Origin: an uncultured Sutterella sp.
GTDB lineage: Bacteria > Pseudomonadota > Gammaproteobacteria > Burkholderiales > Burkholderiaceae_F
Direction: 5' to 3'
Length of the DNA stretch: 53,762 nt
NCBI GenBank assembly: GCA_949287305.1
Contig: CASEFX010000004.1
Location: forward strand, 1 to 53,762
The first letter of the stretch is position 1; every line of letters starts with the position of its first letter. Of this stretch, positions 1 to 53,762 are shown in pieces. Below the pieces are notes generated by a model. The model worked only from the letters and a program-made list of their open reading frames with translations. It was not told where the DNA came from and did no database searches. Made by a program: the position numbers and the translations under genes.

Positions 1-175
1 AAAAATGAATTTTCCGTCTTTCTGCTTTCCTTCAAAGCGCGAACATCGTAAGTTTCTTTGAGTCCTTTGCCTTCCCGAAGGAAGACCGTCTTCGCAGAAC
101 AACCGCCGATGCTCACACTTATCGGTTCGTTGAATTCGAATTGTTAAAGAGCAGTCGCTGTCAAAGCAGCGAAGG
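1..175 (-). promoter_or_regulatory. rRNA operon leader (16S gene lies off the window)
   Basis: Read on the minus strand, this stretch follows an rrn-type promoter and carries a boxA antitermination element about 20-30 nt after the predicted transcription start. That order (promoter, boxA, then about 140 nt of leader) is the usual arrangement before 16S rRNA. The 16S gene itself is not in the window, so the assignment rests on the promoter and boxA only. The 16S-23S spacer also carries a boxA, but the strong promoter directly upstream favours the leader. Repeated rRNA operons often break assemblies, which may be why the window starts here. Confidence 0.7.
142..153 (-). promoter_or_regulatory. 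boxA antitermination element
   Basis: The minus strand reads TGCTCTTTAACA, which matches the enterobacterial rrn boxA (TGCTCTTTAACA) exactly. boxA RNA is bound by NusB-NusE to make rRNA transcription resistant to Rho. The spacing from the promoter at 182-210 fits an rrn leader. Confidence 0.8.
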
Positions 176-181
176 ATGCGT

Positions 182-210
182 ATTCTGCCACAATCGTCGA
201 ATCTTGTCAA
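182..210 (-). promoter_or_regulatory. rrn promoter (-35 TTGACA, -10 CAGAAT)
   Basis: On the minus strand a perfect -35 TTGACA (205-210) and a -10 CAGAAT (182-187) are separated by exactly 17 nt. Upstream (about 211-240) lies a run of A and T tracts resembling an UP element. This combination is typical of a strong stable-RNA promoter and drives transcription leftward off the window. Confidence 0.75.
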
Positions 211-280
211 GGGCCTTTTGAAAATTTTTCGTGTTTTTCACGCCGCCTCTTTCACCCTGCTCTTTGCCCTCCTCTGCGCT

Positions 281-298
281 CTAGGCGATTTCGCCTAG
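281..298. repeat. Short perfect inverted repeat between rrn promoter and first gene
   Basis: Eight-base arms CTAGGCGA and TCGCCTAG flank a TT centre. No T-run follows on either side, so it is more like a protein-binding site than a terminator. It sits in the 250 bp between the leftward rrn promoter and the rightward gene at 463. The rest of 241-462 shows nothing recognisable. Confidence 0.35.
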
Positions 299-462
299 AT
301 TTCGATCCCGAAAATTCCAAAATTTGAAGTTCTTTCACATCTCGTTGCGTCGGATCACCCTCGTTAGGTAGTCAACCCAAGAGGCGGGACGATGCAATTC
401 GCCCTTCCGTCCCTAGAATGTAGGCTGATTTCTTTCCGCTTACACCGACGGACACCTCTTTC

Positions 463-1269
463 ATGGCGAATCCCGCACACAGTCAATCCGCACTTCCGAC
501 GCCGATGCGCTTTCTGAGCCTTCTGCGCCGCCTGCTGCTGTGGGCGAGCCTCGTCTTCGCCTTCGTCGGCGTCGTTGCGTCGATCGACGCCCTGCAAAAG
601 GGGCTTCGTTCTCCCGAAAAGCATCTCGACACGACGGTTGGCACGCAGGTCGACGTGAGTCTTCCCTTCCACGGCCGCCCCGACCTGCTGCCTTCGGACT
701 TTTCTCTTCTGGTGACGCCCCAGACGAGTTCGCTCGTCGGTCAGAACTTCGCCATCGGTAAGAAGGGAGAGGACGTGCTCGTCACGCTTCATGCGCTTCC
801 GTCGGTTCTTCCGGGTTCCTATGAAGTGCGGCTTCTCGCCAACGGGAACGCCACGGATCCCTGGACCGTGCACGTGCATGCGGACAAGCGCGCGATGCAG
901 AAAGCATCGCTCTCTTATCTGGAGTCCCTTTTCGGATTCGATCCTCTGAACGTCACGGTGCTCTCTCTGGGGCTCTTTCTCTTTTCCCTCGTCGCGGGCT
1001 TCCTCTCGCACCGCGTTCTGCAAAAGCTCTTTGCCAAGCAAGGCTACCTTCGCGTCTTTCATACGAAGGAGGAAGGGAACGACACGCTTCTCTACTGCAT
1101 CGACAAAGAGCGCACGCTCGCGGACGCCGCCCGCTATCCGATTCTCACGGCCACGGGACATCTTTTGGGATTCGCAACCGTCCTCGAACGAGGCCGTCAG
1201 CACTGCATTCTTCGCCTGCAGGCTTCGCACGCCACGACGGGCTGCCTCATCGGCGTCCAGCCGCAATAA
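463..1269 (+). CDS. Hypothetical two-TM membrane protein
   Basis: A 268-aa protein I do not recognise. The N-terminus is basic and is followed by a hydrophobic helix at about residues 24-42. Next come about 110 residues rich in short beta-like stretches (about 50-150), probably periplasmic. A second hydrophobic helix at about 163-182 follows, then a basic, probably cytoplasmic tail of about 85 residues. No catalytic motif is visible. Codon use is like the GC-rich housekeeping genes, so it is probably a real resident gene. No strong Shine-Dalgarno precedes the ATG. The gene stands alone: an rrn operon fires away from it on one side and an insertion sequence follows on the other. A hairpin at 1364-1412 could end its transcript. 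Confidence 0.65.
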   Translation: MANPAHSQSALPTPMRFLSLLRRLLLWASLVFAFVGVVASIDALQKGLRSPEKHLDTTVGTQVDVSLPFHGRPDLLPSDFSLLVTPQTSSLVGQNFAIGKKGEDVLVTLHALPSVLPGSYEVRLLANGNATDPWTVHVHADKRAMQKASLSYLESLFGFDPLNVTVLSLGLFLFSLVAGFLSHRVLQKLFAKQGYLRVFHTKEEGNDTLLYCIDKERTLADAARYPILTATGHLLGFATVLERGRQHCILRLQASHATTGCLIGVQPQ

Positions 1270-1363
1270 GACAAGACGCGCCCTTTCTTCACGCAGCCGC
1301 CGGCCATCCGCAGATCCCAAATTGTGCAGAACAAGTTCAATAAGAAGCTTGCTCTAACAGATG

Positions 1364-1412
1364 GGCGGCCGACAAGTCTTGAATTTCTAAGAGAAAAGAC
1401 TTGACGGCCGCC
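1364..1412 (+). terminator. Long hairpin at left side of the insertion sequence
   Basis: Two 17-nt arms (1364-1380 and 1396-1412) pair with one mismatch around a 15-nt loop, and TATTTTAA follows. It could terminate the gene at 463-1269. It could also be part of the insertion sequence, shielding the transposase from outside transcription. The stem begins with GGCGGCCG, unlike the AT-rich bases around it. Confidence 0.5.
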
Positions 1413-1466
1413 TATTTTAACGCTAAACTAGTTACGTATTTAAGCGTTACTAGCTGAGTCTTTCCC

Positions 1467-3329
1467 ATGACTGCCTATACCACCCCAGAACTCCCTCGAC
1501 TCATCGTCAACGGCTCCGGCAAGTACAAGTACGTCTTCACGTACAGGAATCACTGGGTCGACGGCCGCTCCGTCCGTGGCAAGGGTGACACGCAAAGCGT
1601 CGGCAAGTTCGTTCCCGACGGGGACGACAAAGACAAAGGCGAGATTTTCTTCAATGAGGATTTCGTCGCCAAATACCCTGCGTTGGAGCATTTTCGGGTG
1701 TTTCGGTACAAAGGCGGCCGCCTCGAATTCAAGCCGATCGACGAGGACGACAATCTGCAGAAGCCACAGAGCGTGATGAAACTGCATGCCGGTGCCTCCT
1801 GGGCCCTCTTCAAAATGCTCAAGGACACGCCGCTGTAGAGAGCTCTGGCGAGAGTCTTTCCCGAGCACCGGGCCAATCTTCGGTTGCTCTCCTTGGCGTT
1901 TTTCCTTGTTTTGCAGAAAGATTCCTCTCTCTGCAATTACGAAGAGTTTGCCGAATGCACGTGGTTGCCGTACACGCGCGGCCGAACCGGCGGCTCCATC
2001 AGTCGCTTTCTTGGCAAGATCTCCCGAGACAGGGCGGTTCGTTTCTTCAAGGTCCTGCAGGAAGAATGGGGCAGGCAGGGAACCGAAGAGTTGAAGAAGC
2101 ATCGTTTTTGGGCGTTGGACTCCACCTCCATCACTTCCTACTCGGAAAACATTGCCACCGTCACCTATGGCAAGAACAAAGACCTGATCAGCGCGCCCCA
2201 GACGAACGTGCTCTTCCTTGTGGACCAGAAAACGGGAATCCCGCTCTATTTCCGCAACTTCTGCGGCAACGTCCCGGACGTCAGTACGATCCGCAACACG
2301 CTCGCAGAGTTGGCCATCGCCGACATCGACTTCAGCCAGATAACGCTGGTGATGGACAAGGGGTACGGCTCGAATGCCAACTGGGACGACATGTTGCGCA
2401 ACAACATGAGCTTCATCTGCAACGCCCGCCGCAACCTCAACGGCGCCATCACCGACATCATTGACGAGAACTACGCGGCGCTGCTGAACTGGAACAACGG
2501 CGTCAGCTATCTCAAGCAAAACGCCGTAACCGTGCCGATCGTATGGCACTACGACGAATTTCCCGTTGCCGGCAAACGTGCCCAGAAGCAGACGAAGGCG
2601 ACGCTTTACGTTCATCTGTACTTCAGCAAGGACGTGGCGGACGAAATGTCCCGCCGACTTCAGACTCAACTGTGCGCCGCCTTGGAACTTCATCGGACCA
2701 AACCTTCCGAATTGAGCGACGCACAGAGGAAATTGCTGGAAACGTACGGCGATGCGAACGAAAACGGCAAGGTGACCATCAACATGAAGAAGGTGGATCA
2801 GCACCTGAAGTACGCCGGCATTCGGGTTTTGGTGAGCGACACCATTGACAACGCCGTGGATTGCTGCGTTGCCTACGAGGAACGAAACGAGGTCGAATAC
2901 GCCTTCAATACGCTCAAGGCGCGCCTGACGTGCAACCGTACGCAAGTGCACTCAACGGAAGCCTGGGAGGGGAAGCTCTTCCTGCAGATGCTGGCGACGG
3001 CCATCAACGCCATGGTGCGTGCCAGGGTCAAGCTTTACAACGAGGGCGCGGTCACGAAGAGCGGAAAGAAGAAGTATCGCGTGCACTATGACAGCGACCA
3101 CAAGCTGTTGGGACAGCTGAACAATGTCTACATGACCCGCTTCAAGGACGGGTGGATTTTCGATGAAGTGGCGGGAAAGAAGAAGGAGCTCTTCCGAATC
3201 CTCAACGTACCGCTTCCAACCTGCGAACAGGTGATCATGTCGGACGATCAGCAGGAAGACCCTGACGAGATCGCCGACATTGAGGACATCGCCGCGGAAA
3301 CGGTCGATCCCGAAGTTGTGGAGCTGTAA
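1467..3329 (+). pseudogene. IS4/IS1634-like DDE transposase interrupted by an in-frame TAG
   Basis: The first part (1467-1835, 123 codons) and the second part (from 1839) are in the same frame, separated only by a TAG at 1836-1838. Reading through gives about 620 residues with continuous transposase-like sequence across the stop. The DDE core is visible: first Asp in WALDSTSITSYS, second Asp in VMDKGYGS, and Glu in YEERNEVEYAFNTLK. The last one fits the IS4-family signature Y-x2-R-x3-E-x6-K exactly. The stop lies before all three catalytic residues. The gene is therefore either dead by one nonsense mutation, or needs stop-codon readthrough or an internal start near TTG 1884, which would lose the N-terminal domain. 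I favour a recent nonsense mutation because the rest is intact. Confidence 0.8.
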
Positions 3330-3335
3330 ATGAAA

Positions 3336-3366
3336 TCCCCCTGGCCACATCAGTGGATCAGGGGGA
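3336..3366 (+). terminator. Hairpin after the transposase gene
   Basis: Arms TCCCCCTG (3336-3343) and CAGGGGGA (3359-3366) enclose an inner CCAC/GTGG stem. It begins 6 nt after the transposase stop. There is no U-run, so it is either a weak terminator, a transcript-stabilising hairpin, or a structural part of the element's right end. Confidence 0.45.
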
Positions 3367-3462
3367 GACGAGATCGATAGTTACGGAAAATCGATCACAA
3401 TTTCGGGCAGATTCCGGCGGTTTTTCGCATCTTCCGTTTCGGTTGCGGAAGACGCACATAAC

Positions 3463-3493
3463 AAAAATCCCGCACCGCCATCTGCGGTACGGG
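3463..3493 (-). terminator. Rho-independent terminator of tRNA-fMet
   Basis: On the minus strand, directly after the tRNA, CCCGTACCGC pairs with GCGGTGCGGG (one G-U pair) and ATTTTTGTT follows. The stem starts about 10 nt after the tRNA CCA end, consistent with a one-gene tRNA transcript. Confidence 0.8.
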
Positions 3494-3502
3494 ACCTGTG
3501 TT

Positions 3503-3579
<77 letters not shown>

Positions 3580-3611
3580 GTGCATTCGGTTCAGCATCAG
3601 CTGAGACTTGA

Positions 3612-3640
3612 ATTATGCATGGAAACCCGCCCCTCGTCAA
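3612..3640 (-). promoter_or_regulatory. Promoter of tRNA-fMet
   Basis: On the minus strand -35 TTGACG (3635-3640) and -10 CATAAT (3612-3617) are 17 nt apart. The -10 lies about 33 nt upstream of the tRNA 5' end. Good agreement with sigma-70 consensus. Confidence 0.7.
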
Positions 3641-3829
3641 CACCAAATTACAAATCGTTACATCTACGCGCTTGCAAACTTTCTTTTTCAAGCGCTTTTC
3701 TCCTGCTTCCAAAGGGTTTTGCGGGCATCGTAATCTTCGGATCTTCCGTGCTACACTTCCCCTTCGTATACCGAACCGTAAGGGCATTGCGCCCGAACGG
3801 CCGACCGACCTCTCACTCCAAGCGTAACC

Positions 3830-4879
3830 ATGCTCTACAACACCGCCCGACGCGTTCTCTTTGCGATGAACCCTGAAATGGCGCATTCGGTCACGATGGC
3901 CAATCTCGACTGGATCGTCCACATGGGTCTGCACAAGCTTGTCTCCTACGTCCCCGACGACGACCCCGTCACCGTCATGGGCGTTCGCTTCCCCAACGCG
4001 ATCGGTCTTGCGGCCGGCATGGACAAGGACGGCACCCGCGTGAGCGCCTTCGGCGGTCTCGGCTTCGGCCACGTCGAAGTCGGCACGATCACGCCGCTCG
4101 CCCAGCCCGGCAATCCCAAGCCCCGTCTCTTCCGCCTCATTCCCGCGGGCGGCATCATCAACCGCATGGGCTTCAACAACCAGGGCGTCGAGCAGGTCCT
4201 CAAGAACCTCCGTTCCGCCGACGGCTTCCGTCTGCGCGGCGGCGTCCTCGGGATCAACATCGGCAAGAACGCCGTGACCCCGATCGAAAACGCGCTCTCC
4301 GACTACGAGAAGTGCCTCGACGCCGTCTATGACCACGCCGACTACATCGCCGTGAACATTTCTTCTCCCAATACGAAGAACCTTCGCACGCTCCAGGGTG
4401 AAGAAGAGCTCGAAAAGCTCGTGGCCGGCATCTGCGCCCGACGCGAGGCCCTCAAGGAAGCCCGTCACGGCAAGCACGTGCCGATCGCCGTCAAGCTTGC
4501 GCCGGACCTTGAGAACGACGACATTCTCCGCTGCGTTGACACGCTGATGCTTCACGGCATCGACGGCGTCATCGCCACCAACACGACGATCTCCCGCAAG
4601 AAGGTCGAAGGCCTCAAGCACGCCGAAGAAACGGGCGGTCTTTCGGGGGCTCCGCTTCGCGAACGCTCGACCGAGGTCGTTCGTCTCGTCGCCGAGCACG
4701 TCAAGGGCGAGCTTCCCATCATCGCTTCGGGCGGCGTCATGTCCGCGGCCGACGCGGTGGAAAAGATGGAGGCGGGTGCGAGCCTCGTGCAGCTCTTCAC
4801 GGGCTTTATCTACGAAGGTCCCAAACTCGTCGCCGACAGCGTGACGGCCGTCGCCAAGTGGCGCCGCGAACACGCCTGA
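3830..4879 (+). CDS. pyrD: Dihydroorotate dehydrogenase (quinone), class 2
   Basis: Oxidises dihydroorotate to orotate with FMN, passing electrons to the quinone pool; fourth step of pyrimidine synthesis, at the inner face of the cytoplasmic membrane. The 349-aa length and the roughly 45-residue N-terminal helical extension mark the membrane-associated class 2 enzyme. FMN-site motifs are present: GMDKDG at about 63, VGTITP at about 84 and NRMGFNNQG at about 111. The active-site loop NISSPNT (catalytic Ser about 179) has the Ser typical of class 2. IATNTTISR and the glycine-rich ASGGV phosphate site follow. The ATG start fits the family N-terminus. An extended -10-like TGCTACACT lies near 3749-3757. 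Monocistronic in appearance. Confidence 0.95.
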   Translation: MLYNTARRVLFAMNPEMAHSVTMANLDWIVHMGLHKLVSYVPDDDPVTVMGVRFPNAIGLAAGMDKDGTRVSAFGGLGFGHVEVGTITPLAQPGNPKPRLFRLIPAGGIINRMGFNNQGVEQVLKNLRSADGFRLRGGVLGINIGKNAVTPIENALSDYEKCLDAVYDHADYIAVNISSPNTKNLRTLQGEEELEKLVAGICARREALKEARHGKHVPIAVKLAPDLENDDILRCVDTLMLHGIDGVIATNTTISRKKVEGLKHAEETGGLSGAPLRERSTEVVRLVAEHVKGELPIIASGGVMSAADAVEKMEAGASLVQLFTGFIYEGPKLVADSVTAVAKWRREHA

Positions 4880-4955
4880 TTTCCCAATCTCTTTTCCTTC
4901 CCGACACTCCGCGCTCCTCCGGGACGCGGAGTGTTGAATTTTCATTACCTTGCTT

Positions 4956-6935
4956 ATGACCGCAGAACTTCCGATTCGTCCCGGCTTTTGGAACGTCCCC
5001 CTCTGGGGGGAGATCGGCGTCTACTTCGTAGGGATCGCCGCCGTCGCCGTTCTGATCTGGGGCATTGTCCGCAACTGGCGTCTGCACCGCGCGGCCGTCT
5101 CCGAGCCGCCCGTGGAAAAGGGCCTCATCGCCATCCTCAAGAGCGTCTTCTATCAGCCGAAGAATCTTGAAACGACGGGCGGACGGCTCCACACGGTGCT
5201 CGCCGTCGGATTCTTCCTCCTCTTTCTCGGCACCGCCCTTGCGACACTCGACTGGGACATCGGCCACTACGTCGTCGGCACGCAGTTCCTGCAGGGGAAC
5301 GTCTACCTCACCTACAAGTTCGTCCTCGACATGGCGGGGGTCGCCGTTCTTCTCGCGCTCTTCGTCGGCGCCTGGCGCCGCTATCGAAAGGAGAGCAAGG
5401 CGAAGCGCGACGTCAAGTTCCTCGTCGCCTACGTCTCGCTTGCGGTCGTCGTGCTGACGGGCTTCGTCGTCGAAGGCCTGCGCCTTGCGGTCGAACAGCC
5501 CGCCTGGATGCATTTCTCCCCCGTGGGGACGCTCGTTGCGAAGCTCTTCATCGCCGCGGGCTTCACGGCCGAGACGCTGCGGGGCGTGCACGTGTGGCTC
5601 TGGACCTTCCACGGCCTTTTGTCGCTCGCCTTCATCGCGGCGATTCCGCTCACCTTCTACGCGCACCTCTACCGCACCCCCGCCGCCGTCTATCGCCGCA
5701 AGGCGACGACCGCGGGGACGCTCGCGAAGATCGAGGACATCGAAGAGCAGGAATCCTTCGGTCTTGTTCATGCGTCGGACCTCACCGAATCCCAGCGCTT
5801 TGCCTTGGACGGATGCACCGAATGCGGCCGCTGCGACGACGTGTGTCCGGCCTTGCGCTCGGGCGCTCCTTTGTCGCCCCGCGACTTCGTCGCCGCCATG
5901 CGCCGCGCCGCGGCGGATCCCTCGAACCCGACGCTTCCGGGCGAAACGATCGAGAAGGACGTCATCTGGAGCTGCACGACCTGCGGCGCCTGCACGCGCG
6001 CCTGTCCCGCGAACATTCCGATTCCGGAACTTCTCGTGGGTCTTCGCCGTCACCTCGCGCTCGAACAGGGCGACTTCCCCGAGGGGCTCGCCAACACCTT
6101 TGAAAACGTTTCGTCCGTGGGCAATCCCTGGGGGCTCGATCCCTATGACCGACTCGAGTGGGCAAACGGCCTCGACGTTCCCGTGGCGGAGCCGGGCGAA
6201 CACTACGACATCCTCTACTGGGTCGGCTGCGCCGCGAGTTACGACCGCCGCGCTCGCAAGATCGCGCGCAGCATGGTGAAGATTCTGCGCGCCTCGGGGG
6301 TCAAATTCGCCGTCATGCAGGAAGAGCGCTGCCACGGCGAATTCGCCCGCCGCTCGGGTGAAGAGTACCTCTATCAGACGGCCGCGCAGGAAAACATCGA
6401 AAACTTCCGTCAGTACGACTTCGAGCGCATCCTCGCCGCCTGTCCGCACTGCTTCAATACGCTCAAGAACGAATACCCGGCCTTCGAGGGCGGCACGTTC
6501 AACGTCGTCTCCCACAGCGAGTGGATTCTCGAGATGCTGAAGGCGGGCAAACTCAAGGTGAAGACGGAAGGCGAAACCCTCGCCTATCACGATCCCTGCT
6601 TCCTTGCGCGCCTTAACGGCATCACGGAAGCCCCGCGCGAAGTCCTGAAGACGCTCGGCGCCGACGTCCGTTCGCCCGAAGCCTCGGGCGAAAAGACCTT
6701 CTGCTGCGGCGCGGGCGGCGGTCAGATGTGGACGGACGGAGAGAAGCGCCAGTCGCCCGTGCAGGTGATTCGTCTTGAGGAACTCCGCAAGACCGGTGCG
6801 AAGCGCATTGCGCTTGCCTGTCCGCACTGCCTCACGATGCTCGAGACCGCGCGCGCGGAAACGAAGGGCGACGACGTTCTCGTCGACATCGCAGAAATCG
6901 TGGCGGATCGTCTCGAAGACGGATCCGAAAGCTGA
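4956..6935 (+). CDS. Membrane-bound Fe-S oxidoreductase (HdrD/GlpC-like with Nar-gamma-like domain)
   Basis: A 659-aa fusion. The N-terminal about 250 residues hold about five to six hydrophobic helices with conserved-looking histidines, resembling the haem-b-binding gamma subunit of nitrate reductase. Two [4Fe-4S] ferredoxin motifs follow (CTECGRCDDVCP at about 288 and CTTCGACTRACP at about 343). Then come two cysteine-rich CCG domains (VGCAAS with ACPHCFN; HDPC with CCGAGGG and ACPHC). This is the layout of heterodisulfide-reductase-related or FadF-like proteins that move electrons between a soluble donor, often a flavoprotein, and quinones. The donor cannot be told from sequence; no etf or dehydrogenase gene is adjacent. 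ATG 4956 is preferred over TTG 4950. A GC hairpin at 6943 ends the unit. Confidence 0.85.
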   Translation: MTAELPIRPGFWNVPLWGEIGVYFVGIAAVAVLIWGIVRNWRLHRAAVSEPPVEKGLIAILKSVFYQPKNLETTGGRLHTVLAVGFFLLFLGTALATLDWDIGHYVVGTQFLQGNVYLTYKFVLDMAGVAVLLALFVGAWRRYRKESKAKRDVKFLVAYVSLAVVVLTGFVVEGLRLAVEQPAWMHFSPVGTLVAKLFIAAGFTAETLRGVHVWLWTFHGLLSLAFIAAIPLTFYAHLYRTPAAVYRRKATTAGTLAKIEDIEEQESFGLVHASDLTESQRFALDGCTECGRCDDVCPALRSGAPLSPRDFVAAMRRAAADPSNPTLPGETIEKDVIWSCTTCGACTRACPANIPIPELLVGLRRHLALEQGDFPEGLANTFENVSSVGNPWGLDPYDRLEWANGLDVPVAEPGEHYDILYWVGCAASYDRRARKIARSMVKILRASGVKFAVMQEERCHGEFARRSGEEYLYQTAAQENIENFRQYDFERILAACPHCFNTLKNEYPAFEGGTFNVVSHSEWILEMLKAGKLKVKTEGETLAYHDPCFLARLNGITEAPREVLKTLGADVRSPEASGEKTFCCGAGGGQMWTDGEKRQSPVQVIRLEELRKTGAKRIALACPHCLTMLETARAETKGDDVLVDIAEIVADRLEDGSES

Positions 6936-6942
6936 CTCTTAC

Positions 6943-6970
6943 GGGCGGGCTTCACGCCCGCCCGAATTTC
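6943..6970 (+). terminator. Terminator after the Fe-S oxidoreductase gene
   Basis: GGGCGGGC and GCCCGCCC pair perfectly around a TTCAC loop, 8 nt after the stop codon. A short AATTT tail follows. Confidence 0.6.
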
Positions 6971-6985
6971 CCGGCGGAATAACAA

Positions 6986-7021
6986 GGGCCTTTCTCCCAG
7001 TGCGAAGAAAGGCCCACTTTT
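6986..7021 (+). terminator. Convergent terminator between Fe-S protein and pbpG
   Basis: GGGCCTTTCT (6986-6995) pairs perfectly with AGAAAGGCCC (7006-7015), followed on the plus strand by ACTTTTTA. It lies between convergent genes and may serve both, though the T-run is better on the plus strand. Confidence 0.75.
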
Positions 7022-7046
7022 TATCCTTTTTGGTAAACGCCCGCGA

Positions 7047-8123
7047 TCAGAAAATCGCGTAGGGCATGACGTGCCCGAATCCGTTCGAGAAGCGCGACTC
7101 GGCTTCGACGTAGGACTTCATCGTCTTCATGTCGAGTGCGCGCTGATTGTTGTTGGGACTGTCGAGCACCACGAAGACGATGCGGCGGCCCGCCGCCTCC
7201 GTCTGCACGACCATGCAACGGCCCGCGGCCGTGGTGAAGCCCGTCTTCTGGACGCCGATCTCCCAGTCGGGGTCGCCAATGAGACGGTTCGTCGTCTTCA
7301 TCGTGAGCGTGCGCTTCCCCGCGCGAACGTGCGCGACGGGAGCCGTGGAGAGTTCCGAAAGATCTTCATAGCGGTGCACCGCCGAAGCGAGGCGTCCGAT
7401 GTCGCGCGCCGTGGCGCGGTTGCGGTTGTCCAAGCCCGTCGGATCCGCAAAGAAGGCGTCTTCCATCCCGATTTCGCGGGCCTTCTCGTTCATCTTCGCG
7501 ACAAACGCCTTCTTGCCGCCCGGATAGGTGCGGGCGAGCGCGTGAGCGGCGCGGTTGTCGGAACTCATGAGGGCCATCTGAAGAAGCGCCTTGCGCGTCA
7601 GAACCATACCGCTGCGAAGCTTGGACGACGCGCGCGAGCGCACGTAGTCTTCGCGCGTCACGCGCAGCTTCTGATTCATCGGAAGATCGCTCTCGGCGAT
7701 GACGAGCGCCGTCATGAGCTTCGTGATCGAGGCGATCGGAAGCGAGACGTCGGCGTTCTTTTCGTAGAGTTCTTCACCCGTGTCCTGATCGACCGCATAA
7801 GCGACGCTGCTGCCAAGCGACAGCCAGTCGACGGTCTTGTGAAGACCCGCCAGAGCCGCCTGCGAGGGACCGCGGCTCACGACGCGGCGCTTCGCCTTCG
7901 TACGGACGGCACGGCCCTTTCTCACCGACGTCTTTTTCGCCGAAGCCTTCTTAACGGTCTTCTTCGCGGCGATCGGGGTGAGCGTCGCGCGCTTAGCCTT
8001 CTTCGCCGTTCCGTTCGTCACCTGCGCGGAGTTTTGAGCGGGCGCCGAAAAGCTGGGAACGGAAAAAAGCATCACCCCCGCTGCACACAGGGCGAGGGCT
8101 ACGGGACGAAGAAGAGAAGTCAT
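7047..8123 (-). CDS. pbpG: D-alanyl-D-alanine endopeptidase/carboxypeptidase (PBP7-like, S11)
   Basis: Periplasmic low-molecular-weight penicillin-binding protein that cuts D-Ala links in peptidoglycan. The 358-aa precursor starts at the ATG at 8123 with a clear signal peptide (residues about 1-27, cleavage after SFSA). All three serine-acyltransferase motifs are present: S132-x-x-K135, S188-D-N190 and K293-T-G. Between the signal peptide and the catalytic domain lies an unusual strongly basic linker (about 40-84) with more than a dozen Lys/Arg. Upstream in-frame codons extend the reading frame to 8216, but the signal peptide makes 8123 the real start. Convergent with the gene upstream; downstream of hrpA on the same strand with a 119-nt gap. 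Confidence 0.9.
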   Translation of the reverse strand: MTSLLRPVALALCAAGVMLFSVPSFSAPAQNSAQVTNGTAKKAKRATLTPIAAKKTVKKASAKKTSVRKGRAVRTKAKRRVVSRGPSQAALAGLHKTVDWLSLGSSVAYAVDQDTGEELYEKNADVSLPIASITKLMTALVIAESDLPMNQKLRVTREDYVRSRASSKLRSGMVLTRKALLQMALMSSDNRAAHALARTYPGGKKAFVAKMNEKAREIGMEDAFFADPTGLDNRNRATARDIGRLASAVHRYEDLSELSTAPVAHVRAGKRTLTMKTTNRLIGDPDWEIGVQKTGFTTAAGRCMVVQTEAAGRRIVFVVLDSPNNNQRALDMKTMKSYVEAESRFSNGFGHVMPYAIF

Positions 8124-8242
8124 GAAAGAGACCGAGGACGTTGGGTGGCTGAAAGGTTGTTCATTGTAAGCGGGAGAGGGAGGGGTGTCTCCCCTCCCCT
8201 TCCCGCGAAAACACAAATGTTAACAAAATCAGAGAAACGTTC

Positions 8243-11200
8243 TCATCCGCGGGCGATGGTCGCCCAGATGCGCTCGAGACGCTTCACGCTCACGGGCATG
8301 GGCGTGCGAAGCTGCTGCGCATAAAGAGACACGCGAAGCTCCTCCAAAAGCCAGCGGAAGTCCGTGAGCTGCGGATCGGGCACGCCCCGCCGCGCGGCGA
8401 GCGCCCTCAGATAGGGAACGCGCAAGGCGGTGAGCGCCGCCTGGCGTTCGGCATCACGCTTCGGGTCGTCCCGATAGCGGTCCAGACGATAGTGAATGGC
8501 CTTCAAGTAGCGCGGATAGTGCATGAGCTGCGAGAGCGGCGCCGCGAGCAGGAAGTCGGGCGGAAAGAGCGCGTCGAGCTGCTCTTCGACGTCGCGCACG
8601 AGTTCGGGCGCGTCGGTAAAGCGGCGAAGTTTCATCGGAAGCGAGGTCGCCTCCGTCACGATCGTCGTGAGAAGACGCGCCACTTCGCCCGCGACGAGCG
8701 TCAGACGTCCGCGGACGTCTTCCTTTCTCGCCTTGAAGCTTTCTTCGTCGGTCGGGAGCGGATCCACGAGAGCTGTCGCTTCAAGCACCGCGTCGACGAC
8801 GCCGCGCGAGAGCGTGTCGGTGCTCTCGAAGAGTCGGCTGAGGCCCGGCACCACGGCCGCCTGCATGGAGACGCGTCCGAGATCCTTCAGGGACCGCTCC
8901 ACATACTTCACCTGCTCGCGAAGCACCAACCGGAAGAGCTTGCGAAGCCCCTTTCGGTGCGTGCGAGCGGCTTCGACGGGATCGTCGAAGACTTCGATCG
9001 AGCAGACGTTTCCTTGGTCGACCAAGGCCGGGTGTCCGATCAGAGTCTGGCCGCGACGCGAAATTTCCATGAGCTCGGGCAATTCTCCGAAGGTCCAGTC
9101 GGTGACGCCTTCGGCGAGGTCCTTCGCGACGGATTCGTCCGCCTGCGCGACCGACTGGAAGGCGTCCTGCGCGAGGCCGCCCAATTCCGCGCGGAGCTGT
9201 GCGAGGCTTCGTCCCATCTCGAGCGTGCGGCCGTGTTCGTCGACCACGCGGAAATTCATGATGAGGTGCGGCGGCAACTGCTCCGTCTTGAAGTCGGACG
9301 CCGTGCAGGGGACCGAAAGCGTCTCGCGGATGTCTTCGGCGAGGACCGTGAGGAACCCGCGGTCGGTACGCTGCCCTTCGCCGCAGCGTGCGTAGAAGGC
9401 CTTCGCGTACTCGGCGATCGGCACGCAGTGGCGGCGGATCTTCTGCGGAAGGCTCTTGAGAAGCGCCTGCGCCTTTTCCTTCACCATTCCGGGGACGAGC
9501 CACTCGCAGCGCACCGGATCGATCTGATTGAGCGCATAGACGGGCACGGTGAGCGTGATCCCGTCGCGGGGGCTGCCCGGCTCAAAGTGATAGGTGAGCG
9601 CCATCGTGACCCCCGCCATTTCGAGGGTCTTCGGGTAGTACTGCTGCGTCGCGTTCGTCGCGTCGTGACGCATGAGCTCTTCCTTGCTGAGGTAGAGCAG
9701 ACGAGGATCCTTCTTTTCCGCTTCCTTACGCCAGGCTTCAAAGGAGATCGTTCCGCAGACGTCGGCGGGGAGCTTTTCGTCGTAGAAGGCGAAGATCTGC
9801 TCGTCGTCGACCAGGACGTCGGGGCGGCGGGTCTTGTGCTCAAGTTCGCGGATTTCGCGAACGAGCCGCAGATTGTGCGAGAGGAAAGAACCGCGCGTTT
9901 CGATTTCACCGGGAACGAGACCTTCGCGGATGAAGACTTCGCGCGCCGCGACGGCGTCGTAGCGCGAATAGAGAACCGGACGGTCCTTGTAGAGCGTCAG
10001 ACCGTAGAGCGTGCCGCGCTCGGAGGCGACCACTTCGCCACGGCGCTTTTCCCAACGGGGATCCCCCGCATGTCGGCGAACGAGGTCGCCCGCCGCCGCT
10101 TCGATCCACTCGGGCTCGACGTCGGCGAGCGTCCGTGCAAAGAGGCGCGAGGTTTCCACGATTTCGCCCGCAAAGATCCAGCGCCCCGACTTCTTGGCGC
10201 GAACCGACCCGGGCCAGAGCCAGAACTTGATCCCGCGCGCACCGAGATAGGGCGGCGCCTTGTAGTCGCTTTCCGCGGACTTCGAGCCGATGTTCCCCAA
10301 AAGCCCCGAGAGCAGCGCGCGGTGCACTTCTTCATAGGTCGCGGGCGCGGTGTTCTTTCGCCAGCCGAGTTCCTCGACGATCGTGTCGAGCTGGTTGTAG
10401 ACGTCTCGCCACTCGCGCATGCGGCGCGCCGACAAAAAGCGGCGGTGGAGTTCCGCATCGAACTTGCGGTTGCTTTCCTTTTCGGCCTTCGCCTTTTCGT
10501 ACCAGCGCCAGAGCTTCACAAAGCTCAGGAAGTCCGAACGTTCGTCGGCCAATTCCTTATGCGCGCGGTCGGCCGCCTCCTGCTGATCGAGCGGGCGCTC
10601 GCGCGGATCCTGCACCGAGAGACCCGAGCAGATGATGAGGAGTTCCGAGAGACTGCCGAATTCACTGCCGGCCAAAAGCATGCGCGCGAGCTTCGGGTCG
10701 ACGGGGAGACGCGAGAGTTCGCGACCGATCTTCGTCAATTCCCCTTCGGGCGTGAGCGCACGGAGTTCCTGCAGAATCGAAATGCCGTCCGCGATCGCGC
10801 GCGGAGGCGGGGCCTGCAGGAACGGGAACTCGCGGATGTCGCCGAGCTTCAATGCCTTGGCGCGCAGGATGACGGCGGCGAGGTTCGTACGGAAGATTTC
10901 CGGATCCGTAAAGGCGGGACGCCGCGCGAAGTCCTCTTCGTCGTAGAGACGAATGCAGATGCCTTCCGCGACGCGGCCGCATCGGCCCGCGCGCTGATTG
11001 GCCGCGGCTTGGCTGACGGGTTCAATCAGGAGCTGATCGACCTTGCTGCGGTACGAGTAGCGCTTCACGCGCGCGAGCCCCGTGTCGACCACGTAGCGGA
11101 TGCCGGGAACCGTAATCGAGGTTTCGGCGACGTTCGTCGCGAGTACGATGCGGCGAAGCCCCGCGGGCTTGAAGACCTTTTCCTGGTCCGCAGCGGAGAG

Positions 11201-12577
11201 TCTCGCAAAGAGCGGCAAGATTTCGACTTTGCCCACGCGGGTCTTTCGAAGGAACTCTTCGGTCTCGCGGATTTCCCGCTCGCCCGGCAGGAAGACGAGG
11301 ATGTCGCCCCGGCCCGCCATTTCGAGTTCGCTTACGGCGTTCTCGATCGCTTCGAGCATGGTGCGGTCGTCCGCCTCGTCGACGTCGTCCAAGGGACGCC
11401 AGCGGATTTCCACGGGATAGGTGCGCCCCGAAATGTTGAAGATCGGAGCGGGTTTGCCGTTTTCATCGGCAAAGTGTTGGGCAAAACGTTCCGCGTCGAT
11501 CGTCGCGGACGTGACGATCACCTTGAGGTCGGCGCGCTTCGTGAGAAGACGCTTCAGATACCCGAGCAAAAAGTCGATGTTGATGCTTCGTTCGTGCGCT
11601 TCGTCGATGATGACCGTGTCGTAGGCGCGAAGAAGGGGATCGGTCTGGGTTTCCGCAAGGAGAATCCCGTCCGTCATGAGTTTGATCGTCGCCCCCGAAT
11701 GGGTCTTGTCGGTAAAGCGCACCTTGTAGCCGACGACGTCGCCCAAGTTCGTCTTCAGTTCTTCGGCGATGCGCTTTGCAACGGAACTTGCCGCAATGCG
11801 GCGCGGCTGGGTGTGGGCGATCATCCCCGTTTCGCCGCGACCGGCCATCATGGCGATCTTGGGGAGCTGGGTCGTTTTCCCGGACCCCGTCTCGCCGCAG
11901 ACGATGACGACGCGGTTTTCGCGCACGGCGCGAACGAGTTCCTCGCCGTGTTCGGTAACGGGTAGACCCGGCATCAGTTCGAAGGGCGGCACGGGTGTGC
12001 GGCGCTCGGCGTAGCTGAGTCGCCGCTCTTCACGGCGGGGCTTCTCCTGCGTCGCGGACTTATTCTTGGCGGGCTTTTCACCCGAAGTGATCGCTCCCTT
12101 CGCTTCCGGGTTCTGTACGCGAACCTTGCCGTTTTGCACGGGCTTTCCGCGGCGACGGTCGCCGGGACGAACGTTCGCGCCGTTCGGCTTGGCGGTCTTT
12201 TCGTCCGAAGCAACGTCCTTTCGTACCGAGGCGAGCGCCGTGCGGAAGGCATCGTTGCCGCCTCGGGCCGCAAGGGCCGCACCTCTCGAAGGCGCGGGGC
12301 TCGGGCGCCCCGTGCGGGGCGCCGGGGCCGAAGGCCCTTGCGCTTCGCGCACTTTCCCGGCGGGCGAAGCCTTGGGCGCCTCATTGCGAACAAGGCGCGC
12401 GGAAGGAGCGGCGGACTGAGCGGCGGGCTGTGCGGCGCGCTTTTTCGCCTTCTCTTCGCGACGACGCTTTTCTTCGGCCTCGATGCGCTGCGCCTCCTTC
12501 TTGCGCGTCTCTTCGAGCGCACCCTCGACTTCGGTGCGGACTTTCTGAAAGGCGGCCCACAGGGCACGATCGGACAT
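8243..12577 (-). CDS. hrpA: ATP-dependent RNA helicase HrpA (DEAH box)
   Basis: A 1444-aa DEAH-box helicase, the largest gene in the window. Motifs run in the correct order: Walker [14 protein letters not shown] (IIDEAHERS), [18 protein letters not shown] and QRAGRCGR, followed by the long HrpA-type C-terminal half. In E. coli HrpA acts on stalled or collided ribosomes. This protein is longer than the roughly 1300-aa E. coli enzyme because of an N-terminal extension (about residues 20-195) rich in Ala, Pro, Lys and Arg, with no obvious fold. The ATG at 12577 is well placed 19 nt from a hairpin at 12596-12621. Divergent from yggX. Confidence 0.93.
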
Positions 12578-12595
12578 ACTGGTCTCCGGAAACGG

Positions 12596-12621
12596 GACCG
12601 GACCTCCCTAGGAGTCCGGTC
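12596..12621. repeat. Inverted repeat between hrpA and yggX
   Basis: Perfect 8-nt arms GACCGGAC (12596-12603) and GTCCGGTC (12614-12621) in the 92-bp gap between divergent hrpA and yggX. It would lie in the 5' UTR of hrpA and near the yggX promoter, so it may be an operator or an mRNA hairpin. Confidence 0.45.
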
Positions 12622-12669
12622 CTCGGGTTAGAATGCACGAACCAACAACACATTCGGGAGACAACCTCC

Positions 12670-12945
12670 ATGCGTACGGTACAGTGCATCAAACTGAAAA
12701 AGGAAGCCGAAGGGCTCGACCATCCCCCGTTCCCGGGTGAACTCGGTGTGCGCATCTGGCGCCACGTGAGCAAGGAAGCCTGGGGCGACTGGACGCGCCT
12801 GCAGACGATGATGGTGAACGAATACGGCCTGAATCTCGCGGACCTCTCGGCCCGTCAGCATCTCATGGCGCAGTGCGAACGCTATTTCTTCGGCGACGCC
12901 GACGACATGACGGTTCCCAACTTCGTGCCGCCCAAGGCCGAGTAA
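12670..12945 (+). CDS. yggX: Fe(2+)-trafficking / oxidative damage protection protein YggX
   Basis: A 91-aa protein of the YggX family, which protects Fe-S clusters from oxidants and may move iron in the cytoplasm. The family's single conserved N-terminal cysteine (VQCIKL, Cys5), the PPFPGELG segment and the WxxWxxxQTMxxNEYxLN region are all present, and the length is typical. The start at 12670 follows GGGAGA, 9 nt away; a longer in-frame opening to 12430 overlaps hrpA and is not used. A strong terminator follows at 12999. Confidence 0.93.
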
Positions 12946-12998
12946 GAACCGGAAATCTTCCGCTCCGAAACGGGTGCGGCAGAAGAGTAAAAGAGAGG

Positions 12999-13028
12999 AA
13001 AGGGAGCCGCGGCTCCCTTTCTTCGTTT
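12999..13028 (+). terminator. Bidirectional terminator between yggX and rpiA
   Basis: A perfect 22-nt palindrome (12999-13020; arm AAAGGGAGCC) is followed by CTTCGTTT on the plus strand. On the minus strand it is followed by CTCTCTTTTAC. It lies between convergent genes and probably serves both. Confidence 0.8.
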
Positions 13029-13034
13029 CAGAGG

Positions 13035-13700
13035 TCAGGGCTTTTCAAAGGTCTTGACGCCCTCTTCCGTCCCGAGGAGCAGGACGTCCGCGCCGCGCGC
13101 GGCAAAGAGCCCCACGGTGACGACGCCCGGCCACGAGTTGATCTCGGCTTCGAGCGCTTCGGGGTCTTTGATCTGAAGCCCGGCCGCGTCGAGAATGTGG
13201 CAGCCGTTGTCGGTGACGAAGTCGCGAAGCGTCACGGTCGCGCCGAGCGCTTCGAGGCGACGGCGAACGGCGCGCGCCGCCATCGGAATCACTTCGACCG
13301 GAAGCGGGAAGCGGCCGAGCACCTCCACCTTCTTTGAAGCATCCGCGATGCAGACGAAGCGCTTCGAAACGGAAGCGACGATCTTTTCGCGCGTGAGCGC
13401 GCCGCCGCCGCCCTTGATCATGGCGAAGCTACCGTCGATTTCGTCGGCCCCGTCCACATAGACGCCGATCTCTTCGACTTCATTCATGTCGAGGACCTTG
13501 AACCCCAGGCCTTCGAGCTTCTTCGTCGAGCGTTCCGACGAGGAAACGCAGGCGGGGATCTTGTCGCGCATCGGCGCGATCGCGTCGATGAAGAAATCCA
13601 CGGTCGAACCCGTGCCGACCCCGAGGATTTCCCCTTCCTTCACATATGCGGTCGCGGCCTCGGCCACGGCGCGCTTCAATTCGTTCTGCGTGAGCGCCAT
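13035..13700 (-). CDS. rpiA: Ribose-5-phosphate isomerase A
   Basis: Interconverts ribose 5-phosphate and ribulose 5-phosphate in the pentose phosphate pathway. The 221-aa protein has the family motifs GTGSTV at about 26-31 (phosphate loop), GADEID, and [14 protein letters not shown] with the catalytic Glu. The start at 13700 follows GGGAG and gives the standard N-terminus; in-frame codons reaching 13772 run into the divergent gene's promoter. It ends at a shared terminator. Confidence 0.95.
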
Positions 13701-13774
13701 CGCTCTCTCCCTACAAGGAAAACGTCTTATTTTAGCGTATAGAATGTCGACTCCTCCCAACGAACCGCACACTT

Positions 13775-16153
13775 ATGGCTACGCTTCACTCGGATAAGGA
13801 AATCGCTCAGGCCTTCCGCACCCTCGGACACACGGACCGCCGCATCGGCACGGGCCGCATCGCCGCCTGGGCGGGCTGGGCCACGATCGCCCTCTTTACG
13901 GTGGCCTTCTTCTCGTCCGTCGTCTTTCTCCTCTCGTCCGAACAGCGTGCGGAATCCGTGCGCCTGAAGCAGTCGGCCGACCTCGTCGCGCAGGCGATGG
14001 AGTCGCGGCTTCTCGGCACGACGGAATTGCTCATGAAGACGAGCCTTCGCCTCATGCACATTCCGAACGTGCGAAGCCAAGTGGCGAGCGCCGAACTCTC
14101 CGCCACGAACTTCATGCAGGACCGCCGCGAAGTGGCCGAAATCGTGATCGCGACGCGCGACTTCACGGTGCTTCGCAGCTGGAACAATCCCATGTCGTCG
14201 GGGTCCGAGCGCCGCGACGCGGGGACGACCCTCAAAAATCCCAATACGCGAAAGGCGATCACGGAGGCGCTCGAGCGCGATTCCTCGGTGCTTTCGATCC
14301 CCTACGTGCTCGATCCCACGAACCAGCTCTTCGCGGACCTCGCGGTGCCGACGGCGCTCCCTGACCAGATCCTCATCGCGCGCGTCAACCTCACGCACCT
14401 CGTCGCGCGCATCGTCGACCTGCTCAACTACCGGTCGTATCAGTTCGATCTGCACTTGAACGGCAATCCCTTCTTCCCCGTCCCGAAGGACTCGGTCCAC
14501 ATGAGCGACATTCAGGTCGAAGTGCCGCTCTCCTTCAATCACCTCTCGGGGCTGAGTCTCGTGGCGACGAGCCACCGAGCGGGGTTTCTCGAGCAGTCGT
14601 CGCTCCCCGTGTGGTTGATCGGCGGACTCGGCACGATCCTTCTTCTTGCTCTTTTGCTGCTCGTTCGCGTGCAGCGTAAGGAACACCGCTTCGCCGAACG
14701 GCTCGAAGTCGAATACGCGCTTCGCCGCGCCATTTCGGAGTCGGCCTTGACGGGCCTTCGCGTCACCGACCGCGAAGGAAAGATCCTCTACGTGAACGAA
14801 ACCTTTCAGAAGATGTTCGGCTTCTCGCGCGAGGAACTGATCGGCGCGACCCCGCCCTACCCCTATTGGGCCGAGGACATCACGGAGCAGTTTGAGACGA
14901 TGATGTCGCACTCAAGCGGCGCCCTTCATACGATCGACTTTCTTGCGAAACGCAAGAACGGCGAAACCTTCGACGGGCAGTTGAGCGTTTCGCAGCTTCT
15001 CGACGTCGAAGGGCGGGTGCTCGGCTACATCGGGGCGCTCTACGACGTGACGGAGGCGAAGCGTTCGCACGAACGCATGCAGGCCGCAAACGACCGCTTC
15101 ACGCGCGTCGTGCAGTCGCTCGCGAGCGCCATCGCCGTGGTGTCGGACGACGACGCGCGGCAGCTCTTCTTTATGAACACGCCCTACGTGCGGCTTTTCG
15201 GCGGCACGGCCGACGCCTGCCGGCGCATTCTCGGCATACTCGCGGCGCAGAAAAAGACTTCGATTCGCGAGGGGCTCTACGACGAAGTGACAGACCGGTG
15301 GTTTGACGTTCGCAGTCAGACGATCGTGTGGACGAACGACCGCAAGGCCGTGATGCTGATCGCGACCGACATCACCGAATGGCGTCAGATGGAGGAACAA
15401 CTCCAGGCGCAGATGAAGCACGCCGAAGAAACCCAGCGCCTCGTCACGATGGGTGAAATGGCGAGTTCGCTCGCGCACGAACTCAATCAGCCGCTTGCCG
15501 CCATCTCGAACTACGCCGCCGCGGCGAAGTCCCTTCTCGAAGCAAACGCCCTGCGGCCCGAAGCGGCGGTCGACGCTTTCGGGCGCATCGACAATCAAGC
15601 CAAGCGCGCGGCCGCCATCATCAAGCGCATCCGAAGCTTCGCGAAAAACAAGCACGACACGCAGTTCGCGGTCGTGCCCGTCGAGACGATCGTAACGGAA
15701 GCGATGGAACTCGCCCTCATTCAGGCGAAAAAGCTCGGCGCCTCGATTTCGGTCGAGATGGAGGAAGGGCTTCCGAGCATCAACGGCGACGCCGTCATGC
15801 TCGAGCAGCTTCTTCTCAATCTTTTGAAGAACGCCATGGAGGCGCTCGAACCCGAACACAACCGCAACGTCGAGCTCTCCGTCACGCACGAAAAGCAAAG
15901 CGACGCGATCGTCTTTACGATTCGGGACCACGGCCCGGGGATGTCCGACGAAGTGAAGGCGATGCTTTTTGACGCCTTCTTCACGACGAAGAAGACCGGC
16001 ATGGGGATCGGCCTCAACATCTGCCGCACGATCGTGGAAAATCACCACGGACGGCTCTTGGTCTCCGACACCGAAGGCGGCGGGACGACCTTCACCGTGC
16101 GCATTCCCGTGAACACGCCCGAGGAGAACGCGGAAAAACCCGCCGAAGCCTGA
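13775..16153 (+). CDS. Membrane sensor histidine kinase with PAS domains (FixL/DctB-like)
   Basis: A 792-aa sensor kinase. TM helices at about 31-53 and 278-300 enclose a periplasmic sensing region of about 225 residues. Then come a PAS domain (about 315-430, with FGFSREELIG) and a second PAS-like segment (about 440-545). The dimerisation/phosphoacceptor helix has SSLAHELNQPL (His about 568), and the ATPase domain has N-box LLNLLKNAME, DHGPGM and TGMGIGLNI. The HELNQPL form is typical of the FixL/DctB/TtrS group. The paired LuxR-type regulator begins 115 nt downstream. The signal is unknown; the periplasmic domain suggests a small external ligand rather than haem-bound oxygen. Divergent from rpiA across 74 bp. 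Confidence 0.9.
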   Translation: MATLHSDKEIAQAFRTLGHTDRRIGTGRIAAWAGWATIALFTVAFFSSVVFLLSSEQRAESVRLKQSADLVAQAMESRLLGTTELLMKTSLRLMHIPNVRSQVASAELSATNFMQDRREVAEIVIATRDFTVLRSWNNPMSSGSERRDAGTTLKNPNTRKAITEALERDSSVLSIPYVLDPTNQLFADLAVPTALPDQILIARVNLTHLVARIVDLLNYRSYQFDLHLNGNPFFPVPKDSVHMSDIQVEVPLSFNHLSGLSLVATSHRAGFLEQSSLPVWLIGGLGTILLLALLLLVRVQRKEHRFAERLEVEYALRRAISESALTGLRVTDREGKILYVNETFQKMFGFSREELIGATPPYPYWAEDITEQFETMMSHSSGALHTIDFLAKRKNGETFDGQLSVSQLLDVEGRVLGYIGALYDVTEAKRSHERMQAANDRFTRVVQSLASAIAVVSDDDARQLFFMNTPYVRLFGGTADACRRILGILAAQKKTSIREGLYDEVTDRWFDVRSQTIVWTNDRKAVMLIATDITEWRQMEEQLQAQMKHAEETQRLVTMGEMASSLAHELNQPLAAISNYAAAAKSLLEANALRPEAAVDAFGRIDNQAKRAAAIIKRIRSFAKNKHDTQFAVVPVETIVTEAMELALIQAKKLGASISVEMEEGLPSINGDAVMLEQLLLNLLKNAMEALEPEHNRNVELSVTHEKQSDAIVFTIRDHGPGMSDEVKAMLFDAFFTTKKTGMGIGLNICRTIVENHHGRLLVSDTEGGGTTFTVRIPVNTPEENAEKPAEA

Positions 16154-16268
16154 TTCCGGAAGCGGTGTTCCGAGATTTTTCCCATTTTCCTTTCGCCAGG
16201 GGGTGGCACAACGCGCCTCCTGGTGTAAAATTGCCTGACTTGCTTATTCCAACCTTACCAACAACGAG

Positions 16269-16940
16269 ATGAACCATTACGACTATCTCGACGGTTACCG
16301 TGAGAGTGCCGGTACCGTCTACATCGTGGACGACGACGATGCCGTCCGGGACTCCCTCAAGTGGCTGCTCGAAGCAAGCAACTATCACGTCGAACTCTAC
16401 GACAGCGGCGAGAGCTTCATTGCCAAGTACGACCCCAACACCATCGCGGTGCTCGTTCTCGACATCCGCATGCCCGGCATGAGCGGGTTGGAAGTGCAGG
16501 AACATCTCCTGCAGCGCAAGGCCGACATTCCCATCATCTTCGTCACCGGCCACGGCGACGTGACGCAGGCGGTGCAGGCCTTCAAGGCGGGGGCCGTCGA
16601 CTTCATCGAAAAGCCCTATGACCAGAACGCCCTCAAGGCGCTGATCGAACGCATGCTCGAAGTGGCCCGGACCCGTCACATCGAGTCGGAACGTCGCAAG
16701 CTCAATCAGGCGCTCCTCGACAAGCTGACGCCGCGCGAACAGGAAGTGCTCGAACGCATTGCCAACGGTCGTCTGAACAAGCAGATCGCCGACGACCTCA
16801 AGATTTCGATCAAGACGGTCGAAGCCCACCGCGCCTCCATCATGGACAAGACCAATTCCGGCACGGTTGCTGACCTCATGCGCGTCTTCATGGAATCGCG
16901 CCAGGGCCAGAACTTCCACAAGGACGAAACGCACGACTGA
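16269..16940 (+). CDS. FixJ/TtrR-like response regulator (receiver + LuxR HTH)
   Basis: A 223-aa NarL/FixJ-family regulator. The receiver has acidic pocket DDDD at 21-24, phosphoacceptor Asp65 (LVLDIRMPG), Thr93 and Lys115 (IEKPYD). The C-terminal LuxR-type HTH begins with LTPREQEVLERIANG at about 159. It is the natural partner of the kinase just upstream. The start gives a somewhat long N-terminus (about 13 residues before the receiver). The 115-nt gap contains no terminator, so the genes may be co-transcribed. The target genes are not evident from the window. Confidence 0.92.
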   Translation: MNHYDYLDGYRESAGTVYIVDDDDAVRDSLKWLLEASNYHVELYDSGESFIAKYDPNTIAVLVLDIRMPGMSGLEVQEHLLQRKADIPIIFVTGHGDVTQAVQAFKAGAVDFIEKPYDQNALKALIERMLEVARTRHIESERRKLNQALLDKLTPREQEVLERIANGRLNKQIADDLKISIKTVEAHRASIMDKTNSGTVADLMRVFMESRQGQNFHKDETHD

Positions 16941-16972
16941 CCTTTTTAGGTTGGAATTCGTGCTCGAAGAGA

Positions 16973-17005
16973 CCTCTTCGCCCCGCGGGCGGAGAGGCTT
17001 TTCTT
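16973..17005 (+). terminator. Terminator after the response regulator
   Basis: CCTCTTCGCCC (16973-16983) pairs with GGGCGGAGAGG (16987-16997), with one G-U, and CTTTTCTT follows. It closes the two-component unit 30 nt after the stop codon. Confidence 0.75.
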
Positions 17006-17039
17006 ATTGTCATTGGCAAGGTATTGACCCGGACAAGGT

Positions 17040-18188
17040 CATGTCCGCCAACTCATTCCGTTTTGGGGTCCCTATCACCATCCGTCCTGCTCGCTTCGTA
17101 CGCAACACCTACCGGAACACGCACCCTGCGGATACCCGCGGCGGCAACCGCCGCGCAATCTCACGACTCCTCGCCGGCACACCGCGGTCGAGCGGGTTTA
17201 CACAGAGGGCCGCCCGCTCGAACCTCTTCACCACGAACCGAATCTCGAACGATCCGAATCTCTCGTACATTCCAAAATATGGACGCCATTGGATTGAACG
17301 GCGCGCACGAACGAGACAATCGTTGTGCCCCCTCTTCGAGCATGCGCATGAGCGGCACGTAAACCAACTTTTTACCGATCGGCGGCCCCTCTTTTGCCAA
17401 TCGATCAGAAGGCTCGCCCCCCACAACTCGCCAACCAACATGTTCGCGGCCGTGCGCGAGAACACCAGGACCAACGACAAACTCACAACGACGGAGCTTT
17501 TGGTGTCAGGCAGCATCAGGAGGGGCTTTCTCATGAAGGAGGAACGACGTCCGCCGACACGATGCGGCACAGCTTTGCGCGCTCTTTGAAGCGCCACTTC
17601 CCGAGGCACACTCCCGTCTTATCGCCCGAAACGCCCTCAGCGCCATAGACCGACACAAACTCTACTGGGGAGCATGACCGAGATTCGTTCGGCGTTCCTA
17701 TTCGACTGTTCCAACGCACATGCGGCGCCAACCACCGCTTTACAACTTCAGAATCCAAGACCACCTTCAACGACCTTCACCCTTATTTCGCCATCCGCCG
17801 GGAGGGACGATCAGCCGTATCCCTTATGGTTATCCCTGAGATATCTGCCGCATTACGCGAACCGGGTATCGACCTTTACGGACGTTTCTTTCTCTCTCGG
17901 AGCCCCATTCATCATGAGCAATCTCCCGGTGGAACCCGTTTTCCAACGTACCTTCCCAAACGCACTCTCTCGCGGAGAATTCACAAACAGGCGCTCGAAC
18001 CCGTTTCGCGGGACACCGGCCGGCAATCGGCGACGAGTCGCCTCGCCATTTTCCCGCACCCAACGTACGACTGGAGTGGCGCAAGACAGGAGCGGCCCTC
18101 GCGCAAAATAAGTCGGCAATCCCCCTTTTCTCCACTCATCACACGGAGCAGACCGACTTTGGGGCTCCTTCCACATGAAAACCCTTAA
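17040..18188 (+). pseudogene. Degenerate region with likely tyrosine-recombinase (integrase) remains
   Basis: No intact gene is visible in 17006-18345. Pieces of plausible protein appear in different frames. One piece (about 17537-17677) reads AAQLCALFEAPL and, farther on, DRHKLYWGA before a stop. Right after it in another frame comes MTEIRSAFLFD. Together these resemble the integrase core, where HKLYW is normally followed by LIALYTGxRxxEI. A third-frame stretch (about 17750-18188) runs on with HPYFAIRREG and PEISAALREPGIDLYG. This looks like an integrase catalytic domain broken by frameshifts and small deletions, but no complete R-H-R-Y set can be read. Base composition is less GC-rich than the flanks. 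Span and identity are tentative. It sits directly before the glycan island. Confidence 0.4.
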
Positions 18189-18208
18189 TGTTCAAACACC
18201 CGAATCGA

Positions 18209-18237
18209 TTGTTTTTTTTTTATCGGGCGTATAGGAT
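18209..18237 (+). promoter_or_regulatory. Possible island promoter with a T10 tract in its spacer
   Basis: A weak -35 TTGTTT (18209-18214) and -10 TAGGAT (18232-18237) are 17 nt apart and lie about 110 nt before the first island gene. Ten consecutive T (18212-18221) overlap the end of the -35 and the spacer. The rest of 18189-18345 shows only a leader without a convincing terminator. Both boxes are weak matches. Confidence 0.35.
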
Positions 18238-18345
18238 TAATCGTCCTAACAGAAGCCCGGCAGTTTCCCGGTTCAGTCGGTCGTAGAAGCCTAAAGACGC
18301 TCTTCCGACAGCTTCTATTCGAGTATTTTTCAATAGGAATCAACT

Positions 18346-19866
18346 ATGAAAGTCATCGTTCAGGCCGGCGGACTAGGAACTCGCATGCAGACCATGACCG
18401 CTTCCAAGCCGAAGGCGCTCATTGACGTTCAAAACAAACCAATCCTTTTTCATCTTTTTGACACCTTTCCGCTCGCGGATTTCATTGTCGTCGGCGACTA
18501 CCAATACGACGTTCTCGATCGCTACCTAACCACTTTCGCTCAAGATCGCCGATGCATTCTCGTGAAAGCTCGCGGGAAAGGAAACGCCGCCGGACTTTCC
18601 GAAGCGATTTCCTACGTGGGTGACAACGAACCTTTTGTCATCGTTTGGTCCGACCTCATTCTTCCCAAAGAGTTTCAGCTTCCGGACATCTTCGAAGGCT
18701 GCCTCGTGGGAACAGTTTCTTTCCCTTGTTCCTGGAGTTTTTCAAATGGCGGGCTTCACAAGGAAGCATCCGATCAACACGGCGTGGCGGGTTTTTACGT
18801 CTTCTCCGACAAGACGCTCTGCGAGTCCTTGCCGAGCGAAGGATCATTCACCACATGGCTCTCGAAACAGAGTTTTCCCATGGCTGAAATGCCTCTGACC
18901 GGTTGCCGCGACGTCGGAACGCTCGAAGCCTATCTGCGGCTGGAAAATTCAAAATACCGTTGCCGTCCCTACAACCGAATTGAAGTACTTGAAGATTCTG
19001 TCGTCAAGACCGGTCTCACGCAGGAAGCGAAAGACTTCATTGCCCGCGAAGTCGATTGGTACAAGAAAGTGCGTTCCTACGGCTTTGACGACGTTCCCCG
19101 TCTCCTGAACGAGAGCCCCCTAAAACTTGAGCGAATTCACGGACAAAATCTTTTCCTTTGCTCCCTCAACGCAGACGGAAAGAAAGCCGCGCTTCGCCGC
19201 ATGACGGACGCTCTCGCCCGGCTGCACTCCTATGACGTTCGTCCCGCCGACAGCTCGGACCTCTACCGAGAATACTTTGAAAAAACGCTTGTCCGCCTTC
19301 GTATGGTGGCCGATGCAGTGCCTTTCGGTCACGACCGAACCATCCGCATCAACGGAAAGGACCGCCTCAACGTTCTCACGAACGTTGAAGTATTCCGCCG
19401 CGCGGTGCTCAACAACCTGATGCGTACCCACTACACGCTCTTTCACGGGGACTGTCAACTCACGAACACCCTTGTCAATGAGGAAGGACGAGTCTTTTTC
19501 ATCGATCCCCGCGGTTACTTTGGAAAGAGCAAGGTCTTCGGAGACCCCCGCTACGACTGGGCCAAAGTGTTCTACGCCATTTACGGCAATTTTGATCAGT
19601 TCAACGTGAAGAACTTCCATTTTCACCAGACCGAAGACGGCGTGGAGTTTCAGATCGGATCGGGCGGATGGGAATTCCTCACCGAAGAACTCTTTCAACG
19701 CATCCCTGCGGGCGAAGGCACGCGAAAGGAAATCGAGCTCATCCACGCGGTTGTTTGGATGTCCATGGCGTCTCATGTATGGGAGGACTACGACTCCATG
19801 TGCGTCGCCTTCATGAACGGCACCGAACTTTTCAATCGTTGGCTGGAGGATTGGCATGCCGCGTGA
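18346..19866 (+). CDS. Bifunctional nucleotidyltransferase/APH-like sugar kinase
   Basis: A 506-aa fusion. Residues 1 to about 235 form a sugar-nucleotidyltransferase of the LicC/RmlA type, with VQAGGLGTRM, the SKPKAL lysine and a VWSDLI metal-binding Asp. Residues about 240-506 resemble choline/aminoglycoside kinases, with Brenner motif HGDCQLTNT at about 367 and metal-binding DPRGYFG at about 387. Such fusions phosphorylate a sugar or polyol and then activate it as an NDP (often CDP) derivative for capsule or LOS. First gene of the island; the following HAD gene overlaps its end by 11 nt. The substrate is not readable from sequence; the neighbours point to a ketose or pentulose phosphate. 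Confidence 0.8.
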   Translation: MKVIVQAGGLGTRMQTMTASKPKALIDVQNKPILFHLFDTFPLADFIVVGDYQYDVLDRYLTTFAQDRRCILVKARGKGNAAGLSEAISYVGDNEPFVIVWSDLILPKEFQLPDIFEGCLVGTVSFPCSWSFSNGGLHKEASDQHGVAGFYVFSDKTLCESLPSEGSFTTWLSKQSFPMAEMPLTGCRDVGTLEAYLRLENSKYRCRPYNRIEVLEDSVVKTGLTQEAKDFIAREVDWYKKVRSYGFDDVPRLLNESPLKLERIHGQNLFLCSLNADGKKAALRRMTDALARLHSYDVRPADSSDLYREYFEKTLVRLRMVADAVPFGHDRTIRINGKDRLNVLTNVEVFRRAVLNNLMRTHYTLFHGDCQLTNTLVNEEGRVFFIDPRGYFGKSKVFGDPRYDWAKVFYAIYGNFDQFNVKNFHFHQTEDGVEFQIGSGGWEFLTEELFQRIPAGEGTRKEIELIHAVVWMSMASHVWEDYDSMCVAFMNGTELFNRWLEDWHAA

Positions 19867-20233
19867 ACTTCGTCTTTCGCCCCTGAAGCACACCTGGGTC
19901 CTCGATTTTGACGGAACGCTCGTCAAACACAACGGCTACAAGACGGGAAACGACGAATGGCTGCCCGGTGCGGTTGAGTTTCTCAAAAAGATCCCGCAGG
20001 GAGACCTAGTCATCCTCCTCACCGCACGCGAGGAGGCCGCCCGCGAACGCACTCTCGAATTCATCCGGAGCGCCGGCGTCCGTATCGATCACGTGTTCTT
20101 CGAAGTTCCAATGGGAGAACGAATCCTGATCAACGACACCAAACCCTCGGGCTTGGTCTGCGCACACGCCGTCAATCCTTCACGCAATCAAGGGCTCGAA
20201 AACCTAAAGATCGTCGTCGACGAAACCCTCTGA
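19856..20233 (+). CDS. Small HAD-family phosphatase
   Basis: A 125-aa capless HAD phosphatase. Motif I is DFDGTL with both aspartates (about residues 17-19), motif II is the Thr of LLTAR, and a late INDTKPSG segment fits motif IV. Size and layout resemble HAD enzymes found in capsule clusters next to nucleotidyltransferases. The ATG follows a GGAGG 7 nt away and overlaps the preceding gene by 11 nt, so translation is probably coupled. It could remove the phosphate from a sugar phosphate before the kinase/nucleotidyltransferase acts. The exact substrate is unknown. Confidence 0.8.
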   Translation: MPRELRLSPLKHTWVLDFDGTLVKHNGYKTGNDEWLPGAVEFLKKIPQGDLVILLTAREEAARERTLEFIRSAGVRIDHVFFEVPMGERILINDTKPSGLVCAHAVNPSRNQGLENLKIVVDETL

Positions 20234-20241
20234 GGAAAATC

Positions 20242-21144
20242 ATGCAAATTCTCCAACCCATCGTTCATGAGACCGTCTGGGGCGGCGCCAAACTTGCTGC
20301 TCTTGTGGAAACGGACTGCCGCAAGATCGGACACCTTTACGGCGTCATCGATACGCCGAAAATGCGCTCAAAGTTTCTAACGGGTCCCTACCAAGGAAGA
20401 ACCATTCACGATTGGTTCCTCGACAATCGCAATCGCTACGGGCTCGGACACTTCGAAGAGCTTCCCATTTTGACGGCGCTCGTCGAAGCGGCAGACAACC
20501 TGTCCATTCAGGTGCATCCGGACGACAAGGCCGCGCGTGAACTTGAAGGCAAGGCGTTCGGCAAGAACGAGTCGTTCTATATGCTCGAGCCGCCAACAAC
20601 CGGACGCATGTTCAACGGCGTCAACGTTGAGACGACCGACGAATTCCGCCGCTTGATCGAAGAGAACAAGACGCTCGACGGTGTCGGCACCGTCGGGGTT
20701 CGCGCCGGCGACTACGTCTACGTTACCGGCGGTACGCTTCACGCGGCTGCCGCGGGCTCGCTTTCGTTCGAGATCGAAGAGAACTGCGATTCGACCTACC
20801 GTTTCTACGATTTCGATCGCCTCGACAAGAACGGCAACAAGCGTCCGCTTCAGGTCGAAAAAGCGCTGGCCTCGCTCAATCCGAAGCTCAAGTCCGAGGT
20901 TTCCACTCTTGAGCCCAACAGTCCCAAGCGCGAACGCATGTACGAACTGACGCTCGTCAAGGACAAGGAAACGTATGCCTGCGAGGGCGAAATGTTCGCC
21001 TTCATCGTTCTCTTGAACGGCGAAACCGAAATTGACGGTTTCCCCATCAAAGCGGGTACGTCCGTTCTGATAGAACCCGGCGACGTCATCACAGTGAAAA
21101 ACTGCACTGCGATGGTAGCCAAACCCGTTCCGTACGCATTCTGA
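20242..21144 (+). CDS. manA: Mannose-6-phosphate isomerase-like protein (class I, ManA type)
   Basis: A 300-aa cupin isomerase starting 8 nt after the HAD gene, with GAGGAA before the ATG. Zn-site motifs are visible: LSIQVHPDD (His and Asp) and FGKNESFYMLE (Glu). The late metal-site histidine is in TGGTLHAAAAG, followed by SFEIEENCDSTYRFYDF. These fit phosphomannose isomerases of the short bacterial form. It interconverts mannose 6-phosphate and fructose 6-phosphate. Its place in this operon suggests a dedicated biosynthetic role, or activity on a related ketose phosphate. Symbol given on family grounds only. Confidence 0.85.
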   Translation: MQILQPIVHETVWGGAKLAALVETDCRKIGHLYGVIDTPKMRSKFLTGPYQGRTIHDWFLDNRNRYGLGHFEELPILTALVEAADNLSIQVHPDDKAARELEGKAFGKNESFYMLEPPTTGRMFNGVNVETTDEFRRLIEENKTLDGVGTVGVRAGDYVYVTGGTLHAAAAGSLSFEIEENCDSTYRFYDFDRLDKNGNKRPLQVEKALASLNPKLKSEVSTLEPNSPKRERMYELTLVKDKETYACEGEMFAFIVLLNGETEIDGFPIKAGTSVLIEPGDVITVKNCTAMVAKPVPYAF

Positions 21145-21156
21145 GGGGCTCGAACG

Positions 21157-21831
21157 ATGAATCTGTCGCCTTCACTGATGTGTGCGGATCCCGGTCATTT
21201 CGCGGAAGAAATCGCATTCCTCGAAGCCGCAGGCGCCGACAGCTTTCACATAGACATCATGGACGGAGAATTCGTGTCGAACTTTGCCCTTTCATGGGCG
21301 GAGGTCGCCAAGTTCTCCACCATGACATCGCTTCCTCTTGAAGCGCATCTGATGGTTCGCAATCTTTCCGTACACATCGGATTTGCCGCTTCGAGCGGCG
21401 TAAAGCTCGTGTACCTGCACGCGGAACATCCTGATGTTCTTCGCGGTCTAAAACGCGCCCATATGTTGGGTTTGCAAGCGGGACTTGCGGTCAATCCAGA
21501 GACGGACATCGACACTCTCCGGCCTTTCGTCGACATGGTGGACTCCATTCTCATGATGCGCGTTCGCCCGGGGTTTGCCGGGCAGAGCGCAGTGTCGGAT
21601 GTTGATGGACGTTTGCCTCTTCTTCGCTCGCTCTTTCCGAACACGCCGATCACCGTGGACGGAGCCGTAACACCGGACACCGTTGCGTCTATGAATCGGA
21701 TGGGGGCCTCAGGTTTTGTGCTGGGAACCTCCGCATTGTTCGGAAAGGGAAAAAGCTACAGGGAGATTTTTAGAGATCTTCGTTGCTTAAAAAATCCGAT
21801 AAATCAAAAGAAGCTTAACGCATGTGAATAA
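21157..21831 (+). CDS. Ribulose-phosphate 3-epimerase family protein
   Basis: A 224-aa TIM-barrel epimerase. Motifs LSPSLMCAD, FHIDIMDGEFV, LEAHLMV and TVDGAV supply the metal-binding His/Asp set and the two catalytic aspartates. The phosphate loop reads MRVRPGFAGQ where canonical RPE has MSVNPGFGGQ. With the ManA-like neighbour, it could be a ribulose-5-phosphate epimerase or a hexulose-phosphate (allulose-type) epimerase. The last about 20 codons become AT-rich as the island shifts composition. Start after GAGGGG. Confidence 0.85.
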   Translation: MNLSPSLMCADPGHFAEEIAFLEAAGADSFHIDIMDGEFVSNFALSWAEVAKFSTMTSLPLEAHLMVRNLSVHIGFAASSGVKLVYLHAEHPDVLRGLKRAHMLGLQAGLAVNPETDIDTLRPFVDMVDSILMMRVRPGFAGQSAVSDVDGRLPLLRSLFPNTPITVDGAVTPDTVASMNRMGASGFVLGTSALFGKGKSYREIFRDLRCLKNPINQKKLNACE

Positions 21832-21846
21832 TGGTGTTGCTCAGGC

Positions 21847-23010
21847 ATGAAAAAGTTTCTGTCGTATATTTTCAATACAAGAAAATATAAAAAAGATAAC
21901 GATCTTATTTTCGAAAGAAGATTTGTTTTTGGTATCTTTAAAACTCAAAAACGACTCGCTGGGTTTAAATTAAAACTGGCGGGCATACCTATATTTACAT
22001 GTAAGGACAGAGAATTTCGGGTCGTTAAGTTGTTGGGAATTCCTGTCTATGCGAAAAATAGACGTTTCGGGTTTGAGAAATATTTTCTAGAACAAATCAT
22101 CAAGAAATCGCAAGAAGTTTATGGTGAAAACATTGTTGCAGACGATGTTTTTGTCATTCGACACAATATTGGCGAGACCATACTCTACCTCTGTAAATTG
22201 TTGGAATGGGCTAAAAGAGAAAACTCAAAAAGACCATTATTCCTTGTTTGGAGAGAAAGGGATATTCCGTTATTTAGATTGTTTTTAGGGAAGGAACCTA
22301 GGGTTGTTTTTGTAGAGATTCCGCAAAGCGATATAAATTGTTTTCTTAAACAAGATTTGCTCTTGGAAAATGTACGCATTCACGCGCCAACATTTCAAAT
22401 TGCTGAAGCAATGAAGGCAGAATATACATCGAATAAAAATGTTAATTTTGCCGACTATATTTTGCAAAGCATGAACCTTGAAGATTGGACGGCTCGAAAA
22501 AGTCCCATACCAACGTCCAAGGCGAAAAGTGAAGCAGATTCGATTTTACGAAAATTTGGCATCAAAAAGTCTTATGTTTTGCTTTGTCCGGAAGCAGTTA
22601 GCATTAAATCTTTGCCTGATGAGTTTTGGCTCAAGATTGCGAAATCCTTAGTTTTCGCGGGTTATGATGTAATTATTAATTCATATTACGAAGCAAAAGA
22701 TAACTCTAAATTTTTAGACTATCATCTGTGTTGTCCGGATATTGATATTCTTTATGCCTTGGCATCTAGGTCGGATAGAGTCATTTCTATGGCAAGTGGC
22801 CTTGGTGTACTGCTTTCCATTTGTGACGTTCCCGTTGATTTAATTTATACGGATGTGAAAAATAAACATATAGGCTATTCTGCTGAATTTTGTAGGCAAA
22901 TATACTCAGTTCACAGTATGCCGTGGGTTACCGCTAAAGATGTTGTTGAACATGTAGCCAGCGACAATTACGACGATTTGGCAAAGAAAGTCTTGACTAG
23001 AAATATTTGA
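21847..23010 (+). CDS. Glycosyltransferase-like protein, possibly GT9 (heptosyltransferase) fold
   Basis: A 387-aa protein encoded by strikingly AT-rich DNA. The N-terminal about 75 residues are basic, with two repeats of a hydrophobic LxGIPxF/VY pattern, perhaps a membrane-docking region. The remainder looks like a GT-B enzyme: a nucleotide-sugar-like half with YVLLCPEAVSIKSLPDEFW, a segment resembling the ADP-heptose:LPS transferase pattern, then ISMASGLGVLLSICDVPVDLIY. No charged catalytic motif can be fixed with certainty. The next start codon lies 5 nt beyond the stop. Alien composition suggests recent transfer. It may act in LOS or glycan assembly; donor unknown. Confidence 0.6.
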   Translation: MKKFLSYIFNTRKYKKDNDLIFERRFVFGIFKTQKRLAGFKLKLAGIPIFTCKDREFRVVKLLGIPVYAKNRRFGFEKYFLEQIIKKSQEVYGENIVADDVFVIRHNIGETILYLCKLLEWAKRENSKRPLFLVWRERDIPLFRLFLGKEPRVVFVEIPQSDINCFLKQDLLLENVRIHAPTFQIAEAMKAEYTSNKNVNFADYILQSMNLEDWTARKSPIPTSKAKSEADSILRKFGIKKSYVLLCPEAVSIKSLPDEFWLKIAKSLVFAGYDVIINSYYEAKDNSKFLDYHLCCPDIDILYALASRSDRVISMASGLGVLLSICDVPVDLIYTDVKNKHIGYSAEFCRQIYSVHSMPWVTAKDVVEHVASDNYDDLAKKVLTRNI

Positions 23011-23015
23011 GTGTT

Positions 23016-24161
23016 ATGTTTTTTAAAAAAGTAAAGATTCGATTTACCGACGGTTCGGTCACGAAAAGATTCTATTTGTTTGGTCGTGCTGTTCTTGATG
23101 TGGCGAAAAAGAAAGATGGGGCATTGTCAATTAGAACACCAAAAACTTGGAAGCCAAAATCTAAAGATCAGCCCATCTTTTATTTGAAGGTCAACAGGGT
23201 TCATCAAACAAGCTACGATTGCATGCAGCATTGGATGGATATTGCAAACAAAATGGGGGCGTTTTGCTATATTGTTTGTGATAAAAAAGAATTTGAGTAT
23301 GGAATGTTTGATAAGCCATGCTATTTCTACCGAAATTCTTTTCAACTAATCCCTAGTGATCGCCGTTCCTTAAAAGAAGTGGTTCAGAAACTATTGTCAG
23401 GCGTGGAAAGAAGCAAACTGTGGCGACGGATTGCTCTTTCTATGCTGACCCCGTTCGTGCACGCGGAAAAAAACAAGTATTCTCGCACTTATAACATTGA
23501 TGCTGACGACATCATGATTCTGGCGCGTCCTGACAAAATTGCAAAGGCTTTGCTTCGTATGGAGCAGATTGCGGAGGATAAAAAAGTTGACGCGATGAAT
23601 TTGGATATGTTCGTCTCCAAATCATTTAATGTGCATTGGTCATTTGGAGTCGTTTATATGAGACGCCCAGATCGTTGCATTGCAGCATTGAAGGAAAATG
23701 TCGACTGGAGGAAAGATGAGGAAAATCATAAGAAGTTTATGACTTCTTATGTTTCAGAGTTTAATTTTAATGTTGATTGGCTATTCACATTTCTTCGAGA
23801 CTGTAAAAAGCTAAATTTGCAAACGTTTTGTATCAAAAACGCTGCCGTGATACATATGCCGGACATTGCCATTTCTCGGCACTGGGCATTTGTCTTTCAG
23901 TGGCAAGATGATAGGTTGTACTTTCCAATTATTTCTGAAGTGTATCAGGATAAGAAATGGGCAAACGTACCGATTCCAAAAAGTGTGAATAAAATTGATG
24001 TAGGGTTAGAGCTTAATGAATATTCAAATTTCATGCGATCCTTTTATTGGACCGATTATTGGTTTGAGAATTCAATGTTAAACATAGCGAAGAACAGACG
24101 CTTGATTGATTCCTCGATTTACAATAAATATCTATCGGTTCCGGAAAAAAGATGGGAATGA
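23016..24161 (+). CDS. Putative glycosyltransferase, family not recognised
   Basis: A 381-aa AT-rich gene (from ATG 23016; TTG 23007 in frame is possible). The protein has no signal peptide or TM helix. A candidate GT-A-type DxD lies in YNIDADDIMIL at about residue 160. Later features are a central Trp-rich VHWSFGVVYM segment and a MPDIAISRHWAFVFQW stretch. The DxD plus the setting between a GT-like gene and exporters suggest a glycosyltransferase, but I do not recognise the family. It overlaps the following ABC gene by an ATGA if that starts at 24158. Confidence 0.5.
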   Translation: MFFKKVKIRFTDGSVTKRFYLFGRAVLDVAKKKDGALSIRTPKTWKPKSKDQPIFYLKVNRVHQTSYDCMQHWMDIANKMGAFCYIVCDKKEFEYGMFDKPCYFYRNSFQLIPSDRRSLKEVVQKLLSGVERSKLWRRIALSMLTPFVHAEKNKYSRTYNIDADDIMILARPDKIAKALLRMEQIAEDKKVDAMNLDMFVSKSFNVHWSFGVVYMRRPDRCIAALKENVDWRKDEENHKKFMTSYVSEFNFNVDWLFTFLRDCKKLNLQTFCIKNAAVIHMPDIAISRHWAFVFQWQDDRLYFPIISEVYQDKKWANVPIPKSVNKIDVGLELNEYSNFMRSFYWTDYWFENSMLNIAKNRRLIDSSIYNKYLSVPEKRWE

Positions 24162-25897
24162 TTGACGTCGATAAAAGTAAATTCAAAACCCTTTTTCGAT
24201 TGTTTTCACACCTTAGGCTGTATAGGAAAAATCTATTTCTTGCGATCTTGTTTATGGTCTTGTCTGCCGGAGCTTCCTCCGGCGTTGCTCTCTTGTTGGG
24301 AAAGTTGACGGACGCAGGTTTTTATGAGCAGGATCCAAGCATAGTTTTGACGGCACCTCTTTTTCTAGTCGTAATAGCAGGCATGAACGGATTAGGCATG
24401 TTGATGAGCAATTATTGTCTAGGGAAGATCAGTCAATCGGTGATGATGACCCTGCGTCGAGAACTCTTCTCGAAGATTCTGCATTGGCCTTCTGCCGCCT
24501 ATCAGAACTATCCCACGGGACTGATTGCGTCAAAGTTCATCAACGAAGCGAACTTCGCTCTTTCGAGTGCGGCAAAGTCGGCCATCATCCTCGTTAGGGA
24601 CTCCGTGCAGACCGTCGCGCTCTGCGTCATCTTGGTTTGGCACAACTGGCTTTTGGCCATTGTGGCGCTCTGCCTTGCTCCCGTTGTCGTCAAACTTCTG
24701 CGCTGGATATCGCAGAAAATCAAGTCGGTGATGTTTTCGAGTCAGCAGAATGTCGCCACGCTCATCATGCGCGTGAAGGAGACTTATGAGGCGGAGCGCC
24801 TCATCAAGATTTCCGGGTCGTATGACGCCGAGAAGAAGCGCTTCCGTGATGTCAACGAACAAATTGCCGATCTAGCCATCCGTATCAACAAGATCTCTTC
24901 GATCGGGACGCCCGCAACGCAGCTGATCGGAATGACGGGCGTGGCGATCGTGCTCGCTGTTGCGCTCTGGCAGACGCAGCAGGGCATGATCACGCTCGGC
25001 GAGTTCGTGACGTTCCTTGCCGCGATGCTCCTCGTTCTGCAACCCCTCAAGCGTCTCGCGGGTGTCAATACCGCCATCGTCGGAATGTCGGTCGCCGCCG
25101 AAAGCATCTTTCAGACGCTCGACGAACCGCTCGAGTCGGATACCGGAATCGTCGAACTTCAGAACGTCCGGGGCGCCGTCTCGTTCGAGCACGTTTCACT
25201 TCGCTACCCTAACGCGGACCGCGACGCCGTGAGCGACTTCACCCTCGACGTGAAGCCCGGCGAAAGCATTGCGCTGGTCGGCCTTTCCGGATCCGGGAAG
25301 ACTTCGGTCGTCAACATGCTCCCGCGCTTCTGGAATCCTACGTCCGGTCGCATCCTCATCGACGGCACAGATACGAAGGACGTCACGCTCTCATCGCTAC
25401 GCAGTCAGATCGCAATCGTCTCGCAGGACGTCGTGCTCTTTGACGGGACCATCCGAGAGAACATCGCGTACGCCGTGCCGGACGTCTCCGAAGAGGCGCT
25501 TGCAGAAGCTGTTGAAGCGGCATCCCTCAAGGATTTCATCGCTTCGCTTCCTCAGGGACTCGACACGCCCGTGGGCGAGGCGGGAAGCCGTCTCTCGGGA
25601 GGGCAGAAGCAGCGCATTTCCATTGCGCGGGCCCTTCTGCGCAACACCCCGATCCTGATCCTCGACGAAGCCACAAGCGCTCTCGACAGCGAATCGGAAG
25701 CGGCCGTCAAGGCTGCGCTCGACCGCCTGATGGCGGGCCGAACGACTTTCATCGTCGCGCACCGACTTTCCACGATCCGCAACGCTTCGCGCATTGTCGT
25801 GATGAGCGAAGGCGTCATCCAAGAAATCGGCACGCACGAAACCTTGCTGGAAAAGGGCGGCGCCTACGCCAGTCTCTCAAAACTTCAGTCGCTTTGA
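24158..25897 (+). CDS. MsbA-type ABC exporter (first of tandem pair)
   Basis: A 579-aa half-transporter: six-TM N-terminal domain (about 1-310) and C-terminal ATPase with Walker A VGLSGSGKTS (about 375), signature LSGGQKQR, Walker B ILILDE and H-loop VAHRLST. It matches the lipid A/glycolipid flippase family. All catalytic residues are intact. ATG 24158 overlaps the previous stop as ATGA; ATG 24152 is also possible. The first about 300 bp are AT-rich like the upstream glycosyltransferase genes, then the DNA becomes GC-rich within the gene. It may export the glycan or glycolipid made by the island, as a homodimer or with the second copy. Confidence 0.85.
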   Translation: MIDVDKSKFKTLFRLFSHLRLYRKNLFLAILFMVLSAGASSGVALLLGKLTDAGFYEQDPSIVLTAPLFLVVIAGMNGLGMLMSNYCLGKISQSVMMTLRRELFSKILHWPSAAYQNYPTGLIASKFINEANFALSSAAKSAIILVRDSVQTVALCVILVWHNWLLAIVALCLAPVVVKLLRWISQKIKSVMFSSQQNVATLIMRVKETYEAERLIKISGSYDAEKKRFRDVNEQIADLAIRINKISSIGTPATQLIGMTGVAIVLAVALWQTQQGMITLGEFVTFLAAMLLVLQPLKRLAGVNTAIVGMSVAAESIFQTLDEPLESDTGIVELQNVRGAVSFEHVSLRYPNADRDAVSDFTLDVKPGESIALVGLSGSGKTSVVNMLPRFWNPTSGRILIDGTDTKDVTLSSLRSQIAIVSQDVVLFDGTIRENIAYAVPDVSEEALAEAVEAASLKDFIASLPQGLDTPVGEAGSRLSGGQKQRISIARALLRNTPILILDEATSALDSESEAAVKAALDRLMAGRTTFIVAHRLSTIRNASRIVVMSEGVIQEIGTHETLLEKGGAYASLSKLQSL

Positions 25898-25909
25898 CGG
25901 TCGACCGTC
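25896..25909. repeat. 14-bp perfect palindrome between the two ABC genes
   Basis: GACGGTCGACCGTC overlaps the stop codon of the first exporter gene and precedes the AAGGAG of the second. It has no T-run. It could be a small mRNA hairpin tuning the expression of the second gene, or a chance palindrome. Confidence 0.35.
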
Positions 25910-25925
25910 AACAAGGAGTTCTCCG

Positions 25926-27692
25926 TTGAACCGACTCATCAAACACTTGGATCCGGACCTGCTTCGGATCTACAGCTATTTGCTTCCGCACAAGTGGCGC
26001 ATTGCTCTCGGCGCCGTCTTCATGGCGGGGGCCGCAAGCATGTCGTCGCTTACGGCGACGCTTTTGGGGAAACTCACCGATCTGGGTTTCTATCAGAAGG
26101 AGCCGTGGGTGATCGCGGCCGCTCCGGCCGCTCTGATCGGCGTAACGATCCTTTTTGGCTTTTGCTCCGTGGCCTCGTCCTGGATCATGGCAAAGGTGAG
26201 CCAGGCCGTACTCATTACGCTTCGTACCGAACTGTACGATCGAATCATGACGTGGCCTGCAGAGCGGTATCAGCACAACCCGACGGGTGCAATCTGCTCG
26301 AAGTTCGTCAATGAAGCGAACGTCGCGCTCTCGGGCGCGACGAGTTCTCTGATCGTGTTGATCCGCGATTCGCTGCAAATCGTGGGACTTCTTTGTCTCC
26401 TATTCTGGCAGAACTGGAAGCTCACGCTTGTTGCCTTCGTGGTGGGTCCCCTCATCGTCATCACACTCAAGATGATCGCCAAGCGCATCCGAGTCATCGT
26501 CAAAAAGAGTCAGGAAAGCTTCGGAGTCATGCTTTCACGCGTTCAGGAGGCCTACGAAGCGCAGCGGCTCGTGAAGGTGACGGGAAGCTACGCCTTTGAA
26601 GAGGCGCGTTTTGATGCGGTCAACAAGATCATTCGCCGCACGGCGCTCGACCGCATCAAGATGCAGAGTCTCGCCACCCCCATCACGCAGATGATCACGA
26701 TGCTCGGCATCGCCTTTGTGGTGGGCGTGGCGCTGTACGAAGCGCAAGCGGGGCTTCTCACCATCGGCGAATTCATCACGTTTCTCACTGCGCTGTTGCT
26801 CCTAAAACCCGCTCTGCAGCATCTAACCGGTCTCAACGGCACCTTCGCGAGCATCGCAACGGCTGCGCGCAGTCTTTTTGAAGTGCTCGACGCCGAACGC
26901 GAAATCGACAACGGCACGGTGGAACTCGATCGGGCCAAAGGAGAAATCGTTTTTGAAGACGTCTCTCTCATGTATCCCGGTCTCAATGAACCGAGTCTTC
27001 GGGACATTCGCCTGACTATTCGTCCCGGCGAACACGTCGCGCTTGTCGGCCCCTCCGGGTCCGGAAAGACTTCGCTCGTCAACCTGGTGCCCCGTTTCTG
27101 GGAGCCTACGCACGGGGAGATTCGTTTGGACGGTGTGCCGCTCAAAGACCTCAGGTTTGAGAGCCTGCGCCGTCAGATCGCCGTCGTTTCGCAGGAAATT
27201 TTCCTCTTTGACGACACGATTCGGGCCAACATCGCCTACGGACTGCCGCACGCCACGGAAGAAGAGATCCTTCGCGCCGTAAAAGCCGCGGCTCTCGACG
27301 ATTTCGTGTCGACGCTTCCCGAAGGACTGAGTACCCGGGTGGGTGAAGGCGGTTGTCTGCTTTCCGGGGGGCAAAAACAACGGATATCCATTGCCCGAGC
27401 GATTCTGAAGAACGCTCCCATCCTCATTCTCGACGAACCGACCAGCGCTCTGGACAGTCAGAACGAAGCGGTCGTCAAAAGGGCCTTGGACAAAGTCGCC
27501 GATGGTCGTACGTGCCTCATCGTGGCGCACCGCTTCTCAACCATCGACAAGGTCGACCGAATCATCGTCATGGAAAAGGGCCGCATCGTGGAAGAAGGAG
27601 AACAAAAGGAGCTCCTGGCCCGTGGCGGTCTCTACGCAAAACTGCACCGTCTGCAACAAAACGAAGGCGCTACCGTCAAAGGAGAAGAGTGA
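25926..27692 (+). CDS. MsbA-type ABC exporter (second of tandem pair)
   Basis: A 588-aa paralogue of the gene before it, clearly alignable over the whole length (shared LLGKLTDxGFY and NPTG-x-SKF-NEAN-ALS regions). Walker A is VGPSGSGKTS, signature LSGGQKQR, Walker B ILILDE with intact D-loop, H-loop VAHRFST. The TTG start at 25926 is supported by AAGGAG 7 nt upstream; no nearby ATG fits. The use of TTG may lower output relative to the first copy. GC-rich throughout, unlike the 5' end of its partner. Probably acts on a lipid-linked glycan, LPS precursor or similar; the pair could be homodimers or a heterodimer. Confidence 0.85.
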   Translation: MNRLIKHLDPDLLRIYSYLLPHKWRIALGAVFMAGAASMSSLTATLLGKLTDLGFYQKEPWVIAAAPAALIGVTILFGFCSVASSWIMAKVSQAVLITLRTELYDRIMTWPAERYQHNPTGAICSKFVNEANVALSGATSSLIVLIRDSLQIVGLLCLLFWQNWKLTLVAFVVGPLIVITLKMIAKRIRVIVKKSQESFGVMLSRVQEAYEAQRLVKVTGSYAFEEARFDAVNKIIRRTALDRIKMQSLATPITQMITMLGIAFVVGVALYEAQAGLLTIGEFITFLTALLLLKPALQHLTGLNGTFASIATAARSLFEVLDAEREIDNGTVELDRAKGEIVFEDVSLMYPGLNEPSLRDIRLTIRPGEHVALVGPSGSGKTSLVNLVPRFWEPTHGEIRLDGVPLKDLRFESLRRQIAVVSQEIFLFDDTIRANIAYGLPHATEEEILRAVKAAALDDFVSTLPEGLSTRVGEGGCLLSGGQKQRISIARAILKNAPILILDEPTSALDSQNEAVVKRALDKVADGRTCLIVAHRFSTIDKVDRIIVMEKGRIVEEGEQKELLARGGLYAKLHRLQQNEGATVKGEE

Positions 27693-27693
27693 C

Positions 27694-28626
27694 ATGAAAC
27701 CGTTTCGCCTCGTGACTCGCATCGCGCAGCCTCTTTTCGGCGTTCTCGTTCTGATGTTGGTGGGTGTAAAGGATACTCCCGCGGTCGAGACGGCGACCGC
27801 GGAGGAGTCGTCCGGATTTTCCTTACCTCCGCTCACGGCCGTCGACGTCTCGAAGCGCGACGAGTGGGAGCGACTCGGCGAAGAGTCGGATCGCGTGCTC
27901 GCAGACCGTTCCTTTGTGGAGCACTGGCGCGCACGTGCGGACTTTCGTACGCCGACAGGCGCTCGTCAGGCGCTTGCTGAGGCGGATGACCAGCTGAAGA
28001 AAATCGACGAGGCCGTCCAGAAGAAATCTGGCGCCTGTCTTTACACCTTCTTCGTCAACCATTGCATTGACGAGGCACGCAAGACTTCCTTTGTGCGAAA
28101 GCGCGAAATCCGTTCTCTTATGACCGACGCCCGCGCCGTGATCCACGCGGAAGAAGTGAAAGAACATGAAAAGGCGCGTCTCGCCCGCGAAGCGAAGGAA
28201 CCCAATACTCCGATCAAAATCGAGCCGAAAAAAGTCGACACGACGCCAAAGGAGCCCGTCCGCATCGCCCCCAAGGAAGTTCGTGCACCTTCGCTCCCCA
28301 AGTCTCGAACGCCCAAGGCCCCTGAGGAAGCCTCCCTCCCGAACGTTCCCAAGGGGGCTCAGATCGATTCGTCAGAAACAAACGCCGACCACGACGCTAT
28401 GCGTGAGGCACTCGAAAAAGCCAATCTTGCCGCACAAGCCCTGAGAGAAGAAGAGAGGAAGCTTCGTCAGCAAAAAGCCGAGGAAAAAGCGAAGGCTCGC
28501 AAAGCCAAGCGCGAAGCCAAGCGGCGACAGTTTGAGGAAACGATGGCACAGCGCATTGACGCGCAACGCCGTCTTGAAAAAGAGAGGGAAGACGGCAAGC
28601 AGTCCAACCTTTTCGGCTACTTCTAG
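27694..28626 (+). CDS. Secreted Lys/Glu-rich coiled-coil protein of unknown function
   Basis: A 310-aa protein beginning one nucleotide after the second exporter gene, with AAGGAG 8 nt before the ATG, so clearly part of that operon. An N-terminal signal sequence or signal anchor (about residues 10-30) is followed by a short helical domain with a CLYTFFVNHCIDEARKTSF pair of cysteines. Similar C-x(6-8)-C-x2-A/K-R patterns occur in uncharacterised periplasmic proteins of Burkholderiales, as I recall. Then comes a Pro/Lys linker (about 165-215) and a long charged coiled coil (about 235-305) ending in NLFGYF. No enzyme motif. It may be a periplasmic accessory or anchor for the exporters, but this is inferred only from position. 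Confidence 0.65.
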   Translation: MKPFRLVTRIAQPLFGVLVLMLVGVKDTPAVETATAEESSGFSLPPLTAVDVSKRDEWERLGEESDRVLADRSFVEHWRARADFRTPTGARQALAEADDQLKKIDEAVQKKSGACLYTFFVNHCIDEARKTSFVRKREIRSLMTDARAVIHAEEVKEHEKARLAREAKEPNTPIKIEPKKVDTTPKEPVRIAPKEVRAPSLPKSRTPKAPEEASLPNVPKGAQIDSSETNADHDAMREALEKANLAAQALREEERKLRQQKAEEKAKARKAKREAKRRQFEETMAQRIDAQRRLEKEREDGKQSNLFGYF

Positions 28627-28701
28627 CTGATGCACATCTTGCATTTCTCCGAGCCCTGATGAAGAGCCACCCAATGCTCTCAAGCGGGGCCTGTCGGCGG
28701 T

Positions 28702-28730
28702 GTTGAGCAAAGGCTGCACTCCCTCAACAA
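28702..28730 (+). other. Hairpin in the gap between the island and folD
   Basis: TGTTGAG and CTCAACA pair around a 15-nt loop in the 296-bp gap 28627-28922. Only AATTTTG follows, so it is a weak terminator at best. The gap also has a TATGAT near 28880 that could be a -10 for folD without a clear -35. Nothing else is visible there. Confidence 0.35.
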
Positions 28731-28922
28731 TCAGGGAATTTTGTCTCAGCGGGGACGCACGAAGAGCTGAACAATAGTTTCAGATTCGCGCGTTTATTCG
28801 TTTCATGGATACCCCCACACTCAGACACGACCTGCAAAGGAATTTCAGCTTCCTCGGGCGCCCTCCGCCTCTGCAAGCGATTATGATTTTGTCCATTCGT
28901 TTTTCTTTTGTCTGGACATACC

Positions 28923-29795
28923 ATGAGCGCGCACCCATTGGACGGACGAACCCTCGCCCGTCAAATTGAAGCCGAGCTTGCGCCCCGGGTGGAGCAGCTC
29001 AAAAAAACTTTTCATTGCCCCTGTCTTGCGGTCGTCGTAGTTGGCGACGATCCGGCAAGCCGCGTCTACGTGCGAAACAAGATCCGTGCCTGCGAGCGCA
29101 CGGGGATCGATTCCTTTGAAGTGACGCTCCCCGCCGACACGGACGAGGCGACGCTCCTCGCGGCAATCGAGCGGCTCAACGCCGACGACAAGGTCGACGG
29201 GATTCTCGTGCAGCTGCCGCTTCCCCCGCACCTCACCGCCGTGAGCGTGATCGAGGCGATCGCTCCCGAAAAGGACGTGGACGGCTTTCATTCCCTTTCG
29301 ATCGGCTCCCTCATGACGGGCCGCCAGGGGTTCGTCCCCTGCACGCCCGCGGGCGTGATGCGTCTTCTCCAAGAAGCGGGATGCGACCCCAAGGGGAAGC
29401 GCGCCGTCGTCGTGGGGCGTTCGAATATTGTGGGTAAGCCCCTGGCGCTTTTGCTCCTCGCGGCCGACGCAACCGTGACGATCGCTCACCGCCTTACGCC
29501 CGATCTCGCGGAGCTCACCCGCTCGGCCGACATTCTCGTCGCCGCTGTCGGCCGTGAGAACCTCATTACCCGTGACATGGTGAAGCCCGGCGCCGTCGTG
29601 ATCGACGTCGGCATCAACCGCAACGCCGAAGGGAAGCTCTGCGGCGACGTCGCGGCCGACGTGGCCGAAGTCGCCTCAGCCATCACGCCCGTTCCGGGCG
29701 GCGTCGGTCCCATGACGATCGCCATGCTCCTCACCAACACCGTTCTCGCGGCGGAGCGCCGTTCGGCGCGCACCCGTGCGTCCGCGCAATCCTAA
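28923..29795 (+). CDS. folD: Methylenetetrahydrofolate dehydrogenase/cyclohydrolase
   Basis: Bifunctional cytoplasmic enzyme of one-carbon metabolism: oxidises 5,10-methylene-THF with NADP and hydrolyses the product to 10-formyl-THF. The 290-aa protein has the catalytic YVRNK motif (Tyr and Lys), VDGILVQLPLP, and the dinucleotide-binding VGRSNIVGKP. The C-terminal TPVPGGVGPMT is also intact. Start ATG 28923 gives the expected N-terminus. It heads a tight folD-prlC-xthA unit (21-nt gap to prlC). It marks the return to GC-rich housekeeping DNA after the glycan island. Confidence 0.95.
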   Translation: MSAHPLDGRTLARQIEAELAPRVEQLKKTFHCPCLAVVVVGDDPASRVYVRNKIRACERTGIDSFEVTLPADTDEATLLAAIERLNADDKVDGILVQLPLPPHLTAVSVIEAIAPEKDVDGFHSLSIGSLMTGRQGFVPCTPAGVMRLLQEAGCDPKGKRAVVVGRSNIVGKPLALLLLAADATVTIAHRLTPDLAELTRSADILVAAVGRENLITRDMVKPGAVVIDVGINRNAEGKLCGDVAADVAEVASAITPVPGGVGPMTIAMLLTNTVLAAERRSARTRASAQS

Positions 29796-29816
29796 TTTCG
29801 ATATTGAGAGATACAC

Positions 29817-31859
29817 ATGACTGCTTGCGACAATCCGCTTCTGACCATCACCGATTTCGTTGACTACGCCGCCGTTCGCCCCGAACACGTGACGCCCGCC
29901 GTCACGGCGCTCTGCGAGGACGTGGAAAAGACGCTCCTTGCGGTGCTCGACACCTCGCGTCCCGCGACCTGGGAGAACGTAGTCGAGCCTCTGAACGAAT
30001 CGCTCGGTCGCCTCACCCGCACCTGGGGCGTGGTGGGGCATCTGCAGAGCGTGTGCGATACGCCCGAGCTTCGCGACGCCTACAACCGGGAACTCCCGCG
30101 TGTCTCGGAACTCCTTCTTCGCATTTCGCTCGACACGCGTCTTTATGAACGCTACAAGGCGCTGCGGGCCTCCGACGAATTTTCGACGCTTTCCTCCGTG
30201 CGTCAACGTATTCTCGAGCGCGACCTGCGCGACTTTCGTCTGTCGGGCGCGGATCTGCCCGACGACAAGCGCGCCCGCGTGCAGGAAATCGGCGAGCGCC
30301 TTTCGCTTCTCTCTCAGAAGTTCAGTGAAAACCTCCTGGACGCTACAAACGCCTTCACGCTCGACATCGTGCGCGAAGAGGATCTTGACGGCATCCCCGA
30401 AGACGTGAAGGCGCTCTACCGCGCCACGGCCGAAGCGGCAGGGAAGAAGGGCTGGCGCGTGACGCTGCAGTTCCCTTCCTACCTTCCCTTCATGCAGTTT
30501 GCGAAGAACCGTTCGCTTCGCGAAAAGCTCTATCACGCCTTCAGCGTCCGCGCTTCCGAGTTGGACGGCGGTCAGTGGGACAACGGTCCCCTCATGAAGG
30601 AAATCCTCGCGCTTCGCGACGAAGAGGCGAAGCTTCTGGGCTTTGCGAACTATGCGGAATCGTCGCTTGCCGTCAAGATGGCCTCGACCCCGAAGGAAGT
30701 GACCGATTTCCTGCGCGATCTGGCGCGCCACGCCAAGCCCTTCGCCGTGAAGGACATGGATGCTCTTCGCGAACACGCGAAGACTCTCGGGCTCGAGAAG
30801 ATGGAAAGCTGGGATCAGGCCTATGTCTCCGAATCGCTTCGTAAAAGCCGCTACAGCTACTCGTCCGACATCGTGAAGCGCTACTTCACGGAGTCGACCG
30901 TCTTTGCCGGACTCTTCCACTTGGCCGAAACGCTCTACGGCATCCGCGTTGAAGAGCGCGAAGGGAGCACCTGGCACCCCGACGTGAAGTTCTTTGCGCT
31001 CACCGAAGGCGGAAAAGACATTGCCTATCTCTACGCAGACCTACACGCCCGTGCCGGGAAGCGCTCCGGGGCCTGGATGGATTCCGACCGCGCCCGCCGC
31101 ATGACGAAAAACGGTCTTGAACTCCCGATCGCTTATCTCGTCTGCAACTTCGCTCCGGGCGTGGACGGTCGCGAAGCGACGCTCACCCACGACGACGTGA
31201 CGACGCTTTTTCACGAGTTCGGGCATGCACTCCACCACATGCTTACCGCGCAGACCGAAGAGGCCGTATCCGGCATCAACGGCGTCGAATGGGACGCCGT
31301 GGAGTTGCCGAGCCAGTTCATGGAAAATTTCGCCTGGGACGAACGCGTCGTGACGTCGCTCACGAAGCACGTCGAAACGGGTGAAAAGCTCCCGCACGAA
31401 CTCTTTGCCAAGATGCTCGCCGCGAAGAACTTCGAAGCGGGCATGCAGACCGTTCGTCAGATCGAGTTTGCGCTCTTTGACATGCTCCTTCACAGCGAAT
31501 TCGACGCGAAGAAGGACGACATTGCGGACCTTCTCGCTCGCGTTCGTGACGAGGTTGCGGTTTCCTTCCCGCCCTCCTACAACCGCTTTGCGAACAGCTT
31601 CTCGCACATCTTTGCGGGCGGCTACGCCGCGGGCTACTACAGCTACAAGTGGGCGGAAGTTCTCTCGGCCGACGCCTTCGGCGCCTTCGAAGAAACGGGC
31701 GTCTTGAACGCCGAAACGGGCCGCCGCTTCCGCGAAGAAATCCTCTCGCGAGGCTCCTCGCGCGATGCGATGGACAATTTCGTCGCCTTCCGCGGCCGCA
31801 AGCCCACGGTCGACGCCCTGCTTCGCCAGAACGGCATGATCGAAGGGGAACAGGCATGA
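29817..31859 (+). CDS. prlC: Oligopeptidase A (M3 metallopeptidase)
   Basis: A 680-aa cytosolic zinc peptidase that degrades peptides of roughly 8-20 residues, including cleaved signal peptides in E. coli. The zinc site FHEFGHALHH is at about residue 465, with the third ligand Glu in the following NGVEWDAVELPSQFMENF segment. Length is as in E. coli. The stop overlaps the xthA start as ATGA, indicating translational coupling. Confidence 0.95.
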   Translation: MTACDNPLLTITDFVDYAAVRPEHVTPAVTALCEDVEKTLLAVLDTSRPATWENVVEPLNESLGRLTRTWGVVGHLQSVCDTPELRDAYNRELPRVSELLLRISLDTRLYERYKALRASDEFSTLSSVRQRILERDLRDFRLSGADLPDDKRARVQEIGERLSLLSQKFSENLLDATNAFTLDIVREEDLDGIPEDVKALYRATAEAAGKKGWRVTLQFPSYLPFMQFAKNRSLREKLYHAFSVRASELDGGQWDNGPLMKEILALRDEEAKLLGFANYAESSLAVKMASTPKEVTDFLRDLARHAKPFAVKDMDALREHAKTLGLEKMESWDQAYVSESLRKSRYSYSSDIVKRYFTESTVFAGLFHLAETLYGIRVEEREGSTWHPDVKFFALTEGGKDIAYLYADLHARAGKRSGAWMDSDRARRMTKNGLELPIAYLVCNFAPGVDGREATLTHDDVTTLFHEFGHALHHMLTAQTEEAVSGINGVEWDAVELPSQFMENFAWDERVVTSLTKHVETGEKLPHELFAKMLAAKNFEAGMQTVRQIEFALFDMLLHSEFDAKKDDIADLLARVRDEVAVSFPPSYNRFANSFSHIFAGGYAAGYYSYKWAEVLSADAFGAFEETGVLNAETGRRFREEILSRGSSRDAMDNFVAFRGRKPTVDALLRQNGMIEGEQA

Positions 31860-32662
31860 CGACGCTGACGCTCGCCACCTGGAACGTGAATTCGCTCAAG
31901 GTGCGCCTTGAGCACGTTCTCTCGTGGCTCGCCGAGCGAGACGACATTGACGCGCTGGTGCTGCAAGAAACAAAGCTCACCGACGACAAGTTCCCTCAAG
32001 GGGAACTTGCCCTCGCGGGTTGGGAGAGCGTTTTCTATGGTCAGCCCACCTACAACGGCGTGGCGCTTTTGACGCGCCCCGACCGCGTGACGGTGTCGGA
32101 CGTGACGCTCGGGATGCCGGGCTACGCGGACGAACAGAAGCGCTATCTCTCCGCCACGGTGACGCCTGTCGGTACGACCGAGTCCGTACGTTTTGCAGGC
32201 GTCTATTGTCCGAACGGCATGGAGGCGGGTAGCCGCAAGTATCTCTACAAGCTCGACTGGTTCCATGCGCTACGCCGCGCCATGCAGGTGGAAAGGGAAA
32301 AGAACGAACGCGTCGTGCTCGCGGGTGACTTCAACATCGCCCCGGCGGACGCGGACCTTTGGAACCCGCAGACCTGGCCCGACAAGATTCTCACGACGTG
32401 TCCTGAGCGCACGGCCCTGGAACGTCTTCTGTCGGACGGCTTTGTCGACGCCTTCCGGGCCTTCCCGCAAAAGGAAAAGCAGTTCTCCTGGTGGGACTAC
32501 CGCATGGCGGCCTACGAACGTAATCACGGTCTGCGAATCGACCTGATGCTCGCAAGCGACGCCCTGCGACCGGCCCTCAAGGCCTGTCAAATCGACGAGA
32601 CCCCGCGGGCCTGGGCGAAGCCTTCGGACCATGCGCCCGTCGTGACGACGCTCGTCTTCTGA
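31856..32662 (+). CDS. xthA: Exodeoxyribonuclease III (AP endonuclease)
   Basis: A 268-aa Mg-dependent AP endonuclease/3'-5' exonuclease of base-excision repair. Catalytic set: NVNS (Asn), LQETK (Glu34 equivalent), GDFNIAP and the C-terminal SDHAPV His. It starts inside the prlC stop (ATGA). The last 16 codons (32615-32662) are repeated imperfectly at 33858-33905, with an AT-rich islet between. The current 3' end may therefore have been supplied by, or rebuilt on, insertion of that islet. The protein itself is complete. Confidence 0.93.
   Translation: MTTLTLATWNVNSLKVRLEHVLSWLAERDDIDALVLQETKLTDDKFPQGELALAGWESVFYGQPTYNGVALLTRPDRVTVSDVTLGMPGYADEQKRYLSATVTPVGTTESVRFAGVYCPNGMEAGSRKYLYKLDWFHALRRAMQVEREKNERVVLAGDFNIAPADADLWNPQTWPDKILTTCPERTALERLLSDGFVDAFRAFPQKEKQFSWWDYRMAAYERNHGLRIDLMLASDALRPALKACQIDETPRAWAKPSDHAPVVTTLVF
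32615..32662 (+). repeat. xthA 3'-end direct repeat, left copy
   Basis: This 48-nt segment encodes the last 15 residues and stop of xthA. It matches 33858-33905 at 41 of 48 positions, with no gaps. Six of the seven differences are synonymous third-position changes and one is Val/Ala. The pattern is that of an attachment site in the end of a gene, where the functional end and the displaced end come from different lineages. Confidence 0.8.
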
Positions 32663-32765
32663 GTCCGAGATTATTTGTCGTAGGACACAAGAGTCGCTTT
32701 TTAGCCAAAAAGCTAATGTACGGAAAAGAAAACTGCGTTAAGATCTTAAAAGATACAGATAATAA

Positions 32766-32801
32766 GGAGGGAGTGACCGAAGTCACCCCCTCCTCTTTGT
32801 T
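32766..32801 (+). terminator. Strong hairpin terminator just after xthA
   Basis: GGAGGGAGTGAC (32766-32777) pairs with GTCACCCCCTCC (32782-32793) with one mismatch and a CGAA tetraloop. TCTTTGTT follows on the plus strand, and a TTATTAT on the minus strand. It probably ends the folD-prlC-xthA transcript. The short frame running through it (32716-32922) is judged non-coding. Confidence 0.75.
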
Positions 32802-32960
32802 ACACCTTAACGGTTCGGTAACGACCGATAGTGTGAGCACACATTCTCATACCGACCAAGTCGAAATCGAATGTAAGCAGATACAAACACCGTCTTCGGT
32901 TTACATAAAAGTTTGGGCATGAATACCTCTCTTTTATGGGTGCGAGCCGAAGTTGGTCGT

Positions 32961-32986
32961 AAAGAGTACTTTGGGAGTACCTCTTT
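32961..32986 (+). ncRNA. Hairpin within a possible structured RNA (about 32900-33066)
   Basis: AAAGAGTACT (32961-32970) pairs with AGTACCTCTTT (32976-32986), with one bulged base. Between the terminators at 32766 and 33030 no good gene is visible on either strand. The stretch holds several further small palindromes, such as GTGTGAGCACAC near 32832. A small RNA on the plus strand ending at 33066 is possible. No convincing promoter was found, so confidence is low. Confidence 0.25.
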
Positions 32987-33029
32987 CCGTCTTAGAACTC
33001 TCGCGGGTTTAGTCGGGAAGCAGTTCATA

Positions 33030-33066
33030 GGAGGCCGGTGATTGCAGTCACTGGCCTCCATTTCTT
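33030..33066 (+). terminator. Second strong hairpin terminator of the islet
   Basis: GGAGGCCGGTGA pairs with TCACTGGCCTCC (one G-U) around a 6-nt loop, and ATTTCTTC follows on the plus strand. It lies just beyond the stop of the minus-strand gene and would end plus-strand transcription coming from the segment 32802-33029. Confidence 0.7.
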
Positions 33067-33080
33067 CGGGCTTCCAATCC

Positions 33081-33635
33081 TTACGCATTCATCTCATCAT
33101 CTTTCAGAAGTCCTTCGCGTCTCAGATACATCATCCCTCTCGGGGTTATCGACACCGTACCATTAGACGTTTTCAACAAGCCATATCTTACACTTCTGTA
33201 GTTTGCGACGAAAAAAGAAATTCTGCGCTCGTCCATATCCTGGTTCTCAGCACAATACCGAACGATTTCATCCCAAGCACGTCCGCTAGGTGCTTCAGCA
33301 ATCCACAACAGTAACTGCTTGTAGCTCCTCCTCATTCTGTTCGGAAATGTCCCTTGAGCAGACTGTTCCTCTGGCACGCTCACTGAGTCTTCTTTTGATA
33401 CTTTCACTTTCTCTGAGACACTCTCCGAATCTTTCTCTGGCTCTTCCGAACTATATCGATCGAGTAAGTCAGAAAGAATCTTCAATCTTTTTCTCTTTAC
33501 CTCAGCTTGAGTCTTCAACTCCTCAAGTGCGGCTGTATCTTTTTCGATCAGTCTTGAAATGAGCTGAAGGCGCACTTCCTTGTCTAGCAATTCCAGGATG
33601 TCCTGAAGGCGCGGGCCGTTTTCTTTTAGCGTCAT
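33081..33635 (-). CDS. Hypothetical coiled-coil protein with winged-helix-like C-terminus
   Basis: A 184-aa protein I do not recognise. The first about 65 residues are a charged coiled coil (LQDILELLDKEVRLQLISRLI onward). An acidic, Ser-rich linker follows (about 66-100). The last about 80 residues look like a winged helix: KQLLLWIAEAPSGRAWDEIV, then the turn YGLLKTSNGTVSITPRGMMYL. The start is well supported by AGGGAG 7 nt upstream. Codon use is AT-richer than the chromosome. A 15-bp palindrome at 33689-33703 in its upstream region could be its own operator. It might be a regulator, or the partner of a larger element. It is the only clear gene in the xthA islet. Confidence 0.65.
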   Translation of the reverse strand: MTLKENGPRLQDILELLDKEVRLQLISRLIEKDTAALEELKTQAEVKRKRLKILSDLLDRYSSEEPEKDSESVSEKVKVSKEDSVSVPEEQSAQGTFPNRMRRSYKQLLLWIAEAPSGRAWDEIVRYCAENQDMDERRISFFVANYRSVRYGLLKTSNGTVSITPRGMMYLRREGLLKDDEMNA

Positions 33636-33688
33636 CTGAACTCCCTAATATTAATTTGTTCCGTATAAGTCGAATTATATAATACTTA

Positions 33689-33703
33689 ACCGCTGTACGC
33701 GGT
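33689..33703. promoter_or_regulatory. Possible operator upstream of the islet gene
   Basis: ACCGC and GCGGT flank TGTAC, in the very AT-rich 220 bp upstream of the minus-strand gene ending at 33081. TATAAT-like boxes lie at 33674-33679 (minus) and 33678-33683 (plus), but no good -35 was found for either. The remainder of 33704-33857 shows nothing recognisable. Confidence 0.35.
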
Positions 33704-33857
33704 GCGTGTACGTAAGATTATACAGAGGACTCTCCTCATACACAGATAAATGTACCAAGAATTATGCCGAAAAATTATGACGTGTGCGCATCGAGGCTCC
33801 AAAAAATTTCTTTTGCCAGTCTGTTTATGGCTAGTCCATGAAGTTCCTCGGGGCAGA

Positions 33858-33905
33858 GCTAAACCCTCGGACCATGCACCCGTCGTAACGACACTCGCCT
33901 TCTGA
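33858..33905 (+). repeat. xthA 3'-end direct repeat, right copy (orphan gene end)
   Basis: Encodes the same final 15 residues plus stop as xthA (AKPSDHAPVVTTLAF) but is not attached to any gene. It is 41/48 identical to 32615-32662. Upstream of 33858 the similarity fades quickly. Directly downstream lies a good terminator, suggesting that this is the original end of the xthA transcription unit. Confidence 0.8.
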
Positions 33906-33929
33906 GGCTCCCGCGTTTCCCTCTACGTC

Positions 33930-33967
33930 AACGGCCGCCTCCTCACGAAAAGGAAGCGGCCGTTTGT
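33930..33967. terminator. Bidirectional terminator between xthA remnant and the YidC-LtaS gene
   Basis: AACGGCCGC (33930-33938) pairs with GCGGCCGTT (33956-33964) and TTGTC follows on the plus strand. It sits 22 nt after the minus-strand gene ending at 33989, so it can end that operon as well as the ancestral xthA unit. Confidence 0.7.
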
Positions 33968-33988
33968 CATGAAGGGTAGGTTGGCTCG

Positions 33989-36922
33989 TCAGGGATTTTC
34001 GAGCTGCCACGCATCCTTCTTGAACATCGTCCCTTCGACGCGGTAGGTGTAGCACTTCATGCTTTCCTGGCGAAGGTTCGAGTCGCTGCAGGAGTCGTAG
34101 TAGCGAAGACGCTTGTCGCCACCTTCGAGCGAACGGTATTTCTCGGGCAACTCGCGAATGCCGCGAAGAAGGAGGTCGGGAACGTCGCCGTTCGTCATGA
34201 GGTCGTTGGCCGTGCGAAGTTCGCCCTTGGCACCGAAGTCCTTCCAGAGAAGAAGCGGATAGCGGATTCCGGGATTGTCGACGTTTTCGTCGATGCGTCC
34301 CTTGTAGGGGACGTGCCCGATCGCATCAAAGAGCACCTTGCTGTCGCGGCCGCCGTGGTCGGCCGTCACCACGATGCGGGTGTTGTCGTAGACGCCGTTC
34401 TTTCGCATCCAGTCGAGCCACGAGGCGAGCTTCACCGTGAAGGCGCGCTCGGACAGGTAGTGGCTGTAGTTGTAGTCGGGATGAGCCTTGCGGAAATCCG
34501 CGGGCGTTCTCGGCTGCGAGAGCGCGGGCTGCATGTCTTCGCCGCAGTAGCGGCCCGTGTGCGAGCCGTCGGAATAGACGTATCGGTAGTAGTTCCCGGT
34601 TTCCACCGTGCGGCTGAAGTCCTCGGGCGCGCGGAAGGCGGCGAAGGCCTTGAAGCCGTCGAGCGTTTCCTTGGACGACGCGAGCCAGCGGCCGTTCGCG
34701 TAGATCGTCTTGCGAAGGCTGTAGGGAGCCGCCTTGAAGAGCGAAATCGAGAAGAGACGTCCGAAGGCGTCGACACGATCGCGTCCGCGGGCGTTTTCAA
34801 ACTCGGCCTTGTAGTAATAGTTGAACCAGTCGTCCATCAGGGGATGGTAGGCCACCGAGAGATAGTTCTTCGGGGCTTCGGGCAACTGCCACATCGTCCC
34901 GATCACGGCGCTGTTCCAGTCCTTGCCGAGAAGATCGGGAATGAGCGAATAGCTCTCGGCATAGAGCTGCTCGAAGGTCTTCCCATCGTTCTCGCGATTG
35001 ATGCTGCGAACCGAGAAGCGGTTGCCGCCCGCCGTGACGGCAAGCGCATGGAGCGTGCCGCTCCCCGCACTCGTCGTGTCGACAAAGTGCGTGAAGCCCT
35101 CAAAAGACTTCTTGAGTTCGGGGTGTTCCTTGAGAATCTGCGGGAAGTGGTCCGCCGTGTACATGTCAAAGACAATCACGAGAAGATTCTGTCCCGTCTT
35201 GCTGAAGACGTAGGAATCCTTCGCGTAGGACGGCGCTTCGGCCGTTTCCGTCGCCACCTGCGTCGTGCGGGCTCCGACCGTTTTGGCAAGCGGCAGAAGC
35301 ATCGCGCCCGAGAGAATGAAGACGAGCGTCGTCAAGAGCGCCGAGAAGTCGCGCACGGTCTTGACGGGGACTTTCTTCACGATGAAGAAACTGAGCACCG
35401 CAACGTCCGCCACCACCGCGATGTCCTTCCAACGGTTAGCGCTTTCATAGAGCGTCTGCGTCTTTTCGAGTTCACCCCCGTTGATGAGACCGTAGTCGCC
35501 GACGAACAAGAAGGCGTAGCCCACGACCAAGAGATTCGCAAAGAGGAGGAGGAAGAAGAACGCCAGCGACGCCCCGCGAGGAAGGTCGCGAAGATAGGCG
35601 TAAGTGAGCGCCCACCCCGCGACGGCCAACAACATGAAGCAGGGGATCACGACGTCAAAGGTGGTCGCGACCGAATCCGGGTCGGAGGACAAAATGAGCG
35701 TCGGAAGACCGAGGAAGAGGACCGTGACGAGAAGAACGGCCAACCCCGTGTTGACGCCCGAGAGATCTTCACGAACGAAGCGCGAAAGCTTCGCGAAGCC
35801 TCCTTCGAGAAGAAGCGTCCAGAGGGCGCAAACGAGCGCCGCAAGACCGACGCCCACCGTCGTCCAGGCCAGAAGCGGCGGTTCCTTCGGAATGAGCACC
35901 CACTCCGCCATTGTGCCGCGGCAAAAAAGCGTCACGACCCAGGGAAGAACGAAGGCGAGGAGCGTCAGCCCCTTCGCGGTCGCGCGGGCGCTGCCCGCGC
36001 GTTCGCGGGAGGGAACGCTCAAGAGGGCCGCGGCCATAAGGGCGCAACCCATCGAAAGAAGCACGAGGAAAATTTCCAGACGGAAGGCCGGAATCGTCTC
36101 GCGAAGCGAGATGTAGTTCCAGGTGTCGGCCGTAATCGCCGTGTCGGCCGCGATGAGGAGCGCACCGAGAATCCCGAGGGCCCAGCGGCGCTTTTCGGCA
36201 AAGACCTTGAGGCCCGCGAAGGGGTCGGCGTGCTTTGTGGCGCGCCAGCGCGGCAGTAGGCTCTTCTCAACGATGTTCTTGCCAAGCGAATAAACGTTGT
36301 TGAGCGTCCAGTAGAAGGTGAGCGCCGCGGGCGAAGCGTAGAGGAGCACCAGGAAGAGCGCCGAGAGCCCGTAGAGCTGAATCTTGTCCTGCTTCGTGAG
36401 GCGCGCCGTGTAGACGAAGGCCGAGAGAAGGTTCACGGCCGTCATGATGAGCGGGAGCGCATTGATGTGCCAGTCCCCGATCGCGATCAGGCCGTCCGCG
36501 GCGCCGAGGTCGGCGATCGGGCCGAAGGCGACGCCCTTCAAGGCCGTCATGTTCGAGAGCAGGTGATAGGCCGCGATGAAGAAGGGAATCTGCAGGAAGA
36601 ATCCGAGCGAGGAACGAAGCGCGAGCTTCGAGGAATACCCCGCCTGCCGACGCATCGTGGTGAGCATTGCGAAGCGCTCCTGCCCCTTGAAGGTGCGCTT
36701 GATCATGGCTTCGGTCGCTTCGAAGCTCTTTTTGACGGCGCGCTCCTCTTCCTGCCAACTTTCGGCCTTGTTGTAGATCGGCAGAATCACCGTGTTGACG
36801 ACGAGACTCATGAGGACGATCGACCAGCCGTAGGAAGCGAAGAGCCCGTATCCCCAGTCGAGCACCGTCGTCATGAAGAGTTCGAGCGGCGCAATGAAGA
36901 AGGTGTAGAGAACGGTCAGCAT
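33989..36922 (-). CDS. YidC/Oxa1-like domain fused to LtaS-like alkaline-phosphatase-superfamily domain
   Basis: A 977-aa multi-pass membrane protein. Residues about 1-225 align with the YidC/Oxa1 core: YGWSIVLMSLVVNTVILPI lines up with E. coli WGFSIIIITFIVRGIMYPL. FLQIPFFIAAYHLLS, ADLGAAD and LTFYWTLNNVYSLGKN follow in YidC order. The groove Arg essential in many insertases is Asn43 here. About 245-560 hold roughly eight to ten more TM helices. The C-terminal about 390 residues are a periplasmic alkaline-phosphatase-superfamily domain like LtaS/OpgB: VFDMYTADHF (metal Asp), TSAGSGTLHAL (candidate nucleophile Thr/Ser) and VVTADHGGRD (metal Asp-His). Such domains move phosphoglycerol or related groups outside the membrane. 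It follows the TagF-like gene by 3 nt with AAAGGAGG before the ATG. Confidence 0.8.
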   Translation of the reverse strand: MLTVLYTFFIAPLELFMTTVLDWGYGLFASYGWSIVLMSLVVNTVILPIYNKAESWQEEERAVKKSFEATEAMIKRTFKGQERFAMLTTMRRQAGYSSKLALRSSLGFFLQIPFFIAAYHLLSNMTALKGVAFGPIADLGAADGLIAIGDWHINALPLIMTAVNLLSAFVYTARLTKQDKIQLYGLSALFLVLLYASPAALTFYWTLNNVYSLGKNIVEKSLLPRWRATKHADPFAGLKVFAEKRRWALGILGALLIAADTAITADTWNYISLRETIPAFRLEIFLVLLSMGCALMAAALLSVPSRERAGSARATAKGLTLLAFVLPWVVTLFCRGTMAEWVLIPKEPPLLAWTTVGVGLAALVCALWTLLLEGGFAKLSRFVREDLSGVNTGLAVLLVTVLFLGLPTLILSSDPDSVATTFDVVIPCFMLLAVAGWALTYAYLRDLPRGASLAFFFLLLFANLLVVGYAFLFVGDYGLINGGELEKTQTLYESANRWKDIAVVADVAVLSFFIVKKVPVKTVRDFSALLTTLVFILSGAMLLPLAKTVGARTTQVATETAEAPSYAKDSYVFSKTGQNLLVIVFDMYTADHFPQILKEHPELKKSFEGFTHFVDTTSAGSGTLHALAVTAGGNRFSVRSINRENDGKTFEQLYAESYSLIPDLLGKDWNSAVIGTMWQLPEAPKNYLSVAYHPLMDDWFNYYYKAEFENARGRDRVDAFGRLFSISLFKAAPYSLRKTIYANGRWLASSKETLDGFKAFAAFRAPEDFSRTVETGNYYRYVYSDGSHTGRYCGEDMQPALSQPRTPADFRKAHPDYNYSHYLSERAFTVKLASWLDWMRKNGVYDNTRIVVTADHGGRDSKVLFDAIGHVPYKGRIDENVDNPGIRYPLLLWKDFGAKGELRTANDLMTNGDVPDLLLRGIRELPEKYRSLEGGDKRLRYYDSCSDSNLRQESMKCYTYRVEGTMFKKDAWQLENP

Positions 36923-36925
36923 GCC

Positions 36926-38278
36926 TTATTCCTCCTTTCCGGAGACGCGGGAGGCGGCATGCGCCGCCTGAGATTCGGGAGCGCTCACTTCGGCAAGAAG
37001 CGAGAGAAGCGCTTGGGCGATGGGAACGCCTGCGGCACCGAAATTCTTGATGCCCGCTTCACGTACGCGGCGGATGCGCTCGATTCGGGCGTCGCCTTCC
37101 CGGAGGAGCGCCTCGACCGCTTCCGCGGCCCTCTCCTCTTCTCCGGCGGCAAGGTGCATGCCGATTTCATCCAAAACGCCCATTTCCCAGGCGGGGTTCG
37201 GCAGATCCCAGGCTTCGTAGCCGTCCTTTTGCCAACCGTCGCCGATGCTCACGACCGGACGCTCAAAAACAAAGGCGAAGTCAAAGACGACGCCCGAGAA
37301 GTCGGAGACCATGACGCCCGCGCGCGAGAGCGATGAAAAGCCGTTGGGATTGCGGTCCCATTCGATGTTCTCAAAGGAAGCCAATTCCTTTTGCAGGCTT
37401 TCCATCAGCGGCAGTTCCGAGACAAAACTCTGCGGGTGCGGTCGCAGAATCACGTGGTAGCCCGCCTGCGCCAAACGCTTCGGAATGGCGGCGCCCGTCT
37501 TCGTCAACAGCCCCGCACGCCCCCAGGTGGGAGCGATCAGCACGGTCTTCGGATCCGGCACGACGGTGCCTTCCTTCTTTTGCGCGGCCATGCGGTCGAA
37601 ATAGGCGCAGCCCACGATGCGGAGGTCCTTGGGTTCCGTGTGACGCTTGGCCTCCAAGGTACGAAGCGACGAAACCTGATGCGGGCCCGAGCAGAAGACC
37701 GCATCGTAGTAGTCAAAGCTGTAGAGCTTGTAGCCGTGAATGTCGGTCGCGGCGTGCACGAGGTGGACGTAGCGCTTGACGCCCTTCGAGCGGCGAATCT
37801 GCAAAACGTCGATTCCCGGCGTCGTCAGTACGAAGAGGTCCGCCTCCAGAAAGCCGAGCGACGTGTAGGCGGCGTTGCCTTTGCCGATATAGTGCGCGTC
37901 GACGTGCGAAAAACCCGCCGAAAAGACCGGATCCTTTTCGTCCGACGTGAAGTAGGTCACGCGTTCCCCCGACGAAGCCAGAGCCCGCAAGACCGGCTCG
38001 AAGGTTCCCCAATAGGCGGCCGATTCCGCATAGATCACGATGCGTTTGCCGGACAATTCCTTTCCTTCGCCCCGCATCCGGAAGACGAACTGCCGAATGA
38101 GGGTGGGAAGACGTCGGATGAAGAAGTAGCCCGACGAGGCAAGGCCCACGACGATCGAAAGGAGCATGCTCCCCGTGCCCGGGTCGAGATAGGCCCGGGC
38201 TTCGAGCGGCGCCGCGACGAGTCCGACCAAAAGCCAGAGGTTTGCAGCGAGTGTGGAGGCGGGTGTTCGCAAATGCAT
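36926..38278 (-). CDS. TagB/TagF-like CDP-polyol phosphotransferase (CDP-glycerol glycerophosphotransferase family)
   Basis: A 450-aa protein. An N-terminal hydrophobic helix (about 10-29) is followed by YLDPGTGSM and a second helix (about 37-56), anchoring it to the membrane. The motif DPGTGS is common at the start of envelope-polymer proteins. The rest is a GT-B fold of the family that transfers glycerol- or ribitol-phosphate from CDP donors. Visible pieces are IYAESAAYWGTFEP, IAPTWGRAG, VILRPHPQ (catalytic-type His) and VMVSDFSGVVFDFAFV. It is co-translated with the downstream YidC-LtaS-like gene, so the two most likely build or decorate one polymer. No gene for the CDP donor is adjacent. 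No Shine-Dalgarno is obvious before the ATG. Confidence 0.8.
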   Translation of the reverse strand: MHLRTPASTLAANLWLLVGLVAAPLEARAYLDPGTGSMLLSIVVGLASSGYFFIRRLPTLIRQFVFRMRGEGKELSGKRIVIYAESAAYWGTFEPVLRALASSGERVTYFTSDEKDPVFSAGFSHVDAHYIGKGNAAYTSLGFLEADLFVLTTPGIDVLQIRRSKGVKRYVHLVHAATDIHGYKLYSFDYYDAVFCSGPHQVSSLRTLEAKRHTEPKDLRIVGCAYFDRMAAQKKEGTVVPDPKTVLIAPTWGRAGLLTKTGAAIPKRLAQAGYHVILRPHPQSFVSELPLMESLQKELASFENIEWDRNPNGFSSLSRAGVMVSDFSGVVFDFAFVFERPVVSIGDGWQKDGYEAWDLPNPAWEMGVLDEIGMHLAAGEEERAAEAVEALLREGDARIERIRRVREAGIKNFGAAGVPIAQALLSLLAEVSAPESQAAHAASRVSGKEE

Positions 38279-38421
38279 AGGAAACAGGAAAACTCTGACG
38301 CTCCGGGGAACGCTCGGAGCGACGGGGAAAAAGAGAATTGGGAGAGTGTAGAAAAAGATGCGCGGGATTTCTACCGCGGGAATCGTTTTGCGGAAAAGAA
38401 AGCGACGGTCCGCAATCTTCG

Positions 38422-39453
38422 TTACGCGTCCGTGACGTCCTTCTCCTTTCGGATGCGAAGGGCCCGGGCGCGAAGCTGTCCGCAGCCGCCGTCGACGTCC
38501 TGCGCTGCCGAGTCGCGGGCCGTCGCAATAATGCCGCGGGAACGAAGAAGCGAAACCAAAGCCTTCACCTGCTCGGGGTCGGGACGCGACCAGGGCGAAC
38601 CTTCGACGGCGTTCACCGGAATGTAGTTCACCATGGCGTACTGCCCCGCCATGCGGCGGGCGAGTTCTTCGGCTTCTTCAAGCGAATCGTTGACGCCCGC
38701 GAGAAGCGTCCACTCGTACTGAACGGGATAGCCCGAATGCCGCGCCCAGAGAGCGGCCCGTTCCATGAGGGTGTTCACCGTCATGCGGCAGCCGCGGGGA
38801 AGCATTTTGCGGCGTTTCTCTTCGTCCACCGTATGCAGCGACACGGCAAGGGCCGGCCGCACGTCGGACACAAAGAGCGCGTCAAAGAGCCGCTCGTCCC
38901 CCACGGTCGAGAGGACGAGATTTTTGTGCCCGAAGTCTCCGTACTCGGCGAGGAAAGAGAGGCCCGAAAGGACGTTTCGCAGATTGTGCGAGGGTTCGCC
39001 CATCCCCATGAAGACGACCTTTTTCGTCTCGGGACGACTGGCTCGAGCGAGCACCGCCTGCGCGACGATTTCCGCGTCGGAGAGCTGCCGAACGAGGCCG
39101 CTCTTTCCCGTCATGCAGAAAACGCACCCGACGGCACAGCCGATTTGAGTCGAAATGCAGACGCCTTCGCGCGGAAGCAGAACCGACTCCACCCACTCGC
39201 CGTCGGAAAGCTCCAGAAGGAGCCGTTCCCCGGATGCGCCTGGGTGGTTCGAGACCATGCGGGCGAGCGACGTCCAGAATGCCCGCACCTTCGGCAAAGC
39301 CGTACGGAGACGCTTCGGAAGCCGTTCGTCCTCGACGGTCGGCCAGGGGGCGCGTCCGAGGAGCGCCCGAGCAATCTTGCGGATGTGTTCGGGTTTGGCT
39401 CCGAGCGAACGGAGGGACTCGAGCCAGTCGTCGAGCGTGGGAATCGTCGGCAT
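38422..39453 (-). CDS. RlmN/Cfr-family radical SAM RNA methyltransferase
   Basis: A 343-aa radical-SAM enzyme. The cluster motif CAVGCVFC is followed by MTGKSG, with FMGMGEPSHN (SAM site), LSTVG, and the C-terminal methyl-carrier cysteine region DVDGGCGQLR. These are the features of enzymes that methylate C2 or C8 of A2503 in 23S rRNA, or C2 of A37 in tRNA. It is about 40 residues shorter than E. coli RlmN and has MTG where RlmN usually has ATG after the cluster. It may be a paralogue with another target, so no symbol is given. Preceded by the divergently unrelated ntrC end with a 60-nt gap. Confidence 0.8.
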   Translation of the reverse strand: MPTIPTLDDWLESLRSLGAKPEHIRKIARALLGRAPWPTVEDERLPKRLRTALPKVRAFWTSLARMVSNHPGASGERLLLELSDGEWVESVLLPREGVCISTQIGCAVGCVFCMTGKSGLVRQLSDAEIVAQAVLARASRPETKKVVFMGMGEPSHNLRNVLSGLSFLAEYGDFGHKNLVLSTVGDERLFDALFVSDVRPALAVSLHTVDEEKRRKMLPRGCRMTVNTLMERAALWARHSGYPVQYEWTLLAGVNDSLEEAEELARRMAGQYAMVNYIPVNAVEGSPWSRPDPEQVKALVSLLRSRGIIATARDSAAQDVDGGCGQLRARALRIRKEKDVTDA

Positions 39454-39513
39454 GGGAAACGGGATCGTCGAGGAGTTGCGGGCAAAGACCGCATTCTACC
39501 CAAAGGCGCCCCT

Positions 39514-40935
39514 TCACCGCTCGATTTGAAGCTTGCGCGTGAGCGTATTGCGACCGATCCCGAGAAGCGTCGCCGCTTCGCCGCGCCGTCCCCTGGTGTG
39601 TTCGAGCGCCGCCCGAAAGAGCATCTGCTCGACCTCGGTCACCAAGCGGTCGTAAGGGTGCGACTCGCCCGAACGAAGGGCGTCGCGGATTTCCCGACGT
39701 AACCCGGAGCGCCAGTCGACACCCTTTTCCTCCGCTTCCCCCGCCTCTTCCAAAACGGGAGAGAACACTTCTCCTTCCCGCACCTCTTCGGGGAGATCTT
39801 CCGGGCGGATGAGCTTCGAAGGCGCCATGACGAGAAGCCAACGGCAGACGTTTTCGAGTTGCCGGACGTTTCCGGGGAAGGGAAACTTTTCGAGCACCGC
39901 GAGCGCTTCATCCGACAAGGTCTTTTCTTCCACTCCGAGTTCCGCGGCGCGCTCCTTTAAGAAATACCGCGCCAAGGGGCCGATGTCGGCGACGCGACAC
40001 CGCAGCGGCGGAAGACGCAGACGAATCACGTTCAGACGGTGGTAGAGGTCTTCTCGGAAAAGCCCTTCCTTTACGCGGCGCTCTAGCGCCTGGTTCGTCG
40101 CTGCGATCACGCGTACGTCCGCACGGATCGGTTCGTGGCCGCCCACGCGGTAGTAGGTGCCGCTACTTAAGACTCGAAGAAGGCGCGTTTGGAGTTCCAT
40201 CGGCATGTCGCCGATTTCATCCAAAAAGAGCGTGCCGCCGCGGGCTTCGCCGAAGCGCCCTTCGCGTCTCGCGAGCGCTCCCGTAAAGGCCCCCTTTTCG
40301 TGTCCGAAGAGTTCGCTCTCCAAGAGTTCCTTCGGAATCGCCGCCATGTTGACGGCGACGTAGGGAGCGTTCTTTCGGGGACTGTGCTGCCAGATGGAGC
40401 GCGCGACGACTTCCTTCCCCGTCCCGGACTCGCCGGTGATCAATACGGTGACGGAACTCTGCGAAAGGCGTCCGATCGCGCGGAAGATTTCCTGCATCGA
40501 CTCAGCCTGCCCGATCAGGGCGAAGGGATCGTGCACGACTTTGGTGCCGACCGCGCTCGAGCGCTCCGCGCTCGCCTTTCGGGCGCGGTCGATCACTTCG
40601 ACCGCCTTCACTACGTCAAAGGGCTTGGCGAGATATTCAAAGGCCCCGCCCTTAAAGGACGCCACGGCGCTCTCGACGTCGGAATAGGCCGTCATGATGA
40701 TGACGGGCAACGTCGGCTGCCGGCGTTTCACTTCCTCCAGAAGACTCGTTCCGTCCATGCCGGGCATGCGGATGTCGCTCACCAAAACGTCGGGGCGCTC
40801 TTCGCGGAGCGCTTCGAGGACATCCTCGGCGCGCTCAAAGGCGCGCGAAGGAATTCCCGCGCGCTCCAGCGCCTTGCGAAGCACAAAACGGATCGACCGG
40901 TCGTCGTCCACCACCCAAACCATACCTTCCGTCAT
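39514..40935 (-). CDS. glnG: Nitrogen regulation response regulator NtrC
   Basis: A 473-aa sigma-54 activator (also called ntrC). The receiver carries phosphoacceptor Asp54 (VSDIRMPG). The AAA+ domain has Walker A GESGTGKE at about 168 and the sigma-54-contacting loop GAFTGA at about 215. A Fis-type HTH ends the protein (RGEAATLLGIGRNTLTRKL). Phosphorylated by NtrB under nitrogen limitation, it activates glnA and other genes. Start ATG 40935 follows GGGAGA; GTG 40938 is adjacent. 21 nt after ntrB. A candidate binding site lies upstream of glnA. Confidence 0.95.
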   Translation of the reverse strand: MTEGMVWVVDDDRSIRFVLRKALERAGIPSRAFERAEDVLEALREERPDVLVSDIRMPGMDGTSLLEEVKRRQPTLPVIIMTAYSDVESAVASFKGGAFEYLAKPFDVVKAVEVIDRARKASAERSSAVGTKVVHDPFALIGQAESMQEIFRAIGRLSQSSVTVLITGESGTGKEVVARSIWQHSPRKNAPYVAVNMAAIPKELLESELFGHEKGAFTGALARREGRFGEARGGTLFLDEIGDMPMELQTRLLRVLSSGTYYRVGGHEPIRADVRVIAATNQALERRVKEGLFREDLYHRLNVIRLRLPPLRCRVADIGPLARYFLKERAAELGVEEKTLSDEALAVLEKFPFPGNVRQLENVCRWLLVMAPSKLIRPEDLPEEVREGEVFSPVLEEAGEAEEKGVDWRSGLRREIRDALRSGESHPYDRLVTEVEQMLFRAALEHTRGRRGEAATLLGIGRNTLTRKLQIER

Positions 40936-40956
40936 CACTCTCTCCCAAATCCCGCA

Positions 40957-41997
40957 TCAAAACGGCAGCAACACGCGAAAGACCGTGCGCCCGGGTTCGC
41001 TTTCCACATCAATGGCGCCGCCCGCCTCCCTGACGAAGGCGTCGGCAATGCTGAGTCCCAGCCCGCTTCCCTCGGGGCGACCCGTCACCAAGGGGTAAAA
41101 GAGCCTCTCCCGAAGCGTCTCGGGAATCCCGGGGCCCGTGTCTTCAATGAAGACGGCAAGCGCCCGTCTCACCCGACGATTTCGAACGAATTCGTCGCGC
41201 ACGATGCGGGTGCGAAGCGTAAGGCGTCCCTCGGGAGTGTTGCCCATCGCTTCGGCCGCGTTTCGCGCAATGTTGAGAAAGACTTGTGTCAGCCGTCCCT
41301 TGTCCCCCGTCACGTCGGGAGCGGAGACGTCGTAGTCCCTCACCACCGTGATCGACGGAAATTCGTGCTCGATCAGGCTTCGCACGTGCTCGAGCAAGGC
41401 CGAAACGTTGCAGGGCTCCTTCTCGTTCGGCCGCCGATAGGGCGCGAGAAAACGATCGACCAGGGCCTGCAGGCGGTCCGCCTCTTCGCGGATGATCGCG
41501 GCGCACTCGCGGTCGTCGTCGCTCGTGAGCGCGCCTTCGAGGAGCTGCGCCGCACCTCGGATGCCGCCCAGAGGATTTTTGACCTCATGCGCGAGGTTTC
41601 GAAGAAGATCGCGCGCCGCGGCGCTCGCTTCCGCCACGGCCGCTTCCCGCTCGACGCGGATCGTTTCGCCCACGTCGAGCGCCTCGAGAAAGTAGCCGCC
41701 CGTCTCTTCCCTGCGAAGCGAAAGCCAGGCCTTTTTCTCCTCACCCGGACCGGGCACGAGACGGGTCGTGAGTTCCACGCGGGCGTGCTTGGAAAAGAGC
41801 CGTTCGAACCCCGTCATGTCCGGAAAATAGCGCGTGAGGGATTCTCCCGCCGCAACGCGGCTCGAGGCCCCGAGGAGCATTTCAAGCGCGGGATTGAGCG
41901 AGACGAAACGCCCCGTCCCGTCGAGCCACCCGAGCCCCGTCGCGCTCTCCGCCCACAGCGTTTCGGGCGGCACCGTTTTTTCCACGGCCGTCGTCAC
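40957..41997 (-). CDS. glnL: Nitrogen regulation sensor kinase NtrB
   Basis: A 346-aa soluble histidine kinase/phosphatase (ntrB), controlled by PII in known systems. An N-terminal PAS domain (about 10-115) precedes the phosphoacceptor NLAHEVKNPLGGIRGAAQLL. The ATPase domain has FLNIARNAAEAM, DTGPGIP and GSGLGLSIA. Start is GTG at 41997, the only start with a matching N-terminus. It lies 50 nt beyond glnA, with glnA's terminator in the gap, so ntrBC expression is probably partial readthrough from glnA or from a weak internal promoter. Confidence 0.94.
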   Translation of the reverse strand: MTTAVEKTVPPETLWAESATGLGWLDGTGRFVSLNPALEMLLGASSRVAAGESLTRYFPDMTGFERLFSKHARVELTTRLVPGPGEEKKAWLSLRREETGGYFLEALDVGETIRVEREAAVAEASAAARDLLRNLAHEVKNPLGGIRGAAQLLEGALTSDDDRECAAIIREEADRLQALVDRFLAPYRRPNEKEPCNVSALLEHVRSLIEHEFPSITVVRDYDVSAPDVTGDKGRLTQVFLNIARNAAEAMGNTPEGRLTLRTRIVRDEFVRNRRVRRALAVFIEDTGPGIPETLRERLFYPLVTGRPEGSGLGLSIADAFVREAGGAIDVESEPGRTVFRVLLPF

Positions 41998-42011
41998 TTC
42001 GCACCCTTTGG

Positions 42012-42037
42012 AAAAAAACGGGGCCCGAAGGCCCCGC
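42012..42037 (-). terminator. glnA terminator
   Basis: On the minus strand a GC stem CGGGGCC/GGCCCCG with a TTCG loop is followed by seven T. It lies 10 nt after the glnA stop and directly before ntrB. Perfect intrinsic terminator, likely letting a fraction of transcripts into ntrBC. Confidence 0.9.
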
Positions 42038-42047
42038 GATTCATCGA

Positions 42048-43460
42048 TCAGATCGAGAAGTATAGGTCGAAGTCGACCGCCGTCACGGCCATGCGTTCAC
42101 GCTGGACGTCCTTCATCTTGAGTTCGATGTAGCTGTCGATGAATTCGTCCGAGAAGACGCCGCCGCGGGTAAGGAACTCACGGTCCTCGTCGAGCGCCAT
42201 GAGGGCGTCGTAGAGAGAAGGCGCCACGGTCGGGATCTTGGCGTTTTCTTCGGGCGGCAGATCGTAGAGATTCTTGTCGGCCGCTTCGCCCGGATGGATC
42301 TTGTTCTGAATCCCGTCGAGGCCCGCCATGAGCATGGCGGCGAAGCCGAGGTAGGGATTGCAGAGGGGATCCGGGAAGCGCACTTCGACGCGGCGCGCCT
42401 TCGGGTTCGTCACGTGCGGAATGCGGATCGACGCCGAACGGTTGCAGGCGGAGTAGGCGAGCTTCACCGGCGCTTCAAAGCCCGGAACGAGGCGCTTGTA
42501 GGAGTTCGTGCCCGGGTTCGTGATGGCGTTGAGCGCACGGGCGTGCTTGATGATGCCGCCGATGTAGTAGAGCGCCATGTCGGAGAGACCCGAGTAGCCG
42601 TTCCCCGAGAAGAGGTTCTGACCGTCCTTCCAAATCGACTGATGCACGTGCATGCCCGAGCCGTTGTCGCCTTCGACGGGCTTGGGCATGAAGGTGGCGG
42701 TCTTGCCGAAGGCGGCGGCGACGTTCCAGACCGTGTACTTCACGATCTGCGTCCAGTCGGCGCGCTCGACCAGGGTCGAGAACTTCGTGCCGATTTCACA
42801 CTGACCGGCGCAGCCCACTTCGTGGTGATGAATTTCCACGGGCACGCCCTGCTGCTCGATCAGGGTGCACATTTCGGAGCGGATGTCGGCAAAGCTGTCG
42901 ACGGGGGAGACCGGGAAGTAGCCGCCCTTCACGCGGTTGCGGTGACCGAGATTGCCGCCTTCGAGGTCGAGCCCCGACGACCAGGGCGCTTCTTCGGAAT
43001 CGATCTTGTAGAAGCTCTCGCCCGGGGCGTGCTTCCAGCGAATTGCGTCGAAAATGAAGAATTCGGGTTCGGGACCGAAATACGCGGCGTCGCCGATTCC
43101 GGTGCTCTTCAGATAGGCTTCGGCGCGCTTTGCGATCGAACGCGGGTCGCGGGCATAGCCCTTCCCGGTCGAGGGCTCCAACACGTCGCAGGTGAAGATG
43201 ATCGTGTTCACTTCACGGAAGGGATCCATGCGCGCGCTCGAGGGATCGGGCAGAAGAAGCATGTCGGACGCTTCGATGCCGCGCCACCCCGCAAAGGACG
43301 AGCCGTCAAAGGGCTGTCCGAGTTCAAACGTATCCTCGTCGATACGCGAGGCGGGAACCGTAAGGTGCATTTCCTTGCCGGCAATGTCGGTGAAACGAAG
43401 TTCGACGTACTTGACGTCGTTGTCCTTGAGCATCTGCAGTGCGTCCGCAGCGGTCGTCAT
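42048..43460 (-). CDS. glnA: Glutamine synthetase, type I
   Basis: A 470-aa enzyme that makes glutamine from glutamate, ammonia and ATP; a dodecamer. Family motifs: [39 protein letters not shown]. The adenylylation Tyr is in [10 protein letters not shown] (Tyr397 equivalent), so activity is probably controlled by GlnE. AGGAG lies 9 nt before the ATG. Transcription can come from the sigma-54 promoter at 43526-43540 with an NtrC site about 100 bp upstream. Confidence 0.97.
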
Positions 43461-43525
43461 GATGTGTTCTCCTAAAGACGGATTGACGCGGTCCCGTCAC
43501 CGTGACGGGTCGTACCCCATTTCAA

Positions 43526-43540
43526 GCAAACGCCGTGCCA
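43526..43540 (-). promoter_or_regulatory. Sigma-54 promoter of glnA
   Basis: The minus strand reads TGGCAC-GGCGT-TTGC: -24 element at 43535-43540, -12 element at 43526-43529, five-base spacer. This matches the TGGCAC-N5-TTGC consensus exactly. The start of transcription would be about 43514, some 55 nt before the glnA ATG. Confidence 0.9.
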
Positions 43541-43639
43541 AAAATGCGGTACGAACCGCTTCTTCTCAAGGAAGGGTGCGCCGCCAAGCGAAGCGTTCTC
43601 CCCTGAGAAAAAGAGGGCGCGGGAAAGTCTTGTCATTAT

Positions 43640-43654
43640 GCCCCATTTCGGTGC
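43640..43654 (-). promoter_or_regulatory. NtrC binding site upstream of glnA
   Basis: Minus strand GCACCGAAATGGGGC matches 12 of 15 bases of the classic site GCACTAAAATGGTGC. It lies about 100 bp upstream of the sigma-54 promoter, as for an enhancer. A further TGCACC half-site is at 43661-43666. A CATAAT overlapping the site could be a sigma-70 -10 that NtrC represses, as at E. coli glnAp1, but its -35 is poor. Confidence 0.65.
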
Positions 43655-43715
43655 GAAGCCTGCACCAAGCGCACCGTCTTTTTGCAGAATGAAAGACAAC
43701 CGAAGAAATTTCGTC

Positions 43716-44864
43716 TCAGAGGAAGGCTTCCTGCACGCTCGAGAGAAAGGCGAAGCCCCGGGGACTCGTGCCGATGCGGTCGGCCTCGGTCGTCCAGAGT
43801 CCCTCGTCGCAAAGTTGCGCCACCCTTTCGGCGATCACGTCGTCGGAGAGCCCCGTACGCTCCGTCCACAAGCGTTTCGGAACCCCCGCCGTCAAACGGA
43901 GCGCATTCAGCATGAATTCGAAGGGAAGCTCCTCGGCCGTGACGCGGCGGATTTCCTCATAAGGCGCAACACCTTCTTCGACGGCACGCATATAGCGCTC
44001 GGGATTGGCAAAGCGCGCCGCACGAAGGATGCCGTTCTCCGTCGTCATCTTTGCGTGCGCTCCGGCACCGATCGCCAAATAGTCGCCGAAAGTCCAGTAG
44101 TTGAGATTATGTCGACATATTTCGCCCGGCTTGGCGTAGCCCGAGACTTCGTAGCGAACAAACCCCGCCCGGGTCAGGAGACTCACGACCGCCTCCTCAA
44201 GGTCGGCGGCGAGGTCTTCGTCAGGTAATCCTTCGGGCACGCGCTTCGCGAAGGCCGTCCCCGATTCGATCGTGAGCTGATAGCAAGAAACGTGCGTCGT
44301 CTTCGAGTCGACGAGCGCCGCGACTTCGTCGCGAAGCCGCTCGACCGTCTCAAAGGGAAGCCCGAACATCAGATCAGCGTTCACGCGCGGGAAGATCCGC
44401 ACGGCCTTTTCGAGCGCACGGACCGCAGCCGCCCGATCGTGGATGCGGCCGAGCCGTTTGAGCGACGCGTCGTGAAAGCTCTGAATCCCGAGCGACAGAC
44501 GATTGACGCCCGCCTCGGCATAGGCCTCGAACTTCGCCTCGTCGGCCGTTCCGGGGTTCGCTTCCATCGAAATTTCCGCGTCGGACGCAACGCAGACGCG
44601 TCGGCGAATGCCGTCAAGAAGCGCAGTGAAGCCTTCCGCACTCATGAGGGACGGCGTCCCGCCCCCGAAGTAAATGGTCCGGATTTCCCGGCCGCCCGCC
44701 AAATGCGCTTCCCGTTCGAGTTCCTGAAGAAGCGCCTCGACGTAGCGCGTCTCGGAAACCGTCCCCGAGGCGTGCGAATTGAAGTCGCAGTAGGGACACT
44801 TACGCACGCACCAGGGCCAGTGCACGTAGAGCGAGAGAGGAATCTCCTTGGGATTCAACGTCAC
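43716..44864 (-). CDS. hemW: HemW-like radical SAM haem chaperone
   Basis: A 382-aa protein of the coproporphyrinogen-dehydrogenase-like family. The cluster motif is CVRKCPYCDFNSH, with the HemW-type pattern lacking the fourth Cys of true HemN. GGGTPSL and NLNYWTFGDYLAIGAGAH follow. HemW inserts haem into respiratory enzymes in studied bacteria. Start GTG 44864 overlaps the rdgB stop as GTGA; earlier TTG codons are possible. Third gene of rph-rdgB-hemW. Confidence 0.88.
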   Translation of the reverse strand: MTLNPKEIPLSLYVHWPWCVRKCPYCDFNSHASGTVSETRYVEALLQELEREAHLAGGREIRTIYFGGGTPSLMSAEGFTALLDGIRRRVCVASDAEISMEANPGTADEAKFEAYAEAGVNRLSLGIQSFHDASLKRLGRIHDRAAAVRALEKAVRIFPRVNADLMFGLPFETVERLRDEVAALVDSKTTHVSCYQLTIESGTAFAKRVPEGLPDEDLAADLEEAVVSLLTRAGFVRYEVSGYAKPGEICRHNLNYWTFGDYLAIGAGAHAKMTTENGILRAARFANPERYMRAVEEGVAPYEEIRRVTAEELPFEFMLNALRLTAGVPKRLWTERTGLSDDVIAERVAQLCDEGLWTTEADRIGTSPRGFAFLSSVQEAFL

Positions 44865-45466
44865 GCCCAACCCCAACGCTTGGCAAGGAGCGCCGCCATT
44901 TCACGCAGCGCGGCGCCGCGGTGGCTCAGACGGTTCTTTTCTTCCGCCGAGAGCGAAGCCGCGGTCTTGCCGCAGGCGGGCACGTAGAAGTACGGGTCAT
45001 AGCCGAAACCGCCTTCGCCTTCGGGCGTCTCCTGAATTTCTCCCTCCCAGAAGCCGTAGGCGACCAAGGGTTCGGGGTCGTCGGGATGACGAACCGCCAC
45101 CAAGACGCAGGTGTAGTGCGCCCTGCGGTCGGTCTTGCCCTTGAGTTTTTCGATGAGAAGGCGGTTGTTCGCGTCGTCGCTCTTGGGTTCGCCAGCAAAT
45201 CGGGCGGAATGGACGCCCGGGAGTCCCCCGAGCGCATCCACGCACACGCCCGAATCGTCCGCCATGGCGGGCAGTCCCGTTTCCCGGGCGGCATGACGGG
45301 CCTTCGCAAGACAGTTTTCGATGAAGGTCTCAAAGGGTTCGGCACACTCCGAAACGCCCAATTCCCCCTGCGGCAGGACCGTCACGCCCATGGGCGCAAA
45401 CATTGCGCGAAATTCCCGAAGTTTTCCTGCGTTGTTCGACGCGAGCACGAGTTTCTTTTCCGTCAT
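44861..45466 (-). CDS. rdgB: XTP/dITP diphosphatase (Ham1/RdgB)
   Basis: A 201-aa house-cleaning pyrophosphatase that removes non-canonical purine nucleotides. Motifs SNNAGKLREF (phosphate site), DDSGVCVDALGG, GFGYDPYF and SHRGAAL are all present. Its ATG overlaps the rph stop (TGATG), and its own stop overlaps the hemW start, so the three genes are translationally coupled. Confidence 0.94.
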   Translation of the reverse strand: MTEKKLVLASNNAGKLREFRAMFAPMGVTVLPQGELGVSECAEPFETFIENCLAKARHAARETGLPAMADDSGVCVDALGGLPGVHSARFAGEPKSDDANNRLLIEKLKGKTDRRAHYTCVLVAVRHPDDPEPLVAYGFWEGEIQETPEGEGGFGYDPYFYVPACGKTAASLSAEEKNRLSHRGAALREMAALLAKRWGWA

Positions 45467-46200
45467 CACTTTTCCTCTTCAAAGACCGACCGCTGCGCGG
45501 CCTGAATTTCTTCATTCCCTTTACGGGCGAGGCGCAGCAACTCCGTCAGTTCCGCTTCGGTAAAGGGCGCGCCTTCGGCCGTCCCCTGAATTTCCACGAA
45601 ACCGCCCTCGCCCGTCATGACGACGTTCATGTCGGTGCCGCAACCGCTGTCTTCAACGTAGTTGAGGTCGAGCACGGGGCGGCCGTCGACGACGCCCACC
45701 GAAATGGCGCTCACCTGCGTGCGGATCGGGTCGTTGGCGATCATGCCCTTTTCGAGCATCACGTTCACGGCGTCGCGAAGCGCCACCCAGGCGCCCGCGA
45801 TCGAGGCGCAGCGCGTGCCGCCGTCGGCCTGCAGGACGTCGCAGTCCAACTGAATCGTGTGTTCGCCAAGGAGCTTGCGGTCGACCACGGCGCGAAGCGA
45901 CCGTCCGATCAGGCGCTGAATTTCCTGCGTGCGCCCCGACTGCTTGCCACGGGCCGCTTCACGGTCCGTGCGCGTACCCGTCGATCGGGGGAGAAGTCCG
46001 TACTCGGCCGTGACCCAGCCTTCGCCTCGGCCCTGCAGAAATTTCGGCACGCCCGCCGACACGGAGGCGGTACAGAGGACCTTCGTGTCGCCCGCGCACA
46101 CGAGAACGCTCCCTTCGGCGTATTTCGTGTAGTGGCGAAGGAAGGTGGTCGGACGCTTTTCGTCCGCGCGACGGCCGTCGCGACGCAATGTTTCACTCAT
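45466..46200 (-). CDS. rph: Ribonuclease PH
   Basis: A 244-aa phosphorolytic 3'-5' exoribonuclease that trims tRNA 3' ends. Typical N-terminus [14 protein letters not shown], then the phosphate-binding region [23 protein letters not shown] and [13 protein letters not shown]. Normal length, so unlike some E. coli K-12 strains it is intact. First gene of rph-rdgB-hemW; divergent from yicC across about 200 bp. Confidence 0.95.
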
Positions 46201-46403
46201 GGGAATTCCTATGTTCGATGGATTTCAGTGTGCCGACATTGTAGACGTTGCCCGCGGGGCTTTTTCCTTTCCGGACGCCCGAAACGGTCCCTTTTCTCTT
46301 TTCCCGACGGTCGCACGCCCATTCGCGCTACAATTGCGCACCCCTTCGCGGAAAGCCATTTTTCCGCCTTCACCAATGTGAATTCATACCGAAAGACATG
46401 CCC

Positions 46404-47300
46404 ATGATTGCCAGCATGACCGGCTACGGCGTGGCGACGGGAAAGACCCCCGTCGGCGTCGCCACGGTCGAATGCCGTTCCGTCAACAGCCGTTTTCTCG
46501 ACCTCAACCTTCGCGTGTGCGAAGAACTCCGCTTTGTCGAACCCCTCCTTCGCGAAGCCCTGCAAAAGCGCCTGACGCGCGGCAAGGTGGAAGTGCGCGT
46601 GACGCTTCGCGCCGACGAAGCCTCGGCCCCGACGGCGCTTCACGACGACGTACTCTCGCGCATCCTTGCGCTGCAGACGACGATTCTCAAGGCCGCCCCC
46701 GATGCGAAGCCCCTTTCCGTTGCGGAAATTCTGGCGCTTCCCGGCGTTGCGGCCCAACCCGAAGCCTCGGAGGACGAAGTCCGTGCCGCGGTCGTCGAAC
46801 TCTTTGAGCGGGCCTTTGCGGACTTTCTCGCCGCCCGCACGCGAGAAGGCGAATCGCTCAAGCATGTTTTCCTCAAGAACTGCGAAAACATCCTCGAAAT
46901 CGTCGGGGACGTCGAAAAGCGCATGCCCGAGATTCACGAACATCTTCGAACGAAACTCCAGGAACGCCTCGAAACGGCGCTCTCGGAGGCACTCACCGAA
47001 AAGAGCACGCTCTCGCGCGAAGAAGTCTCCGACCGCATTCGTCAGGAAGTGACGCTTTATGCCCTGCGCATGGACGTCTCGGAAGAAATCAACCGTCTTC
47101 GCACGCACGTGCGGGAAGTTCGCGCGACGCTCGACAAAGGCGGCGTGGTCGGCCGTCGGCTCGACTTCATGACGCAGGAAATGAACCGCGAAGCCAACAC
47201 GCTCGGCTCCAAGGCGGCTGCGATCGAGATGACGCAGGCCTCGATTGCGCTCAAGCTCAACATCGATCAGATGCGCGAGCAGCTCCAGAACCTCGAATGA
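46404..47300 (+). CDS. yicC: YicC family endoribonuclease
   Basis: A 298-aa protein beginning MIASMTGYG, the usual YicC start; ATG 46398 two codons earlier is possible but sits too close to the GAAAG. Conserved [14 protein letters not shown] and the C-terminal [21 protein letters not shown] are present. E. coli YicC has reported RNase activity. Linked to gmk, 28 nt downstream, as in many proteobacteria. Confidence 0.92.
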
Positions 47301-47328
47301 TCTTCGGATGACATCGGAGGAACCCAAC

Positions 47329-47964
47329 ATGTCCGAAACCCAACAGTACTCGGGCCGACTCTTTCTCGTGACGGCTCCGTCCGGCGCGGGGAAGTCCTCG
47401 CTCGTGAACGCCCTTCTCCAACTTGAACCCTCCATCAAGCTCTCCATCTCGCACACGACGCGCGCCCCACGTCCGGGCGAAGAAAACGGCCGCGAATATC
47501 ACTTCGTGACCGTCGAAGAGTTCGAAGCGATGAAGGCCCGCGGCGACTTTCTCGAGTCCGCTCTCGTACACGGCAACTACTACGGCACGAGCCGCGTGTG
47601 GATTGAAGAACAGATGAAGGCGGGCAACGATGTGCTTCTCGAAATCGACTGGCAGGGGGCGCGCCAGGTTCGCGAACGCTTTGCCGGCACCGTCGGGATC
47701 TTCATTCTGCCTCCCTCCATCGAAGCGCTCGAGTGGCGTCTGCACCACCGAGGCACGGATTCCGAACAGACCATCACGCGCCGGCTTCTCGGCGCCGGGG
47801 CCGAAATGGCCCATGCGCCCGAATTCGAGTACGTTATAATCAACGAAGATTTTGACGCGGCCCTCGCGCAAATGCGCGCCGTCGTCATTGCCAGTCGACT
47901 TGCCTACGGCCAGCAGGCCGTCCGCCATCGCGACACGCTCGCGGCGCTCGGCGTTCCGGTCTGA
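47329..47964 (+). CDS. gmk: Guanylate kinase
   Basis: A 211-aa enzyme converting GMP to GDP with ATP. P-loop [15 protein letters not shown]-binding [11 protein letters not shown] and the RxxxEY-type REYHFV are present. GGAGG lies 8 nt before ATG 47329; an in-frame opening to 47245 overlaps yicC. Stands in the conserved gmk-rpoZ-spoT order. Confidence 0.95.
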
Positions 47965-48015
47965 GTGAAATACTGTTCGACTCCCCCCACTTACTTCGAA
48001 TAAGATAGGAATTTC

Positions 48016-48216
48016 ATGGCTCGCATTACTGTTGAAGACTGCCTCAAGAAGATCCCCAACCGCTTCCAGATGGTCCTGACGGCCGCCTACCGCGCCCGTC
48101 AGATTTCGCAGGGTTACGCCCCGAAGGTGGACTGCAAGGACAAACCCGCCGTGATCGCTCTGCGCGAAGTGGCGCAGGGTGAGGTCGGCGTCGAACTCCT
48201 CAAGCGGATTCACTGA
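48016..48216 (+). CDS. rpoZ: RNA polymerase omega subunit
   Basis: A 66-aa omega subunit. [30 protein letters not shown] is cut here to the first helix pair that latches onto beta-prime; [15 protein letters not shown] follows. Its N-terminal MAR motif helps form one ppGpp site in proteobacteria, matching the nearby spoT. Followed by a strong terminator. Confidence 0.96.
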
Positions 48217-48241
48217 GCGTTCGCCCATACGGCTTGAATTT

Positions 48242-48292
48242 CGGCCAGACGGAAGTGCGTTGAGAACTTCCCCGTCTGGCCGTTTGTTTTTT
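48242..48292 (+). terminator. Terminator after rpoZ
   Basis: CGGCCAGACGG (48242-48252) pairs with CCGTCTGGCCG (48272-48282), with an inner GGAAGT/ACTTCC stem, and TTTGTTTTTT follows. Strong intrinsic terminator separating rpoZ from spoT. Confidence 0.92.
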
Positions 48293-48420
48293 CCGGCCCG
48301 ACGGATGCTCTTTGGCATCATGCGGCCGTCAAACCGAAACCAAAAATAATGATCGCACGGGTCAAGACCCTGCGACCCGTTCTTTCCACGGAAAGGACCA
48401 TCCCCTCAAGGAAGGCTTTT

Positions 48421-50784
48421 ATGACCCAGCCTCAGGACAAATTTTCCGAAGATCTCTATGCGACACGGGACGATGCCGCGCCGACAACCGCAGCGCCGGC
48501 TACGGCGCCGCGCACGATCCCACGTTTTGATCCGAAGGCCTTCCTTCGCCGCACCTTCGTGGAGCCTCCGACCTCAAACGAGATGCCCGACGCCGACTTG
48601 CCGCTCTTTACGGCCAAGCCCGTCGCAACCCTCGCGACGGCGAGCGACCTGATCGAGCGCTGCAAGCAGTACATGTCGGAAGCCGAAGTCGCCAAGGTCC
48701 GCGAAGCCTACCGCTACGCCGACAGCGCGCATCTCGGACAATTCCGCAAATCGGGCGAACCCTACATCACGCACCCGATCGCGGTCGCGACGATTCTCGC
48801 CTCCTGGAAGCTCGACGCCCCCACGATTCAGGCGGGCCTCATGCACGACGTCCTCGAAGACACGCCTTTGAGCAAGCAGGAGATGGCCGAGCGCTTCGGC
48901 ATTCAGGTGGCGGAACTCGTGGACGGCGTATCGAAACTCGACAAACTTCGCTTTGCCTCCAACGAAATCGCCCAGGCCGAGAGTTTTCGCAAAATGCTTC
49001 TCGCCATGGCGCGGGACGTTCGGGTGATTCTCGTGAAGCTTGCCGACCGTCTCCACAACATGAGGACGTTGGGCGTGATGCGTCCCGAAAAACGCGCCCG
49101 CATCGGGAAGGAAACGCTCGACATCTACGTTCCGATCGCGCACCGGCTCGGTCTCAACAAGGTGTTCCGCGAACTTCAGGAACTCTCCTTTGCGAACCGC
49201 TATCCCTTCCGCTATCGGGTTCTCTACGAAAACATTCTTCTGCGGCGCAACAACCGCCGCGCGATCCTCGAAAAAATCCTTGCCGAAACCAAGGAAATCC
49301 TTCCCAAGTTCGGCATCCGCGCCCGCGTGATCGGCCGCGACAAGACGATCTACGGCATCTACAACAAGATGCGCGAAAATCACCAGTCCTTCTCCGAAGC
49401 GCTCGACATTTACGGCTTCCGCGTGATCGTTCGCACGAAGGAAGACTGCTACCGGACGTTGGGCGCCCTTCATGCGCTCTACAAGCCCGTGCATCACCGC
49501 TTCAAGGACTTCATCGCGATCCCGAAGACGAACGGCTACCAGAGCCTGCACACGACCGTGATCGGCCCCTCCGGTACGCCCATTGAGTACCAAATCCGTA
49601 CGGAAGAGATGCACCGCGTCAACGAAGACGGCATCCTCACGCACTGGCTCTACCATCAGGACGCCTACTCCTCAGACATGCAGGCGCGCACCACGGCGTG
49701 GCTGCAGAGCCTTCTCGAAATTCAGCGCACGAGTCAGGACAGCACGGAATTCCTCGACAACATCAAGGTCGACCTCTTCCCCGACCGCGTCTACGTCTTT
49801 ACGCCGAAGGGACGCATCGTGTCGCTTCCGCGCGGCTCGAGCCCGATCGACTTCGCCTACCAGATTCATACGGACGTGGGAAACCACGCCGAGTCCGCGA
49901 AGATCAACGGGGAACCGCGTCCGCTTGAAACGACGCTCCAAAACGGCGATATCGTCGAAATCGTGACGAATCCCAATGCAGGACCGTCTCCCGCGTGGCT
50001 CGACTACGTCCATTCGGGTCGCGCCCGCGCCGAAGTGCGGCAGTTCCTTCGCAATTGTCAATTTGAAGACGCCGTGCGGCTCGGCCGCATCGCGTTGGAA
50101 GAGGCCGCCAAGGAAAACAACGTTCGTCTCGACGAGATTCCCGAAGTCGTCTGGCGCAGTTTCACGAAGAAGGAAGTGAACGCGGAAAGCCTCGCGTCGC
50201 TTTACGCCAACATCGGGCTCGGCAAGGAACTCCCCGCCACGATGCTGCGCCGCCTTGTGAACTACGCGCAGAGCAACAAGGCCGTGGAGGCCGAAAAGGA
50301 ACTTCCGCCCGTACAGATCAAGGGGAATCAAGGCGCGGCCGTGCAGCTCTCCACTTGCTGCCACCCGATTCCGGGCGACAGAATCACGGGCTTTACGCGT
50401 CCGGGCCACGGTCTGAGCGTGCACCGTGCGGACTGCCCGCATGCGCTCCACGGTCAAACGGCCGACGCGAAGCGCTGGATGACGGTCGAATGGGGAGAAA
50501 CGCGGCCGGGCGCCATGTTCTCGGTTCCGATCGACATCCGCGTCGCGGACCTGCACACGGCCCTCGCGCAGATCACGGCCGCCGTCGCGCAGTCGAACTC
50601 CTCGATCGTAGGTGTTTCCATGACGGAAGAGGACGATCCTGAGAAACTCGTTCGCCTCACGATTCTCGTTCGCGACAAGGGCCACCTCATGCACGTCATG
50701 CGTACGATCGGTCAGCGCCCCGTCGTCATGAAGGTAAAGCGCGTCCTTGAGGCGGGTCTGCCGCCCAAGAAAAAGAAGGGCTGA
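48421..50784 (+). CDS. spoT: Bifunctional (p)ppGpp synthetase/hydrolase
   Basis: A 787-aa Rel/Spo enzyme that makes and degrades the stringent-response alarmone. The HD hydrolase is intact (HPIAVA, MHDVLEDTP), as is the synthetase region (YGIYNKMREN, KTNGYQSLHTTV). TGS (DRVYVFTPKG) and a C-terminal ACT domain (VPIDIRVADLHTALAQI) follow. An unusual Ala/Thr/Pro-rich N-terminal extension of about 65 residues precedes the HD domain. Start ATG 48421 follows AAGGAAGG at good spacing; ATG 48349 is in frame but lacks such a site. Confidence 0.93.
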   Translation: MTQPQDKFSEDLYATRDDAAPTTAAPATAPRTIPRFDPKAFLRRTFVEPPTSNEMPDADLPLFTAKPVATLATASDLIERCKQYMSEAEVAKVREAYRYADSAHLGQFRKSGEPYITHPIAVATILASWKLDAPTIQAGLMHDVLEDTPLSKQEMAERFGIQVAELVDGVSKLDKLRFASNEIAQAESFRKMLLAMARDVRVILVKLADRLHNMRTLGVMRPEKRARIGKETLDIYVPIAHRLGLNKVFRELQELSFANRYPFRYRVLYENILLRRNNRRAILEKILAETKEILPKFGIRARVIGRDKTIYGIYNKMRENHQSFSEALDIYGFRVIVRTKEDCYRTLGALHALYKPVHHRFKDFIAIPKTNGYQSLHTTVIGPSGTPIEYQIRTEEMHRVNEDGILTHWLYHQDAYSSDMQARTTAWLQSLLEIQRTSQDSTEFLDNIKVDLFPDRVYVFTPKGRIVSLPRGSSPIDFAYQIHTDVGNHAESAKINGEPRPLETTLQNGDIVEIVTNPNAGPSPAWLDYVHSGRARAEVRQFLRNCQFEDAVRLGRIALEEAAKENNVRLDEIPEVVWRSFTKKEVNAESLASLYANIGLGKELPATMLRRLVNYAQSNKAVEAEKELPPVQIKGNQGAAVQLSTCCHPIPGDRITGFTRPGHGLSVHRADCPHALHGQTADAKRWMTVEWGETRPGAMFSVPIDIRVADLHTALAQITAAVAQSNSSIVGVSMTEEDDPEKLVRLTILVRDKGHLMHVMRTIGQRPVVMKVKRVLEAGLPPKKKKG

Positions 50785-50790
50785 GGGCCA

Positions 50791-50819
50791 AGGTTTGCCG
50801 ACAACGATTCGGCAAACCT
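50791..50819 (+). terminator. Hairpin directly after spoT
   Basis: AGGTTTGCCGA and TCGGCAAACCT pair perfectly around a 7-nt loop, starting 6 nt after the stop. Without a T-run it is more likely a protective 3' hairpin working with the terminator that follows. Confidence 0.55.
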
Positions 50820-50835
50820 AGCTGAACCGCTCCCC

Positions 50836-50882
50836 AAAAAGCAGGAAGTCGTCCGACTCGAATCGGGCGACTTCCTGCTTTG
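50836..50882. terminator. Bidirectional terminator between spoT and greB
   Basis: A long stem pairs AAAGCAGGAAGTCG with CGACTTCCTGCTTT, flanked by A-rich sequence on the left and TTTG on the right. It sits between convergent spoT and greB and can serve both. Confidence 0.8.
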
Positions 50883-50920
50883 AAGGGAATGATTTCGAAC
50901 ACCATCTCGTGTCCGCTTAC

Positions 50921-51472
50921 TCAATACGGCTGTTCGTTCGTATAGGTGACTTCGAGAATCTCTAGCGTTTCAACCCCTGCGGGATGCGTCACCGTCGCGG
51001 GCGTGGGAAGCTTCACCTCGTCCCCTTCGCGGGCCTTGAGAAAGACGCGCGCGATCGGGCTGATCCAACTTACGTCACCGTGCGAGGCATCGGCTTCGTC
51101 GATCCCGACGATGCGGATCTTGTGTTCGTTTCCACTCTGGTCCGCGTAGAGCACCGTGGCGCCGAAGAAGATCTGATCCGTGGCGGGACGTGCGGCGGGA
51201 TCCACCACCTCGGCCGATTCGATGCGCTTATTCAGAAAGCGGATGCGGCGGTCGATTTCACGGAGGCGTCGTTTCCCGTACTGATAGTCGCCGTTCTCGC
51301 TGCGGTCGCCGTTGCTCGCGGCCCAGCTCACGACGTTCACCATTTCCGGTCGTTCGACGTTGACGAGGTGTTCTCGCTCGTCAAGCAGTCGACGGTAGCA
51401 GGCGGGCGTCATGTAGTTCTTGGTGTTGGCGGGAAGTTTGGGAAGAGAGACTTCATCGTCGTCTTCAGCCAT
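50921..51472 (-). CDS. greB: Transcription elongation factor GreB
   Basis: A 183-aa Gre factor that rescues backtracked RNA polymerase by stimulating transcript cleavage. The N-terminal coiled coil carries the acidic tip in NGDRSENGDYQYGKRRLREI, and the C-terminal FKBP-like domain follows (VSWISPIARVFLKA). The DxRSENADYxYGKK-type signature and length fit GreB rather than GreA. AAGGAG lies 9 nt before ATG 51472. It lies 28 nt downstream of the lysR gene on the same strand. Confidence 0.93.
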   Translation of the reverse strand: MAEDDDEVSLPKLPANTKNYMTPACYRRLLDEREHLVNVERPEMVNVVSWAASNGDRSENGDYQYGKRRLREIDRRIRFLNKRIESAEVVDPAARPATDQIFFGATVLYADQSGNEHKIRIVGIDEADASHGDVSWISPIARVFLKAREGDEVKLPTPATVTHPAGVETLEILEVTYTNEQPY

Positions 51473-51500
51473 GACAAAAACTCCTTGGATTGGGATTCGG

Positions 51501-52394
51501 TTATTGTAGCGATTCGATCTTGGCCCGAACGGCGAGGATTTCCCGCCACACCCGCATGTCGTCCGTTTCGAACTTGCCGCGGCGCATGACAAAGGAAAGA
51601 CGCCGAGAAAAATGCTCCGGTACGTTCAACGCACAAAGTTTTCCTCCAAAGTGCGGATCCGAAAGGACGCCTTCCGAAACAAGCGACACACCGAGTCCCA
51701 ACGCTACGGCCCGCAACAAGGTGTCGTGATGATTGAGTACCAAGACGGAGAGATCGTGCCCGAGCTTTTCCCGGAGGTGCGATTCGAAGTAGAGACGACT
51801 TCCAGATCCCGGCTCCCGCAACACCCAGTCGACCTCGCGCAACTCCTCCCAAGAGACCGTTCGGTCATGCAGGGGATGATCAACCGCCGCCACGATGAAG
51901 AGGCGTTCTTCGCGCCAAAGCGTCACGTCCATGTCGGGATCCGTCACGAGGCCTTCGACGATAGCCAGATCGAGCTTGTAGTCGGCAAGCATACGAATCA
52001 TTTCGTCCGTGTTGCCGATCCTCACTCTGGGGAAGCGTCCACAACGACTTTTGAATTTAGCGAGAGAGGGCATCAGGTAATGCGCCGCCACGCTTTCCGT
52101 TACACCCAAGCGCAGGGGGTCCGAGGGCGTTTTGCCGAATAGTTGCGGGAGACGCTTGGCTCGAGAAAGAAGGTCGTCCGCCAAGGGGAGAAGTTTTCTC
52201 CCCGCATCGTTTAGGCGGAGTCGCCCTCCGAGGCGCTCAAAGAGCGAAGCGCCCATTCGTGCTTCCAACTCCGTCAGGCTTTGCGAGACGGAGCTCTTAC
52301 TCATCAGCAGACGCTCGGCCGCCTCGGAGAGAGAGGCATCGCGCGCCACTTCCGTGAAGACGAGCAGTTGTTTGAGAGAAACGGGTCTTTCCAT
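51501..52394 (-). CDS. LysR-family transcriptional regulator
   Basis: A 297-aa LysR regulator. The N-terminal winged HTH (about 4-63: SLKQLLVFTEVARDASLSEAA) is followed by the periplasmic-binding-protein-like effector domain. ATG 52394 is the family-like start; the reading frame is open to 52448 but that part overlaps the operator. It is divergent from the TDT-family transporter gene and a perfect 8-8 palindrome lies in between, so it most likely regulates itself and the transporter. Ligand unknown; an organic or inorganic anion carried by the transporter is a fair guess. Confidence 0.9.
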   Translation of the reverse strand: MERPVSLKQLLVFTEVARDASLSEAAERLLMSKSSVSQSLTELEARMGASLFERLGGRLRLNDAGRKLLPLADDLLSRAKRLPQLFGKTPSDPLRLGVTESVAAHYLMPSLAKFKSRCGRFPRVRIGNTDEMIRMLADYKLDLAIVEGLVTDPDMDVTLWREERLFIVAAVDHPLHDRTVSWEELREVDWVLREPGSGSRLYFESHLREKLGHDLSVLVLNHHDTLLRAVALGLGVSLVSEGVLSDPHFGGKLCALNVPEHFSRRLSFVMRRGKFETDDMRVWREILAVRAKIESLQ

Positions 52395-52420
52395 CGTGAG
52401 CTTATGAACAAAGAAAGAAA

Positions 52421-52443
52421 TTCGTTCGATTTTACCGAACGAA
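52421..52443. promoter_or_regulatory. LysR-type operator palindrome
   Basis: Perfect arms TTCGTTCG and CGAACGAA flank ATTTTAC, 27 nt upstream of the lysR ATG. Spacing and symmetry (T-N11-A type) fit a LysR recognition site. A TACAAT at 52496-52501 could be the -10 of the divergent transporter gene; its -35 is poor. Confidence 0.6.
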
Positions 52444-52536
52444 AACAAATTGATAAATACACGGCTTGGCTCAGTTTTTCCTGAAGACTCCTCACTACAA
52501 TGGCGATCTTTTCTTTTTGACCGTCAGAGGTTGGTC

Positions 52537-53490
52537 ATGCGCCTTTTTCACCGACGTTTCCGTTCTCTTCCAACCCCTATGGCGGGGCTCGCCCTCGGCG
52601 TGGCCAGTCTCGGTTGGTGCCTTGAAAACGCTCTTCCGCTTCACGGCTACGGACAGATTGTCGGCGCCGTCATAGCCTCGTGTCTCCTCGGGCTTCTCGT
52701 TGTGCGCTTCATCTGTCACTTCGATACGCTTTGGGCGGATTTGAAGCACCCGGTCGTAGGAAGCATCGTGCCTACCTTTGCGATGGCGCTCATGGTAATT
52801 TCGAAGGCGCTCGGCATGGCTCTACCCGACTTTTCCGTGGGTCTCTGGTGCTTTGCCGTCGCCGGACATTTGTGCGCCCTCGCCGTCTTTGCCTTTCATC
52901 GTCTTCGCGACCCGAACATGGCGCAGATGGTGCCGAGTTGGTTCATTCCGCCCGTCGGCATCATCGTGGCGGACGTGACCTTCCCGGGCGTGCCGGAGCT
53001 CCTTCCCTTTGCGCTCGTGTTGTTGGCGATCGGGATGATCTCCTACGCAATCCTGTTGCCGCTCATGCTCTACCGTCTCATCTTCCTGACGGAAGTGCCC
53101 AACGCAGCAAAGCCTACGATCGCCATCATGGCGGCACCCGCAAGCCTCTCCCTAGCAGGTTACCTGACGGTCGTACCGGAACCCAATTTGCTTCTTTGTG
53201 CCATTCTTCTAGGTATCGCCGTTCTCATGACAATCGCCATTTACTTCGCCTTCTGGAATCTTCTGCGCCTGCAGTTCTCGCCAGGGTATGCGGCCTTCAC
53301 CTTCCCGATGGCGATCGGCGCCACGGCACTCTACAAGTCGTCCGCTCTTGTTGCAGGGATTCCAGGTGGCGAAGAGTACGCAACGCAACTATATGTACTT
53401 GCCACCATTGAACTCGTGATTGCCGCCCTGGTGATTTGCTACGTTCTGATTCTCTACCTCAAAAATTTGAAGGGATTCTTCCAAACCTAA
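52537..53490 (+). CDS. TDT family transporter/channel (TehA/SLAC1-like)
   Basis: A 317-aa integral membrane protein with ten hydrophobic helices. The pattern of the tellurite-resistance/dicarboxylate transporter family is visible: PTPMAGLALGVASLGW in helix 1, VPSWFIPPVGIIVAD, FAFWNLLRLQFSPGYAAFTFPMAIGATA. Members include anion channels (TehA, SLAC1) and dicarboxylate or sulfite exporters. Start ATG 52537 follows AGAGG; the in-frame opening to 52450 lies in the regulatory gap. The partner LysR gene suggests ligand-induced expression. Substrate cannot be given. Confidence 0.85.
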   Translation: MRLFHRRFRSLPTPMAGLALGVASLGWCLENALPLHGYGQIVGAVIASCLLGLLVVRFICHFDTLWADLKHPVVGSIVPTFAMALMVISKALGMALPDFSVGLWCFAVAGHLCALAVFAFHRLRDPNMAQMVPSWFIPPVGIIVADVTFPGVPELLPFALVLLAIGMISYAILLPLMLYRLIFLTEVPNAAKPTIAIMAAPASLSLAGYLTVVPEPNLLLCAILLGIAVLMTIAIYFAFWNLLRLQFSPGYAAFTFPMAIGATALYKSSALVAGIPGGEEYATQLYVLATIELVIAALVICYVLILYLKNLKGFFQT

Positions 53491-53555
53491 ATTCGCTAGC
53501 TGACTAAATTAGGATAGGAAAATCCGTATAAAGGGCCTACACAAGCAGAATCAGA

Positions 53556-53762
53556 TCATCTTGGGCCCCAGTCTGGCAACTCGCGATACAGGTCAGGGAA
53601 ACCGAGACGTCGGGCGATGTCGTGTTGACGAACGGTGACTTCCTGCCAGATGCGGTTGCCGCGACCGTCATTGATCAATCGGATCGAGCTCAGGTAGTTG
53701 CGGATCTCCTTGAGAGTCATCTCGTCTCCGATAGGACGATCCACGATCGCCTTTCCCTTGAC
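53556..53762 (-). CDS. C-terminal end of a probable transposase (cut by window edge)
   Basis: The frame is open to the end of the window and lacks its 5' end. About 68 residues are visible, including YLSSIRLINDGRGNRIWQEV and RQHDIARRLGFPDLYREL, then a stop at 53556. The pattern of a basic beta hairpin followed by a short helix ending in a Leu-Gly-Phe pair resembles the tail of IS1634/IS4-type transposases. It is not the same as the tail of the element at 1361-3366. The family is inferred from a short tail only. Confidence 0.45.
   Translation of the reverse strand, partial: VKGKAIVDRPIGDEMTLKEIRNYLSSIRLINDGRGNRIWQEVTVRQHDIARRLGFPDLYRELPDWGPR

Follow-up and report, generated by a model that had tools for sequence, protein, structure and literature searches.

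Two genes on the reverse strand lie 3 nt apart in the window (the whole stretch of 53,762 nucleotides that was analysed), which comes from a Sutterella-like bacterium. The upstream gene (36926..38278) encodes a TagF-like protein of 450 amino acids with a predicted membrane anchor, a putative CDP/CMP-linked phosph(on)otransferase according to Pfam and its GT-B model. The downstream gene (33989..36922) encodes a 977-residue protein in which a YidC domain is fused to an LtaS-like (LtaS/EptA-type) domain, as assigned from Pfam, PDB profiles and the AF2 fold.

The TagF-like protein passes PF04464 with 25.3 bits against a gathering score of 22.1, and its model (pLDDT 82) adopts a GT-B fold. His175 and His281 are invariant in a 15-row alignment; their offsets from His444 and His548 of TagF, the catalytic pair named in PDB titles, are 269 and 267, which is compatible with the fold-aligned ranges. 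The family and the fold are shared with the TagF/TarL wall teichoic acid polymerases, and the two invariant histidines may correspond to theirs. Unlike these, the protein reaches only 25 bits, is anchored through a signal peptide and YLDPGTGS segment and lies in a phosphonate gene context. The fold ranking is not specific for TagF, UDP-GlcNAc 2-epimerases scoring slightly higher, and a search of PDB sequences with the family profile returned only spurious parathyroid-hormone matches, so that the similarity to TagF rests on Pfam and fold. The YLDPGTGS motif (residues 30–37; 38168..38191, reverse strand) directly follows an AxA signal-peptidase-like site and is therefore predicted to form the periplasmic mature N-terminus. 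Ala27, Ala29 and Tyr30–Ser37 are all invariant in the same alignment.

Residues 1–225 of the fusion protein (36248..36922, reverse strand) form a YidC/Oxa1-like domain (PF02096, E = 5e-18; 66 bits against a gathering score of 35) with a profile match to 3wo7/3wo6; its score for NCBIfam TIGR03592 (yidC_oxa1_cterm) is 68.4, under the cut-off of 84.3. The PF02096 domain and the helix order are common to the YidC/Oxa1/Alb3 insertases, from which this part differs in being fused, in lying in an envelope-transferase locus and in having Asn or Ser in place of a conserved positive groove residue. About nine membrane helices, predicted from DSSP of the AF2 model (residues 236–560; 35243..36217, reverse strand), bridge to the C-terminal domain (residues 576–977; 33992..35197, reverse strand), which by fold and alignment belongs to the alkaline-phosphatase superfamily (LtaS/YejM/EptA type). 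In a 14-row alignment Asp586, His788, Asp855 and His856 are invariant and Thr623 is nearly so. By analogy with the superfamily these residues would have catalytic roles, Asp586, Asp855, His856 and Thr623 being candidates for the LtaS metal ligands and threonine nucleophile. The domain scores 21 against the PF00884 gathering score of 25, and precomputed annotation gives PF00884 in six of 17 relatives. LtaS/LtaP, YejM/PbgA and MCR-1 likewise combine membrane helices with an alkaline-phosphatase-type domain, but the fusion has, in front of these, an entire YidC-like domain and some nine additional helices. The gene pair described in an initial annotation is thereby confirmed with its parts: the TagF-like enzyme with its predicted anchor, the LtaS/OpgB-type domain and the YidC fold, which had been placed in residues 1–225 and is matched at residues 31–218.

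A set of 45 related loci (L032–L076) includes versions in which these parts are separate genes. In L055 tagF, a yidC-like gene and two LtaS-like genes are neighbours; in eight split loci a sulfatase gene and a yidC-like gene adjoin tagF; and in L056 a yidC-like gene adjoins tagF and its anchor gene, while a search of L056 for an LtaS-like gene found none. A separate small protein with the YLDPGTGS motif (frames of ∼80–150 amino acids) adjoins tagF in split loci. That the separate genes are still neighbours agrees with the joint envelope phosphotransferase system that had been proposed.

Genes linked to these loci point to 2-aminoethylphosphonate (AEP) or phosphoethanolamine. A small cytidylyltransferase is found within 15 of the 45 loci, and in eight an importer of the PhnS/T/U (PhnSTU, AEP) type stands beside it. 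PEP mutase with the motif EDKxxxxxNS accompanies other AEP-making genes in seven of 45, and in two of 45 a gene for a phosphonate-binding or permease protein of a PhnD-type importer directly precedes tagF. PF13714 matches occur in 11 of 14 control genomes, above the cut-off in nine, and are thus non-specific for PEP mutase; the count was therefore restricted to genes with the motif, a rule taken from PMC6697681. Curated cut-offs are exceeded by the PEP mutase of L070 (427 bits), the phosphonopyruvate decarboxylase of L054 (496 bits), the AEP aminotransferase of L062 (400 bits) and phnS2 of L045 from Photobacterium (421 bits against 392.75), the sole passer among six importer proteins scanned from three loci. 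The gene at L054:6152-7984 matches the solved Treponema denticola Tde1415 (6pd1) with 890 bits over ∼600 residues and is thus a match to PntC–AEPT; Tde1415 is reported to be active on AEP and to have been solved in structure with CMP-AEP (PMC6697681). In a single occurrence, in Haliotispira, a cytidylyltransferase (family profile score 157 bits) is fused to a phosphonopyruvate decarboxylase (400 bits, cut-off 312.5) together with an AEP-aminotransferase-like segment that remains under its cut-off (81.5 against 360.8). The gene at L063:10430-12268 was considered as PntC and rejected, since its product joins a nucleotidyltransferase with a threonine-phosphate-decarboxylase-like domain; its matches in L043, L054 (1899-3740) and L056 are accordingly not counted as phosphonate genes.

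A cytidylyltransferase and importer cluster, anticipated from the related loci, was then found in the genome that contains the window: on another contig (C34), genes for LicD, a cytidylyltransferase and PhnS-, PhnT- and PhnU-like proteins are adjacent. The three importer proteins score 297, 332 and 390, below the cut-offs of phnS2, PhnT2 and PhnU2 (392.75, 457.7 and 593.25), each of which is the top-scoring NCBIfam family. The PhnS-like binding protein (C34:394466-395425) is of the SBP_bac_6 type (PF13343), and its closest solved relatives carry the names of iron-transport components (4r72, 8x1a) and of a protein that binds pyridoxal-5-phosphate (6wce). The cytidylyltransferase (C34:395467-395946) belongs to the PF01467 type; among solved structures it is closest to ethanolamine-phosphate cytidylyltransferase (87 bits, two matched stretches), followed by the glycerol-3-phosphate enzyme (70 bits), and the phosphonate enzyme Fom1 (5x3d) scores 52. 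Its best NCBIfam match is glycerol-3-phosphate cytidylyltransferase (TIGR01518, 71.8 against a cut-off of 165.4), a score that covers this co-occurring enzyme alone, the genome having three other PF01467 genes. No gene passes as PEP mutase (the highest PF13714 score is 22 bits, with a cut-off of 31.5), and the substrate therefore has to be supplied externally. Among 61 genomes (this one and 60 relatives) the cytidylyltransferase occurs at at least 75% identity in G000, G001, G011, G019 and G033 and at this level in none of the other 56; the same five genomes, which represent approximately three lineages, carry TagF at at least 60% and the fusion.

Another candidate donor-maker, the NTP_transf_3 and APH nucleotidyltransferase–kinase fusion of the window (18346-19866), was set aside: it is matched over most of its length only in G000, G001, G029 and G003 and so does not track the pair. 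It is one of seven PF12804 matches in the genome and of three that were scanned in NCBIfam; the other two have MobA and MurU as best families, both just below the cut-off. A phylum-wide survey of 398 genomes, of which two, one being the present genome, matched the TagF family with an E value of 1e-20 or lower, was of little use for association.

We propose, with a probability of roughly 0.6, that the TagF-like protein and the fusion are the transfer-and-export half of a predicted pathway that scavenges AEP, or its phosphate isostere phosphoethanolamine, for attachment to the envelope. The PhnSTU-type ABC importer would bring in the aminoalkyl phosph(on)ate, and the small cytidylyltransferase of the importer cluster would convert it to CMP-AEP (or CDP-ethanolamine). 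The N-terminally anchored TagF-like enzyme may then load the head group onto an acceptor in the membrane at the cytoplasmic face, the YidC-like part may pass this acceptor with its load across the bilayer or along it, and the fused LtaS/EptA-like periplasmic domain may move the head group to its ultimate acceptor in the envelope. The presence, linkage and co-occurrence of the genes are observed. We infer the donor and the acceptor: the substrate follows from gene context, and the last three steps and the acceptor from the chemistry of the families.

It is rather unlikely that the donor is instead CDP-ethanolamine or CDP-choline, with phosphoethanolamine or phosphocholine decoration from imported or decarboxylation-derived precursors, in the manner of the Lic pathway with a new export step. 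The closest solved relative of the cytidylyltransferase and the adjoining LicD gene would fit such a donor. In four related loci a nucleotidyltransferase is fused to a threonine-phosphate-decarboxylase-like domain (below the cut-off of that family) and in L044 to a choline/ethanolamine kinase domain, which makes phosphate head groups plausible. Against it stand the PEP mutase, phosphonopyruvate decarboxylase, AEP transaminase and PntC–AEPT of characterised architecture in related loci, the joining of the same cytidylyltransferase family to phosphonopyruvate decarboxylase in Haliotispira and the Photobacterium phnS2 above its cut-off. To our knowledge, the Lic pathway contains no pair of a TagF-like and a YidC::LtaS protein.

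By sequence comparison, Asn43 (codon 36794..36796, reverse strand) occupies the conserved positive groove position of YidC. The fused-class clade has Asn in 27 and Ser in two of 29 non-redundant module YidC sequences, whereas Lys is found in all 26 canonical and all eight split-class YidC sequences and in the general YidC that is encoded in the same genome. Tentatively, and with more doubt than confidence, we suggest that the YidC fold has been repurposed from protein insertion to the movement of a phosphonate-loaded lipid, such that the protein, fused to an LtaS-type transferase and with Asn at its groove position, would take scavenged AEP from the TagF-like enzyme through the inner membrane to the envelope. 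An ordinary insertase for the TagF/YLDPGTGS anchor or for the fused enzyme itself, moving no substrate, also seems improbable as an explanation. The fold is indeed that of an insertase, the separate YidC of split loci is accompanied by the separate YLDPGTGS membrane protein and keeps its Lys, and the positive residue is reported to be replaceable if its neighbours keep the groove hydrophilic (PMC8920935), so that Asn need not abolish insertion. However, a general YidC is already available in the genome, the clade difference at the groove position is complete, and the covalent joining to the LtaS-like domain in 21 loci suggests a catalytic or substrate-delivery role.

Very unlikely is a teichoic-acid-like system, in which imported glycerol-3-phosphate would yield CDP-glycerol, TagF would polymerise it and the LtaS-like domain would extend or attach the chain: the PF04464 and LtaS-type folds and the glycerol-3-phosphate cytidylyltransferase matches agree with it, but the NCBIfam match is far under its cut-off, and in the selection of locus genes scanned none exceeds a cut-off specific for glycerol or ribitol, in contrast to phosphonate genes, which exceed theirs. 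An alditol-phosphate polymer is thus probably not the product, and of the interpretation in the initial annotation the joint envelope phosphotransferase system is supported and its alditol-phosphate product is not.

The scavenging pathway that we favour is close to the Pnt phosphonyl-tailoring pathway (Rice et al., 2019; PMC6697681), with which it shares CTP activation of AEP and the proposed surface transfer, and whose PntC–AEPT is matched over its length beside the module in L054. It differs in that the present genome has an importer-like cluster in place of a PEP mutase above the cut-off and that its cytidylyltransferase is not LicC-like. The main text of that paper uses none of the words glycerophosphotransferase, insertase, transporter and uptake. 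Import, CTP activation and surface-glycan transfer are shared with the Lic phosphocholine pathway (LicA/C/D; summarised in PMC6697681). The AEP importers AepXVW/AepSTU and PhnSTUV (PMC8316502) have the same set of binding protein, ATPase and permease, AepX and AepS carrying pfam13343; the present proteins differ in their scores and in their co-occurrence with surface-transfer genes. Marine phosphonates have been proposed to reside on cell-surface glycoproteins of Prochlorococcus and other producers with PepM (PMC8931226), which shares the idea of surface display; insertase, glycerophosph- and cytidylyl- are absent from its available text. Among the matches listed, titles and abstract openings hold no prior description of the TagF-like and YidC::LtaS architecture, with subscription literature mostly outside this search.

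How bacteria proceed from the C–P bond to phosphonate tailoring of their surface was called enigmatic in 2019, in the paper that supplied the CTP-activation step (PMC6697681), and the TagF-like transferase and the YidC::LtaS protein are candidates for the later steps. The two recur with genes for making phosphonates as well as with genes for importing them, and bacteria that lack PEP mutase may display phosphonate that they have scavenged. If the YidC-like part does move a loaded lipid, this would constitute a complete import–activate–flip–display route for phosphonates in bacteria that are unable to make them. The fusion also provides a test case for the YidC fold acting outside protein insertion.

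The tagF-like gene (36926-38278, - strand) and the gene fusing YidC-like and LtaS-like domains (33989-36922, - strand; 3 nt apart) are confirmed as a pair. If this pair works with a context of the 2-aminoethylphosphonate (AEP) type, the same genome should hold an importer and a cytidylyltransferase outside the window. Contig C34 indeed carries, all adjacent on the - strand of locus L126, genes for LicD (9960-10814), a cytidylyltransferase (9468-9947) and PhnS-like (8467-9426), PhnT-like (7435-8445) and PhnU-like (5876-7450) proteins. The small cytidylyltransferase was among the four PF01467 matches in this genome before the prediction was made, and was then unrecognised. No PEP mutase above the cut-off was found in this genome. 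The PhnU-like gene is immediately followed by one for a 354-aa protein without a Pfam or NCBIfam match (4792-5856, - strand). The window itself also contains a surface-polysaccharide-like cluster (18346-27692, + strand) encoding a nucleotidyltransferase-APH-type kinase fusion, phosphomannose-isomerase-like and ribulose-phosphate-3-epimerase-like proteins, two proteins without a Pfam match and two tandem MsbA proteins, each above the MsbA cut-off.

Among this genome and 60 relatives, 21 of the 61 have a cytidylyltransferase match at E 1e-3, and identity of at least 75% is reached only in G000 (the genome itself), G001, G011, G019 and G033 (next best 33%, E 7e-10). The same five contain TagF at 60% identity or more (G022 matches at 37% over a short stretch, E 5e-4) and the YidC::LtaS fusion as single frames of 961-1009 codons. 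The five genomes represent about three lineages, so the co-occurrence does not amount to 61 independent trials. In G001 (L164) the order LicD-cytidylyltransferase-PhnS-PhnT-PhnU-like is identical, and in G011 (contig C3, L163) the cytidylyltransferase gene runs convergently towards the 3' end of another YidC::LtaS copy.

A genome scan for the TagF family gave 57 loci; LDPGTGSM was among the search patterns, and the motif frequency is hence biased. Twelve loci (L077-L088) matched over short stretches only and were left out, and 45 (L032-L076) were counted. A YidC-like gene is present in 32 of these. In 21 it forms a single gene with the LtaS-like domain, in L032 it is interrupted by the contig end, and in two it is separate but adjoins tagF or its anchor gene: L055, where two LtaS-like genes follow, and L056, where no LtaS-like gene was found in the locus. 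Eight further loci (L062, L063, L064, L068, L069, L072, L074 and L075) form a split class with an anchorless TagF, a sulfatase (of DUF3413 type in the two scanned, L062 and L063) and a separate YidC bearing an N-terminal extension; a motif scan finds a small YLDPGTGS protein in seven of them. In the remaining 13 loci, several on contigs that end near tagF, no YidC-like gene was found. According to record titles, the fused class extends over Sutterella, Parasutterella, Duodenibacillus, Mailhella, Desulfovibrio, Photobacterium, a Rhodospirillaceae MAG and spirochaetes. The fusion occurs in tandem copies adjoining one or two tagF genes in L040, L046 and L054. In L082, L083, L087 and L060 (1158-2818), small YLDPGTGS-type membrane proteins (motif or BLAST match) also lie by a protein of ∼460 aa whose methyltransferase matches are weak; a sulfatase-like gene comes next in L083 and L087.

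The gene context of these loci is phosphonate-like. Eight of the 45 (L033, L034, L037, L038, L041, L042, L045 and L047) have the order small cytidylyltransferase-binding protein-ATPase-permease adjoining the pair. All six importer proteins scanned, which come from L045 (three), L047 (two) and L041 (one), have phnS2, PhnT2 or PhnU2, putative AEP transporter families, as best NCBIfam match; only phnS2 of L045 exceeds its cut-off (421 bits versus 392.75). The small cytidylyltransferase is found within 15 loci and a PEP mutase bearing the EDKxxxxxNS motif in seven (L054, L062, L064, L070, L074, L075 and L076). Cut-offs are exceeded by the L070 PEP mutase (427 bits; 319.55), the L054 phosphonopyruvate decarboxylase (496; 312.5) and the L062 AEP aminotransferase (400; 360.8). 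In L058 and L059 a Phosphonate-bd domain-permease fusion protein stands immediately ahead of tagF. The gene ahead of the second tagF of L054 matches Tde1415 (6pd1) with 890 bits across ∼600 residues; for this enzyme PMC6697681 reports activity on AEP, phosphocholine activity too weak for kinetics and a structure with CMP-AEP. In L054 one tagF precedes a nucleotidyltransferase-decarboxylase gene and the second follows PntC-AEPT, as if each module copy served its own head group. In a SAR11-type genome (Pelagibacteraceae; L067, L158), which has a TagF relative, a cytidylyltransferase fused to PEP mutase lies by a phosphonopyruvate decarboxylase.

In Haliotispira (G080) one 929-codon frame joins a phosphonopyruvate decarboxylase (400 bits, above the cut-off), the small cytidylyltransferase of these loci and a stretch resembling AEP aminotransferase (81.5 bits, under the cut-off of 360.8). 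A database search with this stretch returned two proteins, itself and a radical-SAM fusion, and the arrangement has therefore been seen once. The latter (P0145, metagenomic, 526 aa) combines a radical SAM domain (PF04055) with a PF01467 domain that shares 48% identity with the cytidylyltransferase stretch of Haliotispira.

Beyond the loci, 34 genomes holding chosen loci were checked (of the 45 loci, the relatives search took in L033 and L034, and nine more were left out). The small cytidylyltransferase reaches at least 157 bits in 16 (next match 67) and a motif-bearing PEP mutase lies within the stretches read in 13; 27 have at least one of them, two of these both. Of the remaining seven, G070, G083 and G090 contain a nucleotidyltransferase-decarboxylase fusion, G071 a choline-kinase fusion, and G085 and G094 a nucleotidyltransferase nearby (the PF13714 genes of G094 fall outside the motif check); no such gene was found in G073.

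The context is only partly phosphonate, and phosphoethanolamine instead of AEP is a live alternative for the head group. It is favoured by nucleotidyltransferase-threonine-phosphate-decarboxylase-like fusions in L043, L054, L056 and L063 (150-179 bits, below the cut-off of 290.55) and by a nucleotidyltransferase joined to a choline/ethanolamine kinase domain in L044. The feature common to all contexts would be a small aminoalkyl phosphate or phosphonate activated with a nucleotide.

The YidC part of the module is unusual. A positive groove residue is described in the abstract of PMC8920935 as strictly conserved in all homologues. It is Lys in all 26 canonical YidC proteins compared (own genome and 25 relatives) and all eight of the split class. 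In the window's clade, comprising fused YidC and the separate ones of L055 and L056, the 29 non-redundant sequences have Asn (27) or Ser (two, both from Treponema L054); the raw table of 71 rows (35 with N, 34 with K and 2 with S) included eight N rows from repeat fetches of the same genes, which were dropped. The same abstract reports that the charge can be dispensable provided that the groove remains hydrophilic, and Asn or Ser therefore does not imply lost insertase function.

LtaS and EptA/MCR-1 use lipids as donors, removing their head groups at the periplasmic face of the membrane. For the pair we infer a simple relay, in which the cytoplasmic TagF-like enzyme would load a lipid, the adjoining membrane-embedded groove would serve as the next stage and the LtaS-like domain outside as the last. 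Alternatively, the YidC-like part may insert or hold the YLDPGTGS anchor. LicD, encoded next to the cytidylyltransferase, might serve as a second transferase, on the cytoplasmic side, using the same donor. The initial annotation had proposed that the pair makes or decorates an alditol-phosphate polymer or glycolipid; this is probably right as to the general class and wrong as to the donor. Among the literature matches listed, no earlier description of such an envelope-decoration system was found. The most likely function is decoration of the envelope with scavenged 2-aminoethylphosphonate or phosphoethanolamine.
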